Of a stretch of 64,000 bases of DNA, positions 1-64,000 are shown in pieces. This stretch comes from Rhodospirillaceae bacterium (GTDB lineage: Bacteria; Pseudomonadota; Alphaproteobacteria; CACIAM-22H2), in NCBI GenBank assembly GCA_022843945.1, contig JALHMR010000010.1, positions 62,001 to 126,000 on the forward strand, written 5' to 3'. Below the pieces are notes generated by a model. That model was given only the letters and a program-made list of their open reading frames with translations, was not told the origin of the DNA and did no database searches. Every line of letters begins with the position of its first letter. Position 1 is the first letter of the stretch. The position numbers and the translations under genes are program-made.

Positions 1-1204
1 TGTCAACCGTTGCACCTTCTGTCATCGCTGGGACAAGGGCCTGCGAGTTATTCCCGTCGATCTTTTGATGCAGCGGCTCGAAGAGCTGATCGAGCGTTTC
101 AATGTCGGATTCGTGAAGTTTGCCGATGAAAATTTCGGCGCCGATCCACGCTGGCTGAAGGAGTTCTGCGAAAAGATCCGGCGCTATGACGTCTTATGGC
201 ATTGCGGAACGCGTGTGCGGGGGATGACGCCAGAGGTCGTGGCGATGATGAAAGACGCCGGTTGCGCGCGCCTGGGCTTCGGCATCGAGACCGGTTCAGA
301 AAAGATGCTGATGGTCATGGAGAAGAAGGTCGGCGTGGCGGAAAATTATCGGGCAGTGGAGACGACACAGGCCCTCGCCATCGCCGCGCCAATCGCGTTG
401 GTTATCGGCATGCCCGGCGAAACAAAGGAGACCATCCGCGAAACCATCACGTTTTGCCAGCACGCCAAGACCCTGGCGCCAACGCTCAATCCAAACGACT
501 TGAGCATCAATTACGCTCAAGCGTTGCCAGGCACGCCGCTCTACGAGTTCGCGCGCGCGAAAGGGTTTATCGGCCGGGATATTGATGGCGAAGAGCAATA
601 CCTCATCAGCATCTCCGACAAAGATGCGCATGACGAGTTCAGCACCCTTAACTTCACGGAAGAATCCACATTGGCCTGCCAAACATGGCGGCCGCTGCTT
701 ACCATTGAGACCAACTATGCGTTCATCCGCAAATGGGGCATCGAGACCTATCTGCGGAATCTGCTGACTGATCGTAATTTCTTCAGCATGGACGATGCGA
801 CGGATACCGGATATTTCGCGAATCCCCGGCGTCTTCTTGAGACAAAAAGCAGCGCTTCAAGCGGCGCGCCATCCGATCAGCCTTCGGGTGTGTTGCCCAG
901 ACGCCCAAGCCTGCTGCGGCTCCTGCGGAAACGCCAGCTCGGCCTCGCGCTAATATGTTACCCCGTGCTGGCTTATCGCCTACGCCATTTCCTGATTGGG
1001 CTTGTGCTTATCAAGGATGCGCAAAAGTTCGGTGTACCATATGCCCTCTCCTTGCTTGCCGATCATTTGAAGCTGCGGCTTAGCAAGCTGATGGCCGCGT
1101 CCCGACGCTTCGAATACAAGTCCCTGCGAAAGATCGTCGACAAGGATATTGGCCCCTTGATGGGCGATGCCGAAGCCACTCTCCAGTTGCGCAAGGGGCG
1201 CTGA
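1..1204 (+). CDS. Radical SAM protein, probably B12-binding type (5' end outside window)
   Basis: The reading frame is open from base 2 and begins inside the iron-sulfur motif: VNRCTFC is visible, so the two last cysteines of a CxxxCxxC cluster are present and base 1 fits the third base of the first Cys codon. The core continues with a D-E-N-F-G strand, a GFGIETGSE motif and a GMPGETKE motif, all typical of the B12-binding radical SAM group (Elp3/MiaB/NifB-like core). The N-terminal B12 domain would lie upstream of the window, so its presence is inferred. The last 130 residues are basic and contain a hydrophobic stretch (LALICYPVLAYRL). Such enzymes methylate or rearrange substrates; the substrate here is unknown. 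It heads the run that contains the dioxygenase and the radical SAM/SPASM gene. Confidence 0.85.
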   Translation, partial: VNRCTFCHRWDKGLRVIPVDLLMQRLEELIERFNVGFVKFADENFGADPRWLKEFCEKIRRYDVLWHCGTRVRGMTPEVVAMMKDAGCARLGFGIETGSEKMLMVMEKKVGVAENYRAVETTQALAIAAPIALVIGMPGETKETIRETITFCQHAKTLAPTLNPNDLSINYAQALPGTPLYEFARAKGFIGRDIDGEEQYLISISDKDAHDEFSTLNFTEESTLACQTWRPLLTIETNYAFIRKWGIETYLRNLLTDRNFFSMDDATDTGYFANPRRLLETKSSASSGAPSDQPSGVLPRRPSLLRLLRKRQLGLALICYPVLAYRLRHFLIGLVLIKDAQKFGVPYALSLLADHLKLRLSKLMAASRRFEYKSLRKIVDKDIGPLMGDAEATLQLRKGR

Positions 1205-1277
1205 GCGGTCTCTTGGCTTGCTGGGACTTGTGAAAGCGCACGTAACCTTCGTGCTCCGTCGGCACTGATCGAGGTTT

Positions 1278-2321
1278 ATGGCTGTGTATCAGACGCTTAA
1301 AGCCGCCTATCGCAGGGCGTTCATTACCGATCATCCTGTGATGCTCATGATCGGGCATCTGCGGCAGCCCAAGCGGTTCGTCCGCCTGGCCTTATATGAT
1401 CAAGTTTTCGGAAAGCTTCCGCTCCTCTCCCGGGCACGGCCAGCACTGCCCGCGTCAGGACCGATCGACGAAGCTTTCGTTGAAAAGGCCTACGGGGATA
1501 TCCGGGATCAGGGAATCTCGATATTTCCGGGCCTGTTCGCCAAGCAAGCGCAAGCCCTTCGTGAGCAGTACATGCGTCCCCTGGAGGCCTACGAAGAGTT
1601 TGACCGCTACGACCGAATCTTTTTCAACCCCACCTGCAATGACCTGATCTCATCATTCATCCTGAATGAGACATTTCTGGTGCTCGCGGCAAAGTACATG
1701 CGATGCCAGCCCTATCTGCGGCTCGGCCCGTCGCTGGCTGTGCTGAAGGCTGCGCACACGACCATTCCCAAGCTCGGAATCCCGCACGGACTAGACGCGA
1801 ACGGGTGGCATATCGATACACCGACCCTTTTTGGCTTCCATCTGATCCTGAACGATACCAGTGCGACTGACACCCGGATGCGCTATGCCCTGGGCAGTCA
1901 CAAGGTCCGCCGATCATCATCAGGATTGCGCTCGGAAGAGTCGATCGAGCGGCGATACAAGGTGCTTGATTGTGTCGGGCCGGCAGGCACGCTGTATATC
2001 TTCGATCATGCGGGACTTCATAGAGCCCATGGCGTCCAGGGCTCGGCCCGTGCGACCTTCGAATTTTACTTCACGGCCGGAAACCAATGCTTTGCGATTG
2101 AACAGATGCGTTGGGCTCTCGAGATCGACAAGATGCGGGGCAAACCCGACCGGCAGCACCTCGGCGACGGAATGTTTGATCCTATACAGCCGGGACCGGC
2201 CCTTACGCCGCTTCAGCGCGAGGCGCTGCGCGCGATGATGGAAAAGAAAAAGTGGAAGGAATCGGCCAACAGCCGGGCGCGAACCAAGTTTCTCGCCAAT
2301 CCGCCTTCAATGGCGGGGTGA
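1278..2321 (+). CDS. Phytanoyl-CoA dioxygenase (PhyH) family protein
   Basis: This 347-residue protein looks like an Fe(II)/2-oxoglutarate-dependent dioxygenase. The metal-binding HxD is seen at His178/Asp180 (GWHIDTPT). The distal histidine is His248 in DHAGLHRAH, and Arg258 in GSARATF is placed to hold 2-oxoglutarate. In bacteria this family hydroxylates, desaturates or epimerises small molecules, including sugar and natural-product intermediates. The start is the ATG at 1278, 73 bases after the preceding radical SAM gene. Its position between two radical SAM genes in a glycan locus suggests late oxidation of an unusual sugar or substituent; this role is inference and the substrate cannot be read from sequence. 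Confidence 0.8.
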   Translation: MAVYQTLKAAYRRAFITDHPVMLMIGHLRQPKRFVRLALYDQVFGKLPLLSRARPALPASGPIDEAFVEKAYGDIRDQGISIFPGLFAKQAQALREQYMRPLEAYEEFDRYDRIFFNPTCNDLISSFILNETFLVLAAKYMRCQPYLRLGPSLAVLKAAHTTIPKLGIPHGLDANGWHIDTPTLFGFHLILNDTSATDTRMRYALGSHKVRRSSSGLRSEESIERRYKVLDCVGPAGTLYIFDHAGLHRAHGVQGSARATFEFYFTAGNQCFAIEQMRWALEIDKMRGKPDRQHLGDGMFDPIQPGPALTPLQREALRAMMEKKKWKESANSRARTKFLANPPSMAG

Positions 2322-2323
2322 CG

Positions 2324-2392
2324 ATGACCGTTCCGACGACAGTTTTGGCTTCGAACCTAATGGCGCGATATCCCTATCCGGAGCACCGCTGA
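2324..2392 (+). CDS. Candidate 22-residue micro-ORF coupled to the radical SAM/SPASM gene
   Basis: An ATG three bases after the dioxygenase stop, with a GGGG tract five bases before it, opens a 22-codon frame (MTVPTTVLAS... ending PYPEHR). It ends in TGATG, so its stop shares a base with the start of the radical SAM/SPASM gene at 2392. It fills the whole gap between the two genes. It may be a real micro-protein, a translational-coupling leader, or chance. No family is recognised. Confidence 0.25.
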   Translation: MTVPTTVLASNLMARYPYPEHR

Positions 2393-3453
2393 TGGCGACA
2401 TCTGACATGAACAAGGGCGTGATGCTCGTCGAGCGCTCCAATTGGCGGGATCATTTGGACCAGACGTTCGAGCTCGACCCCAACCTCATCATCTATGAGG
2501 AGTTCAAGCGCCTGTATGGCGACGAGCGCGCGGAAAAATTCCGCAGGTATCGCGAGCTCTACGAGCATACCAAGAAGACCAGGACCAAGACGGCGGTCCC
2601 ATTGCACATCAATCTGGCGATGATCGACGCCTGCCAGATGCTGTGCCCGCACTGCTATCGCCAGCACAACCCCACGCACTACGACAAGAAGCGCCTGACC
2701 TGGGACGAATGCAAGGCAATCATCGACGAATGTGCGGCGCTGGGCGTGCCGTCCATGTTCTTCGGCTCCGGATCGGAGCTGTTCCTGCATAAGAACGGCA
2801 TGGACGCGCTGGAATACGCCACGAGCAAAGGCATCATGGACGTGTTCATCTGCTCGAACGGCGAGCTGATGACGCCGGAGATAACCGACCGGATCATAGC
2901 CGCCGGCGTCACTCGGGCGAATATCAGCCTGGATGCGGCCACGCCCGAGACCTTCGCCAGGGTCCGGGGCCGCGGCTACGAGAAGATCATGGAGAACCTC
3001 GACTACCTGATCGCCCGCAAGAAGGAGCTCAATACACGCCTACCGATCCTGCGCGTGAGCTTCGTCAACTATCATCTCAACCGGCACGAGAAGGAGATGT
3101 TCGTCGAGAAGTGGCGCGATCGCGCCGATATCGTGGATATCCAGCGGCCGATGGACATCAAGATCGTCGATACGCAGCCCCATACGAAGCTTGATGACAT
3201 GCCCTGCACGTATCCCTGGGAAATGATGATGATCAACTGGGACGGCAACATCATGCCGTGCTGCAACGAGTTCTCGAAATACGTTACTGTCGGCAACATC
3301 GCGAAAAAAGGAATCCTCGAGGCCTGGAATTCAGAGGAAATGGAGGCCCTTCGCCGCTCGTTCATTGCCAACGATGAGGGTGTCCCACGCGCCTGCGTCA
3401 ATTGCATGAAGTGTCTCGACGACGACGTGGAGTACGAGCCCATCCCCGGATGA
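2392..3453 (+). CDS. Radical SAM/SPASM domain protein
   Basis: The 353-residue product has a canonical radical SAM cluster at Cys81/Cys85/Cys88 (CQMLCPHC) followed by GSGSEL and SLDAATPETF segments of the partial TIM barrel. The C-terminus carries a SPASM-type auxiliary cluster set: Cys272, the pair Cys290/Cys291 in a DGNIMPCC context, the GNIAKKGILEAW signature, and Cys335/Cys338/Cys341. SPASM proteins include peptide-modifying enzymes, anaerobic sulfatase-maturing enzymes and sugar dehydrogenases or epimerases. In a polysaccharide locus an action on a sugar nucleotide or glycan is the likeliest guess. Start ATG 2392 overlaps the stop of a 22-codon frame (TGATG), and its own stop overlaps the next gene (ATGA). 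Confidence 0.85.
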   Translation: MATSDMNKGVMLVERSNWRDHLDQTFELDPNLIIYEEFKRLYGDERAEKFRRYRELYEHTKKTRTKTAVPLHINLAMIDACQMLCPHCYRQHNPTHYDKKRLTWDECKAIIDECAALGVPSMFFGSGSELFLHKNGMDALEYATSKGIMDVFICSNGELMTPEITDRIIAAGVTRANISLDAATPETFARVRGRGYEKIMENLDYLIARKKELNTRLPILRVSFVNYHLNRHEKEMFVEKWRDRADIVDIQRPMDIKIVDTQPHTKLDDMPCTYPWEMMMINWDGNIMPCCNEFSKYVTVGNIAKKGILEAWNSEEMEALRRSFIANDEGVPRACVNCMKCLDDDVEYEPIPG

Positions 3454-5222
3454 ATGAACGCGACAACTTCCGGCGTGGCGACTACCTGGTAGTCATAGAC
3501 GAGCTGACGATCTGGCGGGCTATCCGGCTCGCCCGAAATGGGCATGCTGTCTACCATTTCCGCACCGAACCAGTCTTCAGCATCTGCGCACCGCTACTGA
3601 ACCGGCTGATCAGACAGATGAAGGTACGCGGCCTCATTCGTGACGCCGCGACCATCGTCCCCGATGCCTCGATCATGATGAGCCGGATGCGGCTTTTTGG
3701 CTCCCTCGGCTGGTACGGCAAAGTCGAGAAACGGTTCTTCTCCGACGTTGGCCTGGATAGCCCGCCAGGCGATCCTTTCGACATGGTCTTCCCGCTCAAG
3801 AAGCAGACCGCCAACTACATCGCCGATCATTTTGATGCGCTGTTCTTTGTGCATCAGCTTCGCGCGAGCGGCGCCGCGGTGCCGACACTGGTCTTCGGAA
3901 ATCCGGCGGCTCAAGGGCTGGTGGCGGCTGCAACGGGCGATGACCACGCGTATCCCGTCGAGACAGTCGGGGGCGGCCGATGGTTGAATCCTTTGATCGC
4001 GCTGGTGATGCTGATGGCGACAACCGCCTACATCCTGCGCCGTACCACGCCCTGGGCGAGAGACAAGATCCATCGGTTTGTCGGTGTAGATGGTACCGAC
4101 AATGTGAGGCGTACGCTGCGGCCGATCGAGTCGGTGCTCTGCACAGACATCAGTAACAGCGTCCTCGTCGTGTTTAGAAACCGGGATTATCAGCGCCGTT
4201 TGACCGCGGCGTATTCGCCTTTACCGGTCGTCTGCGAGAAGGACGGCGTATTCGGGATCAGGCAGGCGGCCGCTGCTATCTGGGCATCATTGCGCCAATG
4301 CCTTCATCTCCGCAGCTGGTTCCATCTGTATCCAGTCCATTTCATGATGGCCGCAAAAATCGTCCATCTGCGCAATATCTACGACGGATTTTTGAACCGC
4401 CACCATTTCAACGTGTTCATGTCCTACGACGAATACAACGCTGACCATATTCTCCGCACCGAGGCGTTGCGCAGGCGTGGCATTCGTTCTGTTGCCCAGA
4501 TCAACGGTGTCAATGTGTTCAAGGTCGACTACGCGTTCCGCTATATCGACTATGACGCAGCTTATGCAATCAGCGCGGAACCGATGGTCCAATTCAACGC
4601 CGCCACATGGCGCAGACCCGAAAGCGTCAAGGGGTTTGGCACCATGGGTCTAAGCCGAGAGGAGCTTCTGCGCGTTCCGGCGCCCCGGCCGCCGGATATC
4701 CTATGCTTCGCGAAGCCTTGGTTTGATGGCCCGCTGCTGCCACGAATGATGGTGGAGGTTGCCAAGGCGTTTCCCGATCGACGCGTAACGATAGCGGCCA
4801 AGCAATCAAGCAAGAGATTCGGAGGCTACGAGGAATACGAGGAAATAGTACGTGGCGGCCCACCCAACTTGGCTCTTTCGGATGAAAAATCCTTTCAGCT
4901 CATCCTGCGACACCGCTACTGCTTGTGTTCAGAATCGAGCATCCTGGCAGAAGCTATGGAGCTGCGTTGCGTGTCATTCTTCCTTGATATTCATGATCCT
5001 CGTCACATCCTGATCTATCGCGACTACAAAAGCGTCTGCGTGCGATCGGCATCGGACATCGTTGATCGGATAAAATCGATCGAGCGCGGCAGCTGGGGCT
5101 ATCCCTGGAACGAGCTTGGCCCGCTCATAAAGCTCTCGGATGATTCGGTCTACGATCTGGTCCGCCAGGACTGGGGCCTGCCTCCGTTACCCCTGACTTC
5201 GGCGACCTCCTGCGTCGCTTGA
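3450..5222 (+). CDS. Unknown protein, GT-B/capsule-glycosyltransferase-like C-terminus
   Basis: The chosen start is the ATG at 3450, which overlaps the preceding stop as ATGA and gives 590 residues; an upstream in-frame ATG would lie deep in the previous gene. I do not recognise a named family. The C-terminal third (ILCFAKPWFD, VTIAAKQSSKRF, and a CLCSESSILAEAMELRC segment) has the layout of the nucleotide-sugar half of GT-B transferases of the capsule or glycerophosphotransferase type: a conserved SES before a helix, then a strand holding a new loop. One hydrophobic stretch sits near residue 180 (LNPLIALVMLMATTAYIL), which could anchor it to the membrane. It is probably a transferase for the locus glycan; that is inference. 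Confidence 0.55.
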   Translation: MNERDNFRRGDYLVVIDELTIWRAIRLARNGHAVYHFRTEPVFSICAPLLNRLIRQMKVRGLIRDAATIVPDASIMMSRMRLFGSLGWYGKVEKRFFSDVGLDSPPGDPFDMVFPLKKQTANYIADHFDALFFVHQLRASGAAVPTLVFGNPAAQGLVAAATGDDHAYPVETVGGGRWLNPLIALVMLMATTAYILRRTTPWARDKIHRFVGVDGTDNVRRTLRPIESVLCTDISNSVLVVFRNRDYQRRLTAAYSPLPVVCEKDGVFGIRQAAAAIWASLRQCLHLRSWFHLYPVHFMMAAKIVHLRNIYDGFLNRHHFNVFMSYDEYNADHILRTEALRRRGIRSVAQINGVNVFKVDYAFRYIDYDAAYAISAEPMVQFNAATWRRPESVKGFGTMGLSREELLRVPAPRPPDILCFAKPWFDGPLLPRMMVEVAKAFPDRRVTIAAKQSSKRFGGYEEYEEIVRGGPPNLALSDEKSFQLILRHRYCLCSESSILAEAMELRCVSFFLDIHDPRHILIYRDYKSVCVRSASDIVDRIKSIERGSWGYPWNELGPLIKLSDDSVYDLVRQDWGLPPLPLTSATSCVA

Positions 5223-5262
5223 TGAATTCCCTCGTATTCCGTCCTAACTGAGACGTAGCGCT

Positions 5263-6276
5263 GTGTTCGATCAGAAAAGCATCCTCATAACTGGTGGTAC
5301 TGGCTCCTTTGGCCGCCGTTTCGTTAAAGCCATTCTCCAGCGGTACAAGGTCAGGCGCCTCGTTGTCTTCAGCCGGGACGAACTCAAGCAGTTCGAGATG
5401 GCGCAGGAGTTTCCGGAGTCGAAATTTCCCTGCATGCGCTATTACCTCGGCGACGTGCGCGACGGGAGCCGGCTAGAGACGGCCATGCGAGGGATTGACT
5501 ATGTAGTCCATGCGGCGGCGCTAAAGCAGGTTCCGGCGACCGAAGCCAATCCCATGGAGTGCATCAAGACGAACGTGCACGGTGCGGAAAACATCGTTCA
5601 GGCGGCAATCGCGAACGAGGTCGAGAGGGTCATCGGTCTCTCAACGGACAAAGCCGCAAATCCGATAAACCTGTATGGCGCCAGCAAGCTTGTATCGGAC
5701 AAGCTTCTGATTGCCGCCAATAACATTGCCGGGGGGCATCGAACAGCATTCGCGGTCGTGCGATACGGTAACGTGTCCGAATCGCGTGGTTCCGTCGTTC
5801 CGGTGTTCAGAAAAATGCTTCAAGACGGCGTCATGAAATTGCCTGTAACCGATCCACGGATGACACGGTTCTGGATCCGGCTCGATCAGGGCGTCGAGTT
5901 CGTCCTGAAAAGCTTCGGAAGGATGCGGGCAGGCGAGATATTCGTCCCGAAGATTCCCTCAGTGAGGATCACCGACCTCGTCGAAGCGATGGCGCCCGGG
6001 AAGGGTTACGAAGTGGTCGGAATTCGACCAGGAGAGAAGCTTCACGAAGTGATGTGTCCAGGTGATAGCTCGCACCATACCTTTGAGTTTTTGGATCATT
6101 TTGTCATCGCGCCAACGGTCTTTGAAAAGAATCTCAGTTTTTCCAAGAACATAGATTTCTCTCAAAGCGGTCTCGGCGAACGCGGCCACGGCGTTTCCCC
6201 TGGCTTTGAATACAAGTCCGACTCCAATTCGGACTTTTTGACCGTCGAGCAGTTGCGCAGTGAACTTGGATGCTGA
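5263..6276 (+). CDS. pseB: UDP-N-acetylglucosamine 4,6-dehydratase, inverting (PseB-type)
   Basis: This SDR enzyme converts UDP-GlcNAc to the 4-keto-6-deoxy-L-arabino intermediate, the first step of pseudaminic-acid-type pathways. The NAD-binding motif TGGTGSFG is at residues 10-17. The catalytic set Asp129, Lys130, Tyr138 and Lys142 (STDKAANPINLYGASK) matches Helicobacter FlaA1 in order and spacing. The tail DFLTVEQLRSEL is the usual C-terminus of PseB (337 residues, normal length). The start is GTG at 5263. The transaminase gene follows with overlap or near-overlap, as in classical pseB-pseC pairs. RmlB-like or retaining dehydratases are less likely because of the DKAANP signature. Confidence 0.9.
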   Translation: MFDQKSILITGGTGSFGRRFVKAILQRYKVRRLVVFSRDELKQFEMAQEFPESKFPCMRYYLGDVRDGSRLETAMRGIDYVVHAAALKQVPATEANPMECIKTNVHGAENIVQAAIANEVERVIGLSTDKAANPINLYGASKLVSDKLLIAANNIAGGHRTAFAVVRYGNVSESRGSVVPVFRKMLQDGVMKLPVTDPRMTRFWIRLDQGVEFVLKSFGRMRAGEIFVPKIPSVRITDLVEAMAPGKGYEVVGIRPGEKLHEVMCPGDSSHHTFEFLDHFVIAPTVFEKNLSFSKNIDFSQSGLGERGHGVSPGFEYKSDSNSDFLTVEQLRSELGC

Positions 6277-6286
6277 AGGGCCGATG

Positions 6287-7426
6287 ATGGTTATTCCCTA
6301 CGCCCGGCAGAGCGTGGACGAGACAGACGTCGAGGCTGTCATCCGTGCTCTGCGAAGCGATTGGCTTACCCAAGGCCCGGAAGTATCCCGCTTTGAAAGG
6401 GCCATTGCAGAGTATTGCGGAGGCCACGACGCCGTCGCCGTCAGCAGCGGGACCGCAGCCCTACATGTGGCGGCCCTCGCCGCGGACCTGAAGCCCGGTA
6501 AGCGGCTTTGGACATCGCCAAACAGCTTTGTGGCTTCAGCCAACTGCGGCCTTTACTGCGGCGCCAGCATCGATTTCGTTGATATCGATGGAGACGATGG
6601 GAATATTTCTGTTCCGGCTCTCAAGCAAAAGCTCGACATCGCGGAGCGCGCGGGCCTCCTTCCGGACGTTGTCGTTCCCGTGCATTTTGGAGGCCAATCC
6701 TGCGACATGGAGGGCTTAGCCGCCCTGCGCGAACGGTACGGCTTCAAGATCATCGAGGACGCGAGCCATGCGCTTGGCGGCCGGTACAACGGACGCCCGG
6801 TCGGTGAATGCCTTTACTCGGACATGACGGTATTCAGCTTGCATCCGGTGAAGATCGTAACCGCCGGAGAAGGCGGTATCGTCGCTACGAATTCAAACGC
6901 TCTCGCCGAGAAACTCCGTCTCTTCCGTACCCACGGTATTGTCCGCCCCGATGAAGCCGAGGGCACCGACCCGTGGCTCTATCGCCAAGTGCAGCTTGGC
7001 TACAACTATCGCCTCACGGACCTGCAAGCGGCTCTCGGGCTCAGTCAGTTGAGGCGGATAGACGACTTCGTGGCCCGCCGTCATGAGATCGCGGAGCGCT
7101 ACGACGTGTCCTTCGCGAACACACCCGTGCGCCCCTTGGCAAGGCGGGACTACGCGCACTCGGCCTACCATCTGTATGTGGTTCGACTTCCTCCGGCGCA
7201 GCGCCGGGCTATTTTCGATGGGCTTGCACGCGTCAATATACGAGCGCAGGTGCACTACATCCCTATCCACACTCAGCCGTATTTTCAGGCAATGGGCTTC
7301 AAGACGGGCGATTTCCCGGTATCTGAGGCGTACTATGCGAGTGCCATCAGCCTGCCGATGTTTCCCGGATTGACCGAAGCCGACCAGCGCCATGTCATAG
7401 ACGAGGTCCTGCGCCTGGCACGATGA
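6287..7426 (+). CDS. pseC: UDP-4-amino-4,6-dideoxy-N-acetyl-altrosamine transaminase (PseC-type)
   Basis: A DegT/DnrJ/EryC1/StrS-type PLP aminotransferase that would aminate C4 of the PseB product. Visible features are SSGTAALH (PLP phosphate region), PVHFGGQSCDM, the EDASHALGG strand and the Schiff-base lysine Lys189 in SLHPVKIVTAGEGG. The start chosen is ATG 6287, placed six bases after GAAGGG (379 residues). ATG 6284 and an overlapping GTG at 6260 are alternatives. The motifs, length and position right after pseB make PseC much likelier than other DegT transaminases. The next gene overlaps its stop by ATGA. Confidence 0.88.
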   Translation: MVIPYARQSVDETDVEAVIRALRSDWLTQGPEVSRFERAIAEYCGGHDAVAVSSGTAALHVAALAADLKPGKRLWTSPNSFVASANCGLYCGASIDFVDIDGDDGNISVPALKQKLDIAERAGLLPDVVVPVHFGGQSCDMEGLAALRERYGFKIIEDASHALGGRYNGRPVGECLYSDMTVFSLHPVKIVTAGEGGIVATNSNALAEKLRLFRTHGIVRPDEAEGTDPWLYRQVQLGYNYRLTDLQAALGLSQLRRIDDFVARRHEIAERYDVSFANTPVRPLARRDYAHSAYHLYVVRLPPAQRRAIFDGLARVNIRAQVHYIPIHTQPYFQAMGFKTGDFPVSEAYYASAISLPMFPGLTEADQRHVIDEVLRLAR

Positions 7427-8310
7427 AATTAGGTCTGGGTACGGTTCAGTTCGGTCAAGACTACGGTGTCTCCAACGTCCTCGGTAAGCCGTCTCTTGAA
7501 GTCGTGCGCGATTTGCTTGCAGTGGCGCAAAGTGCGCAGATCAAAACGCTGGACACCGCGGCACAGTACGGCGACAGCGAGGCCGTCATCGGGATGTGCC
7601 TTCCTGTCAATCATCGCTTTGAAATCGTAACGAAAACCCCGGGCTTCCGCAGCAGGCCTGGGATCGGAGATGAAGAAGCGGGTCTTGTTCGGAGCATCTT
7701 CGATCGATCGCTGGGGAGACTGGGCTGCAGTTCCATATTCGGCCTGCTTGTTCATCGAGCGGGCGATCTTCTCGGGCCTGGAGGGACTCTTCTTTTTGAG
7801 ACCCTCCAACAGATCAAGAAGTCGAAAAGGGTGCAGCACATCGGTGTCAGTGTCCAAGACACGACGCAGCTCGAAACCATAATTTCTCGCTATCCGATCG
7901 ATATAGTCCAGCTCCCGCTCAACGTCTTCAATCAGTCATTCCGGACCAGTGGCCTCCTGGAGCGGTTACGAAAGACGAATATTGTCGTGCACACCCGCTC
8001 TCCCTTTCTGCAGGGGCTGCTGTTAATGAATCCGGCAAGGCTACCGGCCTACTTCACGCCGATACGTGATCGACTTCGCGCATTTCACGACCATGCCGCA
8101 CGCCAGGGCATGACGCCGCTCCAAGCCGCGTTGTCCTACGCTCTGTCGATCCAGGAAGCCGACACCGTCTTGTGCGGAGTAGCCGCAGCAAACCAGCTGG
8201 ACGAGATTCTGGTGGCCGTGAGGCGACACGACTCCCTGCAAAACCCTGAAGAATTCGTCGTCAATGATCCCATGTTCACCAATCCCTCAAACTGGCCCGA
8301 ATTCCAATGA
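7423..8310 (+). CDS. Aldo/keto reductase family protein
   Basis: A 295-residue NAD(P)H-dependent oxidoreductase with the catalytic tetrad of the family: Asp44, Tyr49 (LDTAAQYGDSE), Lys71 (IVTKTPG) and His111 (LLVHRAG). The protein begins with the typical KLGLGTVQFG strand. Aldo/keto reductases of this subgroup recur in flagellin- and O-antigen-glycosylation loci with SpsF-like and class III aminotransferase genes, which is exactly the order here (7423-10333). The three genes may therefore make a side-group or a second amino sugar. It overlaps both neighbours by four bases (ATGA), so it is translated as part of the module. The substrate is unknown. Confidence 0.85.
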   Translation: MKLGLGTVQFGQDYGVSNVLGKPSLEVVRDLLAVAQSAQIKTLDTAAQYGDSEAVIGMCLPVNHRFEIVTKTPGFRSRPGIGDEEAGLVRSIFDRSLGRLGCSSIFGLLVHRAGDLLGPGGTLLFETLQQIKKSKRVQHIGVSVQDTTQLETIISRYPIDIVQLPLNVFNQSFRTSGLLERLRKTNIVVHTRSPFLQGLLLMNPARLPAYFTPIRDRLRAFHDHAARQGMTPLQAALSYALSIQEADTVLCGVAAANQLDEILVAVRRHDSLQNPEEFVVNDPMFTNPSNWPEFQ

Positions 8311-9026
8311 AAGCTGCCGCTATAATCCAGGCGCGAATGGGTTCGTCCCGTCTTCCGGGAAAATCCCTGAAAGAAATCGCCGGGCATCCGATTCTCTGGC
8401 ACATGTATCGCCAAATCGAGCATTGCCGCCTCCTGGATCACATTCTTCTCGCCACGTCGGTAGCAGCGGCCGACGACGTGCTGGCAAATTATGCGGAGAA
8501 GCAGGGTTGGACGGTCTTTCGCGGCAGCGAGAGCGATGTCTTGGACCGTTATTGGAAAGCCGCTCAATCCATAGGCCTCGGCCCGTTGGACGCCGTGGTG
8601 AGGCTTTGCGGTGACGATATTTTGCCCGATCCCGACATGGTAGACGGGGTGATCCTCCTCTATCGCATGCTGCGCGGCCGGGTCGACTATGTCGCGACCA
8701 ACCGCAAAGGAGACCTGCCCTATGGCTCAGGCGTGGAACTCTGCTCGTTCCGGGCTCTGGACCGTGCTGCGCGCGATGCGACCACTCCACGCGAGCGTGA
8801 GCATGTCACACCTTACATAAAGAACAATCCGGCGCTGTTTCCCTCCCTTGACGTCATCGCAAGCGAAGTCCTGGATGCTACGCACTTGGCGATTGATAAG
8901 TCGGAAGATTTCGAGCGCAATGCCCGCATTATCGCCGAGCTGTCGAAAAAGACCCAGCCTCCCTATGCGCTTCATGATGTGATCACTGCCGCGCGCGAAG
9001 CAGAGCTATCGGCGAAGCCTCAATGA
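8307..9026 (+). CDS. SpsF-type cytidylyltransferase (CMP-sugar-acid synthetase-like)
   Basis: The 239-residue product starts with AAIIQARMGSSRLPGKSL, the nucleotide-binding signature of the SpsF group (COG1861), related to CMP-Kdo and CMP-sialate synthetases. RLCGDDILPDPDM holds the metal-binding acidic residues. In the Bacillus sps operon, SpsF stands with SpsE (NeuB-like) and SpsG (PseG-like), and both relatives are present here at 13263 and 10337. A role as the CMP-activating enzyme (PseF equivalent) for the nonulosonic acid of this locus is therefore plausible. It is not a close match to canonical PseF/NeuA, which begin with IPARGGSKRI-like sequence. It overlaps both neighbours by four bases. 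Confidence 0.8.
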   Translation: MKAAAIIQARMGSSRLPGKSLKEIAGHPILWHMYRQIEHCRLLDHILLATSVAAADDVLANYAEKQGWTVFRGSESDVLDRYWKAAQSIGLGPLDAVVRLCGDDILPDPDMVDGVILLYRMLRGRVDYVATNRKGDLPYGSGVELCSFRALDRAARDATTPREREHVTPYIKNNPALFPSLDVIASEVLDATHLAIDKSEDFERNARIIAELSKKTQPPYALHDVITAAREAELSAKPQ

Positions 9027-10333
9027 AGCCGGCCCGGCCCAATAGCGACGCGAGATACGCGAAAAGCGCCGCGCTCTTCTCCAGAGCGTCGAAAACCATA
9101 CCCTTGGCATCGCAAACGTTTTCCAAGAGCTACTTGGCATACCCTGACGGCCAGGCACCGCTATTTCTGTCGCATGGAAAAGGCAGTCACGTTTGGGACG
9201 TCGATGGTAATGAGTACATAGACTTCGTAAACGGCCTGCTGCCCATTACACTTGGATACGACGATCCGGACGTCACGGCGGCAGTAGTCGAGCAACTCCA
9301 TCGAGGGGTTGCATTTTCGCTAGCGACGGAGCTCGAGGTCAGACTCGCTGAAAAGCTCGTTGATCTGATCCCCTGCGCCGATATGGTCCGTTTTGGGAAG
9401 AACGGCTCAGACGCGACCTCAGGTGCGGTGCGGCTCGCTCGCGCATATACCCGACGAGAGCATGTCGCGGTTTGCGGCTACCATGGATGGCAGGACTGGT
9501 ATATCGGATCTACTCCTCGCAATCGGGGAGTGCCTAAGGCCGTCCAGGAGCTGACTCACGTTTTTCCATACAATGATTTGAGCGCGCTCGAGACGCTGTT
9601 TGCCGAGTACCGAGGCGAGCTCGCCTGTGTCGTTATGGAGGCCATGACAGGCACCGAGCCGTCTCCCGGGTACCTGCAGGGCGTCCAAGATCTATGCCGG
9701 CGCAACGATACTCTGTTTATCTTGGATGAAATAATCACGGGCTTCCGATTCGCTCTCGGTGGCGCACAGGAGCTGTTTGGTATTGTTCCCGACCTGGCCG
9801 CCTTTGGAAAAGGGATGGGCAATGGTTTTCCGATCTCCGCTATCGTTGGAAGAAAAGAAATCATGCGCGAGATGGAAAACATCTTCTTTTCGTTTACCGC
9901 CGGAGGTGAAGCAGTGTCCTTGGCGGCCGCGCTGGCGACGCTGGAAAAATTCGAGCGCGAGGACGTTATTGGTCATCTCTGGAAGCAGGGCGAAAAAATC
10001 AAGGGAGCGGTAAACCGGACCATCCTTGAGCTGAATCTGAGCCAAGCGCTCACCTTGTCAGGCAAGCCACCTTGGCTGCTACTCGGTTTCCGCGACAATG
10101 GCGGTGCGACGAGCTGGCAGATCAAGACGCTGTTTATCCAGGAGATGTTGGCTCGCGGGATATTGATACAAGGCAGTCACAATGTCAGTTACGCCCATAC
10201 TGACGCAGACATAGCCGCTCTAGTGATGGCCCACGGCGAGGTCCTCGGAATTCTAGCGGACGCGATCCATAACAAGCGCATTGATGCGTATCTAAAATGC
10301 GCGCCAATGGAACCCGTCTTCCGCGTGCGCTAA
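9023..10333 (+). CDS. Class III aminotransferase, glutamate-1-semialdehyde aminomutase-like
   Basis: A 436-residue PLP enzyme of the HemL-like group. It shows VWDVDGNEYIDFVNG at the N-terminus, the GSDATSGAVRLARA phosphate-binding turn, DEIITGFR around Asp235 and the Schiff-base lysine Lys263 in AAFGKGMGNGFP. Residues 289-310 (SFTAGGEAVSLAAA) vary from the FGGTF consensus of true HemL. The genomic setting in a sugar locus and the divergent C-terminus make a haem-pathway role unlikely. It more likely transfers an amino group to or within a sugar intermediate or a side-chain precursor. It overlaps the SpsF-like gene by ATGA and is followed after three bases by pseG. Confidence 0.82.
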   Translation: MKPARPNSDARYAKSAALFSRASKTIPLASQTFSKSYLAYPDGQAPLFLSHGKGSHVWDVDGNEYIDFVNGLLPITLGYDDPDVTAAVVEQLHRGVAFSLATELEVRLAEKLVDLIPCADMVRFGKNGSDATSGAVRLARAYTRREHVAVCGYHGWQDWYIGSTPRNRGVPKAVQELTHVFPYNDLSALETLFAEYRGELACVVMEAMTGTEPSPGYLQGVQDLCRRNDTLFILDEIITGFRFALGGAQELFGIVPDLAAFGKGMGNGFPISAIVGRKEIMREMENIFFSFTAGGEAVSLAAALATLEKFEREDVIGHLWKQGEKIKGAVNRTILELNLSQALTLSGKPPWLLLGFRDNGGATSWQIKTLFIQEMLARGILIQGSHNVSYAHTDADIAALVMAHGEVLGILADAIHNKRIDAYLKCAPMEPVFRVR

Positions 10334-10336
10334 AAA

Positions 10337-11356
10337 ATGTTGCGGTCGGCGGAGGCTGTATTCCGTGTCGACGCGGGTCCGGCCATTGGTGGCGGCCATC
10401 TTATGCGATGTCGAGCGTTGGCTGACGTTTTGCTTGCCCGTGGATGGAAGATCACCTTTGCCCAGCGAGAGCCATTGGCAGACAGCCTGCCTGAGAGCTT
10501 CCGCGTCGCCGTTGTCGAGCGCGACACGACGCCGCTGTCGGACATCGTCGCTTTGAAAGCTGTCGATCTCCTGGTGGTTGACCACTACGGCTGGACCGCT
10601 GTCGAAGAAAGTCGAAATCGTCCGTGGGCACGAAAGATCCTGGTCATTGATGACCTGGCAGACCGCGAGCATGATGCGGATATGCTTGTCGATCCCGGTG
10701 CCGGCCGGCGGGCGACGGACTACAAAGGGCTCGTTCCGCCACGAACCCCCGTCCTCGCTGGTCCGCGCTATGCTGTGTTGCGGCAGGCTTTCAGCGCCGT
10801 CCGAAGCCATTCTCTCAGCCGTCGCGGCGGCCGGCGGGGCGTGGATCGAATTCTTGTCTCGTTCGGTGCCGTCGACGGAAAGAAGATGACATCGGTGGCA
10901 GTCGAAGCTTTGGCAGCCGGCGGCTTTACTGGACGGGTCGACATCTTTCTGGCGGAGTCGGCGACCCACTATCCGCGAGTGGTCGAGCGCGTAGAGAAGC
11001 AGGGGGCTGCGTGGAGCGTTCATCCCTGGGCGGAGAACATCGCGGAATTCATGGCGGCGTCGGACTTGGCGATCGGTGCTGCCGGCGTTAGCGCTCTTGA
11101 GCGTTGTGCCGTCGGACTCCCGAGTATTATCGTTCAGACAGCGGAGAACCAGCAATGCAATGCGCTGGCATTGGCGAAAGCTGGCGCAGCCATATCACTC
11201 GGCCACTCGCATGAGGTTACAGTTGAACGACTAACAGGCGCCATCGATGCGGTGTGCAAGGATCCCACTCTGATGGGTGCGCTCTCACGCGCCGCTGCCG
11301 CCCAGTGTGATGGAGCGGGCGTAGAACGGATCCTTGGGCGGCTCGAAGCATTATGA
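10337..11356 (+). CDS. pseG: UDP-2,4-diacetamido-2,4,6-trideoxy-altropyranose hydrolase-like (PseG-type)
   Basis: This GT-B-fold nucleotide-sugar hydrolase removes UDP from the diamino-trideoxy sugar before condensation with PEP. The N-terminal RVDAGPAIGGGHLMRC motif includes His21, corresponding to the catalytic His of PseG, and GAAGVSALERCAVGLPS near residue 250 is the nucleotide-sugar site. At 339 residues it has normal length. It is the third recognisable step of a Pse-type pathway (after PseB and PseC). The acetyltransferase PseH that should act before it is not visible in the window, so the hydrolase may accept a differently N-acylated substrate. That inference links it to the formyltransferase next door. 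Confidence 0.85.
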   Translation: MLRSAEAVFRVDAGPAIGGGHLMRCRALADVLLARGWKITFAQREPLADSLPESFRVAVVERDTTPLSDIVALKAVDLLVVDHYGWTAVEESRNRPWARKILVIDDLADREHDADMLVDPGAGRRATDYKGLVPPRTPVLAGPRYAVLRQAFSAVRSHSLSRRGGRRGVDRILVSFGAVDGKKMTSVAVEALAAGGFTGRVDIFLAESATHYPRVVERVEKQGAAWSVHPWAENIAEFMAASDLAIGAAGVSALERCAVGLPSIIVQTAENQQCNALALAKAGAAISLGHSHEVTVERLTGAIDAVCKDPTLMGALSRAAAAQCDGAGVERILGRLEAL

Positions 11357-11431
11357 TGCTGGGAATCCATTGGCCGATCGGCACCGTCAGCAGTGGCAGC
11401 GCCGTGCCCCAGCTTCGCTGGATTGAACCGA

Positions 11432-12118
11432 GTGGCTGAAATCCCTGTGTGGTGGAAGCGGCCCCGTCGTGTCGCGGTGGTGGTCGACAACCCCAGCTGG
11501 ATCCTTCCTTATGCCAAGGATCTGGTAGCGAAGGCGGCCAGTCTCGGGGACGACGCGACACTCCTCGACACTTATGATGCGGTTCCAGATGCGGCAGTCT
11601 GCTTCTTCCTTGGATGCATACACATCGCTCCAGCTAGCGTCTTGCGCCGTGCGGCGCGCTGCCTCGTCGTGCACGAGAGTAATTTGCCGAAAGGCCGCGG
11701 GATGTCGCCGCTAACCTGGCAGATCATTGAAGGCGCTCAGGAGATCCCGATCTGCCTTATTGAGGCGGCCGAGAAAATGGATTCAGGGGCGGTAATTTAC
11801 CGCGATGTCCTCGAATTTTCCGGTCACGAACTGCTCTCTGAACTGCGCCGCCTGCAAGGCTTGGCCACCGCGGCTCTTTGCTCGAGATATCTTGAGGAGG
11901 ATGAACCTCCGCAAGGCAAGGCTCAGACCGGCACCGCGACTTTCTACCGGAGGCGGACCGCGGCCGACAGCGCCCTAGATCCCACGCGATCCCTGGCAGA
12001 ACAGTTCGACCTTCTGCGCACGGTAAACAATAAGCTCTATCCTGCGTTCTTTGATTTCCGTGGACAGCGATACTGGCTCACGATCAGCAAGTCACATCCG
12101 GCAGATGAGCAGGGCTGA
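11432..12118 (+). CDS. Formyltransferase family protein (sugar N-formyltransferase-like)
   Basis: The fold is that of methionyl-tRNA/sugar formyltransferases: HESNLPKGRGMSPLTW around His81, then EKMDSGAVIY with Asp117, corresponding to the catalytic His and Asp. The Asn of the usual NxH is replaced by Val79 (VVH), a departure from the classical triad. Start is uncertain: GTG 11432 gives 228 residues and GTG 11393 gives 241; neither has a strong Shine-Dalgarno. It sits between pseG and the ATP-grasp gene. N-formylated nonulosonic acids are known, so N10-formyl-tetrahydrofolate-dependent acylation of the PseC amino group, replacing PseH, is a reasonable hypothesis. Substrate is not proven. Confidence 0.72.
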   Translation: MAEIPVWWKRPRRVAVVVDNPSWILPYAKDLVAKAASLGDDATLLDTYDAVPDAAVCFFLGCIHIAPASVLRRAARCLVVHESNLPKGRGMSPLTWQIIEGAQEIPICLIEAAEKMDSGAVIYRDVLEFSGHELLSELRRLQGLATAALCSRYLEEDEPPQGKAQTGTATFYRRRTAADSALDPTRSLAEQFDLLRTVNNKLYPAFFDFRGQRYWLTISKSHPADEQG

Positions 12119-12158
12119 TGACGCGCGGTACGATTTTTGCCGGCGGGGACGATAGGCC

Positions 12159-13208
12159 GTGACTGATCGAAAAACGAGCTTCCTGATTACCTGTGGCGGC
12201 GGCCCAGGGATATTGGCGCAGGTTGAAGCGCTGAAAATATCCCGGCGCCACGACGCCCGGATCATCCTTGCGGACAGCAACCCGGCATCCGGGAATCTCT
12301 TTCTACCGGAAGTCGACGCCCGCTATGTCATACCGCCTTGCGGCGACCCGGCGTTCATTGACGCTCTCATTCGGCTCATTGTGCGCGAAAACGTCTCGTT
12401 CATGTATTCCGGACTCGACGAAGAGATGCCGGTGGTTGCCCTTCATCGACATGAGATCCAGGCCGCGGGCGCGCGTGTTCTGCTCCCCGGGCATGACGCC
12501 TTGATGGGAGCGTTTGACAAGGAAGTGACGCTCCGCCGGCTGGATGGAAAGGTGTTGATGCCTCGCACCTTTGTCGTGGACGACGAATTCGACGATGGTC
12601 GCGTGTGGGATACCTTGGCGGGTCGGCTCATTATCAAGGCCGCAGCGTCTCGGGGTGGGCGCTTTATCTTCGTCCCTGATGATCGCGAGGAGTACGATTT
12701 TTATCTGCGCCGCGTCAGACGTGTTAACAAGCAGACGGGGATGCGATTTCTGGTTCAGGCGCTTATCACCGGGACGGAGTTCAACGTCAGCTCGCTTCAC
12801 GACGTCACAGGGCGTGCAATCTATGCCGTCTCCAGACGAAAGTTCGAAACCCGGCCGGTTAAGAGCGTCACCACAGCGGCGGTCATCGAACGCAACGACC
12901 TGGTCATAAAACAGGCGCTGAATGTCGTGAGCGCGATGAACCTGATTCCCGGTTTCAACAATGTCGAAATCATCGTTTCGAAGGACGATGGTTTGCCTTA
13001 CTTCATTGAAATCAATGGCGGTCGTACGGCAGCCCAGGACGCTAACCTGGTCGCCTCCGGCATAAACCTCACCGACCTTCTTATCGACCTTGCCTGCGGC
13101 CGCGACGTGCCAACCATCGACCATCCGGAGGATGGGCTGGCATCGCTGAAGATACGGCGTGACGTCATCGTCCCGTACTCAAAGATAGAAGGCATTGCGA
13201 CGCCGTGA
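12159..13208 (+). CDS. ATP-grasp domain ligase (carbamoyl-phosphate-synthase-like)
   Basis: The 349-residue protein has an N-terminal Rossmann-like pre-ATP-grasp domain (SFLITCGGGPGILAQVEAL) and an ATP-grasp domain. The ATP site is marked by LIIKAAASRGGRF (residues about 155-167). Metal-binding residues are in FNNVEIIVSKDD and FIEINGGRTAAQD. These enzymes join a carboxylate to an amine or other nucleophile through an acyl phosphate. In this locus a likely job is attaching an amino acid or small acid to an amino group of the nonulosonic sugar, or making a precursor of that group. Start is GTG 12159. Similar proteins are often annotated carB-like, but no true CarB glutamine-dependent partner is present. 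Confidence 0.78.
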   Translation: MTDRKTSFLITCGGGPGILAQVEALKISRRHDARIILADSNPASGNLFLPEVDARYVIPPCGDPAFIDALIRLIVRENVSFMYSGLDEEMPVVALHRHEIQAAGARVLLPGHDALMGAFDKEVTLRRLDGKVLMPRTFVVDDEFDDGRVWDTLAGRLIIKAAASRGGRFIFVPDDREEYDFYLRRVRRVNKQTGMRFLVQALITGTEFNVSSLHDVTGRAIYAVSRRKFETRPVKSVTTAAVIERNDLVIKQALNVVSAMNLIPGFNNVEIIVSKDDGLPYFIEINGGRTAAQDANLVASGINLTDLLIDLACGRDVPTIDHPEDGLASLKIRRDVIVPYSKIEGIATP

Positions 13209-13262
13209 CGCCATCACGCGAGCTTTCTGCCGATCAGCTCGACCTCATGGCAATCCAGGGGA

Positions 13263-14252
13263 GTGCCTGCTTTGGATTCTGACAGACACAATCTGACGAT
13301 CATCGCGGAAGTAGGCTCAAACCATAACGGCAGTCTCGATCAGGCGTTTGAGCTGATTGATGTAGCCGCCGACCTCGGTGCCGATGTGGTCAAGTTTCAG
13401 AGCTTTCTCGCTGATCAGCTGCTTGCGGCCGACGATCCCAACTACGAACGGATCAAGCGCTTGGAAGTGCCGCGCGCCTGGTATCCTCTTCTCATGGAGC
13501 GTTGCGAAAAGCGCGGCGTGTCGTTTCTTTCGACCGCCACGAATGAAACGACCATGGCCTGGATGGAGGAGCTCCATGTCGCCGCCTACAAAGTGGCATC
13601 ATGCAATATCACGCATCGGCCTCTGCTGGACCAGCTGATAGCCACGGGTAAGTCGGTCATCGTTTCGACCGGGATGGCAACACTGGACGAGATCCTGGAA
13701 ACCGCACGGCACTTCCGGTCTCGCGGTTTGCGGTCCTTCAGCTTTCTTCACTGCGTCTCGAAATACCCGACCCCGCCGGAGGACATGCGGCTGGGAAACA
13801 TACCGGTGTTGCGTGCGCTACTCGGCTGCCCGATCGGCCTCTCGGATCATTCTCCCGGTTCTCACATCGCCGTGGCAGCCGTGGCCCTAGGCGCCACAAT
13901 CATCGAAAAGCATATCTCATTGGACAAGACCGGCATTGGGCTTGACCATGAGGTGGCGGTCGTGCCGCAGACCTTCGGGGAGATGTGCCGGCAGCTTCGC
14001 GAAGTCGCGGCCGCGCTAAACCCCGATTTTTCGCCAGATCTTCAGAATATAAGAACGATGCGTCGATCGGTACGCTTCACGCGGCCATTAACGGCTGGTT
14101 CAGTCGTTCAGGCCGACGACCTAAAGGTAACTCGCCCTGAAGATGGGCTGAAGCCCGAGTTCTTCGACACACTCATCGGCCGACGCCTCACCCGGGATGT
14201 TGCAATCAACGAGGCGACCGAATGGGGTCAATTCGAAGGAGCGCATTCGTGA
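13263..14252 (+). CDS. pseI: Nonulosonic acid synthase (NeuB/PseI/SpsE family)
   Basis: The enzyme condenses phosphoenolpyruvate with a 6-carbon amino sugar to form a 9-carbon keto acid. The TIM barrel starts with TIIAEVGSNHNGS and contains DVVKFQSF, KVASCNITHRPLL, VSTGMA, LHCVSKYPTP, GLSDHSPG and IEKHISLDKTGIGLDHE, all conserved in NeuB. The C-terminal SAF (antifreeze-like) domain follows RRSVRFTRPLTAG. Length 329 is slightly short for the family. The annotated start is GTG 13263 but a purine tract AGGGGAG abuts it; TTG 13272, eight bases further on, may be better spaced. The PseB/PseC/PseG neighbours favour a pseudaminic-like product over sialic or legionaminic acid. Confidence 0.88.
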   Translation: MPALDSDRHNLTIIAEVGSNHNGSLDQAFELIDVAADLGADVVKFQSFLADQLLAADDPNYERIKRLEVPRAWYPLLMERCEKRGVSFLSTATNETTMAWMEELHVAAYKVASCNITHRPLLDQLIATGKSVIVSTGMATLDEILETARHFRSRGLRSFSFLHCVSKYPTPPEDMRLGNIPVLRALLGCPIGLSDHSPGSHIAVAAVALGATIIEKHISLDKTGIGLDHEVAVVPQTFGEMCRQLREVAAALNPDFSPDLQNIRTMRRSVRFTRPLTAGSVVQADDLKVTRPEDGLKPEFFDTLIGRRLTRDVAINEATEWGQFEGAHS

Positions 14253-14941
14253 CGGCGCGCCGGGTTCTGGTGGTTGCGGCCCATCCCGATGACGAGGTCC
14301 TCGGTTGCGGGGGGACGGTTGCGCGGCACGTCGCTGAAGGCGATATCGTGCAAGCCCTGATACTGGCCGAGGGGGCAACATCGCGTGGTGCGGCGCGCGG
14401 CTCCCGGCCCGGCCGAGAACAGACGGACGACCTTGCCTCCGCGGCGAGGGCCGCTGCCCGGGCACTGGGCTGTCGGGAGCCAATTTTAAATGGGTTTCCG
14501 GACAACCGAATGGACGAACTCACCTTTCTCGATATCGTGAAGGTGGTCGAGACGTACATCGGAGAGATCAAACCTCAAATCGTCTATACCCACCACGCCG
14601 GTGATCTCAACATCGACCACCGTCTAACACACCAGGCGGTCTTGACCGCCTGCCGGCCGCTTCCGGGCGCTGGAGTACGTGCGATATATGCCTTCGAAAC
14701 ACCCTCAAGCACAGGTTGGAACGACCCAAACACGCTGGCGGTGTTCCGGCCCTCCAGGTACGTCGATATCGGTCGCCATCTCAAGGCAAAGGCAGCGGCG
14801 CTGGAAAGCTATGTCCAGGAGATGCGCGCATTTCCCCACGCCCGGTCCAAGGAAGCTGTGGAGGCGCTTGCCGAGTGGCGCGGCGCGAGCGTCGGCTGCG
14901 CTGCCGCGGAAGCTTTCGAAGTCGTCCGCGAAATCGTCTGA
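14249..14941 (+). CDS. PIG-L family deacetylase
   Basis: A zinc-dependent N-deacetylase of the LmbE/PIG-L family. AAHPDDEVLGCGG gives the zinc-binding His12, the catalytic Asp14 and the metal-binding Asp15. YTHHAGDLNIDHRLTHQA supplies further metal histidines. The start GTG 14249 overlaps the preceding stop as GTGA (230 residues); an in-frame ATG at 14222 would lie inside neuB. In glycan loci these proteins remove acetyl groups from amino sugars. Here it could expose an amine on the nonulosonic acid or its precursor for the formyltransferase or ATP-grasp ligase. That order of steps is inference. Confidence 0.85.
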   Translation: MTARRVLVVAAHPDDEVLGCGGTVARHVAEGDIVQALILAEGATSRGAARGSRPGREQTDDLASAARAAARALGCREPILNGFPDNRMDELTFLDIVKVVETYIGEIKPQIVYTHHAGDLNIDHRLTHQAVLTACRPLPGAGVRAIYAFETPSSTGWNDPNTLAVFRPSRYVDIGRHLKAKAAALESYVQEMRAFPHARSKEAVEALAEWRGASVGCAAAEAFEVVREIV

Positions 14942-14944
14942 CGA

Positions 14945-16651
14945 ATGAAGCGCCTGATCCTCGGCCGGATCGATCGTGACTTCGATCCGGTGAAAGATAT
15001 TCCAGTCAGTCCATCCTGCTTTGTCGGGCGCGAACATATCTATTCCGAATGGAAGAAACTGCCCTTCCCGCAAGTCATGACATCGCCCGCGGAGTTGGCT
15101 CAACAATGGTCCCGCGTGCGCGCGCTGGCAAATTTCATGGGGCATAGACTTGGCCGGGATTTGAACAAGCTCCACGGGACCACTTACAGCGAGCGGTTTT
15201 GGCGCGATTCTCTGATTCTCTGGCTTTTGTTGGTGATCCAATCGACCTGGATGCGCTACCTCGAGATCACTGACATCGTGCAACGTCTCGCGGACGAGCC
15301 CTGCACGGTGCAATTGACGCGTCAGGCGTCGTGGCGCTTCGCTGACGACCTTGATTTTCTCCGGCGCGGGCTAAAGAGCGGCTCCTTTGATTCTTGGCTT
15401 TGCTCTCTGATTGTTCATCGGGCAGCGCCATCCGACTGGATCACGTCGGACGTTGCATTGCCACTCGATGAGACGCCAGCTAGGCCGGCCGAGAATGTGA
15501 AGGCGGCGCCTGCGCGCATCAAGTCCGCTTTGCGAAAACTGCTGCCCTTACATCGTTTTGAGAGCGTGCCCGGATCCGGTGTGGCCGGAGTGCTGTTGGC
15601 AGTGGTGGCGGCCATGCTTCCGGCCCGGCCCGCGCGTCGCGTGCGACTATCGGGAGCGGGCTCATTTAGCCCAGAGCGCGAGTTTCCCGCCGCCTTTCTC
15701 GAAATCCTGGAAACCGTCCTGAAGGCGACTATACCGACCGCCTATACGACCGACTTTGCCCGCTTGGACAGCGTTGCGCGCAGCCGCCGATATGTATCGG
15801 GCAAACTCACGATTACCGGTGCGACCAAATACAGCTCGCTGAACCTGATCGTCAAAGCCCATGCGCATGAAGCCGGAGAGCGTATCGTCCAGGCGCAACA
15901 TGGCGCGGCTTACGGCTGGATGCTGGCCTTCATGTCACAGGAGATCGAGTATTTCTTTCACGGCTTTTTCTCTTGGGGATGGCGGGAGGATGGCGCTGCG
16001 CCGGCGCCAGCGACTGATTTGCCTTCACCGTTCCTGTCCCGGTTCCGCGGGCGGTACAGGCAGAAAAACAATATGGCCGTATTCGTCGGCACCCAGGTTG
16101 AATTTCTGCCATTGCCGTTTCGCGGGGTGCCGAGAGGCATCCAGTGGTTCACCTATCTCGAATGGAAGCGGATATTTTTTGCCGAGTTGCAAAAGGAGGT
16201 CGCTGACCAATTGGAGTACAAGCTATACCAAGCGGCGCCGGTGGATATCGACGAATTGGCCTACGTGAAGAGGAACATGCCCGGCGCAAAGATACTAAAA
16301 GCCAGCCTGCACGATGCCATGACGGCTTGCCGTCTCGTGATCATTGATCATCCGGGCACGACTTTGCCGATCGCTATCGCCGCCGGCGCCCCAACCGTTT
16401 GCGTCTGGGAGAAGGACGCTTGGCCGATCGTCAACCAGGCGGAGCCATTTTTCCAGAAGCTCCGGGATGCCAAGATACTGCACCACGATCCTCTAAGCGC
16501 GGCCAGGCACGTAAACAGCATCTGGCGCGACGTCCAGGGATGGTGGAATCGACCCGAAGTTCGCGCCGCGCGTGAGGATTGGGGCCATCAATTTGCGCGT
16601 ACCAGTCCGATCTGGTGGCTGCATTGGGCACGGGCCCTGGCACGGGCCTAA
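14945..16651 (+). CDS. LIC12162-family putative transferase
   Basis: The 568-residue protein fits the LIC12162 family of putative transferases. The N-terminal part has HGTTYSERFWRDSLILWLL, the family's characteristic aromatic/arginine region. The C-terminal part has IDHPGTTLPIAIAAG, then CVWEKDAWPIVNQAEPFF, then KILHHDPLSAARHVN and a WWNRPEVRAAR tail. The second half resembles GT-B transferases acting on activated sugars. Members often sit next to nonulosonic-acid genes, so it may transfer the CMP-activated sugar acid made by the preceding genes. The direct match is to remembered family features; no biochemical function is established that I can cite. It starts three bases after the PIG-L stop. 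Confidence 0.65.
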   Translation: MKRLILGRIDRDFDPVKDIPVSPSCFVGREHIYSEWKKLPFPQVMTSPAELAQQWSRVRALANFMGHRLGRDLNKLHGTTYSERFWRDSLILWLLLVIQSTWMRYLEITDIVQRLADEPCTVQLTRQASWRFADDLDFLRRGLKSGSFDSWLCSLIVHRAAPSDWITSDVALPLDETPARPAENVKAAPARIKSALRKLLPLHRFESVPGSGVAGVLLAVVAAMLPARPARRVRLSGAGSFSPEREFPAAFLEILETVLKATIPTAYTTDFARLDSVARSRRYVSGKLTITGATKYSSLNLIVKAHAHEAGERIVQAQHGAAYGWMLAFMSQEIEYFFHGFFSWGWREDGAAPAPATDLPSPFLSRFRGRYRQKNNMAVFVGTQVEFLPLPFRGVPRGIQWFTYLEWKRIFFAELQKEVADQLEYKLYQAAPVDIDELAYVKRNMPGAKILKASLHDAMTACRLVIIDHPGTTLPIAIAAGAPTVCVWEKDAWPIVNQAEPFFQKLRDAKILHHDPLSAARHVNSIWRDVQGWWNRPEVRAAREDWGHQFARTSPIWWLHWARALARA

Positions 16652-16672
16652 ATCTGCTTTCAACAAGGCTGA

Positions 16673-17818
16673 ATGATGCAATCCGACCCGCCTCGACTCG
16701 TTGACGATTCCCAGCTCCTCGATCTGATGATATCCGACATGCATCGGGCGGATCCTCTGTATCGACCCACGAATTTCTGGGGTATCCGCGAAGGGGCTCT
16801 TGTCGCCGAACTAAAGCAGTCGGGGCTCCGGGATTTCCGCCGCCGCCGCGGTTCGCATCTGGCATCGTTTGGAGCGACAGACTACCGGAACCCGCTGGTC
16901 CGTTTTGACCTTAAAGCCCTGCGTTTTGTGAACAATCGCGTCGTCCGGCGCATTCCTGGCTACACTCGCGCACTCGACGCGCTATCGCGCTGTTTGACAG
17001 CTGCAGTCATTCCGCGAGCGGGGCTGTCGTCAGAATCGCTGCCGAAGCTGGCACACGCCTTCGCATCACAGCAGGCGGCGACCGCGGGTTACGCAAAGCC
17101 TCTGGCTGGCCTTTCCGAGTCGGCCGAAGGGAATCCCGAAGAACAGTTCGTTACCCAAGGCGGCGCTCGCTACAGCATAAATTTTCTGAACTACTACCTA
17201 ATGTACGCCTTCGCCAGTCGGCACGTGGACTTCGATAAAATTCAGACGTATGCGGAACTGGGCTCAGGTGCCGGCCGTCAGGCGGAGGTCATCGTCAAAC
17301 TTCATCCGAAACTTACCGTCATGCTGTTCGACATTGCGCCGCAGCTTTATGTAGCGGAGCAGTACCTGAAGGCTGTGTTCGGCGACCGGGTGGTGTCCTA
17401 TCGTGACGGGCGGGCCTTCCAAAATCTCGCCGATCTTTCTCCCGGCAAGATACACATGTTGGGGAGTTGGCAGCTGCCGCTCATCGCGTCGGGAAAAATC
17501 GATCTTTTCTGGAACGCGGCTAGCATGCAGGAGATGGAACCGGAGGTCGTCGGTAATTACCTGAGCTTCGTAAACCGAGCGGCCGATTACGTTTTTCTCG
17601 AGGCCGTCATGCACGGCCACCATATAGCCCGGCGCCCGGGACAACCGGGAGTTTTGAAGAAAACACTACGTTCCGACTACGAGGCTGGATTGTCGGCAAT
17701 GTCAATTATTGCCGAGGAGGCCAAAATGACCTGTCTCGGCGATTCAACGGTGAGCACCAGCGACCCTGGAGCCATTAGGTATCCGACAGTTTCGTTCTGG
17801 TCGCGACGGAAAGCATAA
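16673..17818 (+). CDS. Putative sugar O-methyltransferase (NanM-like)
   Basis: A 381-residue SAM-dependent methyltransferase-like protein. SAM-binding motif I appears as YAELGSGAGRQAEV at about residue 195, followed by MLFDIAPQLYVAEQYL. FWNAASMQEMEPEVVGNYL is the segment I associate with putative sugar O-methyltransferases found beside LIC12162-type transferases, which is its position here. It probably methylates a hydroxyl of the glycan or nucleotide sugar in the cytoplasm. Two ATGs, 16673 and 16676, follow an AAGG at 16665-16668; the second has the better spacing. Its frame remains open for 70 codons past the TAA stop (see 17879-18031). Confidence 0.7.
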   Translation: MMQSDPPRLVDDSQLLDLMISDMHRADPLYRPTNFWGIREGALVAELKQSGLRDFRRRRGSHLASFGATDYRNPLVRFDLKALRFVNNRVVRRIPGYTRALDALSRCLTAAVIPRAGLSSESLPKLAHAFASQQAATAGYAKPLAGLSESAEGNPEEQFVTQGGARYSINFLNYYLMYAFASRHVDFDKIQTYAELGSGAGRQAEVIVKLHPKLTVMLFDIAPQLYVAEQYLKAVFGDRVVSYRDGRAFQNLADLSPGKIHMLGSWQLPLIASGKIDLFWNAASMQEMEPEVVGNYLSFVNRAADYVFLEAVMHGHHIARRPGQPGVLKKTLRSDYEAGLSAMSIIAEEAKMTCLGDSTVSTSDPGAIRYPTVSFWSRRKA

Positions 17819-17878
17819 GCCGCCGGCAATGTCTCGCGCCTTCCTGTAAGGATCAAACATGTCGATTCAGGATCAAGC

Positions 17879-18031
17879 TTGAAACTTATCTCTTTCATAA
17901 AGGAAAGGATGCACCAGGTTCTTGATGACAAGGGGATCTCGTCAGGAATGTTCGGGCGCTACACCTATTGCTTCGACGGCGCGATGCCAGCCGTCTCGTT
18001 GTACGTGGAAGCACGAAAGCGTAGTCGGTAG
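17879..18031 (+). pseudogene. Short open frame, possible gene remnant
   Basis: The 213-base gap before the ABC gene contains a frame that encodes a protein-like sequence (KLISFIKERMHQVLDD, then GRYTYCFDGAMPAVSLYVEA) ending in TAG at 18029-18031, right against the next ATG. Its only plausible start is TTG 17879, which overlaps the stop of a 7-codon frame starting at ATG 17859 behind an AAGG. The frame is the same as that of the upstream methyltransferase, just beyond its stop. It could be the tail of a lost gene, a frameshifted small gene, or a coupled 50-residue protein. No family recognised. Confidence 0.3.
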
Positions 18032-19834
18032 ATGCGGCTCATTGTGTCCAAGCTGTTTCTGCTGATTCAGATCGTGGGGGTGCGCTCCAAGATCGGTTTC
18101 TTGATTGCTCTTACGATCGTGGGCGCCCTGCTCGAGGCTCTGGGCGTCGGCGCAGCCTTGCCCGCTCTTAAGCTGATCGTCGAGCCCGAGGGCGCAATCG
18201 AATCCTACCTGCCCGCGGAATATTCATTCCTGGCCAACGAAAAAGCGCTTATTCCGGCACTGGCGGGCCTGCTTTTTCTGATCTTCGTTGCGAAAAACGC
18301 CTACCTCGCATTCCTCGTCCACTATCAGGCGCGCTTCGTCTGGGGCCACTATACTAACACCGCAGCTCGCCTGCTCGAGTACTACATGGCACGAGACTAC
18401 GAGTTCCACCTTCAGCATAATTCCGCCGCCCTAATCACAAATATCAACATATCCTTGCGGCAGATCTTCGTGACCTCGATCTTCTCGCTTGTGATGATGG
18501 CGTCCGAATTGCTCGTCATCTTGTCAATATCAATCACGCTGCTGGTCCTGCAACCTGTCGCAACGATCGTTGTCGCCGGTCTGCTGTGCACGACAGGGGT
18601 CCTATACTATCTCGCTCTCCGCAGCCGAATATCGATCTGGGGCAAACGGGCGCTGGCGCATTTCGAAAACGGCCTTCTTTGGTTGAACCACTCCCTTGGC
18701 GCGGTAAAGGAGCTCACGGTCATCGGTCGCAGCCCCTATTTCGTGGAAAAATTTCGGGAACACAACTCGGCGAGCGCACGCTATTCGCGCTCGATCACCG
18801 TTGCCAACCAAATGCCGCGCTATCTGCTGGAGACGACGGCTATCGGCGCCCTGATGGCGGTGGTGGCGATATTTCACGGGCTTGGCATGCCGCTCCAGCC
18901 TCATCTGCCGATGCTCGGCATCTTTGTCGTGGCTGGCCTCCGTCTGATGCCGTCTATCGGCCGGATCGCGATGTATGTCGGTAACCTGCGGTACGGCGAA
19001 GGGGCGCTCGACCGCGTATTCGACGAGATCCGCACAGCGATGTCATCCAGCGGCACTTGCCTCGTTAGTCCCGTAACGCCCATAAAGCTCCTTCGCGAAA
19101 TTACCGTCGATGACGTTTCGTTTGCGTACAGCGGAAGCCCTGCTCCGGTGCTGCGCAACGTGTCGCTGACGATAACGAAAGGCGAGGCGGTGGCTTTTGT
19201 CGGCGCGTCCGGCGCGGGAAAGACAACACTGGCGGACCTGCTTCTCGGCCTGCTGAAGCCAAAGGCAGGAGCGATCCTCGTCGACGGGTGCCCGATAGAA
19301 AGTGACCTGGCGGGCTGGCGCTCCTGTATCGGCTACATTCCACAGGAAGTGTTCCTGATCGACGACACGATAAGGCGTAATATTGCACTCGGGGTCCGCG
19401 ATACGGAAATAGATGAGGAGCAGCTCAAAGTTGCCTTGCGTAAAAGCCACCTTGACGAAGCGGTTGCGCGCATGCCGAACGGCCTCGACACGATGATCGG
19501 CGAGCGCGGCACGCGCCTTTCCGGCGGTCAGCGTCAACGTATAGGGATTGCCCGTGCCCTTTATCGCAACTCAGATGTGCTGATCATGGACGAACCGACG
19601 TCGGCCCTCGATAGCGAAACCGAGCACGCCATATCGGGATCCATAAACGAGCTTCACGGGGAGCTGACGATCATCCTCATCGCTCATAGGTTGAGCACCG
19701 TAAAAAACTGCGACCGCATCTTCTTTCTAAAGGCAGGACAAGTAGTCGCGGCCGATCGCTTCGACCGTCTTGTCCAGAACAATGCAGACTTCCGATCTAT
19801 GGTACAGCGGATGGAGCTCGGTGCCGAGGCATGA
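18032..19834 (+). CDS. ABC transporter, fused permease/ATPase (PglK/MsbA-like flippase)
   Basis: The 600-residue half-transporter has an N-terminal membrane domain of about six helices (e.g. IGFLIALTIVGALLEALG, SLVMMASELLVILSISI) and a C-terminal ATPase. Walker A is GASGAGKTT from about residue 391, the ABC signature LSGGQRQR at about 496, and Walker B VLIMDEPTSALD at about 514-525, followed by the switch histidine in IAHRLS. PglK-type proteins flip undecaprenyl-linked oligosaccharides across the inner membrane. Its location inside the glycan locus points to that role instead of drug or lipid A export. A second, Wzx-like flippase lies at 50256. The ATG directly follows the TAG at 18029. Confidence 0.85.
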   Translation: MRLIVSKLFLLIQIVGVRSKIGFLIALTIVGALLEALGVGAALPALKLIVEPEGAIESYLPAEYSFLANEKALIPALAGLLFLIFVAKNAYLAFLVHYQARFVWGHYTNTAARLLEYYMARDYEFHLQHNSAALITNINISLRQIFVTSIFSLVMMASELLVILSISITLLVLQPVATIVVAGLLCTTGVLYYLALRSRISIWGKRALAHFENGLLWLNHSLGAVKELTVIGRSPYFVEKFREHNSASARYSRSITVANQMPRYLLETTAIGALMAVVAIFHGLGMPLQPHLPMLGIFVVAGLRLMPSIGRIAMYVGNLRYGEGALDRVFDEIRTAMSSSGTCLVSPVTPIKLLREITVDDVSFAYSGSPAPVLRNVSLTITKGEAVAFVGASGAGKTTLADLLLGLLKPKAGAILVDGCPIESDLAGWRSCIGYIPQEVFLIDDTIRRNIALGVRDTEIDEEQLKVALRKSHLDEAVARMPNGLDTMIGERGTRLSGGQRQRIGIARALYRNSDVLIMDEPTSALDSETEHAISGSINELHGELTIILIAHRLSTVKNCDRIFFLKAGQVVAADRFDRLVQNNADFRSMVQRMELGAEA

Positions 19835-19880
19835 CTGATCAAAGCATTCTTCCCGGATCGAGCTCCCCAAAGGCGAAACA

Positions 19881-21044
19881 ATGACGAAATTCATTTGCCA
19901 TCATCCATGGACCCACTTCGAGGTCAATAATCCGAACGGCAATGTCACGATGTGTTGTGACAACTCCACGGTCCTCGGGAACGTGAACCGGGGCACGATC
20001 GAAGAGATATGGAATGGTCCCGGCTATCAGGACATTCGTGCGCGAATGCGGGACGAAGGCGCGCATGCCCTATGCCCTCATTCCTGCCCGGTGCTTCACG
20101 GCCTGAAGAAATATCAGAACCTCGAATGGCATTCGGACCTGCCTCCGGGCTCCGTCGCCAAGAAAAATGCAGAACGCAACGACGAGGAGTTCACCAAGGG
20201 CGTAACCGTCCTGGATTCGAAGCCGCGCTGGATGCGGTATGCGTACAGCTACAAGTGCAATCTGGATTGTTATCATTGTTATCAGCGCGATGATGCGCTG
20301 TTGAACGACACGCTGCCTGATTCCTTCATGACGCAGGTCAACGAGCTTGCGCCATATTATCAAGTGATTCTGTTCTTCGGCGGCGAGCCGTTTCTCTACA
20401 AACCGGTCCTGAAAATGATGGAGGAGATCGAAGTCGAATCGGGCTGCAAGTTTTTCATGATCACCAATGGAACGCTACTCACGGACCGCATGTTCGAGAA
20501 TCTCGAAGGTCGTAACATCGGCTTGTTTGCTGTTTCCCTGGATGCCGCGTCGGCCGGGATCTTCGACGTTCTTCGCGTGCGCGGGCGCACGGCCTCCTGG
20601 ACTACGCTGATGGGCAATCTCAAGAGAATTGCGGAGCTGCACCGGCGCAAGGGTTTTGCCTTTCAGATCAGCATGACTGTCAACACCGTGAACTGCACCC
20701 AGATTGAAGAGTTCGTCGATCTCGGCCTGTCAGTAGGCGCCGAGCCGCTTCTGCTGCTGGTATCCAATCCCGATGAAACGGCAGAGTTCCAAAAGCGGTA
20801 TCTCTGCTTCAGCGCACAGCAGCTCTCGGATATCGATTTGCAGATCGCGCGCTCGTTGGAGAAAGTCCGGACCCGTGGCATGAAGGAGGCGGAGGCGGGG
20901 CTGATCAGGCTGCGAAGCATGTTGCGCGATCACAGGCGCCGCGCCAACAGCGTGGCTGCATTTCAAATGCGGCGCATCGCCCGCACCGTTTTCCATTGGT
21001 TGCCTGGCCCTGTCCAGTATCGTATTCGCCATTACCTGAGCTGA
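19881..21044 (+). CDS. Radical SAM protein with N-terminal SPASM-like cysteines
   Basis: The 387-residue product carries a radical SAM cluster at Cys126/Cys130/Cys133 (YKCNLDCYHC), followed by FFGGEPFLY and VSLDAASAGIF barrel segments. The SPASM-like signature comes before the core, not after it: Cys6 (CHHPW), the pair Cys25/Cys26 (NVTMCC), LGNVNRGTIEEIWN, and Cys65/Cys69. The C-terminal 70 residues are basic and contain no obvious auxiliary cluster. The enzyme would bind extra Fe-S clusters with a swapped domain order. Its substrate is unknown; neighbours (flippase, methyltransferase) suggest action on a lipid-linked or nucleotide sugar. Start ATG 19881 lies 46 bases after the ABC gene. Confidence 0.8.
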   Translation: MTKFICHHPWTHFEVNNPNGNVTMCCDNSTVLGNVNRGTIEEIWNGPGYQDIRARMRDEGAHALCPHSCPVLHGLKKYQNLEWHSDLPPGSVAKKNAERNDEEFTKGVTVLDSKPRWMRYAYSYKCNLDCYHCYQRDDALLNDTLPDSFMTQVNELAPYYQVILFFGGEPFLYKPVLKMMEEIEVESGCKFFMITNGTLLTDRMFENLEGRNIGLFAVSLDAASAGIFDVLRVRGRTASWTTLMGNLKRIAELHRRKGFAFQISMTVNTVNCTQIEEFVDLGLSVGAEPLLLLVSNPDETAEFQKRYLCFSAQQLSDIDLQIARSLEKVRTRGMKEAEAGLIRLRSMLRDHRRRANSVAAFQMRRIARTVFHWLPGPVQYRIRHYLS

Positions 21045-21051
21045 TCTGAAT

Positions 21052-21975
21052 ATGTCTTCGCCGACGGCCCGCAGCACCGGGAATGCCGCCATCCGCAGTT
21101 GGTGGGGCGATCTCTACCGGCAGCTCTATCAACGCACGGATCAGTCGCTGACCCGCGAAACGCTGCTCGGGCTGGTGGATGAATTCGAAGACCTGATGAT
21201 ACGGCGCCAGCACTTGGCGGTGGTCGAGATGCCGCTTGCACAACTGGCGGAGCGCCAGGTATTGGAGATCGGGCCGGGAGGCGGCGGGCATTCCTGTCTA
21301 TTCAAGAAGTACGGTGCCGTTGTTACGGCGGCCGACATCACTCCTGAGCGTGTGGTTTCAACAGCGCTCAAGCTCTCTCTGTTGCCGGGTCCCTCCAGCA
21401 CCGTGGTGCAGGCCGATGCCGAAGCCCTCCCGTTTCCGGACGGCAGCTTCGATATTGTTTATTCGAATGGCGTTTTACATCACGCACAGCATACCGAACC
21501 GTGTATCGACGAGGTCTTCCGGGTGCTCAAACCCGGTGGGCGAGCCATTATCATGCTGTACGCTCGCCATTCCTCGGCGTTCTGGCTGAATATCGTTCCC
21601 CGCGGACTCTTCTCGGGAGAAATGCTGCGTTGGCCCGAGGCGCAATGGGTGGGCCGCGTTACCGAGGGAAAGCCGAAATTCGGCAGTACAAAAAATCCGT
21701 TCACCAGAATTTATTCAGCTCGACAGATGAGGCGGTTGTTCAACCGATTCGATGTCCTCAGCCTGCGCAAGTCCAGTTTTCGGTTTGATGACGTCGCCAT
21801 TCCCAAGCTAACCCAGTTGCGCGAATGGCTGTTGACGAGGATTGGCGGGTCCGCGCCGCACCCAGGTGGTGTGTTGGTTTATGGCAAACCCTTTGTCGCC
21901 GAAACGCGTCTCGAGCTCGCCCTGGGACGATGGTTGGGTTTCTCGTGGAACATCGTGGCTCAGAAGCCCTCCTGA
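21052..21975 (+). CDS. Class I SAM-dependent methyltransferase
   Basis: A 307-residue methyltransferase of the UbiE/Methyltransf_11 type. Motif I is VLEIGPGGGGHS near residue 70, followed by the acidic residue of AADITPE and the motif DAEALPFPDGSFDIVYSNGVLHH at about 122-144. VFRVLKPGGRAIIML is motif III. The C-terminal half (ARHSSAFWLNIVPRGLF and the IYSARQMRRLF segment) resembles O-antigen-locus methyltransferases. The target atom (O, N or C) cannot be read from the sequence. It follows the radical SAM gene by seven bases, so the two may act on the same intermediate. Confidence 0.8.
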   Translation: MSSPTARSTGNAAIRSWWGDLYRQLYQRTDQSLTRETLLGLVDEFEDLMIRRQHLAVVEMPLAQLAERQVLEIGPGGGGHSCLFKKYGAVVTAADITPERVVSTALKLSLLPGPSSTVVQADAEALPFPDGSFDIVYSNGVLHHAQHTEPCIDEVFRVLKPGGRAIIMLYARHSSAFWLNIVPRGLFSGEMLRWPEAQWVGRVTEGKPKFGSTKNPFTRIYSARQMRRLFNRFDVLSLRKSSFRFDDVAIPKLTQLREWLLTRIGGSAPHPGGVLVYGKPFVAETRLELALGRWLGFSWNIVAQKPS

Positions 21976-21986
21976 TGGCCTAAGTG

Positions 21987-23600
21987 ATGCCGGTGCTGTT
22001 GAGGACGCGGCGAGCTCTGCCGCCGGTGGACGCATATGACTTCTGGGCTTCTATCGGCTCGCATGGCGATATGCCGCTGGATCCGGGCCGCCGCGCCCCC
22101 GGGCTGGCCTTTGCCCTGGAGGACGCCTTCACGGCGATCACCGAGGATTGGCTCGCCTTAGCCCGCGAATTGTCGGGCGATCCGTCCGCAAGCCTTGCTC
22201 ACGCTCCTGCCTGCGCAGCCAATGTCTCCGACCTGGGTCAGATGATGGCGTGGGCGCGCCTTGTCGCGTCATGGGCGGCAGGGACGTCCCGGGTGCTGAT
22301 TATCTGCGACGATCCCTGGATGTATCGCCACCTTTCTCAGATGCCCGGCGTGCTAGCTGGCCGTGCGCCACGATTACGCGGCTCGGGGTCCCGCCTATGG
22401 CTGCGCGGCTTCGCCGCTCGAACGGCGGCGACACTGCGATTTGTCAGGGCCGCGGTCCATCTGCGCACGACTGTTCCAAAGGACCAAAGCTACATCCTGG
22501 TTTATGGCCACCCGAAGGCGTCCGCCGATGGCCTGGACGGCTACTTTGGCGACCTTATGCGGTGGTTGCCCGATCTTCGGCGTGTGCTGCATGTCGACTG
22601 TGGACGCGAGCTTGCCGAGAAGCTGAGCGGAGACGGACGTTCCGTAAGCCTTCATGCTTTTGGATCTCTATTGTTCGCCGCTCGACTTCCATTCGCCAAG
22701 TGGCGACCGTCTCGTAAGCATCGTGAGGGTCGCTTCGGCTGGCTTGTTCGCCGCGCCGCGGCCCGAGAAGGGGGAAGCGGCCAAGCGGCGGCGATTTGCT
22801 GGCAGATTCACTGTCAATCGCGCTTCTTGAAGCGGGCGCGCCCGCGCATCGTGGCGTGGCCGTGGGAAAATCACGGCTGGGAGCGTCGCCTCGTTCCAGC
22901 CGCGCGGACACGAAAGATCGCGACGATAGGCTACCAGCACTCGGTGGTTGGCGCGCTGATGCTGAACTACAGCCCCCATTCGGGGGCAGGCCCGGACAAG
23001 CTGCCTGATCGTATCGTGTGCAATGGCGAAGCGACCAGGCGCCGTCTGATCCGCTTCGGTGTTCCGGCACAGCGCCTGTCTATTGGAGGAGCCTTGCGCT
23101 ATACCACTCCGCCTAGGTCATGCCATCACGACGATAACGGGCCGGTTTTTGTAGCTCTCCCTTTTGATGCTGAAATTGCCCGGCAAATGGTTGCAGCGTG
23201 TCGGACAGCAACAAGCCATGGCTGGGCATTTCTGCTGAAGGATCATCCCATGACCCCCTTTAATTTTAGGCCGGAACCAGGACTGGAGCGAAGCCCCGGA
23301 CCGCTCGGGGACGCTGGTGGTCTACGCGCTGTACTCTACGCCGCTACAGCTGTCGGGCAGGAAGCCATCCTGGCGGGAATCCCGACTTTGCGCTACTTGC
23401 CTGACGATCGTGTCGCGATCGACGTCCTTCCGGAGGGAATTGAGGTTGCCTCCGTGACGTATGAAACCCTCGCCGAGGCACTTGTCCGGCCATCCATACC
23501 CACGCCTTTAGACCCTTCATCGCTCTTCGGTCCGGTAGACCGTAACCTGTGGAAGGCCATTCTCGGCACGCCAAGCGGGGACTCATGCCCGGCAGCCTGA
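21987..23600 (+). CDS. Unknown protein, possible GT-B-type glycosyltransferase
   Basis: A 537-residue protein with no family that I can name. It starts at ATG 21987 (GTG 21984 is directly upstream in frame). The second half contains ATIGYQHSVVGALMLNY, a DRIVCNGEATRRRLIRFGVPAQRL segment, AFLLKDHPMTPF, and AVGQEAILAGIPTLRYLP. This order (peptide QH loop, then name-new-strand, KDHP, then an EA..G.P site) is that of GT-B enzymes such as capsule and CDP-glycerol transferases. The first 200 residues are arginine-rich and show no clear domain. A glycosyltransferase role is inference from the fold-like pattern and locus. It overlaps the aldolase gene by 16 bases. Confidence 0.5.
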   Translation: MPVLLRTRRALPPVDAYDFWASIGSHGDMPLDPGRRAPGLAFALEDAFTAITEDWLALARELSGDPSASLAHAPACAANVSDLGQMMAWARLVASWAAGTSRVLIICDDPWMYRHLSQMPGVLAGRAPRLRGSGSRLWLRGFAARTAATLRFVRAAVHLRTTVPKDQSYILVYGHPKASADGLDGYFGDLMRWLPDLRRVLHVDCGRELAEKLSGDGRSVSLHAFGSLLFAARLPFAKWRPSRKHREGRFGWLVRRAAAREGGSGQAAAICWQIHCQSRFLKRARPRIVAWPWENHGWERRLVPAARTRKIATIGYQHSVVGALMLNYSPHSGAGPDKLPDRIVCNGEATRRRLIRFGVPAQRLSIGGALRYTTPPRSCHHDDNGPVFVALPFDAEIARQMVAACRTATSHGWAFLLKDHPMTPFNFRPEPGLERSPGPLGDAGGLRAVLYAATAVGQEAILAGIPTLRYLPDDRVAIDVLPEGIEVASVTYETLAEALVRPSIPTPLDPSSLFGPVDRNLWKAILGTPSGDSCPAA

Positions 23601-24343
23601 GGTCTCGCCTGCAGGCCGGAAAGCCGTGCATCGGAGGCTGGCTAACTATACCGTCGGTCACGGCGGCGGATGCGCTTGCCGGGTGCGGGTTCCATTGGCT
23701 TGCGATCGACTTCGAGCATACGTCATTTGGTCTGGAGACGGCGGAGGCTTGTATTATCGCCGCGGAGCGCTGGGGGGTCGCCCCGCTTGCTCGACTTCCT
23801 CATGCTGATCCGTTCCTGGCGCGTCGATTGCTGGATATCGGCGCTGTTGGGTTGATCATTCCCGCTGTGGAGAATGCACAGGCTTTTGACGGGTTCGCCC
23901 GCCACTGCCTCTACCCCCCTCAAGGACGAAGGGGTGTTGGACTGCCGCGCGCGAACGGCTACGGCCACACATTCAAGGCCTACCGCGAGACATTCCGGCC
24001 GCTCCTGATTCCGCAGATCGAGAGCCGAAAAGGGGTGGAAAGTACGGGCGACCTCGCTCGAGCTGACTATGTCGACGCATTCTTCGTCGGACCTTACGAC
24101 CTATCGGAGGACCTTGGCGCAGCCGGAGACTTCGGCAGTTCTCAGTTCGTCTCCTTGCTCGCAAAGGCCCGCGCCGCAGCGGCGGCTCACGGCAAGCCCT
24201 TTGGGATACACCAGGTAAAGCCTGATCCGGAGGAACTGCGGGAGCGGATCTCGGAGGGATATCGCTTTGTCGCCTATGGCACCGATGTCATCGCTCTCCG
24301 CGCAGCCCTGGGCCGCCCAGTGGAAATCGTGGAGAGCCTATGA
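23585..24343 (+). CDS. HpcH/HpaI-family class II aldolase
   Basis: A 252-residue metal-dependent pyruvate aldolase. The family's key residues are seen: His45 in DFEHTSFG, Arg70 in APLARLPH, metal ligand Glu146 in IPQIESRKG and metal ligand Asp172 in VGPYDLSEDLG. Known members cleave or form 4-hydroxy-2-oxo acids from pyruvate and an aldehyde. Placed directly before a KdsB-like enzyme and a sugar dehydrogenase, it could build a 2-keto-3-deoxy sugar acid instead of degrading aromatics; this is inference. The ATG at 23585 lies 16 bases inside the preceding gene and its stop overlaps the next start by ATGA. A catabolic origin with recruitment into the locus is possible. Confidence 0.85.
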   Translation: MPGSLRSRLQAGKPCIGGWLTIPSVTAADALAGCGFHWLAIDFEHTSFGLETAEACIIAAERWGVAPLARLPHADPFLARRLLDIGAVGLIIPAVENAQAFDGFARHCLYPPQGRRGVGLPRANGYGHTFKAYRETFRPLLIPQIESRKGVESTGDLARADYVDAFFVGPYDLSEDLGAAGDFGSSQFVSLLAKARAAAAAHGKPFGIHQVKPDPEELRERISEGYRFVAYGTDVIALRAALGRPVEIVESL

Positions 24344-25113
24344 CCGGGCGCTGCCATTGCGTGATCCCGGCGCGTATGGGGTCGAGCCGGTTTCCCGGTA
24401 AGCCGGTGAAACGCCTGCTCGGGCTTGAACTTGTTTCGCATGTGGAACGGCGTTGCAGGCTTTACACCGGTTTCGAGCGTGTCGTGGTCGCAACCTGCGA
24501 CGAGGAGATCCGTCAAGCGGTTACCATGCGCGGGGGTGAGGTGGTAATGACATCCGATCAACACTCCCGTGCCACGGATCGCGTTGAAGAAGCCGTGGCC
24601 AACATGAACGCCGGCCTGGCAGACGATGATTTGGTCGTCATGGTCCAAGGAGATGAGGTTCTGGTCACACCGGAAATGCTGGGGGCCGTCGTTTCCGATC
24701 ACCGCAGATCCAAAGCGATGGTCGTCAACCTCATCTCACGATTGCGTCGCGCGGAAGATCAAGACGACCCCAACACGGTGAAGGTTGTGGCCGACCCGCA
24801 GCACAACGCGCTGTTCTTCTCTCGATCGGCGATCCCCTCTCGGGCACGCCAACTGGACGTGGCGGTCTATCAGCAGACCGGCATCATCTCATTCCAGGTT
24901 GCTTTTCTGAGAAAGTTTTCTTCGCTGCCGCAAACGCCGCTCGAAATCGCTGAATCGGTCGACATGCTGCGCTTGATCGAGCATAGGCTGGCACTGCGTG
25001 TAGTGCACACCGACACCGAAACGATCGGTGTCGATACCATTCAGGATCTAACGCGGGCCGAGGAAGTGTTGCGACAAGACCCGACGACAAGCCTTTACAT
25101 GGGCCGAGAATGA
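24340..25113 (+). CDS. KdsB-like 3-deoxy-ulosonate cytidylyltransferase
   Basis: The 257-residue protein follows the CMP-Kdo synthetase pattern: VIPARMGSSRFPGKP at the N-terminus, ERVVVATCDEEI, GGEVVMTSDQHSRATDRVEE, VMVQGDEVLV (metal-binding Asp), DPNTVKVV, ALFFSRSAIP, and GVDTIQDL near the end. Housekeeping KdsB usually has QGDEPLI and HIGIYAYR; here these read QGDEVLV and QTGIISFQ, so specificity may differ. It would activate a 2-keto-3-deoxy acid as a CMP derivative. Its place between an aldolase and a Gfo/Idh/MocA oxidoreductase, each overlapping by ATGA, suggests a dedicated substrate made by these neighbours, not Kdo for lipid A. Confidence 0.8.
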   Translation: MTGRCHCVIPARMGSSRFPGKPVKRLLGLELVSHVERRCRLYTGFERVVVATCDEEIRQAVTMRGGEVVMTSDQHSRATDRVEEAVANMNAGLADDDLVVMVQGDEVLVTPEMLGAVVSDHRRSKAMVVNLISRLRRAEDQDDPNTVKVVADPQHNALFFSRSAIPSRARQLDVAVYQQTGIISFQVAFLRKFSSLPQTPLEIAESVDMLRLIEHRLALRVVHTDTETIGVDTIQDLTRAEEVLRQDPTTSLYMGRE

Positions 25114-26174
25114 GCCAGGACAGGTTGAGGGTGGGTATCGCCGGTTTCGGCGTTGTCGGGCGGCGGCGGTATCGTTTCATCGCGGCCCATCCAGATCTAT
25201 TACCGGTGGCGGTAGCGGATCAGAAATTCGCGGACGATAGAGCAGTCGTCGATGGACTCGTAAGGTTCCGGGATTACCGGCGGCTGCTGGCAGAGGATCT
25301 GGATGTCCTCTTCGTGTGCTTGAGCAATGATGCCGCCGCCGCCGTAACGATTGCGGGTCTTGAGAACGGCATGCATGTCTTCTGCGAGAAGCCGCCGGGT
25401 CGCGATCTTGACGAAATGACCCGGGTCATGGCGGTGGAAGCGAAGAACCCGAAGTTGAAACTGAAATATGGCTTTAACCATCGCTACCACGATTCAGTCA
25501 TTGATGCGCTCGAAATTGTCCGCTCTGGTGCGCTGGGCGGCATCATCAACCTGCGGGGGGTCTATGGAAAATCCAAGATCATAAACTTCGAGTCAGACTG
25601 GCGCACCGAGAGAGCAATTTCCGGAGGAGGCATCCTTCTCGACCAGGGCATTCATATGGTCGATTTGATGCGCCTATTCGCTGGAGAGTTCAGGGAGATT
25701 CACAGCTTCGTCAGCAATAGCCATTGGCACCATGACGTCGAAGACAATGCCTATGCCATTATGCGGACGCAGGAAGGTGTGATTGCCATGCTGCACTCGA
25801 CCGCGACCCAATGGCGCCACCGCTTCAATCTGGAAATAGCGCTAACCGAGGGTGCCCTTGTTCTCGGCGGTCTTTTGACGAACTCGAAGAGCTATGGTGC
25901 AGAGACACTCACGATCGCGCGAAAGACCGCGCATGATCGAGGAGATCCGGTCGAGGAGCTTAAGGAGTATGCGAGCGACCCTTCATTCGAGCGCGAGATT
26001 GCGGAATTCGCCGCCGTCATCTTGAACGACAGCGCCGTACAGAGCGGCAATTCAGGTGAAGCGTACGGGACGATGGAGACTGTATTTCGTATCTATTGCG
26101 CGGACGCCTCCTGGGCAAAACAGTGGGATATTCGCTGCCAGTCCGCTAGTGCAGGCCGGGTAGTATCACCATGA
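25110..26174 (+). CDS. Gfo/Idh/MocA family sugar oxidoreductase
   Basis: A 354-residue NAD(P)-dependent dehydrogenase. The Rossmann motif GIAGFGVVGRRR starts at residue 9. EKPPG at residues 93-97 includes the conserved lysine. GGGILLDQGIHMVDLMRLF contains the DxGxH motif whose His is part of the active site. The family oxidises or reduces hydroxyl or keto groups of sugars, inositols or nucleotide sugars. Overlaps with the KdsB-like gene and the methyltransferase gene (both ATGA) tie it to the proposed keto-acid module. Which carbon it acts on cannot be told. Confidence 0.85.
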   Translation: MSQDRLRVGIAGFGVVGRRRYRFIAAHPDLLPVAVADQKFADDRAVVDGLVRFRDYRRLLAEDLDVLFVCLSNDAAAAVTIAGLENGMHVFCEKPPGRDLDEMTRVMAVEAKNPKLKLKYGFNHRYHDSVIDALEIVRSGALGGIINLRGVYGKSKIINFESDWRTERAISGGGILLDQGIHMVDLMRLFAGEFREIHSFVSNSHWHHDVEDNAYAIMRTQEGVIAMLHSTATQWRHRFNLEIALTEGALVLGGLLTNSKSYGAETLTIARKTAHDRGDPVEELKEYASDPSFEREIAEFAAVILNDSAVQSGNSGEAYGTMETVFRIYCADASWAKQWDIRCQSASAGRVVSP

Positions 26175-26878
26175 GCGCTGACCGCAACGGACCGGCGGCG
26201 ACTCATTTGCTTGCCTATCGTCGGGAGCTGATGAGCCGTCCCGATAGTGATGCCGACTATCAACTCTGGCTGAAGCGTCGGGTTCTTGCGACCTATGCCA
26301 ACCTCCTGGATATGAACGCCGGAGGGGAGCTAAGCGACGGAAAACTTCTTGATACGGGGTCTGCGGATGGCTCGTTCGCAAAAGCCTGCGGAGAAATCGG
26401 GTTGACCTGCCACAACCTCGACGCAGACCAAGGGATCGATTTTGAGCGAGACCGCTTCCCGTTCAGCGACCGCTCATTCCGCTTTGTAAATTCGAACTCG
26501 GTCATCGAACATCTGCGCGACCCAGCCAACTACCTCAAGGAAATCCGAAGGACCATGACGGATGACGGGTACTTGTTCCTAGTCACCCCTCACTGGCCAT
26601 ACGCGTGGAAAGAGTTCTACGATTCCTATACTCACTACCAGCCTTACTCTTACAAAGCACTGCGAGGTTTGCTCCGAGCCTACGGGTTCGAGCCGCTTGC
26701 ACTGGTTCCTTGGCTGGTTATGAAAAGCCGCCTCTTTTGGCAGATACCCGCGCCGGCATCGTTCTGGATCGCGAAGAACCTGCTCTTCTTCCGGGGCACC
26801 ACGGCGCGGGCTCCGTCCTTCCTAAGAGGGAAAAGCTCGACGTTGTTGTGCCTGGCGCGAAAGAGCGGCGATTCGTGA
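26171..26878 (+). CDS. Class I SAM-dependent methyltransferase
   Basis: A 235-residue methyltransferase. Motif I is LLDTGSADGSFAKAC at about residue 58; the motif II acidic residue is in HNLDADQGID; motif IV region reads FRFVNSNSVIEHLRDPANYL. HYQPYSYKALRGLLRAYGFE near residue 155 is typical of Methyltransf_11/23 proteins in glycan loci. It starts by ATGA overlap with the oxidoreductase, and ends ten bases before the one-TM micro-protein. It most likely methylates the sugar made by the aldolase/KdsB-like/MocA genes or the growing chain. O- versus C-methylation cannot be decided. Confidence 0.75.
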   Translation: MSADRNGPAATHLLAYRRELMSRPDSDADYQLWLKRRVLATYANLLDMNAGGELSDGKLLDTGSADGSFAKACGEIGLTCHNLDADQGIDFERDRFPFSDRSFRFVNSNSVIEHLRDPANYLKEIRRTMTDDGYLFLVTPHWPYAWKEFYDSYTHYQPYSYKALRGLLRAYGFEPLALVPWLVMKSRLFWQIPAPASFWIAKNLLFFRGTTARAPSFLRGKSSTLLCLARKSGDS

Positions 26879-26888
26879 CCCTTCCGGG

Positions 26889-27056
26889 ATGTTCGCTTTG
26901 AGGACGGACTTCCTCATGCAAACCCGTGCCATCGGCGTATGGGCAGCCGTCGCCTGGGCCGCCGTCGTTGTGCTTTCTTACTTTTACTACAATGCGCCGT
27001 ACTACACCGAAAAGGTGTCGGCCTTTGGCCGTTTCATCCTGGGTGGAATCAGCTAG
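26889..27056 (+). CDS. Small single-TM protein, partner of the GT-C-like gene
   Basis: A 55-residue open frame from ATG 26889 to TAG 27054-27056, ten bases after the methyltransferase and three bases before the GT-C gene. Residues 14-34 form a hydrophobic helix (AIGVWAAVAWAAVVVLSYFYY), followed by NAPYYTEK and the C-terminal FGRFILGGIS. The same layout and a shared motif (Y-x-Y-x-x-A-P, then a short helix ending L-G-G-I or L-G-I) occur in the micro-protein at 38042, which also precedes a related GT-C gene. This repeat argues for a real protein, perhaps a subunit or stabiliser of the membrane glycosyltransferase. No database family is recognised. Confidence 0.6.
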   Translation: MFALRTDFLMQTRAIGVWAAVAWAAVVVLSYFYYNAPYYTEKVSAFGRFILGGIS

Positions 27057-27059
27057 AAC

Positions 27060-28988
27060 GTGACCGCGGCTCTGTTCTCGCTATTCCTGACGGCAATCCT
27101 CATAGGGTCAGGGTGGAGCCTGGTCCGTTTCCTGGATGCGTCCAACCAACTGACAACGGGTGAACGCGTGGTCGCCGCATTCGTGACCGGCCTCGTTCTA
27201 CTCTACTTCTCTGTATACGCGGTCGGGTTCTGGCGCCTCGACGCTGTAAGCATGGCCTGGGTAGGTCTTGCGCTTGCCATCCTGTCACTGCCTGCCGCGC
27301 TTCAGATCCTACCGCACCGGATTCCCGCAGTATTTCGCGAGATATTTCCCTGGCGGACAGACAAGAGACAGTGCCTTTTGTTGTTGGGTGTTGCCGCGGT
27401 TGCCGCCAGCGGGCTGCTACAAGGGCTGGCGCCGCCCAATGACTACGACAGCCTTCTATATCACCTCGCAATTCCAAAGTACGACCTGGAGCGAGGCTTC
27501 ATCGGATTTCCGTGGAATCACGCTCTTTCTCAAGCGTTTCACCCCGAATTGACACGCAATCTGACGCGTTTCAGCATGGCATTCGTCGGTGCGGACGCAG
27601 CGCAGATGATGCACGGCGTCATAACCGTGGCTGGCGCCGCGGGCTCCTCCATGCTTGCCCGCCGGATGGGCCTGTCAGCGTCTGCCGCAGCTCTTTCCGC
27701 TCTGTTGTTTCTGGCCACGCGAGTGGTCGTATGGCAGATGGCGACAGTCGAAACGGACGTGGCGGCGGCGTCCTTTGCGGCTATCGCCTTCTGTATATAC
27801 CTCGCTTGGCGGGAAAGCCGGACTGTCGCGCTCGGGATACTGTTCGGAATTGTGCTCGGCGCGGCGCTGGTCACCAAACTATATGCCTTCGTATTCGCTT
27901 TGGCGCTCGGCGGCCTGATCCTAAGCGATGTACTTAGAGGACGGCTGCCGATCTTCACTGCGTCCATCGGGCCTTTGTTCAGCCTTCTGGTGTATCTGCC
28001 GCATGGCATCCGCACTTACCGGCTGACAGGTAACCCCGTGTATCCGGTCCTTAACACGATGTTCAACCCGGGCAAGCCCAATCCTTTGCGCCTCGAAGAT
28101 ATTGAGATGGGGGTAGGTCGTGGATTGGCCGATTTCTTGCTGTCGCCATGGAATCTCTCGGTCCATCCGACTGAATATTTTGATGGCATGGTGCTGGGCG
28201 CTCCGATCTTTCTCGCGTTCTTGCCGATGGTCTTTGTAGCGCGTCGACAATTCAGCCATCTCGGCGCGATGGTGGTTGTCGCGGGCGTATATTTTGTCGG
28301 CTGGTTTTGGCTTCTCGGACAGCACGTTCGCTATCTGTTGCCGGTGTTGCCCCTTGTCTGTGCCATGACAGCCGGCGGCCTCGTTTTCGTGTGGGATGAG
28401 GCCGCTCGGGCGCGCTTCGCCAGGGTGGGATTGAGTGCGGTCGTCGGCGTCCTGGCCGTAACTCAGCTCATGTTCGTGGCGATTTACGCGGCGATCCGCC
28501 TCCCGGTCAGCCTGGGCCTGATGACACCGGACACTTACCACTCCCGGACCCCGACTTTGGGTGGCGCCTTCTATGATACGTGCAATTTTATAACCGAACA
28601 TCTCGAGCCGAACGAACGCGTCATTTCCCTCCTTACGCCTCACTCCTATTACTGTCCGCAGGCTCGGGCGATCTTGACGACATTTGACGAGGATAGCCGC
28701 TGGTGGCTGAACTCGGACCACGCTCCGAGATTGTCGCCCGCCGAGTTCCTTGCCCACATGGAGCGCGCAAATGTCCGGTTCGTGGTCATCCAAGCGCGCT
28801 ACGAAGACCGAACGACCAACATCGCCCGCAGTCCGGTAACCACTGAAATCAATCTCGCGGGGCGTCCTTTCGGCAACGTCTTAGCGGCGCCGCTGCAGAC
28901 CCTCGAGCCGGTCTTCGAGAACCCGTTGACCAGGGTTTACGATGGTCGCCAAGTCCTTGAGATGCTTCGCAGTCCACCCAAGCTGTGA
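27060..28988 (+). CDS. Polytopic membrane protein, GT-C (GT39/ArnT-like) glycosyltransferase
   Basis: A 642-residue protein with about ten to twelve hydrophobic segments. After the second or third helix comes PPNDYDSLLYHLAIPK with Asp128 and Asp130, the acidic loop expected of GT-C enzymes that use polyprenyl-phosphate sugars. The last 130 residues form a soluble, probably periplasmic domain. It is a paralogue of the protein at 38161: both have an ERxxxxF...G segment near residue 35 and a PPxDxDSLxYHxAxPK motif. The start is GTG 27060, three bases after the small TM gene. Alternatives are a Wzy-like polymerase or unknown membrane protein; donor and acceptor are not known. Confidence 0.65.
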   Translation: MTAALFSLFLTAILIGSGWSLVRFLDASNQLTTGERVVAAFVTGLVLLYFSVYAVGFWRLDAVSMAWVGLALAILSLPAALQILPHRIPAVFREIFPWRTDKRQCLLLLGVAAVAASGLLQGLAPPNDYDSLLYHLAIPKYDLERGFIGFPWNHALSQAFHPELTRNLTRFSMAFVGADAAQMMHGVITVAGAAGSSMLARRMGLSASAAALSALLFLATRVVVWQMATVETDVAAASFAAIAFCIYLAWRESRTVALGILFGIVLGAALVTKLYAFVFALALGGLILSDVLRGRLPIFTASIGPLFSLLVYLPHGIRTYRLTGNPVYPVLNTMFNPGKPNPLRLEDIEMGVGRGLADFLLSPWNLSVHPTEYFDGMVLGAPIFLAFLPMVFVARRQFSHLGAMVVVAGVYFVGWFWLLGQHVRYLLPVLPLVCAMTAGGLVFVWDEAARARFARVGLSAVVGVLAVTQLMFVAIYAAIRLPVSLGLMTPDTYHSRTPTLGGAFYDTCNFITEHLEPNERVISLLTPHSYYCPQARAILTTFDEDSRWWLNSDHAPRLSPAEFLAHMERANVRFVVIQARYEDRTTNIARSPVTTEINLAGRPFGNVLAAPLQTLEPVFENPLTRVYDGRQVLEMLRSPPKL

Positions 28989-29075
28989 ACGTGGCGATCC
29001 CTCGATAAACGTGATAGATACTCTACGCCGACAGACGGATCTCGCCGTCGATACGCCGCTTAAAACCCCGGAAAC

Positions 29076-30626
29076 ATGGCCAATATCCTACTGATTAACC
29101 CGTCCTACGAGCCGACTTATGGCGGCACAAAGGGTGGCGTCCCCAATCCGATCTACCCGGCTCTGGGTCTGGCTGCCATTGCCGGCGGTGCACTTGAGCG
29201 TGGCCATAAGGTCAAGATTCTCGACCTCTCCTGGCGCGCCTACGACTACCGCCTGGTCCAAGACGAAGTGCGCGCCTATCGCCCCGACGTCGTCGGCATT
29301 TACGCGACGACGCCGTTGATGAATCAGCTGCGCGATCTCAGCATCGTCATCAAGGACATCTCGCCGAACATCCGGGTCGTTGGCGGCGGGCCGCATGTCT
29401 CGGCGCTTCCCTCGGAGTCGCTGCAGGAATCGATGCTCGATGCGGTCTTCGTGGGCGAGGCGGACTATACGTTCAGCCAGTATGTCGAGGCGAGCAATCC
29501 CGGCGACGTCCGCGGCTTGTATTTCAAGCCGGCAGGGTTCCGCTTCGGGGATGCGGTGCGCTCGACGGGCATGTCGCCGCTGATCGAGAAGCTCGACGAT
29601 CTGCCGATGCCGGCGTGGCATCTTTACAACCTCGAGGACTACCACCGCATCTCGCGCCTGCTGGTGCGACGGACGCCGGTCACCAACGCCGAGTTCTCCC
29701 GCGGTTGCGTCTTCAAGTGCGATTTCTGCGCCAGCAAGATCACCATGGGGCTGGGATATCGCAAGAAGTCCCCCGCGCGTTGTGCGGAGGAAGTCAAGAT
29801 GATGTACGACATCGGCTTCCGGGAATTCTGGCTTTCCGATGATATCTTTACATCGGATCAGCGCTGGGCCGTCGAGGTGTGCGAGGCCATCGCGGCCAAG
29901 AACGTCGACATGCTGTGGACCTGCTCCAACGGCATTCGTGTCGAAAGCGCGGATGAGTCCCTGTTCCAGTCGCTGAAGAAGGCCGGCTGCTATCGCGTGT
30001 CGTTTGGCTTTGAGAGCGGCAACGACGCTATTCTCAAGTCCTTCGGCAAGGGGGGTCGCGCCAGCGTGGAGCAGGGTCGCTTCGCCGTGCAGACGGCACG
30101 CTCAGCGGGGCTCGATACGGCCGGCAACTTCCTCATGGGGCTGTCGCACGATACGGAAGCGACGATGTGGGACACCATCCGCTACGCCCGTGCCTTGCCG
30201 CTGGACATGATGAAATTCGGGATCGCCATCGCTTTCCCGGGCACGCCGATGTTCAAGGATTACGCCAAGCAGGGAATGGTGAAGTCCTACAATTGGGACA
30301 ACTATTTCATCTACTCGGACGATCTCCTGTTCTCGCATCGGCACCTGTCGTACGGCACGATCAAGAAGTTCATGGACATCGCCTTTAGACGGGCCGTGCT
30401 CTTCAATCCTGGTTTCGTGCTCCGCCGGTTCTGGCACGGTATCAAGAACGGCGAGTTTTTCTGGGATCTCTATTATCTCGTCAAATTCTTCCTGGCGCCG
30501 GCCTCACGGGCGGCGCAGGCCTCGAGCTATTACGCCGAGGAGCGCTGGCCGGTTTTTGATTTCGAGAAGGCGCCTGTGGCCGAGATCAACTATCAGCAGG
30601 CCAAAAAGAGCGTCAAAGTCGCCTAA
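29076..30626 (+). CDS. B12-binding-domain radical SAM protein
   Basis: A 516-residue class B-like radical SAM protein. Residues 1-140 form a Rossmann-like cobalamin-binding domain (ILLINPSYEPTYGG, LGLAAIAGGALERGHKVKIL, VVGGGPHVSALP, VFVGEAD) lacking a DxHxxG motif, as is usual for this group. The radical SAM cysteines are Cys211/Cys215/Cys218 (CVFKCDFC), with FWLSDDIF, VSFGFESGND and NFLMGLSHDT following. Such enzymes methylate unactivated carbons or do other radical chemistry. It resembles the fragment at the left edge. The 87-base gap before it shows no clear promoter. Its TAA overlaps the tail of the opposite-strand GT2 gene by four bases. Confidence 0.85.
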   Translation: MANILLINPSYEPTYGGTKGGVPNPIYPALGLAAIAGGALERGHKVKILDLSWRAYDYRLVQDEVRAYRPDVVGIYATTPLMNQLRDLSIVIKDISPNIRVVGGGPHVSALPSESLQESMLDAVFVGEADYTFSQYVEASNPGDVRGLYFKPAGFRFGDAVRSTGMSPLIEKLDDLPMPAWHLYNLEDYHRISRLLVRRTPVTNAEFSRGCVFKCDFCASKITMGLGYRKKSPARCAEEVKMMYDIGFREFWLSDDIFTSDQRWAVEVCEAIAAKNVDMLWTCSNGIRVESADESLFQSLKKAGCYRVSFGFESGNDAILKSFGKGGRASVEQGRFAVQTARSAGLDTAGNFLMGLSHDTEATMWDTIRYARALPLDMMKFGIAIAFPGTPMFKDYAKQGMVKSYNWDNYFIYSDDLLFSHRHLSYGTIKKFMDIAFRRAVLFNPGFVLRRFWHGIKNGEFFWDLYYLVKFFLAPASRAAQASSYYAEERWPVFDFEKAPVAEINYQQAKKSVKVA

Positions 30627-31816
30627 CTGTCCGAGGGCGCACGCGCTCGCGTCGGGATACCCAGGATGCCGACGAAGCAAAACGAGAGAAAGCTCTGGAA
30701 TCCGAGCGCCGCGAGCGTTATCCCGGGGATGACGAATCGCATCGTGCGCTCGTAATCGAGAAATCCGAACTCGACGTCGTACCAGTACTTCACGGCGATC
30801 GCGATCAGCATCATCCCGAAGCAGAACAGCGCTGCGCTGAGGAGCAAACCGCGCTCCAGGCTGGCCGCGCGCTTGAAGCGGGCGAAGCGTTCGTCATCGG
30901 GGAACAGGCCGAATTTCACGGCGAAAGTCGCGGACATGAACGAGAACAAGATCGCCTGGTAGCCCATCAACACGGCCAGGCTTGCTACCAGCAAACTCTG
31001 AGCGCCGAACCGGGCTCCCATCAGGGTGGTGCTGGAATAGACCAGCCCATATCCGACACCGCCGAGCGCAATCAACAGCAGCCCCGGCACCAAGTAGAGC
31101 CAGCGGGGACTGAACAGCATGAAAAACCGCAGCGTCCGCCAACCATCCGAGAATGTCTTGAGGTGAGGGGTTCGGCTGCGGCGGCCGTCCCGGTGCAGGG
31201 TGATCGGTATCTCCGCCATCGTCGCTTTTGCGAGGCTCGACTTGATCAGCATCTCGGTCGCGAACTCCATCCCGGTGCAGGCCTGGTTCAGGCGCAGGTA
31301 ATGGTCGCGGCGAAACCCCCTCAATCCGCAATAGACGTCGTTGGTGGGGACCCCGAACCACAGGCGGGCCAGGAAGGTGAACAGCGGATTGCCCAGCCAG
31401 CGATGCAGGAACGGCATGGCGCCCGGCATGATCGTGCCGCCTCCCGCAGGCCGGCGGCAACCCATGACGAGGTCATAACCCTCGCGCAACTTGTTCACGA
31501 AGCGCGGCACCTCGTTGAAGTCGTAACTGTCGTCGGCGTCACCCATGACGACATAAGTGCCCTGCGCCGCGGCGATGCCGCCCATCAAGGCGTTGCCATA
31601 CCCGCGGTCGCGGATATGAACCACCCTCGCCCCCGCTGCTTCGGCGAGAGCAATCGAGCCATCGGAACTGCCGTTGTCGGCCACCAGGACCTCGCCGCTC
31701 AGACCGGCGCCCTCTATGGCTCCCCGCGCCTTGCGAACGCAGACTTCGATCGTCTCCGCTTCATTCAGGCATGGGATGACAACGGAAACCTCGACCGTAT
31801 TCGCGCCCCCAGACAT
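30623..31816 (-). CDS. Glycosyltransferase family 2, DPM1-like with C-terminal membrane helices
   Basis: The chosen start (ATG, complement of 31814-31816) gives 397 residues and lies four bases after galE; an upstream extension would run into galE and is Arg/Pro-rich. The GT-A domain has VSVVIPCLNEAETI, VADNGSSDGS and the metal-binding DAD in VMGDADDSYDF. NDVYCGLRGFRRD and GMEFATEM follow. The C-terminal third has four hydrophobic segments (LYLVPGLLLIALGGVGYGL; LLSAALFCFGMMLIAIAV). This layout fits polyprenyl-phosphate hexose synthases (DPM1/GtrB-like), which would supply the donor for the GT-C proteins of the locus; that link is inferred. It is co-transcribed with galE. Confidence 0.8.
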   Translation of the reverse strand: MSGGANTVEVSVVIPCLNEAETIEVCVRKARGAIEGAGLSGEVLVADNGSSDGSIALAEAAGARVVHIRDRGYGNALMGGIAAAQGTYVVMGDADDSYDFNEVPRFVNKLREGYDLVMGCRRPAGGGTIMPGAMPFLHRWLGNPLFTFLARLWFGVPTNDVYCGLRGFRRDHYLRLNQACTGMEFATEMLIKSSLAKATMAEIPITLHRDGRRSRTPHLKTFSDGWRTLRFFMLFSPRWLYLVPGLLLIALGGVGYGLVYSSTTLMGARFGAQSLLVASLAVLMGYQAILFSFMSATFAVKFGLFPDDERFARFKRAASLERGLLLSAALFCFGMMLIAIAVKYWYDVEFGFLDYERTMRFVIPGITLAALGFQSFLSFCFVGILGIPTRARAPSDS

Positions 31817-31820
31817 CGGT

Positions 31821-32828
31821 TCAGGCTTGCCGTGCCGCCGGGCGCATATGGCTCGAGTGATAGGCTTGGCCCCACGCCCAGGCGGTCGAGATGATCGTCT
31901 CGAGATCGGAATGGCGCCGGCGCCAACCAAGCCGTCGCTCGGCGAATGTGGCATCCGCGGTGACCACGGCCGGATCCCCGGGGCGGCGCGCTGTTATGCG
32001 ATGAGGAACGTTGGCCCCGGTCACTTTCCGCACCGCCTTGACGATATCCATCACCGAATAACCGACACTCGCCCCCAGATTGCAGACGATGCCCGAATCT
32101 CCCTGCGAAAGCGCGCCGAGCGCAAGAACGTGGGCATCGGCGATATCCGAGACGTGGACGTAGTCACGGACACAGGTCCCGTCGGGTGTCTCATAGTCGG
32201 CACCGAAGACGTCGACGTGGCTGCGGGCTCCGCGGGCGACGTCGAGAACGTTGGGGATAAGGTGTGTTTCAGGATCGTGGGCCTCGCCGATCTCGCTGTC
32301 GGGGTCGGCGCCGGCCGCATTGAAGTACCGGAAGACAGCCTGCTTGAAGCCATACGAGCGGGCATAGTCCGCGATCATGTGCTCAACCGCGAGCTTGGTG
32401 GCCCCATAGGTGCTGATCGGGAGCTGGGGCGTTTCCTCGGTGACGGGAACGGTTTTAGGGAGCCCGTATGTCGCGCAGGTGCTCGAGAAGATCAGCAGGC
32501 GCGGCCCGTCTTCCCGCATCGCTTCGAGCAGCACACGGCTTCCAACGACGTTGTTATCCCAGTAGCGCTCCGGGTGGAGCATCGACTCGCCGACATATGA
32601 GTGGGCCGCCAGGTGCACGACCGCGTCGGCTTTGTAGTTTCTGAGCGCGCCGAGCACGGCGTCGCGGTCGCGAATGTCGCCGTCCACCAAGGGTCCCCAG
32701 CGTACTGCCCACAGATGGCCCTGCGAAAGATTGTCGAAGGCAACCGGCGTATGGCCGGCGGCTGCCAGCGCCTTACAGACATGACTGCCGATATAGCCGG
32801 CACCGCCCGTTACGAGAACTGTCGACAT
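31821..32828 (-). CDS. galE: UDP-glucose 4-epimerase
   Basis: A 335-residue extended SDR. NAD-binding motif GGAGYIGSHV begins at residue 8, and the catalytic Tyr/Lys pair is in STYGATKLAVEHM. RYFNAAGADPDSEIGE and GTCVRDYVHVSDIADAH are GalE hallmarks. The enzyme interconverts UDP-Glc and UDP-Gal (or GlcNAc/GalNAc forms) and provides UDP-galactose for the glycan. The ATG is at 32828 (complement). It stands between a B12-type radical SAM gene and the GT2 gene on the minus strand. The 32-base gap to the upstream gene suggests a shared transcript. Confidence 0.92.
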   Translation of the reverse strand: MSTVLVTGGAGYIGSHVCKALAAAGHTPVAFDNLSQGHLWAVRWGPLVDGDIRDRDAVLGALRNYKADAVVHLAAHSYVGESMLHPERYWDNNVVGSRVLLEAMREDGPRLLIFSSTCATYGLPKTVPVTEETPQLPISTYGATKLAVEHMIADYARSYGFKQAVFRYFNAAGADPDSEIGEAHDPETHLIPNVLDVARGARSHVDVFGADYETPDGTCVRDYVHVSDIADAHVLALGALSQGDSGIVCNLGASVGYSVMDIVKAVRKVTGANVPHRITARRPGDPAVVTADATFAERRLGWRRRHSDLETIISTAWAWGQAYHSSHMRPAARQA

Positions 32829-32860
32829 GCCTTACGGCCCTCGCGAATCGGCAGTGGACG

Positions 32861-34543
32861 TCACGACGCGACTTCACCGACACGCCAGCGGGCGGCCATA
32901 TCCATCAGGCGCTGCTCGAGGACGGTTCGCGGCTGAAAGCCCCGCTTGAACAGCGCCCCGAAGATCCGCAGTCCCCGTCGTGGCGACCGGATAAAGGAGA
33001 TCAGGTAAAACAAGCTCATGCCGATGATGCGGTAGTACGCAAGCTCGCGGCCACTGACGTTACGGCAATATGACTTGTTCACCGTGACGTCGAATTGAAG
33101 CAGGAGGTCGTTGAAGTACGAGTCGTTAAGCACGGGAATTGTCCCGTCCTTGCGCAGCTCGTCAAATAGTTCGGAGCCGGGATACGGGGTGAACACGGAG
33201 ATCAGGCAGTCATGCGCACCGAGTAGCGCGACCTTCACCCCATAAAAGATGGTTTTCCAGCAGTCGCGCCTGGTCTCGTGAGGAAAGCCGATAATCAGGT
33301 TAATCTTGCCGGTATGGCCGATGTGCAGCGCCTGACGCAAGCTCTTGGTCAGGCGATCCAGCTTCACTTTCTTCTTGATGACTTCGAGAGAATTCTCGGA
33401 TCCGCTCTCCGGAGCGTAAGTGAGCAGACGGCATCCGGTGTCGTAGAGCGCCTGGAGAGTTTCCGAGTCGAGCGCCTCGGAGCGGGTCCCTGACGGCAAC
33501 TGCCAGATGATGCGAAGATTGCGGCGCTTCAGCTCGTTGCAGAACTCGATCGTCCAATCCTTCTTTACGATCGCCGTCAAATCCTCAAAATCGATACTGT
33601 TCGCCCCATACGTCGAGATCAACCATTCGATCTCGTCTACGACGTCGGCCGGCGGGCGCATCATGTATCGGGTCGACCACATGAAGGGATTCGAGCAGAA
33701 CGTGCACTGATAGGGGCAGCCGCGGGTTGCCAGAATTAGCATGTTGCGGCCGTAGGGGATTCCGTGAGTCCAAGATCCTTTGAAGAAGTTGTCGATCTCG
33801 CACAAGTGCCATGCCGGGCGCGGCAGGTTGGCAAAGTCGGCGATCCGGCGGCCTGGTCCGTTACGCACGAACGAACCATCCGCGCCGAGATAGGCAAGCC
33901 CCGGAAGATCGGACATGTCGAGATCGCCGAAGTGGCGCCAGGCCAGCTCCAGCAGGGCGAGTTCACCCTCACCGGTGATGACGTAATCGACGTCGGGACA
34001 ATCGCGCAGGACGTATTCCGCCATGGCGGAAGGATGCTCGCCGCCGAGCACGATGACGATATCCGGATAGGCCCGCTTGACCGCCTCGATGATCTCCCTG
34101 TACTGCGGCCACCCCTGCGAGAACATCAGCGAGACACCAAGCAGGCGGGTCTCGGGACCGACGCGACGTACGATCTGTTCGGTGGTCAGCCCCTGATACT
34201 TGAGGCTCCCATCCCGCGACGTGCGAATGTCGAAGATGCCTTCGCCGATGCCGTCGATCACCTCGGCATCGTATCCGGCGGCTTCGAGCATGCCGGCCAG
34301 GTAGGCGGGTCCCAGGGGAACCGCCAGGGGCGTGCTATAGGAGCTCGCCGAGAAGATCGCCGGCGGGCGCAGAATCTTCACCACTTCACGGCTCCGCGCC
34401 GCAAAACGCTTCAAGGCATCAGCGACCGAAAGCTCATTAAGGGGCTGGACGAAGCCTCGCTTGGCGTGCGAAGGACGCGCCTCAGCTTTCAGGGTGTCCG
34501 ATGCTGTTGCTGCGATACTAGACATTGGAAATTGGTTGCGCAC
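32861..34543 (-). CDS. B12-binding-domain radical SAM protein
   Basis: A 560-residue protein if it starts at GTG 34543 (complement); ATG 34525, six codons in, is an equally good start. After about 55 poorly conserved residues comes the B12-binding domain: LGPAYLAGMLEAAGYDAEVID, LLGVSLMFSQGW, VLGGEHPSAMAEY, YVITGEGE. The radical SAM motif is Cys276/Cys280/Cys283 (CPYQCTFC), followed by IDFEDLTAIV, LTYAPESGSEN and LIIGFPHETRRD. It is the third B12-type radical SAM gene of the locus and has the longest C-terminal tail. It heads the minus-strand operon with galE and GT2. Substrate unknown. Confidence 0.85.
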   Translation of the reverse strand: MRNQFPMSSIAATASDTLKAEARPSHAKRGFVQPLNELSVADALKRFAARSREVVKILRPPAIFSASSYSTPLAVPLGPAYLAGMLEAAGYDAEVIDGIGEGIFDIRTSRDGSLKYQGLTTEQIVRRVGPETRLLGVSLMFSQGWPQYREIIEAVKRAYPDIVIVLGGEHPSAMAEYVLRDCPDVDYVITGEGELALLELAWRHFGDLDMSDLPGLAYLGADGSFVRNGPGRRIADFANLPRPAWHLCEIDNFFKGSWTHGIPYGRNMLILATRGCPYQCTFCSNPFMWSTRYMMRPPADVVDEIEWLISTYGANSIDFEDLTAIVKKDWTIEFCNELKRRNLRIIWQLPSGTRSEALDSETLQALYDTGCRLLTYAPESGSENSLEVIKKKVKLDRLTKSLRQALHIGHTGKINLIIGFPHETRRDCWKTIFYGVKVALLGAHDCLISVFTPYPGSELFDELRKDGTIPVLNDSYFNDLLLQFDVTVNKSYCRNVSGRELAYYRIIGMSLFYLISFIRSPRRGLRIFGALFKRGFQPRTVLEQRLMDMAARWRVGEVAS

Positions 34544-34582
34544 TCAAGTGGCGCCTCTATGAGCCTCATATAACACATCGTT
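34544..34582. promoter_or_regulatory. Short divergent start region
   Basis: Only 39 bases separate the starts of the minus-strand radical SAM gene and the plus-strand methyltransferase gene, so both operon promoters must lie here or inside the coding starts. On the plus strand TATAAC at 34569-34574 resembles a -10 box but has no good -35 at 16-18 bases. It would place transcription start almost on the TTG at 34583, giving a leaderless or nearly leaderless message. Confidence 0.3.
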
Positions 34583-35455
34583 TTGGCTGTGGCGACGCTC
34601 AAAAAGCTCCTAAATGCTGCCGGAATCGATGGCCGCGCCTGGTTTCAGACACTGGCTGCGGCCAGTCTGGAGGCCGCCGTCCGTGAGCAGGGGCTGGCCG
34701 ACACCATCGCTCGGCTGCGGACGATCGTGCCGGAGACGAGGGATCAGTACACCGCGACGTTCGATTCCGCTGAATATCAGCGATACTGGGAATTGAAGAT
34801 GCGGGGCCTGCATGCGTTTCAGGTGCAGGCGGCGCTGGAGGGGCTGGCCCGGATAGACGGTCAGGCGCTGACCGTCGCCGATATCGGCGATTCCTCGGGC
34901 AACCACGCGGCCTATCTGAAGGCGTTGGCGCCTGCCGGAAAGCTTGGCCGTTTCGTCAGCGTCAATATGGACCCGGTTGCCATCGAGAAAATCCGGGCAA
35001 AGGGTGGTGAGGCTGAGCTAGCCCGGGCAGAAGGGCTGCCGACAGACCTCCGGGCCGACCTCTATCTCTGCTTCGAAACGCTGGAGCACCTTACCGACCC
35101 GGTGCGGTTTCTACACAAATTGGCGCGCGAGTCGGGGCGAGGAATCGTTCTGTCGATGCCCTATCGGCGGGTCAGCCGTTTCGGGGGCGAGCTGTTGCGT
35201 TATCCGCTAGACAAGCTGCCCGCTGACCTGACTCCTGAGGCAGTCCATATATTCGAGCTCTCTCCGGAAGACTGGAAACTGCTGGCGCGGTTTTCCGGGT
35301 TCCGCTGTGTATTCGAGCGACGTTATCTCCAGTATCCCACGGCGCATCCTCTTCGGCTGCTGGCCCCGATGTGGCGCCGACTGGATTTCGAGGGTTTCAT
35401 AGCGCTCTTCCTGATACCTGATTCGTCACTTTCCAGCCGCTATACCGGCTGGTGA
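34583..35455 (+). CDS. Class I SAM-dependent methyltransferase-like protein
   Basis: A 290-residue protein with motif I as VADIGDSSGNHAAYL at about residue 93 (an atypical glycine-poor form), an acidic residue in VSVNMDPVAIEKI, and DLYLCFETLEHLTDPVRFL at the motif IV position. VLSMPYRRVSRFG near residue 190 resembles methyltransferases near glycan genes. The start is uncertain: TTG 34583 or GTG 34589, with no clear Shine-Dalgarno. It opens the third plus-strand operon and its TGA overlaps the heparinase-like gene by GTGA. The altered motif I (DSSGN in place of GxGxG) leaves open that it binds SAM poorly. Confidence 0.65.
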   Translation: MAVATLKKLLNAAGIDGRAWFQTLAAASLEAAVREQGLADTIARLRTIVPETRDQYTATFDSAEYQRYWELKMRGLHAFQVQAALEGLARIDGQALTVADIGDSSGNHAAYLKALAPAGKLGRFVSVNMDPVAIEKIRAKGGEAELARAEGLPTDLRADLYLCFETLEHLTDPVRFLHKLARESGRGIVLSMPYRRVSRFGGELLRYPLDKLPADLTPEAVHIFELSPEDWKLLARFSGFRCVFERRYLQYPTAHPLRLLAPMWRRLDFEGFIALFLIPDSSLSSRYTGW

Positions 35456-37218
35456 GAATGCTGCAAAGCCTGGTCAGGCGGGCCGCCGCGCTGCTGTCGG
35501 ACGATACGCTGCGCCGGTGGGCCTTTGCGCGGCTCACCGGAACCCTACCGCCGGCAGCCGCATGGCAATGGCAACCGCCGCCGTATCTTCCGGTGCCGCT
35601 GCCTGTGGCGCCCGCGCCGGCCGCACTTCGTTCGGACCTATTTTCGGCAGCACGCCGGAATGCCCTGTCTGCCCGGGCTCGCGCGGCCGGAAGCTCCGGC
35701 TTTCATGGTGTCGATCTTTCGGCCTTCATCAGGGAGCCTTCCAGCGAGATTTTCAAACTCGGCAATGACCTTGAGTTCACCCTCGCGATTCACCGCTTTG
35801 CCTGGCTCCCGGCAAATCGGGGCCGGGTCGCGGATGACGATGTCCAGCGGGTCTGGGATTGGTGGCAAACAACCTTCGGCGCATCGGCAGAAGGTTGGGC
35901 TTGGCACCCTTACACGGCGGCCGAGCGGTGCCTGAATCTACTGGATTTCCTTGAGGGCTCGGCCAGTCCGGCTCTCGAGGCCGCCTTGTGCAGGACAATA
36001 CCGGTGCATCTCAGGTGCATCGCGGACCAGCTCGAATACTTCGGGGAACAGGCGACAGGGAATCACCTGGCAAATAACGGTAGAGGGCTCTACCGCCTGG
36101 GACTGGCGGCGGGCGACGTCGCCGCCACCGCCGCCGGTCGTCAGATCCTGATCACCGAAGCGCAGCGGATATTCGGCCCGGAAGGCGTGCTTCGGGAAGG
36201 TTCGAGCCACTATCATCTGTTGGCGTCAAAATGGTACCTCGACTGCTGGCGTTGGGCGGTAGTGTGCCGGGACCAAGGGGAACCGGAGCTTCGGAGCATC
36301 GCCAAGCGCGCCCTCAAGGGATGCCGTCATGTTTCCCTGGGCGGCATCCTGCCCCGTGTCGGCGACATCAGCCCTGACAGTCCGCCGGACGATCTGGCCG
36401 AGTTCGTCTTTCCTTTCGTTGAATCGACCGCTCCCGGCCCCGCAACCTGGCTGCAAAGATTGCCTGCCTCCGACAGCGCCCTTATCGAGGGGCTTATGGC
36501 CGAAATCCCCGGCGGCGGCGTCGACGATCGGGAATGGAAGGTGGCCCTGTGGGGCGACTGGCGATTGATCACCTACGTGCCGCTGGACGGCTGGGCCCCG
36601 CTTCCGGGGCACGGGCACTCGGACCTCGGCGGCTTTCAGCTGCATTGGCGCGACCAGGTGGTGGTCATTGATCCGGGGCGCGGCCAGTACGGCGATCGCG
36701 GTGATGCGCACCTCTATCGCATCTCCAAGGTGCACTCCGTGGTCGAGGTGGACGGAGAGCCGGCCTACCCGCTCAATCGGCCCGTTTACAGCGACGCTTT
36801 CCGATCGCACCTGATCGCGACACCCCCGTCGTGCGCGCGCACGACCGCTCCCACCGGGCTGCGCCTGCGCCATCATGGGTTCTCCCGCTATCGTGGCCGT
36901 CGCGCGGCTGAAAGATGGTGGTCTCATCAGGACGACAGCGGTGCCCTGGAGATTCGAGATATCGTGGATGGAGAAGGAACTGCGCTGATCACGCGCCGCA
37001 TCGTTACTCCGCTCGTACCCAAGAGAATAGAGGGAGGGGTTCATCTCGAGGCTCCCGTCGCTCTCCGGGTAACGGGCCAGGGCACGGTCAGCATCGTCCC
37101 GGTGATGATCTGGTCTGCTTATGGAGAGGGGCGGACGGGCTGGGCGATCGAGTGGTCCTTTCGCGGGCGCCTGCCGGTCGAAGCCCGCCTCAGCTTTCAG
37201 AGCGCACCATCATCGTGA
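35452..37218 (+). CDS. Heparinase II/III-family protein (first copy)
   Basis: A 588-residue protein with an alginate-lyase/heparinase II/III architecture: an alpha-barrel domain to about residue 320 (GNHLANNGRGLYRLGLA, LREGSSHYHLLASKWYLD) and a beta-sandwich heparinase-like domain from about 360 (LPGHGHSDLGGFQLHW, VVVIDPGRGQYGD). His in GHGHSDLG corresponds to a conserved active-site region. Family lyases split uronic-acid polysaccharides. Members in biosynthetic loci may trim or modify the nascent polymer. No signal peptide is evident (the N-terminus is arginine-rich), so cellular location is unclear. GTG 35452 overlaps the previous stop. A second copy lies at 56408. Confidence 0.75.
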   Translation: MRMLQSLVRRAAALLSDDTLRRWAFARLTGTLPPAAAWQWQPPPYLPVPLPVAPAPAALRSDLFSAARRNALSARARAAGSSGFHGVDLSAFIREPSSEIFKLGNDLEFTLAIHRFAWLPANRGRVADDDVQRVWDWWQTTFGASAEGWAWHPYTAAERCLNLLDFLEGSASPALEAALCRTIPVHLRCIADQLEYFGEQATGNHLANNGRGLYRLGLAAGDVAATAAGRQILITEAQRIFGPEGVLREGSSHYHLLASKWYLDCWRWAVVCRDQGEPELRSIAKRALKGCRHVSLGGILPRVGDISPDSPPDDLAEFVFPFVESTAPGPATWLQRLPASDSALIEGLMAEIPGGGVDDREWKVALWGDWRLITYVPLDGWAPLPGHGHSDLGGFQLHWRDQVVVIDPGRGQYGDRGDAHLYRISKVHSVVEVDGEPAYPLNRPVYSDAFRSHLIATPPSCARTTAPTGLRLRHHGFSRYRGRRAAERWWSHQDDSGALEIRDIVDGEGTALITRRIVTPLVPKRIEGGVHLEAPVALRVTGQGTVSIVPVMIWSAYGEGRTGWAIEWSFRGRLPVEARLSFQSAPSS

Positions 37219-38045
37219 CCGCGCCAACCGTCAGCGTGGTGGTCCCGGCATTCAACGCGAGCGCGACAATCGAACGATGCCTTTCCAGTATCGTCGCGCA
37301 AACCGTTCTCCCGCACGAGATTCTGGTTGTCGATGACGGTTCGCGAGATGACACCCTGACGCGCGCGCAAGATTTCGCATCACGACATCCCACGCTGAAC
37401 TGGATTATCAAGTCGCAGCCCAACGGGGGTGCAGGCGCTGCGCGCAATGCCGGAATTGCCGCCGCCAGCGGGCAAGCGCTGGCCTTTCTGGATGCGGACG
37501 ATCACTGGTTGCCTGAAAAGCTTGCCACAAGCATCGCAGCATTTTCCGACGACGTATCAATGGTGTCGCACGACATGCTGGCGGTTGATGAAGCGGGCCG
37601 GCAGACCATGCTGGTCAGCAGCCGGCATATGCCGACGCCAGGAAACCCGTTCGAGCGGCTCTTCATCAGGGGCTTTGTCGCGACATCGACAGTGCTGGTT
37701 CGCCGGGATCTGGTTGCGCGAGAAGGGGGGTTCGACGAGAACCTGCCTGCCGCACAAGACTACGATCTGTGGTTGCGCCTGGCTGCCGATCCTTACTTTG
37801 TGCTCGTGGTCTTGCCGAAACCCATGACGATCTATGCGCTGCGTTCGGGAAGCATTACGACACAGGCGTTTACGCGGCTGATTTGCGGATTGCGCGTTAT
37901 TCGCAAACTGTATCCGCTATTGCGTACCCGGAGCCGCACGCCGCATATCACCGTGCTCAAGAAAGCTCTCATTCTGCTGGGCGAGTTCTTTTTGAACGTG
38001 CGCGGCAACCTCCTACGCGTTCGAGCCCGGCGCCTCCCAGCATGA
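37215..38045 (+). CDS. Glycosyltransferase family 2
   Basis: Start GTG 37215 overlaps the preceding stop (GTGA) and gives 276 residues; the frame extends further upstream but only inside the heparinase-like gene. The GT-A signature is complete: VSVVVPAFNASATIERCL, EILVVDDGSRDDT, NGGAGAARNAGIAAASG, and the DxD motif in LAFLDADDHWLP. AAQDYDLWLRLA near residue 185 is the acceptor-region ED/DYDLW motif. It would add one sugar from a nucleotide donor on the cytoplasmic face. It overlaps the following one-TM micro-protein by four bases. Confidence 0.88.
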   Translation: MTAPTVSVVVPAFNASATIERCLSSIVAQTVLPHEILVVDDGSRDDTLTRAQDFASRHPTLNWIIKSQPNGGAGAARNAGIAAASGQALAFLDADDHWLPEKLATSIAAFSDDVSMVSHDMLAVDEAGRQTMLVSSRHMPTPGNPFERLFIRGFVATSTVLVRRDLVAREGGFDENLPAAQDYDLWLRLAADPYFVLVVLPKPMTIYALRSGSITTQAFTRLICGLRVIRKLYPLLRTRSRTPHITVLKKALILLGEFFLNVRGNLLRVRARRLPA

Positions 38046-38161
38046 ACACCGGCATGCTCGCTATACTGCTGTGGATTTGGGCCGTGCTGGTGATCGGTGC
38101 GTACCTCTATCAGTTTGCCCCCGCTCTGCCGTCTGTTCTGCGTGCTCTCGGTATCGGATAG
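38042..38161 (+). CDS. Small single-TM protein, partner of the second GT-C-like gene
   Basis: A 39-residue frame from ATG 38042 to TAG 38159-38161, starting by ATGA overlap with the GT2 gene. Residues 4-23 form a hydrophobic helix (GMLAILLWIWAVLVIGAYLY), followed by QFAPALPSVLRALGIG. The last G of its stop is the first base of the GTG start of the GT-C gene. The arrangement and the Y-x-Y-x-x-A-P ... L-G-I motif match the micro-protein at 26889, which precedes a paralogous GT-C gene. That repeat makes a chance frame unlikely. Possible role: small subunit, chaperone or stabiliser of the GT-C protein. Confidence 0.6.
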   Translation: MNTGMLAILLWIWAVLVIGAYLYQFAPALPSVLRALGIG

Positions 38162-40062
38162 TGCCGCTGCTGATCGTCATCCTTGAAGTTCTCGGTTGCC
38201 TGGGATTCGGCGCTCTCACATTGCGGGCATGCGGTGTTCTAAGCCGGCTGTCGCCTTTCGAGCGCCTGACCTGGTCTTTCGCGATTGGATTCGGCGTGAC
38301 CGGCTGGCTGGTTTTCTTTCTTGGGTGGAGCGGCTGTCTATCCCAGTGGCCATTGGGGGGCCTTCTCGTCATCGGCTGCGCGTGTCTGGCGGCGCTCCTG
38401 TCCGGGCCGAAGCCGCTTCAGTGGCCGGCGCTGACCAGGCTCGATTGGCTTGGCATCGCCCTGATCGCTGTCGTTTTCCTGTTTGATCTGACCGAAGCAC
38501 TCTCGCCGCCGGCCGACGCCGATTCCCTGGCCTATCATTTCGCGACGCCAAAGCGCCTTCTGCAGATCGGCGCGCTGGATTTCGTGCCTCGCGCCGTCGA
38601 TGGCGCAGCACCTCTTCTCGTGCAGATGACATACGTTCCAGCGCTGGGTCTGGGGGGAGAGAAGGCGCTGATGCTGTGGACGATGCTCTCCGGCTGGGGG
38701 GCAGGGGCGTTGATTTTCACCACGGCGCGGCGGTTCGTTAGCCGGGGCTGGGCGATGTTAATCGCCCTGCTCGTTCTCACGACGCCCGCGGTGATCTATG
38801 GCGGCGGAACCGGCCAGGTTGAAGTTCGGGCGACACTCTTCGTCCTTGTTGCGGCGCTCTGCGTCGCGGAAGCGGCAAAGACATCATTGGCTCGCTACGC
38901 GCTGATCGCGGGGCTGATGGCGGGGTTCTATGCGGGGACGAAATATCTTGGTCTCCTGTTTGTCGTAAGCGCCGGCGTTGTATTGCTGCTGTCGGCGTTC
39001 AGTTCTGGTCGTGCCGTGCGGCACGCGGCAGTGTTCTCCGTTGGCGCGATCCTCGCTGGATTTCAGTGGTATTTCTGGAACTGGCTGCATAGCGGTGATC
39101 CCATTTTTCCGTTCCTGGTCGGTCGGCTTGGCATCGGCGATGTATCTCTATGGCCTGCCGACTACCAGAAGTGGTTTGAGAGCGGGTTTTTTGATGTCGA
39201 GCGGGCGGTCCCGAGCTCCGTGTGGTGGCTCTTTGCCTATCCGGTTAAGGCCACCTTCGCTGGCGCGCCTGAATTCGAATCAGCTCGCACGGGACTGGGG
39301 CCATTTTTGGCGCTCGTGGCGCCGCTGGCGCTCCTTGGCGCCTATCAAGTTCGCCAGCGGCTGCTGACAAGCCCGCTGGTGATCCTCATGGCGATCGGAA
39401 TCCTCTTCTATGTTTTGTGGTTTCTGACTGGCTCGTCGCAGCGGATACGTCACCTGGTGCCCATCTATGCTCTGATTGTGATTCCGATGGCGACGGCAGC
39501 TGTACGCTATTCATCGGAACACGGTCTCAAGACTCTTTTGTCGACAATCGTTGGCGTGACGTTGGTCATTCAACTAGCCGGGCATGCTGTCTACTCTGCC
39601 AACTACACTCGCTATGTGCTGGGCGCCGAAACCCGCGAAGCATTTCTTCATCGGAACATCACGGCCTTTGATCTCGTCGACTGGGTTAACCGAAATCTGG
39701 ATCAGGCCGACCAGCTCTTCACCACGCAACGGCAGCTGATCTATTTTCTGGCCGTTCCGGTTCTTTACGGCCATCAGTATCTCGACGCCCGGGTCGATCT
39801 GCGCGCGGAGGCGGCGCCCGATCGCCTGCTGGCGCAGCTTCGCAAGCAAGCGGTGACGCACGTGATGCTGGCGCACGGTATGGCCGGCGCCGAGCGGGTT
39901 CTGAGCCCGGTGGACCTGATCTGGGAGCCCCTGAAGAAGGCTGCTTGTATGACGCTCTTGTATTCCGGAGAGTTCACGAATATTACCTCGCGAGCGCTTG
40001 CGGTGCGCGATGGCCGGTTCGTAGCGGAAATCTATGTTTTGCGTGAATCGTGCCGTTTGTGA
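38161..40062 (+). CDS. Polytopic membrane protein, GT-C-like glycosyltransferase
   Basis: The start GTG 38161 shares its base with the preceding stop and yields 633 residues. About ten to twelve hydrophobic segments are visible, and PPADADSLAYHFATPK (Asp119, Asp121) is the putative catalytic loop. SPFERLTWSFAIGFG near residue 31 and the acidic loop match the paralogue at 27060. The last 120 residues are hydrophilic and probably periplasmic. It likely transfers a sugar from a polyprenyl-phosphate donor in the periplasm, but a polymerase role cannot be excluded. The 123-base gap that follows holds an imperfect GC hairpin and no gene. Confidence 0.65.
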   Translation: MPLLIVILEVLGCLGFGALTLRACGVLSRLSPFERLTWSFAIGFGVTGWLVFFLGWSGCLSQWPLGGLLVIGCACLAALLSGPKPLQWPALTRLDWLGIALIAVVFLFDLTEALSPPADADSLAYHFATPKRLLQIGALDFVPRAVDGAAPLLVQMTYVPALGLGGEKALMLWTMLSGWGAGALIFTTARRFVSRGWAMLIALLVLTTPAVIYGGGTGQVEVRATLFVLVAALCVAEAAKTSLARYALIAGLMAGFYAGTKYLGLLFVVSAGVVLLLSAFSSGRAVRHAAVFSVGAILAGFQWYFWNWLHSGDPIFPFLVGRLGIGDVSLWPADYQKWFESGFFDVERAVPSSVWWLFAYPVKATFAGAPEFESARTGLGPFLALVAPLALLGAYQVRQRLLTSPLVILMAIGILFYVLWFLTGSSQRIRHLVPIYALIVIPMATAAVRYSSEHGLKTLLSTIVGVTLVIQLAGHAVYSANYTRYVLGAETREAFLHRNITAFDLVDWVNRNLDQADQLFTTQRQLIYFLAVPVLYGHQYLDARVDLRAEAAPDRLLAQLRKQAVTHVMLAHGMAGAERVLSPVDLIWEPLKKAACMTLLYSGEFTNITSRALAVRDGRFVAEIYVLRESCRL

Positions 40063-40185
40063 AAGCCGCGTGCCCGGGCCCGTCTATGGCCGGGTGTGCC
40101 GGAGCATGCCTCGATGTGAAACTGGTGGCGCGCTGACTGCCGGATACGTGCTTTGTCGCTCAACGACGCTGTGAGTTAGGCGCCC

Positions 40186-40905
40186 ATGAATCCCAATGCT
40201 GCTTCCCAAGCCGTAAAAGTATCGATCATCATTCCGGCGTATAACGAGAAGGCGACCATCCTCCCGCTGTTGAGGGCCGTTAATGCCCAGCGTGTTGATG
40301 GCTTCGATCTCGAGATCATCGTCATCGACGACGGCTCGAAGGACGGCACGGCCGATCTGCTGGAGGGAGAGCCGTCGCTCTACGCGAAGCTGATTCGTCT
40401 ATCGCGCAACTCGGGGAAAGGAGCTGCGGTAAAGGCCGGGCTCGAGACGGCCGCCGGGGACTACATCCTCTTTCAGGATGCGGATCTCGAATACGATCCC
40501 GCGGACTACGCCACCCTGTTCAGGCCGATCCGGCGGTTCAACGCCGAAATAGTCATCGGCAGCCGGATGCTGGCGCCCGAATACACGCGTGTATCGTACT
40601 TTTGGCACAAGATAGGTAACCGCTCGATCACGCTGCTGTTCAATATCCTGAACAACACGACATTTACGGACATCTATAGCTGCTACCTACTCTATCGCCG
40701 GGAGCTCCTGGACCCGAGATCCCTGACCACTTACGGCTGGGAGCAGCACGCGGAGATCCTCTCGCGCATCCTTGCAAAGGCGAAGAACATCTACGAGGTA
40801 CCCATCAGCTATGCCGGGCGCTCGTACGAGGAGGGCAAGAAGATTCGAGCCCAGCACGTTCTAGCGGTCTTTTGGACGATTTTCGTCAGACGCCTCTTTC
40901 GCTAG
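40186..40905 (+). CDS. Glycosyltransferase family 2, DPM1-like
   Basis: A 239-residue GT-A enzyme: VSIIIPAYNEKATIL, IIVIDDGSKDGTAD, RNSGKGAAVKAGLETAAGD, and the DAD in LFQDADLEYDP. SYFWHKIGNRSITLLFNILNNTTFTD and YGWEQHAEIL follow the DPM1/polyprenyl-phosphate mannosyltransferase pattern. No C-terminal membrane helices are present, unlike the GT2 at 30623. It could make a polyprenyl-phosphate sugar for a GT-C enzyme, or add a sugar directly. It is the first gene after a 123-base gap, so a promoter may lie there, but none is clear. Confidence 0.85.
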   Translation: MNPNAASQAVKVSIIIPAYNEKATILPLLRAVNAQRVDGFDLEIIVIDDGSKDGTADLLEGEPSLYAKLIRLSRNSGKGAAVKAGLETAAGDYILFQDADLEYDPADYATLFRPIRRFNAEIVIGSRMLAPEYTRVSYFWHKIGNRSITLLFNILNNTTFTDIYSCYLLYRRELLDPRSLTTYGWEQHAEILSRILAKAKNIYEVPISYAGRSYEEGKKIRAQHVLAVFWTIFVRRLFR

Positions 40906-40925
40906 GCGGGAAACTCGGCAGAAGC

Positions 40926-40985
40926 ATGACGACGAGGCAGAAAATGACCTGTGAAGCCTGCGGGCACCGGAGATCCGCGCTATGA
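40926..40985 (+). CDS. Candidate 19-residue micro-ORF before the SDR gene
   Basis: ATG 40926 opens a 19-codon frame (MTTRQKMTCEACGHRRSAL) whose TGA overlaps the SDR start as ATGA (40982-40985). It contains CxxCGH. It may serve only translational coupling, or be chance. Its upstream GCAGAAG tract is a weak ribosome site. Confidence 0.2.
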   Translation: MTTRQKMTCEACGHRRSAL

Positions 40986-41701
40986 GTGGCGCCCTGGCAG
41001 GAAGGGTTGCCGTTGTCACCGGCGCGACCCGCGGGATCGGCTGGGCCATTGCCGAGCGATTCGTCGCCGAGGGTGCGACGGTTGTCGCCACCGGCCGTCG
41101 CGGAGATGCTCCGAGGCCGGCCGGCTGCTCTTATGTCTCTGTCGATCTCGATGACGATTCTTCAACCGCGGACTTCCTCGCGGAGCTTGGTCGCCTCCAG
41201 CCGGATATCCTGGTCAACAATGCTGGCGTCAACAAGGTATCGCCCTTCACGGAAATCGCCCGTGCCGATTTCGATCGCATCCAGCGCGTCAATATCCAGG
41301 CTCCTTTCCTTTTCTGCCAGGCCGTCGTGCCGGGCATGCGGCGGAAAAAATGGGGACGCATCGTCAATATTTCCTCGATATGGGGAAAGCTGGGCAAGGA
41401 GTTCAGGGCGTCATATGCGGCGAGCAAGTTTGCCTTGGCCGGGATGACGTCTTCGCTCGCCGCTGAAGTGGCCAAGGACGGAATCCTGGCCAACTGCGTC
41501 TCTCCAGGCCCCATCGAAACAGAGATGACCCGTAAGAACCTGACGCCTCCAATGCTCGCGGAGCTTTTGCAGCTCGTGCCCGCCGGCCGTTTGGGTCGCG
41601 CCGAGGAAGTGGCGGCGCTGGTCGCCTGGCTGGCAGGCCCCGAAAACACCTTCGTTGCCGGCCAGAATATCGCTATTGACGGGGGCATGACGCGTGTCTG
41701 A
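40982..41701 (+). CDS. Short-chain dehydrogenase/reductase
   Basis: A 239-residue classical SDR. The NAD(P) site TGATRGIGWAIA begins at about residue 13, NNAG is at residues 80-83, the catalytic Ser is in VNISSIWG, and Tyr/Lys in SYAASKFAL. The C-terminal GPENTFVAGQNIAIDGG is typical of FabG-like members. It overlaps the 3-dehydroquinate-synthase-like gene by eight bases, so the two probably act in sequence: the cyclase product would be a ketone that an SDR could reduce. Assignment as FabG of fatty-acid synthesis is unlikely in this setting. Confidence 0.85.
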   Translation: MSGALAGRVAVVTGATRGIGWAIAERFVAEGATVVATGRRGDAPRPAGCSYVSVDLDDDSSTADFLAELGRLQPDILVNNAGVNKVSPFTEIARADFDRIQRVNIQAPFLFCQAVVPGMRRKKWGRIVNISSIWGKLGKEFRASYAASKFALAGMTSSLAAEVAKDGILANCVSPGPIETEMTRKNLTPPMLAELLQLVPAGRLGRAEEVAALVAWLAGPENTFVAGQNIAIDGGMTRV

Positions 41702-42764
41702 GTCCTTCTCCGTCCAGTCGCATACCGGTCCTTATCAGGTTCATTTTGCCGGCGGGGCGCTGGCGCGCCTTAACACCCTCGTAAGCGGCACGATTCATGT
41801 CTTGGTCGATGCTCGCATTGCCCGGCTGTACGAGGAGCCTCTAAGGGGCTTGCGCGCCGCCTCCGTGACCCTGGTGGAAGCAGAGGAGCGCGCGAAGACT
41901 CTCGAAGAGATGCCGCTCTATGTCCGCAAGCTGCTCGAACAGGGGTTCCGGCGACATCACCGACTGGTGGCCATCGGAGGCGGCATCATTCAGGATATCA
42001 CCTGCTTCCTGGCCGCGACGATGATGCGCGGTGTTGATTGGCTTTTCTTTCCCACGACACTGCTTGCACAAGCCGATTCGTGCATTGGCTCGAAGAGCTC
42101 AATCAACGTCGGAAGTTTCAAGAACGTTCTCGGTACCTTTACGCCCCCGCGGGAGGTCTTCATCGATGTCGGTCTGTTGCGCACGCTCGACGAGCGGGAT
42201 GTGCGGTCCGGCGTGGGAGAGATCTTGAAGGTCCATGCGATCGACGGGCCCGAATCATTCCAGGACGTCGCCAAGGCCTATGATCGGCTGTTCGAGGACG
42301 ATGCGGTGCTCGCGCACTATATTCAGCGTGCCCTCCGCATCAAGAAGCGCTTTATCGAAGAGGACGAGTTCGATCGCGGGCCGCGACAGATTTTCAACTA
42401 CGGCCATACCTTCGGACATGCCATCGAAGCGGCGACTGAATTTGCCGTCCCTCATGGCATCGCCGTTACGATGGGAATGGATCTGGCTAATTTTCTCGCC
42501 TGGCGTCTTGGCCATTCCGACCGGCAGACGTTTGACCGGATGCATCCGACGCTGCGTCGAAATTACAGGGGGTACGAAACTCTCTCTATTCCGGGCGACA
42601 GGTTTTTTGCGGCACTTCAGCACGACAAGAAGAATATCGGGCAGAGAGAGGTGACGGCGATATTGCCAGACATGCGGGGCTGCCCGGTCAGGGTTCAACG
42701 GCCTGCCGACGCGCCGTTTCAGGACGCCTGCACCTCCTATTTCGAGGGTTGCCGTCTTGCGTGA
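41694..42764 (+). CDS. 3-dehydroquinate synthase-like sugar-phosphate cyclase
   Basis: A 356-residue AroB-superfamily protein. GGGIIQDITCFLA is the NAD-binding signature, and TTLLAQADSCIGSKSSINVG the conserved loop. The zinc ligands are Glu176 (GVGEILK), His238/His242 (YGHTFGHAIEAA) and His254 (VPHGIAVTMG). Typical AroB has 'GG..GD..GF.A..Y.RG' with GD after GG; here the Gly-Asp is preceded by IIQ. Relatives include 2-deoxy-scyllo-inosose and 2-epi-5-epi-valiolone synthases. Coupling to an SDR in a glycan locus suggests cyclisation of a sugar phosphate into a cyclitol or carbasugar for the polymer. Substrate is inferred, not shown. Start GTG 41694. Confidence 0.78.
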   Translation: MSESFSVQSHTGPYQVHFAGGALARLNTLVSGTIHVLVDARIARLYEEPLRGLRAASVTLVEAEERAKTLEEMPLYVRKLLEQGFRRHHRLVAIGGGIIQDITCFLAATMMRGVDWLFFPTTLLAQADSCIGSKSSINVGSFKNVLGTFTPPREVFIDVGLLRTLDERDVRSGVGEILKVHAIDGPESFQDVAKAYDRLFEDDAVLAHYIQRALRIKKRFIEEDEFDRGPRQIFNYGHTFGHAIEAATEFAVPHGIAVTMGMDLANFLAWRLGHSDRQTFDRMHPTLRRNYRGYETLSIPGDRFFAALQHDKKNIGQREVTAILPDMRGCPVRVQRPADAPFQDACTSYFEGCRLA

Positions 42765-42809
42765 TGCGATCGTTGCGGTCCCGCACCTGCTTCAGCGGGT
42801 CACGGCTTC

Positions 42810-43937
42810 GTGACGGACCGTCCGGCGACGCACCGCCCGCTGCGCATTCTCGTGAACGGGATGCATGCGAAGAGCGGGGGTGGCCTGACATACCTGCGCA
42901 ATATTCTTCCGGAATTGGCCGCAGACAATGGCCTCGAGCTGCATCTTTTTCTGCATCGGGATCAGATGGATTATCTTTATCCGTTGGACGAGCGCGTCCG
43001 CATCCATCTGTTCGACTTTCCCGGCAACGTGCTGCGGCTCCTGGCGTGGGAACAGTTCGTCTTGCCCGTTCTCGCCCGCGTCATGGGCGCCGAGGTGACT
43101 CTGTCACCGGCGAATTACGGGCCACTCGCTGCTCCTAACTCGGTCATCATGCTGCGCAACTCTCTGGCGGTCGCCGGCCGCGAAACGCGTATCGCCAAGC
43201 GCTTCTACTGGCTGGCGCTTGCCATGATGACCGCTCTTTCGCTGCTTGCCTGTCGGCGCGCCATCGCCGTCTCGAAATATGCAAGGCGCGCCCTTACTTT
43301 TGGCATGGAGCGCTGGTTCGTCGAACCCGTCGCCGTGATACATCATGGAGTGACGCCGTTTTTTTCCCCGGGTGTCAGCAGTCGCGGCTCGTTTTTTCTG
43401 GTCGTCGGCGATCTCTATATTCAGAAGAATGTGCATACGCTGCTTCTTGTCATGGCAGAGCTGCGGGAGACCTTTCCTCGCGTCACGCTACGAATAGCCG
43501 GACAGGCGGCTGACAGCGGCTATGAGCGCGAGCTCCGGCGGCTGGTCGCGATGCATAGGCTTGAGAATCACGTCCAGTTTCTTGGCTCCATCGACACTGC
43601 CACGGTCCGGAGCCTGTATCGGGAATGCATGGCGCTTGTCTTCCCGTCCACGGTCGAGACCTTCGGCAATCCTCTGGTGGAAGGCATGGCTTGCGGCGCG
43701 CCCGTGGCCTGCTCCAACCGGGCCGCGATGCCGGAAATCGCCGGCGACGCAGCGCTATACTTCGATCCGCTATCGCGCACCGAAATGAAACACGTCCTGA
43801 CGCGGCTTATACAAGATGAGGGTCTGCGCGCAGACCTGTCCCGTCGTGGTCTGCAGCGCTCGCGCGCTTATTCCTGGCGGAAAACGGCGGATGCCACGGC
43901 ACGGTTGCTGCGATCCGCAGCCCGTAATACCGGCTAG
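42810..43937 (+). CDS. Glycosyltransferase family 4
   Basis: A 375-residue GT-B enzyme. It opens with ILVNGMHAKSGGGLTYLRNIL, the acceptor-side glycine-rich loop. The C-terminal donor domain holds FFLVVGDLYIQKNVHTLL and the E-x7-E motif from Glu283 to Glu291 (ETFGNPLVEG). It would transfer a sugar from a nucleotide donor with retention. The start is GTG 42810 (ATG does not occur in a better place), 45 bases after the cyclase gene. It overlaps the next gene by one base (TAGTG). It is one of five GT-B genes in a row. Confidence 0.86.
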   Translation: MTDRPATHRPLRILVNGMHAKSGGGLTYLRNILPELAADNGLELHLFLHRDQMDYLYPLDERVRIHLFDFPGNVLRLLAWEQFVLPVLARVMGAEVTLSPANYGPLAAPNSVIMLRNSLAVAGRETRIAKRFYWLALAMMTALSLLACRRAIAVSKYARRALTFGMERWFVEPVAVIHHGVTPFFSPGVSSRGSFFLVVGDLYIQKNVHTLLLVMAELRETFPRVTLRIAGQAADSGYERELRRLVAMHRLENHVQFLGSIDTATVRSLYRECMALVFPSTVETFGNPLVEGMACGAPVACSNRAAMPEIAGDAALYFDPLSRTEMKHVLTRLIQDEGLRADLSRRGLQRSRAYSWRKTADATARLLRSAARNTG

Positions 43938-45139
43938 TGAGACACCGTATTCTTGTGACCACGCTTCCGCCGTACGACGGAGGCGTGCCGGCCAAGACGC
44001 GGCTGTTGTGTGAGCAGCTGAGGGCTCTTGGCCATCATGTCACCGTGGCGTGGTACGCCACACGCAGCGAGCATGCCGAGCTTTGCGCCGCAGCCTGGCA
44101 AGTCCCGAGAGGGCGCAAGCCGCAGCTACGCCGGATGCCGTGCTTCGGCGACTTCGAAGGTGTTGCCGTAGGGTGCTGGCTGCCCGAATTGGAGGCGCCC
44201 TATTATCTACCCTCGCGTCTCTGGACCGCCCTCATTGAGGATCATACCCGGCACGTGGCGGTCGGCGGCAACTCTCTGGTCTCTTATCCGCTGCTACGTG
44301 CCGGCGTTCCCCATTTCACGTGGTTTGCAAGCCGCATGCTGGAGGACCGTATCGATCGGCAACGCGCTATGCCCGCCGTCCGCCGGATCTATGACCGGCT
44401 GGTCGTGGTGCCCGTCCTGCAGCGACTGGAGCGACAGATCATGGCCGGCAACGGGCTCCTCGTTCCCGTGAGCCTCCATACATACGACCGCTTGCGCCAG
44501 GTTGGCCGCTCACCGGCCACGCTGGCCCGGCTTCCCATTCCCGTGGATACGACGCAATACACGCCGCCGTTGCAACAGCACGAAGCGTCGGTTGGTGTCG
44601 TTGGGTTTGCCGGCCGTCTTTCCGATCCGCGTAAGAACATCAATCTGCTGGTTGACGCCATCGCGGCAGCTCGACGGTCGGGTATCCAGCTTGAGTTGCG
44701 CTTGGCCGGATCCGACCCGCCGGACGATCTGGCGCGACGGGTCAAGGCACTCGGCATCGAAAGTGCCGTGACGTTTGTCGGAAAAGTTCCGCGGGCGCAG
44801 CTTCCGGACTTCTATCGGCAACTGGACATCTTCGCCATCCCGTCATTCCAGGAAGGCTTTGGGATTGTCGGCGTGGAGGCGCTGGCATGCGGCGTGCCCG
44901 TGGTATCGACGCGCTGCGGTGGGCCCGAGGAATTCGTCGTGCACGGTCAAACAGGGATGATCACCGATCCCGAGCCGCGCGCGTTCGCCCAAGCGCTGGC
45001 TACGATTGCAACCGACCGCAATCGGCGCGCCGCGCTGTCGCGTCAGGCCCGCCAGCTGGCTCTGCGCGACTACGGCATGGCGCAATTCAAGGCGGGTGTT
45101 TCCAGTATCTGGCGTAGCGTGTGGAATGAAGATCTGTGA
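43937..45139 (+). CDS. Glycosyltransferase family 4
   Basis: A 400-residue GT-B enzyme. ILVTTLPPYDGGVPAKTRLLCEQL is the N-terminal acceptor region, VGFAGRLSDPRKNINLLVDAI the donor-domain start, and Glu306 to Glu314 (EGFGIVGVEA) the E-x7-E motif, followed by GVPVVSTRCGGPEEF. The sequence is a standard GT4 without membrane segments, and acts on the cytoplasmic face on a lipid-linked acceptor. Start is GTG 43937 sharing a base with the previous stop. It ends in a GTGA overlap with the next GT gene. Confidence 0.87.
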   Translation: MRHRILVTTLPPYDGGVPAKTRLLCEQLRALGHHVTVAWYATRSEHAELCAAAWQVPRGRKPQLRRMPCFGDFEGVAVGCWLPELEAPYYLPSRLWTALIEDHTRHVAVGGNSLVSYPLLRAGVPHFTWFASRMLEDRIDRQRAMPAVRRIYDRLVVVPVLQRLERQIMAGNGLLVPVSLHTYDRLRQVGRSPATLARLPIPVDTTQYTPPLQQHEASVGVVGFAGRLSDPRKNINLLVDAIAAARRSGIQLELRLAGSDPPDDLARRVKALGIESAVTFVGKVPRAQLPDFYRQLDIFAIPSFQEGFGIVGVEALACGVPVVSTRCGGPEEFVVHGQTGMITDPEPRAFAQALATIATDRNRRAALSRQARQLALRDYGMAQFKAGVSSIWRSVWNEDL

Positions 45140-46233
45140 TCAAGCTCCTCTACCTCGTCAGCCATCCCATCCAGTATCAGGCGCCTCTGCTGCGGCGCAT
45201 CGCGGCCGAGCCGGACATAGCGCTCCGCGTGGTATTCGAGCGTCCTGGCGGTTTGGCTTTTGATCCGGGATTTGGCCGGGCGATCGAGTGGGATCAGCCG
45301 TTGCGTGCCGGCTACGACAACATCGTTATCAATGAAACGACCCTCGAGAGCGAAATCGCCGCAGCCGACGTCGTCTGGGTCCATGGCTGGCAGACACGAA
45401 CCTTGCGCCGTGCGGTACGTACGGCGCATCGCCTTCGGCGCGCGGTCCTGATGCGCGGCGAAAACGCTGATCACGCAATGCCGGACGGCTGGGGGCCGCG
45501 CGGGTGGCTGAAACGCCGGTATTTGCGAAGCCTATTCTCGGCATGCGACGCGTTTCTTGCGATAGGCAGCGCCAACCGGGGCTACTATCGCCGCCATGGC
45601 GTCGATGAGTGGCGTATCTTTTCAGTACCTTATGCCATCGATAACGAGTTCTTTGCCGAGCAGAGGAAGGCCGCGGTGCCGGATCGGAGGAGGTTGCGGC
45701 AGGAACTGGGTGTAGGCGATGGATCCGTCTTGCTCTATGTCGGAAAGCTCCAGCCGAGAAAACGGCCCGATCTCCTTGTTGCGGCGTGGCAGCGGGCCTT
45801 CCCCACATCACCGCGCCCGGCCCTGGTATTTGTCGGAGACGGGCCGATGCGTAACAACCTGCAGGGGTCAGGAATCCACCTCCTCGGCTTCAAGAACCAA
45901 GGTCAGCTACCGGCGCTTTATGATCTGGCCGACGTTGTCGTCCTGCCGTCGGAGCGGGAGCCTTGGGGGCTGGTCATTAACGAAGCGATGGCTTGTGGCC
46001 GGGCGGTTGTCGCCAGCGATCAATGCGGGGCCGCGTTTGATCTGATCGATGAAAGCACGGGAGCAATCTTCCGATCCGGTGACGCTGATGATCTTGCCGC
46101 CGCGCTTGTCCGTGTGCTTGATGACGCGCGCGTGCGCGGCGAGGCGGCTCGCCGCCGCATAGCCGACTGGGATTTCGCCGCGGATGTTCGTGGCCTTTGC
46201 AGCGCTCTTCAATTTGTTGCGTCGCGAGCATGA
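45136..46233 (+). CDS. Glycosyltransferase family 4
   Basis: A 365-residue GT-B enzyme. The N-terminal strand is LLYLVSHPIQYQAPLLRRI, a form found in glycan-locus GT4 proteins with a HPIQYQ loop. The donor domain has LLYVGKLQPRKRPDLLVAAW and Glu275 to Glu283 (EPWGLVINEA), then GRAVVASDQCGAAFDL. Start GTG 45136 overlaps the previous gene (GTGA) and its stop overlaps the next start (ATGA). Donor and acceptor are not readable. Confidence 0.87.
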   Translation: MIKLLYLVSHPIQYQAPLLRRIAAEPDIALRVVFERPGGLAFDPGFGRAIEWDQPLRAGYDNIVINETTLESEIAAADVVWVHGWQTRTLRRAVRTAHRLRRAVLMRGENADHAMPDGWGPRGWLKRRYLRSLFSACDAFLAIGSANRGYYRRHGVDEWRIFSVPYAIDNEFFAEQRKAAVPDRRRLRQELGVGDGSVLLYVGKLQPRKRPDLLVAAWQRAFPTSPRPALVFVGDGPMRNNLQGSGIHLLGFKNQGQLPALYDLADVVVLPSEREPWGLVINEAMACGRAVVASDQCGAAFDLIDESTGAIFRSGDADDLAAALVRVLDDARVRGEAARRRIADWDFAADVRGLCSALQFVASRA

Positions 46234-47270
46234 GCCGCATCGTCTTTGTCGGTGAGGCCTGCCCTGGGAGCCGCACGCTCCAGCGCCTGACAGCGCTGCG
46301 CGATTTGGGCCACGCCGTCGTCTTTATCCCGACCACGCCTCCCGGACGGCGTTTTGAGGACCCCCCGACCCTGGCGGCGCGTCTCAGATATCGGCTGCGA
46401 CTCCCGGCCGACGAAACGGATGCCAACCAGGCATTTCTTGCGGCAGCCCCGGACGCCGACCTCGCAATTCTCGACAATGCGCGCGCAGTCACATCTTCTA
46501 CCCTTCGGCAGGCGCGCCAGCGGGCGCCGGAGCTTCGCCTCGTATGGTACGCCGAAGACGATATGATGAACCCAACGCATCTATCCCGGTGGACGGCTGC
46601 CGCGCTGCCGCTGTTCAGCCTCTGGGTGACGACCAAATCCTACAATCTCGACCCTCGTGAGATGCCATCCCGCGGCGTCCGGCAGATGATGTTCGTCAAC
46701 AACGCCTATGATCGCGCTCTTCACCGCCCGCAGATCGTTGATGCGGCGGTTCGGGAAACGTTCGGGGCCTCGGTCTCATTTGTCGGTACCTACGAGCACG
46801 AGCGCGCCCAAAGTCTCCTTCATCTGGCCGAGCTCGGCATTGCGATTCGTGTTTGGGGAAATGGGTGGCGGGGCATGATCAACCGTCACCCTAAGCTTCG
46901 CGTCGAGTCACGGCCCGTCTACGACGACGACTACGCGCGCGTCATCGCCGCGAGCGACATCAACCTTTGCTACCTCCGCCGTCTCAATCGCGACCGCCAA
47001 ACCACGCGGTCGATTGAAATACCGGCCTGTGGTGGGTTCATGGTTCACGAGAGAAACACGGAGATCGGTGGGCTGTTCACGGAGGATCTAGAGGCGGTGT
47101 ATTTTTCCGATACGGATGAATTGGCCCGCCAATGCCGGCGATGGCTTGACGATCCGGCTGGAAGAGCCTCGGTCGCCATCGCGGCCCGCCGGAAAGTCGA
47201 AGCGATCGGTTTGAGCCACCACGAAATCATGGAGCAGATCGTCCGTCGTGCCCTCGAGGCGTCGCCGTGA
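46230..47270 (+). CDS. CgeB-like glycosyltransferase (GT-B)
   Basis: The ATG at 46230 overlaps the preceding stop and gives 346 residues; an in-frame ATG 33 bases further up lies in the neighbouring gene. The N-terminal half reads RIVFVGEACPGSRTLQRL, the C-terminal half VSFVGTYEHERAQSLLHL, SDINLCYLRRLNRDRQTTRSIEIPACGGFMVHERN and LFTEDLEAVYFSD. The last two segments are typical of the CgeB/DUF3880 group, in which a glycosyl-transferase donor domain has IPACGGFMV in place of E-x7-E. Function as a glycosyltransferase is likely but the group is poorly characterised. Confidence 0.75.
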   Translation: MSRIVFVGEACPGSRTLQRLTALRDLGHAVVFIPTTPPGRRFEDPPTLAARLRYRLRLPADETDANQAFLAAAPDADLAILDNARAVTSSTLRQARQRAPELRLVWYAEDDMMNPTHLSRWTAAALPLFSLWVTTKSYNLDPREMPSRGVRQMMFVNNAYDRALHRPQIVDAAVRETFGASVSFVGTYEHERAQSLLHLAELGIAIRVWGNGWRGMINRHPKLRVESRPVYDDDYARVIAASDINLCYLRRLNRDRQTTRSIEIPACGGFMVHERNTEIGGLFTEDLEAVYFSDTDELARQCRRWLDDPAGRASVAIAARRKVEAIGLSHHEIMEQIVRRALEASP

Positions 47271-48412
47271 AGCTGCTGGTCAACGCCATCTCCGCCAAGC
47301 AGGGCGGTATCGTCACCTACACTCACAATATGGTCCGCTGGATGCGCGAAAACGGCGTCCATGCGACGTTTGCCGTGCCCGAGAACTTTGCCGCCGACGG
47401 AGACAATTTTCTGCGGGTTCGCGCGAGCGGCTATACGGGTACGTCCCGATTTGTCTGGGAGCAGACGGTGTGGCGGTCCATCGTCAGCCGCCAAAACCCG
47501 GACGTTCTATATTCTTCCGCCAATTTCGGCCTTCTGCGTTCGCCGGTGCCTCAGGTTCTGCTCGTCCGCGAAGGGGGGTTGTTCGATCCGACCTATCTGG
47601 CCAATTTTGCGCCGGCGCAGGGTGCCAAGCTGGCTCTGATGCGCTTCTGGCGTCGCCGCCTGATGCTCGAATCGGCGAACTGGGCGACGCAGGTTATTAC
47701 ACCGTCGAGCGCAATGCGTGATCTGCTCCTGCTTTGGCGGCCGGAACTCGCGCCAAAAATCGAGGTATGCTCTTACGGAACCCGCAATGAACTGTTCGCG
47801 CCGAAAGGCGAGGGGCGCCCGTGGCGGGAAGGCGGCGTTCTCAAGCTGATCTATGTTTCCGTCTACTATCCGCACAAGAATCCGGGCATCGTGTGCGAGG
47901 TCGTCAAGCGCCTCAACCAGAATGGCTTTCCGGCGCTGGCGACGATCACCATGGAGCTGGATGAGATCCGCAGAACGCCCGGCGGCGCGCTCGATGCTTA
48001 CCTCGTCGAACAGGCAGTGAAGGGGGGACAAGTCGATCTCGGGCATCGACCCTACGAGGACCTGCCGGCGCTCTACGCAAAACACGATGTCTTCGTCTTC
48101 CCATCGGTATCGGAAAGCTTCGGCCATCCCATGGCGGAGGCGATGGCGACCGGACTGCCGGTCGTTGCAGCCGATACACTCATCAATCGAGAGATCTGCT
48201 ACGACGGGGCGCTTTATTTCAAGCCGTTCTCGACAACGGACCTGGAGGCGCGGCTGCGAGAGCTCGATGCACGGCCCGATCTGCGGCGGGACCTCGTGAT
48301 GCGCGGCCGCCGTCGGGCGGAAACACTGTACCGCTGGGACGATCATATGACACGACTGATGTCGATCTTCGAGCGCGTCGCCACGCACTCGCGCTCCATC
48401 GGGCACGGCTAG
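47267..48412 (+). CDS. Glycosyltransferase family 4
   Basis: A 381-residue GT-B enzyme. KLLVNAISAKQGGIVTYTHNMV is the glycine-containing acceptor loop; VLKLIYVSVYYPHKNPGIV begins the donor domain; Glu283 to Glu291 (ESFGHPMAEA) is the E-x7-E motif. It is similar in layout to the GT4 at 42810, and the two may be distant paralogues (SANFGLLRSPVPQVLLVREG resembles SPANYGPLAAPNSVIMLRNS). Start GTG 47267 overlaps the previous stop. Five bases separate it from the asparagine synthase gene. Confidence 0.86.
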   Translation: MKLLVNAISAKQGGIVTYTHNMVRWMRENGVHATFAVPENFAADGDNFLRVRASGYTGTSRFVWEQTVWRSIVSRQNPDVLYSSANFGLLRSPVPQVLLVREGGLFDPTYLANFAPAQGAKLALMRFWRRRLMLESANWATQVITPSSAMRDLLLLWRPELAPKIEVCSYGTRNELFAPKGEGRPWREGGVLKLIYVSVYYPHKNPGIVCEVVKRLNQNGFPALATITMELDEIRRTPGGALDAYLVEQAVKGGQVDLGHRPYEDLPALYAKHDVFVFPSVSESFGHPMAEAMATGLPVVAADTLINREICYDGALYFKPFSTTDLEARLRELDARPDLRRDLVMRGRRRAETLYRWDDHMTRLMSIFERVATHSRSIGHG

Positions 48413-48417
48413 CATCG

Positions 48418-50271
48418 ATGTGCGGCATCGCCGGAAGCACCGACGCCGATGAGCCTCTGCTTGCCCGTTTCATCGCGGAGCTGGCGCATCGCGGTCCGGA
48501 TGACCGCGGCGAATGGCTGGATTCAGGGCTCGGCTTTGCCCACACGCGCCTGTCGATAATAGACCGCTCGACGGGTGGCCACCAGCCGATGATCTCGCCC
48601 TGCGGCCGCTGGGCGATTTCATACAACGGCGAGATCTATAATTACCGGACGCTGCGGGCGGAGCTGGAGGGGGAGGGGGAGTCGTTCCGTTCGTCGAGCG
48701 ACACCGAGGTGCTTCTGGCCCTGCTGCGGCGCCACGGGTCTGCGGCCCTGGATCGCGTAGCCGGTATGTTCGCCATTGCCTTATGGGATCGGCAGCGGCG
48801 TGAGCTTCTGCTCGTCAGGGACCGGCTTGGGATCAAGCCCTTGGTGTATGCCCCCTTGCCGGACGGAGGCATCGCCTTCGCATCGGAAATCACGACCTTG
48901 CGGGCCCATCCCAAGCTCGCGGCGACAACGCGCGATCCTGACGCCATATCCGAATATCTTGCCTGCCTTTATGTTCCGGCACCGCGGACGGGATGGCGCG
49001 GGATCTATAAGCTTCCGCCCGGGCATCTGCTGCGCTGGCGCGATGGCGAGCATCGCGTCGAGAGCTGGTGGCGGCCGAATTATGCCGGATCACGTCGCTT
49101 AACCGTCGACGATGCGGTCGATGAGCTTCTGCCGCTCCTTCGCGGGATTGTCGCCGAGCACATGATTGCCGATGTTCCGGTCGGGTGCTTTCTGTCCGGA
49201 GGCATTGACAGCTCGGTGATAGCCGCGCTGATGGCCGAAGAAGGTCGCCGTCTCGGATCTTCTCCGATCCGGACATTCACCATGACTTTCGACGATACCG
49301 CGTACGACGAGCGGCAGGCCGCGGCGGAAGTTGCTCACCATATCGGCAGCCATCACACCGAGCTTCCGGCGAGTTCGGCGGGAATTGCCGAAAGGCTGCC
49401 GGTTCTGGCGCGGGCATTCGGCGAGCCGTTCGGAAATCCGACGGCGTTGCTGATCGACGATCTGTCGGCCAAGGCGCGGGAGCACGTCACCGTAGCCCTG
49501 GTCGGCGACGGAGGCGACGAAGTGTTTGCTGGATATCCGCGCTATGCTGGCGGAATGCTGGCGGGCCGCTATCGCAAGCTGCCACAGTGGCTGCGGCACA
49601 ACGTGGCGGTCCCTGTCGCGCAGCGGCTGCCGGAGAGCACGACCGGCTTTCACGCGTGGCGGCGCGCCCGCGAATTCATCATCGGGGCCAACGCACCTGA
49701 CCCGGAGATGTATGCCAGCTGGGTCGAGTATTTCAGTCCCCAGGAGCGTGCTGAGTTGCTGGGTCTTACCGCCGTGCCGCCGCGGCCGATCGCCGAGCTG
49801 TATCGGCAAGCTCCGTCGAGCGATCCGCTCGATGCAATGCAGCAAACGGATTTGCTGTCGTTTTTACCCGGTAATCTGCTGGCCTATGGCGATACCATGA
49901 GCATGGCCCACGCCCTCGAGCTGCGGGTCCCGCTATTGGATCATCGGCTGATTGAGGCGGTGGGCAGCCTGTCCAGCAGCTTGCGCTTCGCCAACGGAAA
50001 AAAAACCCTGCTCCGCGCCATTGCAGCGCGGCTTTTGCCACGCAGTATCGTGCGCCGGCCCAAGAGAGGCTTTAACCCGCCGATGGGGCGCTGGCTCAAC
50101 CAGGAGCTTCGCCCCCTGGTCGCTGAACGCCTGGGACCTGCTCGACTGACGGCGATAGGCATCGATGCCGGTCCCGTCTCCCGTCTCATCGAGGAGCATC
50201 GCCGGGGCTGGCGCGACAATTCGCTCAAGATCTGGTCCCTACTCGTGCTTGAATCGTGGGCTTCCGCTTAG
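48418..50271 (+). CDS. asnB: Asparagine synthase (glutamine-hydrolysing), AsnB-type
   Basis: A 617-residue amidotransferase. Cys2 after Met (MCGIAGS) is the nucleophile of the N-terminal glutaminase domain, RLSIIDRSTGGHQP and YNGEIYNY follow. The ATP-pyrophosphatase motif FLSGGIDSS is at about residue 260, and LVGDGGDEVFAGYPRY and RVPLLDHRL lie in the synthetase domain. In capsule and exopolysaccharide loci such proteins are thought to amidate uronic acids or other carboxylates of the glycan; here nonulosonic or keto acids are possible targets. Free asparagine synthesis remains possible. It overlaps the flippase gene by 16 bases. Confidence 0.88.
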   Translation: MCGIAGSTDADEPLLARFIAELAHRGPDDRGEWLDSGLGFAHTRLSIIDRSTGGHQPMISPCGRWAISYNGEIYNYRTLRAELEGEGESFRSSSDTEVLLALLRRHGSAALDRVAGMFAIALWDRQRRELLLVRDRLGIKPLVYAPLPDGGIAFASEITTLRAHPKLAATTRDPDAISEYLACLYVPAPRTGWRGIYKLPPGHLLRWRDGEHRVESWWRPNYAGSRRLTVDDAVDELLPLLRGIVAEHMIADVPVGCFLSGGIDSSVIAALMAEEGRRLGSSPIRTFTMTFDDTAYDERQAAAEVAHHIGSHHTELPASSAGIAERLPVLARAFGEPFGNPTALLIDDLSAKAREHVTVALVGDGGDEVFAGYPRYAGGMLAGRYRKLPQWLRHNVAVPVAQRLPESTTGFHAWRRAREFIIGANAPDPEMYASWVEYFSPQERAELLGLTAVPPRPIAELYRQAPSSDPLDAMQQTDLLSFLPGNLLAYGDTMSMAHALELRVPLLDHRLIEAVGSLSSSLRFANGKKTLLRAIAARLLPRSIVRRPKRGFNPPMGRWLNQELRPLVAERLGPARLTAIGIDAGPVSRLIEEHRRGWRDNSLKIWSLLVLESWASA

Positions 50272-51473
50272 ACAAACGCCTTGTGGTCGGTGGCGGATGG
50301 CTCATGGCCGGCACCGCCGTCCAGGCCGTGGCCGGTCTCGTCGCGTCGATCGTCCTGGCGCGGCTGGTGGGCCCCGAGGGTTTCGGTCGTTTCGCCGTGG
50401 CGCTTGCCACCGTGGGATTGACCCTGAATATTCTGTCGTTGCGCCTGTCGATTCTGATTACTCGCGCGACGACCCAGGAGCTCGCGGGCCACCACGGCAG
50501 CCTCTACTTCACGGCCCTGTTCACGGAGACGCTGCTCGCCGGCTGCGTATCGTTGGTCTGGCTGTCGCTCTCCGGCTTATGGGACATCTGGACTCTTCTG
50601 CTCGTTCTCAGCCAGTGCCTTGCCCATTGGGTTGGCTGCAACAAGGCCTTCTATGAGCGAGCCATGGCTTATGCGCAACTGGCGATGGTTGAGACAGCAG
50701 CAGTACTGGGCGGGAACGCCGCTGCCGTATTCCTGGCATTGGGGGGCGCCGGCGAGGCCGCGCTCTATCTGCGCGAACTGATTATTGGTGGATTCCTTTT
50801 CGTTACCCTCGGTACTTGCGGCGCGCTGACCTTTCGGCCGCTGAGACGCATATCGATTGCCGAGCTTTCTCTGTTGGTCCGCGAAGCGCGGTCCGTGTGG
50901 CTTGACGGCGTCTTGGAGGGCGGATTTCAACGCTTGACCACGCTTGCCGCATCGCTGGTCTCGACCGATCGCGAGACCGGCTACTTTTTCATGGCTCAGA
51001 GCCTTGCCATGCGGCCGCATCAGCTCCTCGCGCCACTCACCACGCGGGTCGCCTCCAACTGGTATCGCACGATGCCGACGGGGGAGGAGCGGCGTCGCGG
51101 CCGCGACCAGCTGCTGCTGCTCACCGGTGGACTGCTGGTGCTCTGTGCGGTGCTGATGATCTGGCTCGCTGATCCCCTGGTGCCGGCTGTCCTGGGAACG
51201 CAGTGGCAGGGTGCCGTTCCTGTTCTTCGGGCCATGGCGGGTATTGTTGTGTTCCTCACCCTGTTCGAGGTGCTTCGGATCTATGCCTTCGTCGTGCGGC
51301 GGGAGCGATACGTCCTGATGGCGCGCATCGCCCAGTATACGGCGTTGGCCGGATTTGCGGTCTTGCCGGCGGCCACCTCCGGTGTCGTCACGCTCGGCAT
51401 CGCGGTCTCGGCTGCCTTTACGGTTGCCTTTTTCGTCTTGTGGTTCACCATGAATCGCCATCCCCGGGCATGA
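50256..51473 (+). CDS. Polysaccharide flippase, Wzx/MOP superfamily-like
   Basis: A 405-residue polytopic membrane protein with about twelve hydrophobic segments. The N-terminal LVVGGGWLMAGTAVQAVAGL and IVLARLVGPEGFGRFAVAL are standard for oligosaccharide flippases (MOP superfamily). RVASNWYRTMPTGEERRRGRDQLL is the central loop. It would move lipid-linked repeat units to the periplasm and, with the O-antigen-ligase-like protein, forms the Wzy-type export branch. Start GTG 50256 lies within the asparagine synthase gene. The ABC flippase at 18032 may serve a second glycan. Confidence 0.82.
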   Translation: MGFRLDKRLVVGGGWLMAGTAVQAVAGLVASIVLARLVGPEGFGRFAVALATVGLTLNILSLRLSILITRATTQELAGHHGSLYFTALFTETLLAGCVSLVWLSLSGLWDIWTLLLVLSQCLAHWVGCNKAFYERAMAYAQLAMVETAAVLGGNAAAVFLALGGAGEAALYLRELIIGGFLFVTLGTCGALTFRPLRRISIAELSLLVREARSVWLDGVLEGGFQRLTTLAASLVSTDRETGYFFMAQSLAMRPHQLLAPLTTRVASNWYRTMPTGEERRRGRDQLLLLTGGLLVLCAVLMIWLADPLVPAVLGTQWQGAVPVLRAMAGIVVFLTLFEVLRIYAFVVRRERYVLMARIAQYTALAGFAVLPAATSGVVTLGIAVSAAFTVAFFVLWFTMNRHPRA

Positions 51474-52654
51474 AGGTCTGGATCTCCGTTCACGGCAGGT
51501 TCCATGCCTTTCATCTTGCGCGCGAGCTTCATCGACACGACGCTCTTGCTGGTATTGCAACAACCTATCCTCGTCACATCGCCCGCCGCTTCCTTCCGCA
51601 TGAGGCAATCATCGAAAGCGCTCCTTGGCTGGAAGCTGTGCGGCGTGTTGCCGACCGGGTCCGGGTATTGCCGCGCAGTGATCTCTTCGTGGCCCGGAAT
51701 TTTGGCCGCTTTGCGGCTGACCGGATCGGCTCGCGGGCCGATCTCCTCGTCGGCTGGAGCTCGGCGACGCTTGAGGCGCTTCGGCGCGCCCACAAGCGGG
51801 ATATTCCTGTCGTCATCGAGCGTGGCTCAACCCACATCCAGCATCAAGCCGAGGTGCTGGCCGCGGAATACCGGCGCCTGGGGATGGGCTTCCCGCCCGT
51901 GGACGACCGGATGATCGAGAGGGAGCTCGCGGAATATGCCGAAGCCGACGCGATCGCGGTCCCTACTCGTGTCGCAGCGGCCACCTTCCTGGAGCGCGGT
52001 GTGCCGGCGCACAAGCTGATCGTCAATCCCTACGGTGCGGACGTATCACGCTTCTCCATGCCGCGGCCCGACAACTCTTCGCGACCGGCACGCATTCTTT
52101 TTGTCGGAGGCGTCGGCGTACGAAAGGGGGTGCCGTGGCTGCTACGCGCGTTTGTCCGGATGAAGCATCACGCGGAGCTTCACCTCGTTGGTCCTTTGGA
52201 AAAGGGCTTCGATGGGCTTCTCGCGGGGGAATCCCTCGAGCGTGTGCATTTTCGTGGAGCGCTGAGGTCGCCTGAACTCGAACACGCTTTTGCGCAAGCA
52301 GACATTTTCTGCCTTCCCTCGCTCGAGGAGGGATTCCCGCTTGCGCTGTTGCAAGCGATGGCCGCAGGACTGCCGGTCGTCGCAACACACCAGACCGGGG
52401 CCGGCGAGGCGATCACCGCGGGCGGTGAGGGGCTTATCGTGCCGTCCCGAGATGTCGATGCGCTCGCCGATGCGCTTGACAGGCTTATCGGCAGTCCCGA
52501 GCAGCGGCAGGCCATGGGTATCGCGGCCCGCAAGCGCGTCACCGCCGGGTTTAGCTGGGAGGCATACGGAGAACGGGCGCTTCGGGCCTATGAGGGGCTG
52601 GTCGCCGGCCGAATCCCGACGAATTCCTTGGCACCGCGGACCCAGAGCAGGTAA
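51470..52654 (+). CDS. Glycosyltransferase family 4
   Basis: The ATG at 51470 overlaps the previous stop (ATGA) and gives 394 residues. KVWISVHGRFHAFHLARELHR starts the acceptor domain; PVVIERGSTHIQHQ follows; the donor domain begins with RILFVGGVGVRKGVPWLL. The E-x7-E motif has Gln at its second position (EGFPLALLQAMAAG), a variant common in GT4. Unlike the other GT4 proteins here, it sits after the flippase and before the UDP-GlcNAc 2-epimerase, so it may use UDP-ManNAc; that is inference. Confidence 0.85.
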   Translation: MKVWISVHGRFHAFHLARELHRHDALAGIATTYPRHIARRFLPHEAIIESAPWLEAVRRVADRVRVLPRSDLFVARNFGRFAADRIGSRADLLVGWSSATLEALRRAHKRDIPVVIERGSTHIQHQAEVLAAEYRRLGMGFPPVDDRMIERELAEYAEADAIAVPTRVAAATFLERGVPAHKLIVNPYGADVSRFSMPRPDNSSRPARILFVGGVGVRKGVPWLLRAFVRMKHHAELHLVGPLEKGFDGLLAGESLERVHFRGALRSPELEHAFAQADIFCLPSLEEGFPLALLQAMAAGLPVVATHQTGAGEAITAGGEGLIVPSRDVDALADALDRLIGSPEQRQAMGIAARKRVTAGFSWEAYGERALRAYEGLVAGRIPTNSLAPRTQSR

Positions 52655-52695
52655 GACCGGGGTTGCCGGCGCCCGGCGGCCCCGATACCCAAGAG

Positions 52696-53829
52696 ATGAC
52701 ACAACGACCGATGCGGCCGAAACCAATCGTAATGTGCGTCGTCGGAGCGCGCCCAAACTTTATCAAAATAGCCCCGATCCTTGCGGCGCTCGACAAAGCC
52801 GGCCGGGTCGGCAGCCTTCTGGTGCACACTGGCCAGCACTATGACCGCCAGATGAATGATAATTTTTTCGCTGATCTCGGCATCCGCCAGCCGGAGATAA
52901 ACCTGGAAGTGGGTTCCGGATCCCATGCCGTCCAGACCGCGGAGATCATGAAGCGCTTTGATGGAGTCATCGACCAGCACCGACCCGCGGGAGTGCTGGT
53001 TGTTGGCGACGTCAATTCGACCCTCGCTGCGGCCCTGGTTGCCTCGAAAAAATCCGTCGCGGTTTTTCATGTCGAGGCGGGCTTGCGAAGCTTCGACCGG
53101 TCGATGCCGGAGGAAGTGAACCGCATCTTGACCGACCAGCTCTCCGATCTTCTGTTCGTCACCGAGCGCGATGCCACTGAAAATCTTCTGCGTGAAGGCA
53201 TTGCTTCTTCGAAGATCCATTTCGTCGGTAACGTGATGATCGATGCTTTGCGCCAGAATATAATGCGGGCGATTCCCGCCGCACGGACGCTGTCTGCCGC
53301 CGGATTCGCCGCGCCAGACGCCTTTGCTCTCGCCACGCTCCATCGGCCCAGCAATGTCGACCAGGTCGAAACCCTCGCCCGGCTGCTCGATACCTTCGAG
53401 GAGATCGGTCGTGACCTGCCGGTGGTGTTTCCGATCCATCCGAGAACGCGACGGCAGATCGAAGCAGGCGGCCTTGGCGCCAAGTTGCGCAGCGCGTCCA
53501 TTCTGGCGCTCGAGCCAGTGGGTTATCTGGAAATGGTGGGGCTTCTCGCCGGGGCCAAGCTCGTGCTGACCGATTCCGGCGGGCTTCAGGAGGAGAGCAC
53601 GGCACTTGGCATTCCCTGCCTGACGCTGCGGTCCCAGACCGAGCGGCCGATAACGGTCGAGCAGGGAACCAGCACGATCGTGGGCAATGATCCGGCGCAG
53701 ATACGCGCCGCGTATGCTGACTTCCGCAAGGACGGCGGCAAGCGCGGGCGCATCCCGGAGCTTTGGGACGGCAATGCCGCCGGGAGGATCGCCGTGATCC
53801 TTGCGGACTGGCTCAAGGCCGCCGCATGA
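52696..53829 (+). CDS. wecB: UDP-N-acetylglucosamine 2-epimerase (non-hydrolysing)
   Basis: The enzyme converts UDP-GlcNAc to UDP-ManNAc. The start chosen is ATG 52696 (377 residues); an upstream TTG at 52663 adds 11 residues of low-complexity sequence. VVGARPNFIKIAPI and HTGQHYDRQM form the N-terminal loop; DVNSTLAAALVASK, HVEAGLRSFDRSMPEEVNR, TLHRPSNVDQ and TDSGGLQEE carry conserved active-site residues (Asp, Glu and His). Length and motifs match WecB/MnaA. It ends in ATGA overlap with the ligase-like gene. ManNAc, or ManNAcA after oxidation, is thus likely in the polymer. Confidence 0.92.
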   Translation: MTQRPMRPKPIVMCVVGARPNFIKIAPILAALDKAGRVGSLLVHTGQHYDRQMNDNFFADLGIRQPEINLEVGSGSHAVQTAEIMKRFDGVIDQHRPAGVLVVGDVNSTLAAALVASKKSVAVFHVEAGLRSFDRSMPEEVNRILTDQLSDLLFVTERDATENLLREGIASSKIHFVGNVMIDALRQNIMRAIPAARTLSAAGFAAPDAFALATLHRPSNVDQVETLARLLDTFEEIGRDLPVVFPIHPRTRRQIEAGGLGAKLRSASILALEPVGYLEMVGLLAGAKLVLTDSGGLQEESTALGIPCLTLRSQTERPITVEQGTSTIVGNDPAQIRAAYADFRKDGGKRGRIPELWDGNAAGRIAVILADWLKAAA

Positions 53830-55061
53830 GCGCTGTTCAGGTGTCCGTGGCGGCTCAGGATCGTCTGGCCTGGCTGGCCATCGCCGTTGGCGGTCTCGTG
53901 CCGCTCGTCGCGTTTCTTGCGCCGCTGGGTCTGGCTGCCGCGCTGGTGATCGCTGCCCTGCTGGCGCTGCTGTTCGGGCCGCGCCGCGAGATCATCGCCG
54001 CCGTGCCGCGAGGTCCGGCGCTCATTGCCGGCGCATTCCTGGCCTGGGCGTTGATCAGCAGCGTCTGGGCGGTTCATCCGCAGGCAGCCCTCGGCAAGGG
54101 CTTTCAACTTGTTGGCTTGTTCACAGCCGGCTTCATCCTTCTGGGCGCCTTCCGTAGCGGGCTACCGGAAAGGACGAGGGTGACGGTGGGCTTGGCGCTG
54201 GCCGCGGGCATCGGCGTGGTGCTTGCGCTGTTCGTGGTCGACCTCCTGTTCGACGCGCCGATCTCCCTGCTGCTCTATCGGGATGATCGCTTCGGACTCC
54301 ACTGGCTGATGACACGGCACAATCGGGCCACCACGGTCGTCGCCATACTTCTTCTTCCGGCGGCTCTTGCCCTGTACCGACGCTTCGGTATCAAGGTGGC
54401 CGTCATCTTCGCTGCGCTCACCATTGCAGTTCTCGCGTTCATGTCCGGCAGAACCGCCATGGGCAGCGCCATGCTGGCGGTCGGTGTCGCTGCGGCCGCA
54501 CTGCGGTGGTACACCGCGATCCATTGGCTGGTGATCACCGGTGTCGCGGCTTCCATATTTCTCGCCCCTTTGCTGCCGGCGCTCATTCCCTCCGATCCCG
54601 CGCGCCTCGCGGTTCTGAAGACGGAAGCCGCCCGCCATCAGGTTTTCTCTCTCTTTCATCGTCTGCGCATCTGGGAGTTCACCGTGCAGCGTATCGATGA
54701 ACGGCCCCTCCTCGGCTGGGGGCTCGATTCCTCCCGGGCGCTTCCGGGCGGCAAGGATGAGAGCGACGCCGCGGGTGAACGCATGTCGTTGCATCCCCAC
54801 AATGGCGCCCTTCAGATCCGGGTCGAGCTCGGATGGCCTGGCTTGCTGCTGGCGAGTGCTCTTGTCCTGTGGCCCGTGATGCGCATCCGGCGTTACTGCC
54901 CCGGCGCTGCCGCCAGCGCCTGCGTTCTGGGCGTTGCCAGCGCGATGACGATCATCGTCTCGATGTCTTACGGGATATGGCAGAGCTGGTGGGTGGCGGC
55001 GCTGTGGTTCGCAGTCGCCATGGCTTCGCTCGACTGCCTGGATCGCGATCCCGCGACCTAG
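53826..55061 (+). CDS. O-antigen ligase / polymerase-like (Wzy_C domain) membrane protein
   Basis: The ATG at 53826 overlaps the wecB stop and gives 411 residues. About twelve hydrophobic segments are visible. A periplasmic loop at residues 285-345 contains WEFTVQRIDERPLLGWGLDSS and MSLHPHNGALQIRVELGWPG, the HPHN...L...E.G..G pattern of WaaL/Wzy_C ligases and polymerases. It either ligates polysaccharide to lipid A-core or polymerises repeat units; sequence alone does not decide. It follows UDP-ManNAc synthesis and precedes the WbuB-like transferase by one base. Confidence 0.8.
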   Translation: MSAVQVSVAAQDRLAWLAIAVGGLVPLVAFLAPLGLAAALVIAALLALLFGPRREIIAAVPRGPALIAGAFLAWALISSVWAVHPQAALGKGFQLVGLFTAGFILLGAFRSGLPERTRVTVGLALAAGIGVVLALFVVDLLFDAPISLLLYRDDRFGLHWLMTRHNRATTVVAILLLPAALALYRRFGIKVAVIFAALTIAVLAFMSGRTAMGSAMLAVGVAAAALRWYTAIHWLVITGVAASIFLAPLLPALIPSDPARLAVLKTEAARHQVFSLFHRLRIWEFTVQRIDERPLLGWGLDSSRALPGGKDESDAAGERMSLHPHNGALQIRVELGWPGLLLASALVLWPVMRIRRYCPGAAASACVLGVASAMTIIVSMSYGIWQSWWVAALWFAVAMASLDCLDRDPAT

Positions 55062-55062
55062 C

Positions 55063-56322
55063 ATGCGCATCCTTTTCCTGACCGAGAATTTTCCGCCCGA
55101 GACGAACGCGGCGGCGACGCGAGTCTATGAGCGCGCCTGCTATTGGGCCTCGTGGGGGCATAGTGTCGATATCATCACCTGCGCGCCGAACTTTCCGCAG
55201 GGCCGGCTGTTCCCGGGTTACGCAAACCGCTGGTACCAGGTCGAGGACATGTCGGGCTTGCGAGTGGTCCGGGTCAAGACCTATATCGCAGCCAACGAAG
55301 GCGTGGTGCGGCGCGCACTCGATTTTCTAAGCTTCCTGGTGACCGGTTTCGCGGCGTCACTGCTGCAGAAACGCCCCGATGTCGTCGTCGCGACGTCTCC
55401 CCAGTTCTTCGCGGCGGTCGCCGGCCGGGCGGTGGGAGCAACCCGGCGGGTGCCATTTGTCTTCGAGCTCGGCGATCTGTGGCCGGCTTCGATCGCGGCC
55501 GTCGGCGCCCTGAAGCCGGGCTTCCTGCTGCGGAGCCTGGAGCGTCTCGAGCTCCATCTCTACCGCCGTGCCGAAGCGGTCGCTGCCTTGACACGCGCTT
55601 TTAAGAACGACCTCGTGCAACGGGGCATTCCGGCTGACAAAATCGCGGTTGTCATCAATGGCGTTGACTTGCCGCGCTATAAGCCGCAGCCCCGGGATGT
55701 TGCCCTGGAAGCGCAATGGGCGCTCGCCGGAAAATTCGTCGTGGGCTATGTCGGCACGCTCGGCATGGCGCACGGACTCGCCAATGTTCTCGCGGCGGCC
55801 GAGCGGCTACGAGGCCGCGACGATATCCGCCTGTTGCTGGTCGGTCCGGGCGCTGAGCGGGCGGCTCTCGTCGCGGAGGCCGCGCGACGGGGACTTGGCA
55901 ACGTTGTTTTCGGGGATCCGCAGCCGAAAGATGCGATGCCGCGTGTCTGGAGCGTGTGCGATGTCGCGCTCGTCCATTTGAAGGATTCACCGGCATTCGC
56001 CGAGGTCATACCCTCGAAGATGTTTGAGGCGATGGCCATGGGTCTCCCCCTGCTTGTCGCTGCGCCGGCCGGGGAAGCAAGCGCGATCCTCGCGGCGGAC
56101 GGCGCCGGGATGCATGTACCGGCCGGAGATCCCGAGGCGCTGGCGCGGGCGGTGCTCGAATTGGCGGATGATCCAGCCAAGCGGGAAAGATTCCGGCAGC
56201 GAGCCTTGAGGGCGGCACCGACACACACACGCGAGCGCCAGGCCCGTGAGATGCTGGCCGTGATGACGGCCGTGGTGGAAGGGCGCGGCGCCTCCGCAGC
56301 GCTTGCGGTGACGCCAACGTGA
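55063..56322 (+). CDS. Glycosyltransferase family 4, WbuB-like
   Basis: A 419-residue GT-B enzyme. ILFLTENFPPETNAAATRVYERACYW is the N-terminal signature of WbuB-type enzymes (transferases that add a deoxyhexose, such as FucNAc, to lipid-linked sugar), continued by IITCAPNFPQGRLFPGYAN and FELGDLWPASI. The donor domain has VGYVGTLGMAHGLANVL and VIPSKMFEAMAMGLPLL. WbuB partners often use UDP-sugars from WecB-like genes in the same block, as here. It begins one base after the ligase-like gene. The 85 bases following it hold a strong hairpin (56350-56381). Confidence 0.85.
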   Translation: MRILFLTENFPPETNAAATRVYERACYWASWGHSVDIITCAPNFPQGRLFPGYANRWYQVEDMSGLRVVRVKTYIAANEGVVRRALDFLSFLVTGFAASLLQKRPDVVVATSPQFFAAVAGRAVGATRRVPFVFELGDLWPASIAAVGALKPGFLLRSLERLELHLYRRAEAVAALTRAFKNDLVQRGIPADKIAVVINGVDLPRYKPQPRDVALEAQWALAGKFVVGYVGTLGMAHGLANVLAAAERLRGRDDIRLLLVGPGAERAALVAEAARRGLGNVVFGDPQPKDAMPRVWSVCDVALVHLKDSPAFAEVIPSKMFEAMAMGLPLLVAAPAGEASAILAADGAGMHVPAGDPEALARAVLELADDPAKRERFRQRALRAAPTHTRERQAREMLAVMTAVVEGRGASAALAVTPT

Positions 56323-56349
56323 CGCCGGCTATACGGGGGCTCCGCGGCT

Positions 56350-56381
56350 TCCGTCGTCGTGGCATGGCCGGCGACGACGGA
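56350..56381 (+). other. Strong stem-loop
   Basis: TCCGTCGTCG at 56350-56359 pairs perfectly with CGACGACGGA at 56372-56381. The 12-base loop contains a small inner GGC/GCC pair around ATG. There is no T-run after it, so it is not a classic Rho-independent terminator. It lies in the 85-base gap before the second heparinase-like gene and could be an RNA-stability or attenuation element, or a terminator aided by Rho. Confidence 0.5.
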
Positions 56382-56407
56382 TGTTGCGCTCACGCAGCGG
56401 GGCCGGA

Positions 56408-58195
56408 ATGAAGGTGGGCCGCTTCTGGCGGACGGTTCGCCATCTGAAGACTGAGCAGGCGGCCTATGCCGTGATCCGCCGGGCTCGTCATGCGTATTGG
56501 CGGCACTGTCCGGAGCGCGCCCGTCAGCGGATTACCGCCGCTGCACGCGAAATGCCACTGCCCGATCCAACCTCTGCGGCATTGCAGCGGATCGCGCCGC
56601 AGGTGCACCGCCTGCAGCAGACCGTTCATGGCGAGCAGAAAGATATGCCCGATGGGTCGTTCCGCTTTCTCGGACGGACCGTTGAGTTCGGGGCTGTGGA
56701 CGCCATCGACTGGCGTCGCGACCTTGGTGAAGAAAGCAGCCCGCTGTGGCGCCTGACTCTGGCGTATCTCGGTTGGGCGGTTCCGCTGGTGGCCGGCGAT
56801 CCCCAAGCGCTGAGCAGCGTGGCCGCCGCTGTTCGCAGGCTTGATATCGATCACGCATGGTCGGCGCCCGGAGTCTTTCGCGATCTGTGGAATCCCTACA
56901 CGGCCAGTCACCGCCTGATCAATATCCTGACTGCCGTGGCGCTCTGTCGCGGCGCAGGCGCGAGGCCGAGCGAGTCCGAGGCCGCGCTCCTCGAACACGC
57001 GCGGTTTTGCGCCGCCCATGTGACCGCCGATCTCGAGTACGACCTTCATCTCAATCATCTGCTGAAGAATTACGTGGCCCTCGCCATTTTCGCGGCCACC
57101 CTTCCAGCGGTGCCTCGTCAGCTCGCCTTCATCGAGCAGGCGGTGCCGCGTCTGCTTGACCAGGTCATTCTGCCGGACGGCGGGCATGCCGAGCGGTCGC
57201 CCATGTATCATGCGCTGGGACTGCAGGATCTGCGCTTGCTGCGCGAGGCAGGTGTGTTCTCCCATACGTGGCAGCCGATGCTCGATCGCCAAGTCGCCGC
57301 GATGGAGGCGGCGCTAGCCCACCTGACGCATCCGGACGGGGACATCGCCCTGTTCAGCGATTCCTGGCTGGGTGGATCGCCGGCGCCGCGCGAGCTTGGG
57401 ATCGCGCCGGTCCAAGCCGGCTCGCATCGCCTTCGTGACATGGGATATGTGCGCCTCGAAGGGCGCGGCGAGGCCATTGTGCTGGATTGCGGCCCGATCG
57501 GGCCCGACTTCAATCCGGCGCACGGCCACGCGGATTATCTCGCGGTCGAGGCGTCGATGGCTGGCCAGCGCCTGATCGTCGATTTCGGCACGCCGACCTA
57601 TGTCGCGGATCCGCTGCGCGAGGCCAGCCGCTCCGCCGCCGTGCATAACGGCCCGCGTCTGGTCGGCAATGAACCGGCGGAGCTCTGGAAGTCATTCCGC
57701 GTCGGGCGGCGAGCCCAGGCCGGGTTTCTCGAGGGGCCCGGCCTCGACCAGGCTCCCCTATGGGCGGCTGGCTGGCAGGATGGCTACAGACGGGCGGGAT
57801 GCGAGGTGTCGCGCTGGGTCGGACTATGGCCGGGGCTGGGCTTCATCATTGCGGACCTCTGGCAGGGCCAGAAGGCGCAGGCGGTAAGCGATTTCCTGCT
57901 TCCCGAGCCTTGGCAGGTTCACCTCGGCCAGGCGGCCCGGGTCGTCGAGGGCCCCATCTCCGTCGAGATCCTTACTGCCGCGGGGCAAATCGACGTCCAG
58001 GCCGGGGAGCGCTGGTGGCCGCGCTACGGAGAGGCCGCCCCCGCCACCCGCTTGCGGCTGCGGCCGGACAAGGGAGGCTTTGCCGCCGTGGGCTTCTTCC
58101 GCCAGGAGGTCGCGAAACCCGATGCCGCGGCGGTGGTCGAGGCGCTCCGCGAGGCCCTGCCGCGGGCCCGCCAGTCGACGGCTTCTCCGGTTTAG
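56408..58195 (+). CDS. Heparinase II/III-family protein (second copy)
   Basis: Start ATG 56408 gives 595 residues. The N-terminal alpha domain has DLWNPYTASHRLINIL and HLNHLLKNYVALAIFA; the junction ILPDGGHAERSPMYHALGLQDL holds the conserved His; the beta domain contains FNPAHGHADYLAVEASM, IVDFGTPTYV and SRSAAVHNGPRLVG. This matches the heparinase II/III family common in alphaproteobacterial envelope loci, more closely than the copy at 35452. No clear signal peptide is seen. It probably cleaves or modifies the polymer, or acts in the cytoplasm on an unknown substrate. It follows the stem-loop and precedes the bi-domain oxidoreductase by three bases. Confidence 0.78.
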   Translation: MKVGRFWRTVRHLKTEQAAYAVIRRARHAYWRHCPERARQRITAAAREMPLPDPTSAALQRIAPQVHRLQQTVHGEQKDMPDGSFRFLGRTVEFGAVDAIDWRRDLGEESSPLWRLTLAYLGWAVPLVAGDPQALSSVAAAVRRLDIDHAWSAPGVFRDLWNPYTASHRLINILTAVALCRGAGARPSESEAALLEHARFCAAHVTADLEYDLHLNHLLKNYVALAIFAATLPAVPRQLAFIEQAVPRLLDQVILPDGGHAERSPMYHALGLQDLRLLREAGVFSHTWQPMLDRQVAAMEAALAHLTHPDGDIALFSDSWLGGSPAPRELGIAPVQAGSHRLRDMGYVRLEGRGEAIVLDCGPIGPDFNPAHGHADYLAVEASMAGQRLIVDFGTPTYVADPLREASRSAAVHNGPRLVGNEPAELWKSFRVGRRAQAGFLEGPGLDQAPLWAAGWQDGYRRAGCEVSRWVGLWPGLGFIIADLWQGQKAQAVSDFLLPEPWQVHLGQAARVVEGPISVEILTAAGQIDVQAGERWWPRYGEAAPATRLRLRPDKGGFAAVGFFRQEVAKPDAAAVVEALREALPRARQSTASPV

Positions 58196-58198
58196 ACT

Positions 58199-60334
58199 AT
58201 GGATGCAGCGATGAAACAGGTGATCCAGAACATGCGCACCGGCCGGCTCTCGCTGGGGGATGTGCCGGCGCCACAGCTCCGCGCGGACCACCTCCTTGTC
58301 CAGACCACGGTTTCGCTGATTTCCGCCGGGACCGAGCGCATGCTCGTGGACTTCGCCAACAAGACGCTGATCGGCAAGGCGAGATCCCGCCCCGATCTCG
58401 TCCGCAAGGTGCTGGACAAGACACGGCGCGACGGCATTCTCGCGACGCTCCGCACGATCATGACCCGCCTCGATGAGCCGCTGCCCCTTGGTTATTCGGC
58501 TGCCGGGGTCGTGGCCGGCGTCGGTCGCGGTCTCGAGGAGCGCTTCCGCGTGGGTCAGCGCGTCGCCATGGCGGGCGCAGGCATTGCCAATCATGCAGAG
58601 CTCAATTCCGTGCCGGCGCCGCTGGTGGCAGCGATACCCGACGATGTTCCTGATGAGGAGGCCGCCTTCGGCACCGTCGCCTCTATCGCTCTCCATGGCG
58701 TGCGCAATCTGCAGCCGGGCCTCGGCGATGTGGTCGCGGTCATCGGCGTTGGTCTGGTCGGGCTCCTGGCCGTGCAGCTGCTGGCCCTCTCGGGGGTGCG
58801 GGTGATTGCCCTGGATCTCGATGCCGGCCGGCTCGCGCTCGCCCGCCGGCTCGGCGCGGAATGGGGATTCAATCTCGGCGACAGCGGTGTCGAGAGTGCT
58901 GTCCGCGCGGCCACGGAAGGTCGAGGGGCCGACGGCATCCTGATGGCCGCGGCCACCGATTCAAACGAGCCGCTGGTGCTGGCCGGCACCATTGCCCGGG
59001 ATCGGGCGCGGATCAGTCTGGTTGGCAAGGTCGGCACGGACTTTCCGTTTGGCGATTTCATGAAGAAGGAGCTGTCGCTGGTCGTGTCCCGTTCTTACGG
59101 GCCGGGCCGCTACGATGACGATTTCGAGAGCGGGCGCGTCAAGTATCCGGTCGGCTTCGTCCGTTGGACCGAAAGCGAGAACCTGGCCGAATGCCTGCGT
59201 CTCATGTCCCGTGCTCGGGCGCAGCGCCTGCTCATCGATGAGTTGATCACGCACCGCTTCGATATTGCGCAGGCCGAGACGGCATACGAGCAGGTTTTGA
59301 ACGGCAGCGAGTCCCCGCTGGGCGTCTTGTTGCGCTATCCGTCCGTATTGGTCGCCGCGCGGCCGACCGCTCCCTTGCCTGTGCCGGCCAAAGCCGACCG
59401 TTGCCGCGTCGGCGTCATTGGCGCGGGAAAGTTCGCCAGCTCGGTATTGTTGCCCATGCTGGCCAAGGCCGGCGCCGAGTTGCATACAGTCGTGACCTCG
59501 CGCGGCATGACGGCCGAGCACGCCCGTTCCCGATACGGCTTTGCGCAAGCCGCAACCGACCCGCGTTCGATTCTCGAAGATCCCTCGATCGACGCGGTGG
59601 TGATTTTGACGCCGCATCAGTTGCACGCCCCGCTTGCGGCAGCCGGGCTCGCGGCCGGCAAGGCGGTTTTTGTCGAGAAGCCCCTGGGGCTGAGCCGTGC
59701 GGATATCGCCTCGGTCATGGAGGCGCGGCAGACGGCCTCGCGCTTCTTTACTGTCGGTTTCAATCGCCGCTTCGCCCCCCTGGCGATGGAGGCTCGGGCG
59801 CACCTGCAGGCCCTGCCAGGCCCGCGCATCGCCCTGCTTCGCATCAATGCCGGGCCGGCCCAGGAGCGGGACCGGGTGCTGGGCGAGATGTGTCACTTCG
59901 TTGACCTGGCGCGATATCTGGTCGGGGCGCCGATTCGCTCGATACAGGCCGTTGCGGCCACGGCTGCGGGATCATCCGGCGACGGCGACGTGACGGCGAT
60001 GTTGGGTTTCGCCGATGGTAGCGTGGCGACTATCGTCTATACGGGCCTCGGTGATCCGTCGTTCCCGAAGGAGCTGATCGAGGTCTATGCCGCCGGAACA
60101 GTGGTGCGGATCGATGATTTTCATGCCTTGAGCATCGTGGTGAATGGCCGGACGACGACCAGGCGCTCCCGTCTTGGCCAGGACAAAGGACACAAGGATG
60201 AAATGGCGGCGTTCGTCGCCGCCGTGCGCGGTTCCGCGGCGCCACCGATTCCCGAGGCGGAGCTCCTGGAGACCAGCTTGGCGACCATCGCGGTGATCGA
60301 GAGCCTGCAAAGCGGCGCCACCGTAGCCGTCTAG
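58199..60334 (+). CDS. Bi-domain oxidoreductase: alcohol dehydrogenase fused to Gfo/Idh/MocA
   Basis: A 711-residue fusion. Residues 1-380 are a medium-chain, GroES-like alcohol dehydrogenase (PLGYSAAGVVAGVG, VIGVGLVGLLAVQLL); it lacks the usual catalytic-zinc GHE/C motif near its N-terminus. From about residue 400, a Gfo/Idh/MocA domain begins with RVGVIGAGKFASSVLLPML, with EKPLG at about 493-497 and MCHFVDLARYLVG. The same fusion is known in polysaccharide loci. The two dehydrogenase halves may act in sequence on one sugar or nucleotide sugar. It is adjacent to heparinase II/III and WbuB-like genes, a grouping often seen with wecB. Confidence 0.88.
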   Translation: MDAAMKQVIQNMRTGRLSLGDVPAPQLRADHLLVQTTVSLISAGTERMLVDFANKTLIGKARSRPDLVRKVLDKTRRDGILATLRTIMTRLDEPLPLGYSAAGVVAGVGRGLEERFRVGQRVAMAGAGIANHAELNSVPAPLVAAIPDDVPDEEAAFGTVASIALHGVRNLQPGLGDVVAVIGVGLVGLLAVQLLALSGVRVIALDLDAGRLALARRLGAEWGFNLGDSGVESAVRAATEGRGADGILMAAATDSNEPLVLAGTIARDRARISLVGKVGTDFPFGDFMKKELSLVVSRSYGPGRYDDDFESGRVKYPVGFVRWTESENLAECLRLMSRARAQRLLIDELITHRFDIAQAETAYEQVLNGSESPLGVLLRYPSVLVAARPTAPLPVPAKADRCRVGVIGAGKFASSVLLPMLAKAGAELHTVVTSRGMTAEHARSRYGFAQAATDPRSILEDPSIDAVVILTPHQLHAPLAAAGLAAGKAVFVEKPLGLSRADIASVMEARQTASRFFTVGFNRRFAPLAMEARAHLQALPGPRIALLRINAGPAQERDRVLGEMCHFVDLARYLVGAPIRSIQAVAATAAGSSGDGDVTAMLGFADGSVATIVYTGLGDPSFPKELIEVYAAGTVVRIDDFHALSIVVNGRTTTRRSRLGQDKGHKDEMAAFVAAVRGSAAPPIPEAELLETSLATIAVIESLQSGATVAV

Positions 60335-60389
60335 CACCCGCCAGCCGCGCACTCGCCGCTTCATCTTCGCGCACGGATAGTCAGCCCGC

Positions 60390-62261
60390 ATGACAAGTGG
60401 CCTCGCACCGTATCTGCCCGGCATATCGGGTCTGCTCGCGCTTGCCGGGACGCTCGCGCTGATGCTGAGCTTCATCGGCATCGGCCTCCTCGTGGACCGG
60501 TCGCCGGTCGCCGGCGGGCCCGACACCCTGCTGATATCCGGGTGGGGCTGCGTTCTGCTGGTCGCGACGCTCTTCGGCGCGATCACCGCCATACCCCTGA
60601 TATGGGCCCTCGGCCCCCTGTTGCTCATCGGCTTTGTCGCGGCGGTCTTCCCTGTCACGAACAGACGGGAGCATCTATCGGCGGCCCTCAGAATCCTGCT
60701 GATCGGCGCGCCGCTTTTGCTGGTCGTGGCGGCGGCGTCAGCCTCGCAGTGGGATGAGTTTGCGCACTGGCTGATCAACCAGCGCTATCTGGTAGAGGTC
60801 GGCACTTTCCCTCGAACTGGCCTGCCCGAGAATTCGACGATCCATGCCGCCTATCCCTACGGACTGGCCATCGTGGGGTTCCTGGTCAGCTACCTGACGG
60901 GTGCCTTTGCCGAGAACGCCGGAGCGCTGTTCAACACGGTCCTCATTCTTGCTTTCGCGCTTACCGTGATCCGGGCCTTCCGCGGCGGCACCGGCCTTCC
61001 CGATTCGCCGATCTCCTGGTGGCATGCAGGAGCGGGCTTTCTCGCCGTGACACTTCTCAATCCGTCGTTTGTCCCCAAGCTGGCGTTTACGACCTACGCC
61101 GATTGGCCCACGGCTGTCGTGTTCGGCATCTCCACGTGGGTCGCGTGGCGCATGGTTGAAATGCTGTCGGTGGAACCGTCACGGGCCGTGCCGGCGGCGC
61201 GACAACTGGGCTTGGCTCTGGTGGTTCTTGTCGGTCTCAAGCAGCCCAACCTGATCCTCGCGCTGTTGCTGCTGGCGGGCCTTGCCGCGGCAGTCGTGCT
61301 CGGCCCGGCACTGCCCTCCCGCCGCGTCCTGCAGCACTGCGCATTGTGGATTCTCGGCCCGCCCCTGCTGACCTATTTGGCATGGCGCTACCATGTGGCG
61401 CATCACATCCCGGGGCGGGAATTCGGCTTTCATCCGCTGTCGGAGTGGCAGTGGTTTGCTGCGGGCTCGATCCTGGCGCGGATGGCGCTGATCGCCAGCA
61501 AGAAAGGCGGGTATTTCGGCCTGATGCTTGCGGCGTCTGGAATGGCGGTCCACGCGCTGGCACGCGCCCTTGCGGGCCAGCTCGTTTCGCCGCTGGCGCG
61601 GCTGGCCGTCCTCGTCGGGTTGCCTTTTGCCGGCTACAACGCGTTCCTTTATGTCGCCTATCTCGGCTCGTTCGGCGGCGAGGGCCTCTATGCCGCCTCT
61701 TACTGGCGCTACAACACGCAACTGGGCGGTGCGGCGCTGATCTTCGCCGCCGTGGGGTTGGGCGTTCTTCACAGCCGCTGGCGCACCGCGCTGCCGAGGA
61801 TGCGCGCGGCGGGCGCTGCGGTTGTCGTGCTTCTGGCCCTCGCCATGCCGCTGGCGTTTGCCCAGAAAATCCGCTTCGACATGAACCCGGTTACCCGCTA
61901 TGTGCGCGATGTCGGCATCGATATCGGCAGCCTCGTGGTTCCGGGGCGTCGTCTCTGGGTGGTCGATCCCGACGACAATGGAAAACGGACGATCGTCCTG
62001 CGCTACGAAGTGCATCGCGCCGCGCGTGTCGAGCGGCTGGCCGGAATCGCCTTTGCCGATGCGACGGCGTTGCGTTCAGCGTTGCCGTCGCTTCAGGACG
62101 CCTACGTTTGGATCCACGTCCCAGGTCCGGCCATGGCTGAAGCCTTCGGCGTCCCCCTGGCGCCGCGGTCGTCGCATCTTCTGGAATGGGCAGACGGCTG
62201 GCGCGTCCTGCGCTCCTGGCCGTATCCGGGTTATGCCGATCCGCAGGCAGAAGACGATTGA
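60390..62261 (+). CDS. Polytopic membrane protein, GT-C/GT39-like
   Basis: A 623-residue protein with about thirteen hydrophobic segments. The first large loop contains SASQWDEFAHWLINQRYL, an acidic D-E motif in the position where GT-C enzymes bind metal and donor. The last 110 residues are a soluble domain (probably periplasmic). It is not a close paralogue of the proteins at 27060 and 38161: it lacks the PPxDxDSL motif and has no one-TM partner upstream; the 55-base gap before it holds no frame. Putative role: transfer of a sugar from a polyprenyl-phosphate donor in the periplasm. Confidence 0.6.
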   Translation: MTSGLAPYLPGISGLLALAGTLALMLSFIGIGLLVDRSPVAGGPDTLLISGWGCVLLVATLFGAITAIPLIWALGPLLLIGFVAAVFPVTNRREHLSAALRILLIGAPLLLVVAAASASQWDEFAHWLINQRYLVEVGTFPRTGLPENSTIHAAYPYGLAIVGFLVSYLTGAFAENAGALFNTVLILAFALTVIRAFRGGTGLPDSPISWWHAGAGFLAVTLLNPSFVPKLAFTTYADWPTAVVFGISTWVAWRMVEMLSVEPSRAVPAARQLGLALVVLVGLKQPNLILALLLLAGLAAAVVLGPALPSRRVLQHCALWILGPPLLTYLAWRYHVAHHIPGREFGFHPLSEWQWFAAGSILARMALIASKKGGYFGLMLAASGMAVHALARALAGQLVSPLARLAVLVGLPFAGYNAFLYVAYLGSFGGEGLYAASYWRYNTQLGGAALIFAAVGLGVLHSRWRTALPRMRAAGAAVVVLLALAMPLAFAQKIRFDMNPVTRYVRDVGIDIGSLVVPGRRLWVVDPDDNGKRTIVLRYEVHRAARVERLAGIAFADATALRSALPSLQDAYVWIHVPGPAMAEAFGVPLAPRSSHLLEWADGWRVLRSWPYPGYADPQAEDD

Positions 62262-62295
62262 GGCGTCAGCTGGAACGCCGGAGACAGACGACAGA

Positions 62296-62322
62296 GGCTA
62301 CGCGCTCAGCCGCCGCGTAGCC
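62296..62322. terminator. Inverted repeat at the convergent end of the GT-C-like gene and rpe
   Basis: GGCTACGCG at 62296-62304 and CGCGTAGCC at 62314-62322 form a perfect 9-base stem with a 9-base loop. It spans the rpe stop codon (complement of 62306-62308) and lies 35 bases after the plus-strand gene's stop. Location between convergent genes suggests a bidirectional terminator, but there is no T-run on either side. Confidence 0.4.
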
Positions 62323-62980
62323 CGCGGATATTGCCGGCATAGGCGGAGGGGCCGCCGGTAAAACTCGCAGTCCCGGCGACCAGCACATCGGCGCCGGCAT
62401 CGATGGCCTGTCGTGCCGTCGCGGCGTTAATTCCCCCGTCAACCTCCAAATCAATCGGCCGCGACTGCGCATCGATCCGCTGGCGCAGGGCGCGCAGCTT
62501 TGCCAGCTGGCTCTCGATGAAGCTCTGCCCGCCGAAGCCGGGATTGACCGACATCACCAGCACCAGATCGATATCGGCCAGCACCGGATACACGGTCTCC
62601 ACGGGCGTTGCCGGGTTGAGGGAGACGCCCGCCTTCTTTCCCAGCGACTTGATCATCTGCAGCGTGCGATGAAGGTGAGGCCCGGCCTCGGGGTGAACCG
62701 TGATGATGTCGGCACCGGCATCGGCGAAATCACGGATGAACGGGTCGACCGGCGAGATCATCAAATGCACGTCGAACGGTAACGACGAGTGGGGCCGCAG
62801 GGCTTTGACGACGGACGGCCCGATCGTCAGGTTCGGCACGAAATGCCCGTCCATGACGTCAATGTGGAGGTAATCGGCGCCTGCCTCCGTCATCGCCCGG
62901 ATCTCTTCCCCGAGACGCGCAAAATCCGCCGAAAGGATCGACGGCGCGATACGCACGGGTTTTTGGCGGGAACCCCCCAT
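62306..62980 (-). CDS. rpe: Ribulose-phosphate 3-epimerase
   Basis: ATG at 62980 (complement) with AAGG nine bases upstream gives 224 residues, normal for the family. [17 protein letters not shown] starts the TIM barrel; [16 protein letters not shown] holds the metal-binding His and catalytic Asp; [24 protein letters not shown] and [10 protein letters not shown] complete the signature. It interconverts ribulose-5-phosphate and xylulose-5-phosphate in the pentose phosphate and Calvin pathways. An upstream extension of the frame is not conserved in style and would read through the promoter region. It is a housekeeping gene that marks the end of the glycan locus. Confidence 0.94.
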
Positions 62981-63088
62981 AACAGGCCTTCCTAACAGGT
63001 CAAATGCCGGCTCGCAAGTTGGGCAAGCAGCCGGCGTGAATTCCTTGATAAATGGGCGAATTTGCTCCCCGGGACGGCTAATTCCGGG

Positions 63089-63135
63089 CTGGGCTTTCAG
63101 GGCCGTCTGGCTATAATCCCGCGGCAACAGGGGAG
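63089..63135 (+). promoter_or_regulatory. Probable lptD promoter and ribosome site
   Basis: The 167 bases between rpe and lptD hold a perfect TATAAT at 63112-63117. A weak -35 (CTGGGC, 63089-63094) lies 17 bases before it, and AGGGGAG at 63129-63135 precedes the lptD ATG by 12 bases. The spacing to ATG is long. No clear box is visible for rpe on the other strand. Confidence 0.5.
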
Positions 63136-63147
63136 CAACCACCGACG

Positions 63148-64000
63148 ATGCCCATGCGTGGGGGGCACATAGGCCGCCGTGCGAACGGCGAGCGCCGACG
63201 GCATCGTTTGGTTGCGCCTTGGCTTGTGGCGCTCGGCTTCGCGTTCGCCACGACACTTGCTGGTGCGGTGCTGTCCGTGCCGGCGGCTGGCCAGTCGCGA
63301 CCCAGCTCCACCGGCTTGCCGGCGCTCATCACCGCCGATGAGGTGAACTACGACGAACAGCTTGGCGTCGTTACGGCGCGAGGCAACGTCGAGGTGTCGC
63401 AGGGCGAGCGCGTCCTGCGGGCCGATGTCGTCTCCTATAACCGGCTGTCGAATGTCGTCACGGCCACCGGCAACGTAAGTGTTGCTGAACCGACCGGCGA
63501 TGTCATTTTCGCCGACTACGTCGAGCTGACCGATGACCTGCGCGAAGGGACGATCCAGAATTTTCGCGCTATCCTTGCCGACCAGTCGCGTCTCGCCGCG
63601 GTAAGCGCCCGCCGCAGCAGCGGCAATGCGACCGTGGCTCGCCGGACGGTCTATAGCCCCTGTGATCTGTGCAAGGAGGATCCTACCCGGGCGCCGGTGT
63701 GGCAGATCAAGGCCGCCCGGGTTACCCACGATCAGGCTGCCCAGCAGATTCGCCATGACGATGCGCGGATGGAGATCTTCGGCGTGCCGATCGCCTACAC
63801 GCCCTACCTTGCGCATCCAGATGGGACGGCCGATCGTCAGAGCGGCTTCCTGGCGCCGGAGTTCAAATCCTCCAGCACGCTGGGGCAGCTGATCACCATT
63901 CCCTACTATGTCGTGATCGATGAAAGCAGCGACGCGACGTTCGAGCCCATCTTCCTGTTAGACGAAGTGCCGGTGGCGGCGGGCGAATATCGGGCGAAGA
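63148..64000 (+). CDS. lptD: LPS-assembly protein LptD (3' end outside window)
   Basis: The frame is open from ATG 63148 to the window end (284 residues visible). After a basic leader (residues 1-20) a hydrophobic segment ([21 protein letters not shown]) looks like a signal peptide. The LptA/OstA-like domain follows: [46 protein letters not shown], then [23 protein letters not shown] with the CxxC typical of this group, and [16 protein letters not shown] at the start of the barrel. LptD inserts lipopolysaccharide in the outer membrane, so the cell makes LPS. ATG 63154 is an alternative start. Confidence 0.93.

Follow-up and report, generated by a model that had tools for sequence, protein, structure and literature searches.

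Linkage of an HpcH/HpaI-type aldolase to a divergent KdsB subfamily suggests a KdsA-independent route to a CMP-activated ulosonic acid

The DNA analysed here, referred to as the window, is a stretch of 64,000 nucleotides (positions 62001-126000 of contig C10) from a draft genome of 5.38 Mb. Four plus-strand open reading frames (ORFs) occupy 23585-26878 and are joined by three ATGA overlaps, as a preliminary description of this DNA had reported. They encode an aldolase (ALD), a predicted cytidylyltransferase of the KdsB type (KDSB), a Gfo/Idh/MocA dehydrogenase (GFO) and a methyltransferase (Table 1). The gene run starts one gene before ALD, with an ORF for a GT-B-like protein that overlaps the ALD start by 16 bases. 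The best named model for GFO is inositol 2-dehydrogenase, with a score under its cut-off.

Table 1. Features of the gene run and its candidate partner genes (window positions unless prefixed with C10)
Feature	Position	Strand	Remarks
GT-B-like surface-carbohydrate protein	21984..23600	+	Distant TIGR04326 (LIC13510) relative, candidate CMP-sugar transferase
ALD, HpcH/HpaI-type class II aldolase	23585..24343	+	252 aa; PF03328 and conserved residues
KDSB, predicted KdsB-subfamily CMP-ulosonate cytidylyltransferase	24340..25113	+	257 aa
GFO, Gfo/Idh/MocA dehydrogenase	25110..26174	+	354 aa; PF01408 and PF22725
Methyltransf_23 methyltransferase	26171..26878	+	235 aa
Methyltransferase, possible pathway part	34583..35455	+	39% to the c65 methyltransferase after KDSB in L057, L074 and L076
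SDR (short-chain dehydrogenase)	40982..41701	+	59-61% homologues after GFO in L005 and L008
AroB-related cyclizing sugar-phosphate phospholyase	41694..42764	+	TIGR04425, 454 bits (cut-off 400)
D-2-hydroxyacid dehydrogenase	C10:42997-43920		Same contig, 18 kb upstream of window; 62% to the L005 copy

Several other features of the region are visible in the window. A separate cluster of nonulosonic-acid type at 5263-14252 contains PseB, PseC, an aldo-keto reductase, NeuA/SpsF, a GSA-type aminotransferase, PseG, a formyltransferase, an ATP-grasp protein and NeuB (recognized partly by eye and partly by profile), and a second NeuB gene lies at C10:57704. Five radical-SAM-like ORFs, some of B12-binding type, were seen by eye within the surface-glycan region (65-1204, 2392-3453, 19881-21044, 29076-30626 and 32861-34543). 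The ORF at 58199-60334, beside a heparinase-like ORF (56381-58195), reads as a zinc alcohol dehydrogenase-like half joined to a Gfo/Idh-like half.

The four genes had been described as a unit, a view that related loci do not bear out. The methyltransferase is not conserved, finding no more than weak matches among the neighbours of those loci, and the four do not include a dehydrogenase, an SDR or an AroB-like cyclase. L005 and L008, the two alphaproteobacterial relatives with the best preservation, have the order ALD-KDSB-GFO-SDR-AroB-like-dehydrogenase, and a Prochlorococcus locus (L030) carries ALD, KDSB, GFO, the AroB-like gene and the dehydrogenase in one run. Homologues of GFO with 59-61% identity stand beside KDSB in L005, L008 and L071; in L030 and L064 they are in the vicinity. 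The partner genes of the window's genome are instead scattered over about 62 kb: SDR and the AroB-like gene lie 14 kb downstream of the four-gene run, and the D-2-hydroxyacid dehydrogenase gene, whose next best paralogues reach only 35-38% to the L005 copy, lies outside the window. TIGR04425 is passed not only by the window's AroB-like protein but also by the homologues from L005, L008, L030 and L032; among 289 genomes of the class, the window's is the only one over the cut-off, and the sub-cut-off matches are mostly those expected of ordinary AroB. The TIGR04425 cyclase is located beside the ALD-KDSB set in L005, L008 and L030 and at most 10 kb from KDSB in L032.

A GT-B gene with 51-53% identity precedes ALD-KDSB in L005, L006 and L007 as well. 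The window protein scores 62 bits against TIGR04326, under the cut-off of 250, and is predicted to adopt a GT-B fold (mean pLDDT 70). It contains an invariant His421-Pro422, to be compared with the HP motif that binds CMP in Kdo transferases (PMC12887879). Structure models of this protein and of a nitrifier protein (c5) are both GT-B, and since their best matches are mostly UDP-GlcNAc 2-epimerases at TM values of about 0.4-0.57, they do not allow the donor to be named.

ALD matches PF03328 with 80 bits (Pfam cut-off 25) and in profile searches scores far under the equivalog cut-offs of HpcH/HpaI aldolases. The catalytic residues listed in the preliminary description (H45, R70, E146 and D172) are intact, as is D84, and these five are kept in all or nearly all KDSB-linked aldolases. 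The linked aldolases also have in common F130, Y171 and H209, which are not seen in GarL or HpaI. Judged by its sequence, ALD could work in either direction.

KDSB scores 155.9 bits against TIGR00466 (cut-off 155.2) and 251 against PRK05450.1-5 (cut-off 193), and is 38% identical to a KdsB copy on contig C3 of the same genome and 33% identical to the genome's housekeeping KdsB. In a maximum-likelihood tree its subfamily is monophyletic with support of 100/99, apart from the canonical KdsB of the same genomes; one row labelled canonical (L186) is the same sequence as subfamily member L028. Record titles assign members to Pseudomonadota, Bacteroidota, Chlorobiota, Thermodesulfobacteriota, Planctomycetota, Cyanobacteriota, Bdellovibrionota, Acidobacteriota, Chloroflexota and others. 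A search of a plasmid collection returned only distant KdsB and Gfo homologues.

Across the 75 aligned subfamily sequences, the CTP-loop Arg/Arg/Lys (R12, R17 and K21) and two Mg-binding Asp (D105 and D232) are invariant, corresponding to R10, R15, K19, D95 and D219 of A. aeolicus KdsB (PMC3149649). All 75 also have C53, R77 (in HERxxDR), M101, Q179, D208-M209 and E214, where the canonical set, consisting of three sequences (KpsU, E. coli KdsB and the genome's own KdsB), has Asp or Ala, Ser, Asn, His, Glu-Gln and variable residues, respectively; these changes were located by alignment rather than from a substrate-bound structure. The His of KHxGIY has thus become Gln179 and the Gln of ExLEQLR Met209 in every subfamily sequence, and N130 stands in for a canonical Thr. 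Two segments of KDSB, QGDEVLV and QTGIISFQ, had been proposed as departures from the Kdo norm. Both are present and QTGIISFQ is part of the true subfamily signature, but QGDEVLV was dropped as a substrate-loop clue: it is a minor variant of QGDEP, which 92% of the subfamily has, and keeps the catalytic Asp.

The idea that KDSB might be the only kdsB of its genome was likewise dropped. A separate canonical copy is located at C1:49074, and kdsA and waaA were also found, so lipid A does not require a further Kdo enzyme. The absence of any other kdsB, which the preliminary description had listed within a condition that would count against its idea, therefore does not apply. The KdsB homologue on C3 (C3:110008-110703; L085:8000-8902, minus strand) is accompanied by a HAD hydrolase and GT-like ORFs, among genes that resemble prophage structural genes by eye. 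It has the subfamily residues Gln179, Asn130 and Met209 but not Arg77 or Met101.

From the 278 loci of one pattern-seeded scan we took the best 80 and examined which genes lie no more than 7 kb from KDSB. ALD was close to KDSB in 67 of these 80 loci and a D-2-hydroxyacid dehydrogenase, the commonest partner, in 70; a HAD phosphatase was found in 54 and an NAD-epimerase in 52. Nitrifiers, which are related to one another, contribute 36 of the 80, and every one keeps both ALD and the dehydrogenase near KDSB; among the other 44 loci the aldolase is present in 31 and the dehydrogenase in 34. As a same-genome control, ALD was near 14 of 16 subfamily loci but 0 of 17 canonical KdsB loci (Fisher p 1.5e-7). 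The pairing is far from what chance would give, and it recurs in many phyla.

ALD nevertheless does not seem to be always needed. It was not near KDSB in 13 of the best 80 loci (some on short contigs), and six of the genomes concerned (G352, G295, G354, G300, G355 and G307, some of them partial assemblies) contain no member of the ALD family at E 1e-20, from which it appears that KDSB and the dehydrogenase can work without ALD. Because the loci lacking ALD mostly keep the dehydrogenase, the latter may be nearer the core of the set. Often these loci also have a fused glycosyltransferase-alcohol dehydrogenase. A gene of cluster c21 lies near KDSB in seven of them (L017, L028, L040, L043, L062, L063 and L065), and its full-length copies (e.g. 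in L028) look like a fusion of a glycosyltransferase with a zinc alcohol dehydrogenase. The c21-bearing loci may represent another form of the pathway.

The prominence of the dehydrogenase raises an alternative in which oxidation yields the ulosonate. An aldonate would come from the action of a sugar dehydrogenase and a lactonase, the D-2-hydroxyacid dehydrogenase would oxidise it at C2 and KDSB would activate the product, with ALD making a precursor or recycling the keto acid. The retention of the dehydrogenase in most loci without ALD is consistent with this scheme, as are its best models, which include PGDH, GhrB and PdxB (the family of 2-ketoaldonate reductase and PdxB), and the 6-phosphogluconolactonase gene that follows in most Nitrosomonas loci, although this lactonase may be housekeeping. 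Oxidation would, however, leave an aldolase that is so frequent a neighbour and has invariant residues of its own without a clear job, and we regard this alternative as rather unlikely. Judged by sequence, an enzyme from the PGDH/GhrB/PdxB family might either feed hydroxypyruvate to ALD or oxidise an aldonate at C2.

The nitrifiers comprise 36 Nitrosomonadaceae genomes, several of them isolates (G294, G302, G305, G310, G313 and most of G315-G350). Except for one short fragment in G328, the subfamily member is their sole KdsB homologue, and all 36 members fall under the kdsB cut-off that the window's KDSB barely passes. In profile searches none of the 36 has a KdsA over the cut-off, unlike the window's own genome; their KdsA matches of roughly 105 bits resemble the sub-cut-off ones of controls such as B. 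subtilis and Thermotoga, as DAHP synthase would give. LpxC was found in none and WaaA in one. A near-absence of Kdo2-lipid A genes has been described for N. europaea (PMC3087551). With no KdsA, LpxC or canonical KdsB, the nitrifiers cannot be using their KDSB on KdsA-made Kdo. Of the 35 nitrifier genomes with the set that were tested for NeuB, 28 have none, leaving out marginal matches in two of the 28 that are placed where DAHP-synthase-like matches fall. Most nitrifiers with the set thus lack the usual PEP-dependent synthases for ulosonates, and ALD, encoded in the KDSB operon, is the obvious candidate for making the ulosonate. All 36 genomes appear to lack lipid A, judging from the missing LpxC, KdsA and canonical KdsB, though these bacteria are Gram-negative. 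Some Nitrosospira-type loci (L032, L037, L053 and L066) keep genes resembling LptF/LptG permeases, as seen by eye, near the KDSB operon.

These genomes bear on two further alternatives. One is that the product is plain Kdo, with ALD making it from pyruvate and D-arabinose in place of KdsA and KDSB being a divergent CMP-Kdo synthetase. Kdo aldolase chemistry from pyruvate and arabinose is established, and KDSB keeps the catalytic residues and just exceeds the curated kdsB cut-off. Yet genomes such as the window's already carry kdsA and kdsB, no aligned subfamily member keeps the His of KHxGIY or the EQ of ExLEQ, and the nitrifiers, with no LpxC and with WaaA missing from 35 of 36, are without a known lipid A acceptor to which Kdo could be added; plain Kdo therefore seems improbable. 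The other is that ALD and KDSB serve different steps, KDSB activating a nonulosonic acid made by NeuB and ALD being catabolic. The NeuB gene at 13263-14252 and the second NeuB gene on the contig do lie near the cassette, but the cluster of the former includes a NeuA/SpsF-like gene of its own (8307-9026), most of the nitrifiers tested have no NeuB, and the ALD-KDSB linkage is both widespread and specific. We consider such a division of roles very improbable.

The reading that we favour, if only by a slight balance of probability, is that the cassette forms the core of a KdsA-independent route whose product, a CMP-activated ulosonic acid distinct from Kdo, is destined for a surface glycan. Sugar-modifying enzymes would prepare an aldehyde, here Gfo/Idh, SDR and the AroB-like cyclase and elsewhere the NAD-epimerase and HAD phosphatase. 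ALD would join this aldehyde to a 2-oxo acid, which could be pyruvate or, supplied by the linked D-2-hydroxyacid dehydrogenase, hydroxypyruvate; KDSB would use CTP to activate the resulting ulosonic acid as a CMP-sugar; and the GT-B protein encoded directly upstream would transfer it. Gene content, linkage, the kept and the altered residues, monophyly and the lack of standard Kdo enzymes in nitrifiers with the set are observations, whereas we infer each of these reactions, their order, the sugar, its methylation and the glycan. The preliminary description had envisaged an aldolase route to a 2-keto-3-deoxy acid that does not use PEP. The linkage and the nitrifier genomes make a KdsA-independent route to a CMP-ulosonate likely, while the 2-keto-3-deoxy product is unproven, as hydroxypyruvate in place of pyruvate could give a non-deoxy product. 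Given the AroB-like and inositol-dehydrogenase-like genes, we also considered bradyrhizose-like or other cyclitol-fused sugars as the product.

In the open-licence full-text literature searched, no pathway combining an aldolase with KdsB was described, and we rate the route as a variant of CMP-ulosonate biosynthesis new to the papers searched. A bolder version, which we put forward tentatively as the less probable case, is that a route built on ALD and independent of PEP and KdsA yields a novel CMP-activated ulosonic acid in many phyla, possibly one that is not 3-deoxy owing to the use of hydroxypyruvate, and that this sugar is the main acidic envelope sugar of ammonia oxidisers without lipid A genes. 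If the favoured route is right, it would involve a C-C bond-forming step unused in known CMP-sugar pathways, would predict that many bacteria contain a new acidic sugar and would offer a handle on envelope decoration in nitrifiers without a lipid A pathway. Current naming rules can label KDSB proteins as CMP-Kdo synthetase, even where the subfamily sits in genomes unable to make Kdo in the known way.

The set resembles several known systems in part. ALD has the same catalytic and metal residues as GarL (1dxe), HpaI (4b5s), YfaU (2vws) and a hydroxyketoacid aldolase (6r62), with which it would have the chemistry of a 2-oxo acid and an aldehyde in common, but differs from them in its subfamily residues and its biosynthetic gene context. 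Nonulosonic acid pathways (NeuB/PseI/LegI with NeuA/PseF) likewise supply a CMP-activated ulosonic acid for surface glycans, the role proposed for the cassette, but they depend on a PEP-dependent NeuB synthase and a NeuA-type cytidylyltransferase, which are not the linked pair here. The Kdo8N pathway of Shewanella is another variant way to an ulosonic acid that uses a KdsB homologue; it reportedly starts from KdsA-made Kdo and employs the aminotransferase KdnA and the alcohol dehydrogenase KdnB. As the preliminary description noted, the cassette is unlike it: neither the four genes nor the annotated recurrent neighbours include a KdnA aminotransferase or a KdnB-like alcohol dehydrogenase. Like the Kdo pathway itself (KdsD-KdsA-KdsC-KdsB, WaaA), the set has a KdsB homologue, whose CTP and Mg residues are unchanged, and in other lineages it also comes with a HAD phosphatase and a SIS isomerase. 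The set differs in that conserved residues in the sugar-binding half of KDSB are altered relative to canonical KdsB, and in that KdsA is absent from the neighbourhood, and altogether from the nitrifiers, with ALD and the 2-hydroxyacid dehydrogenase present instead.
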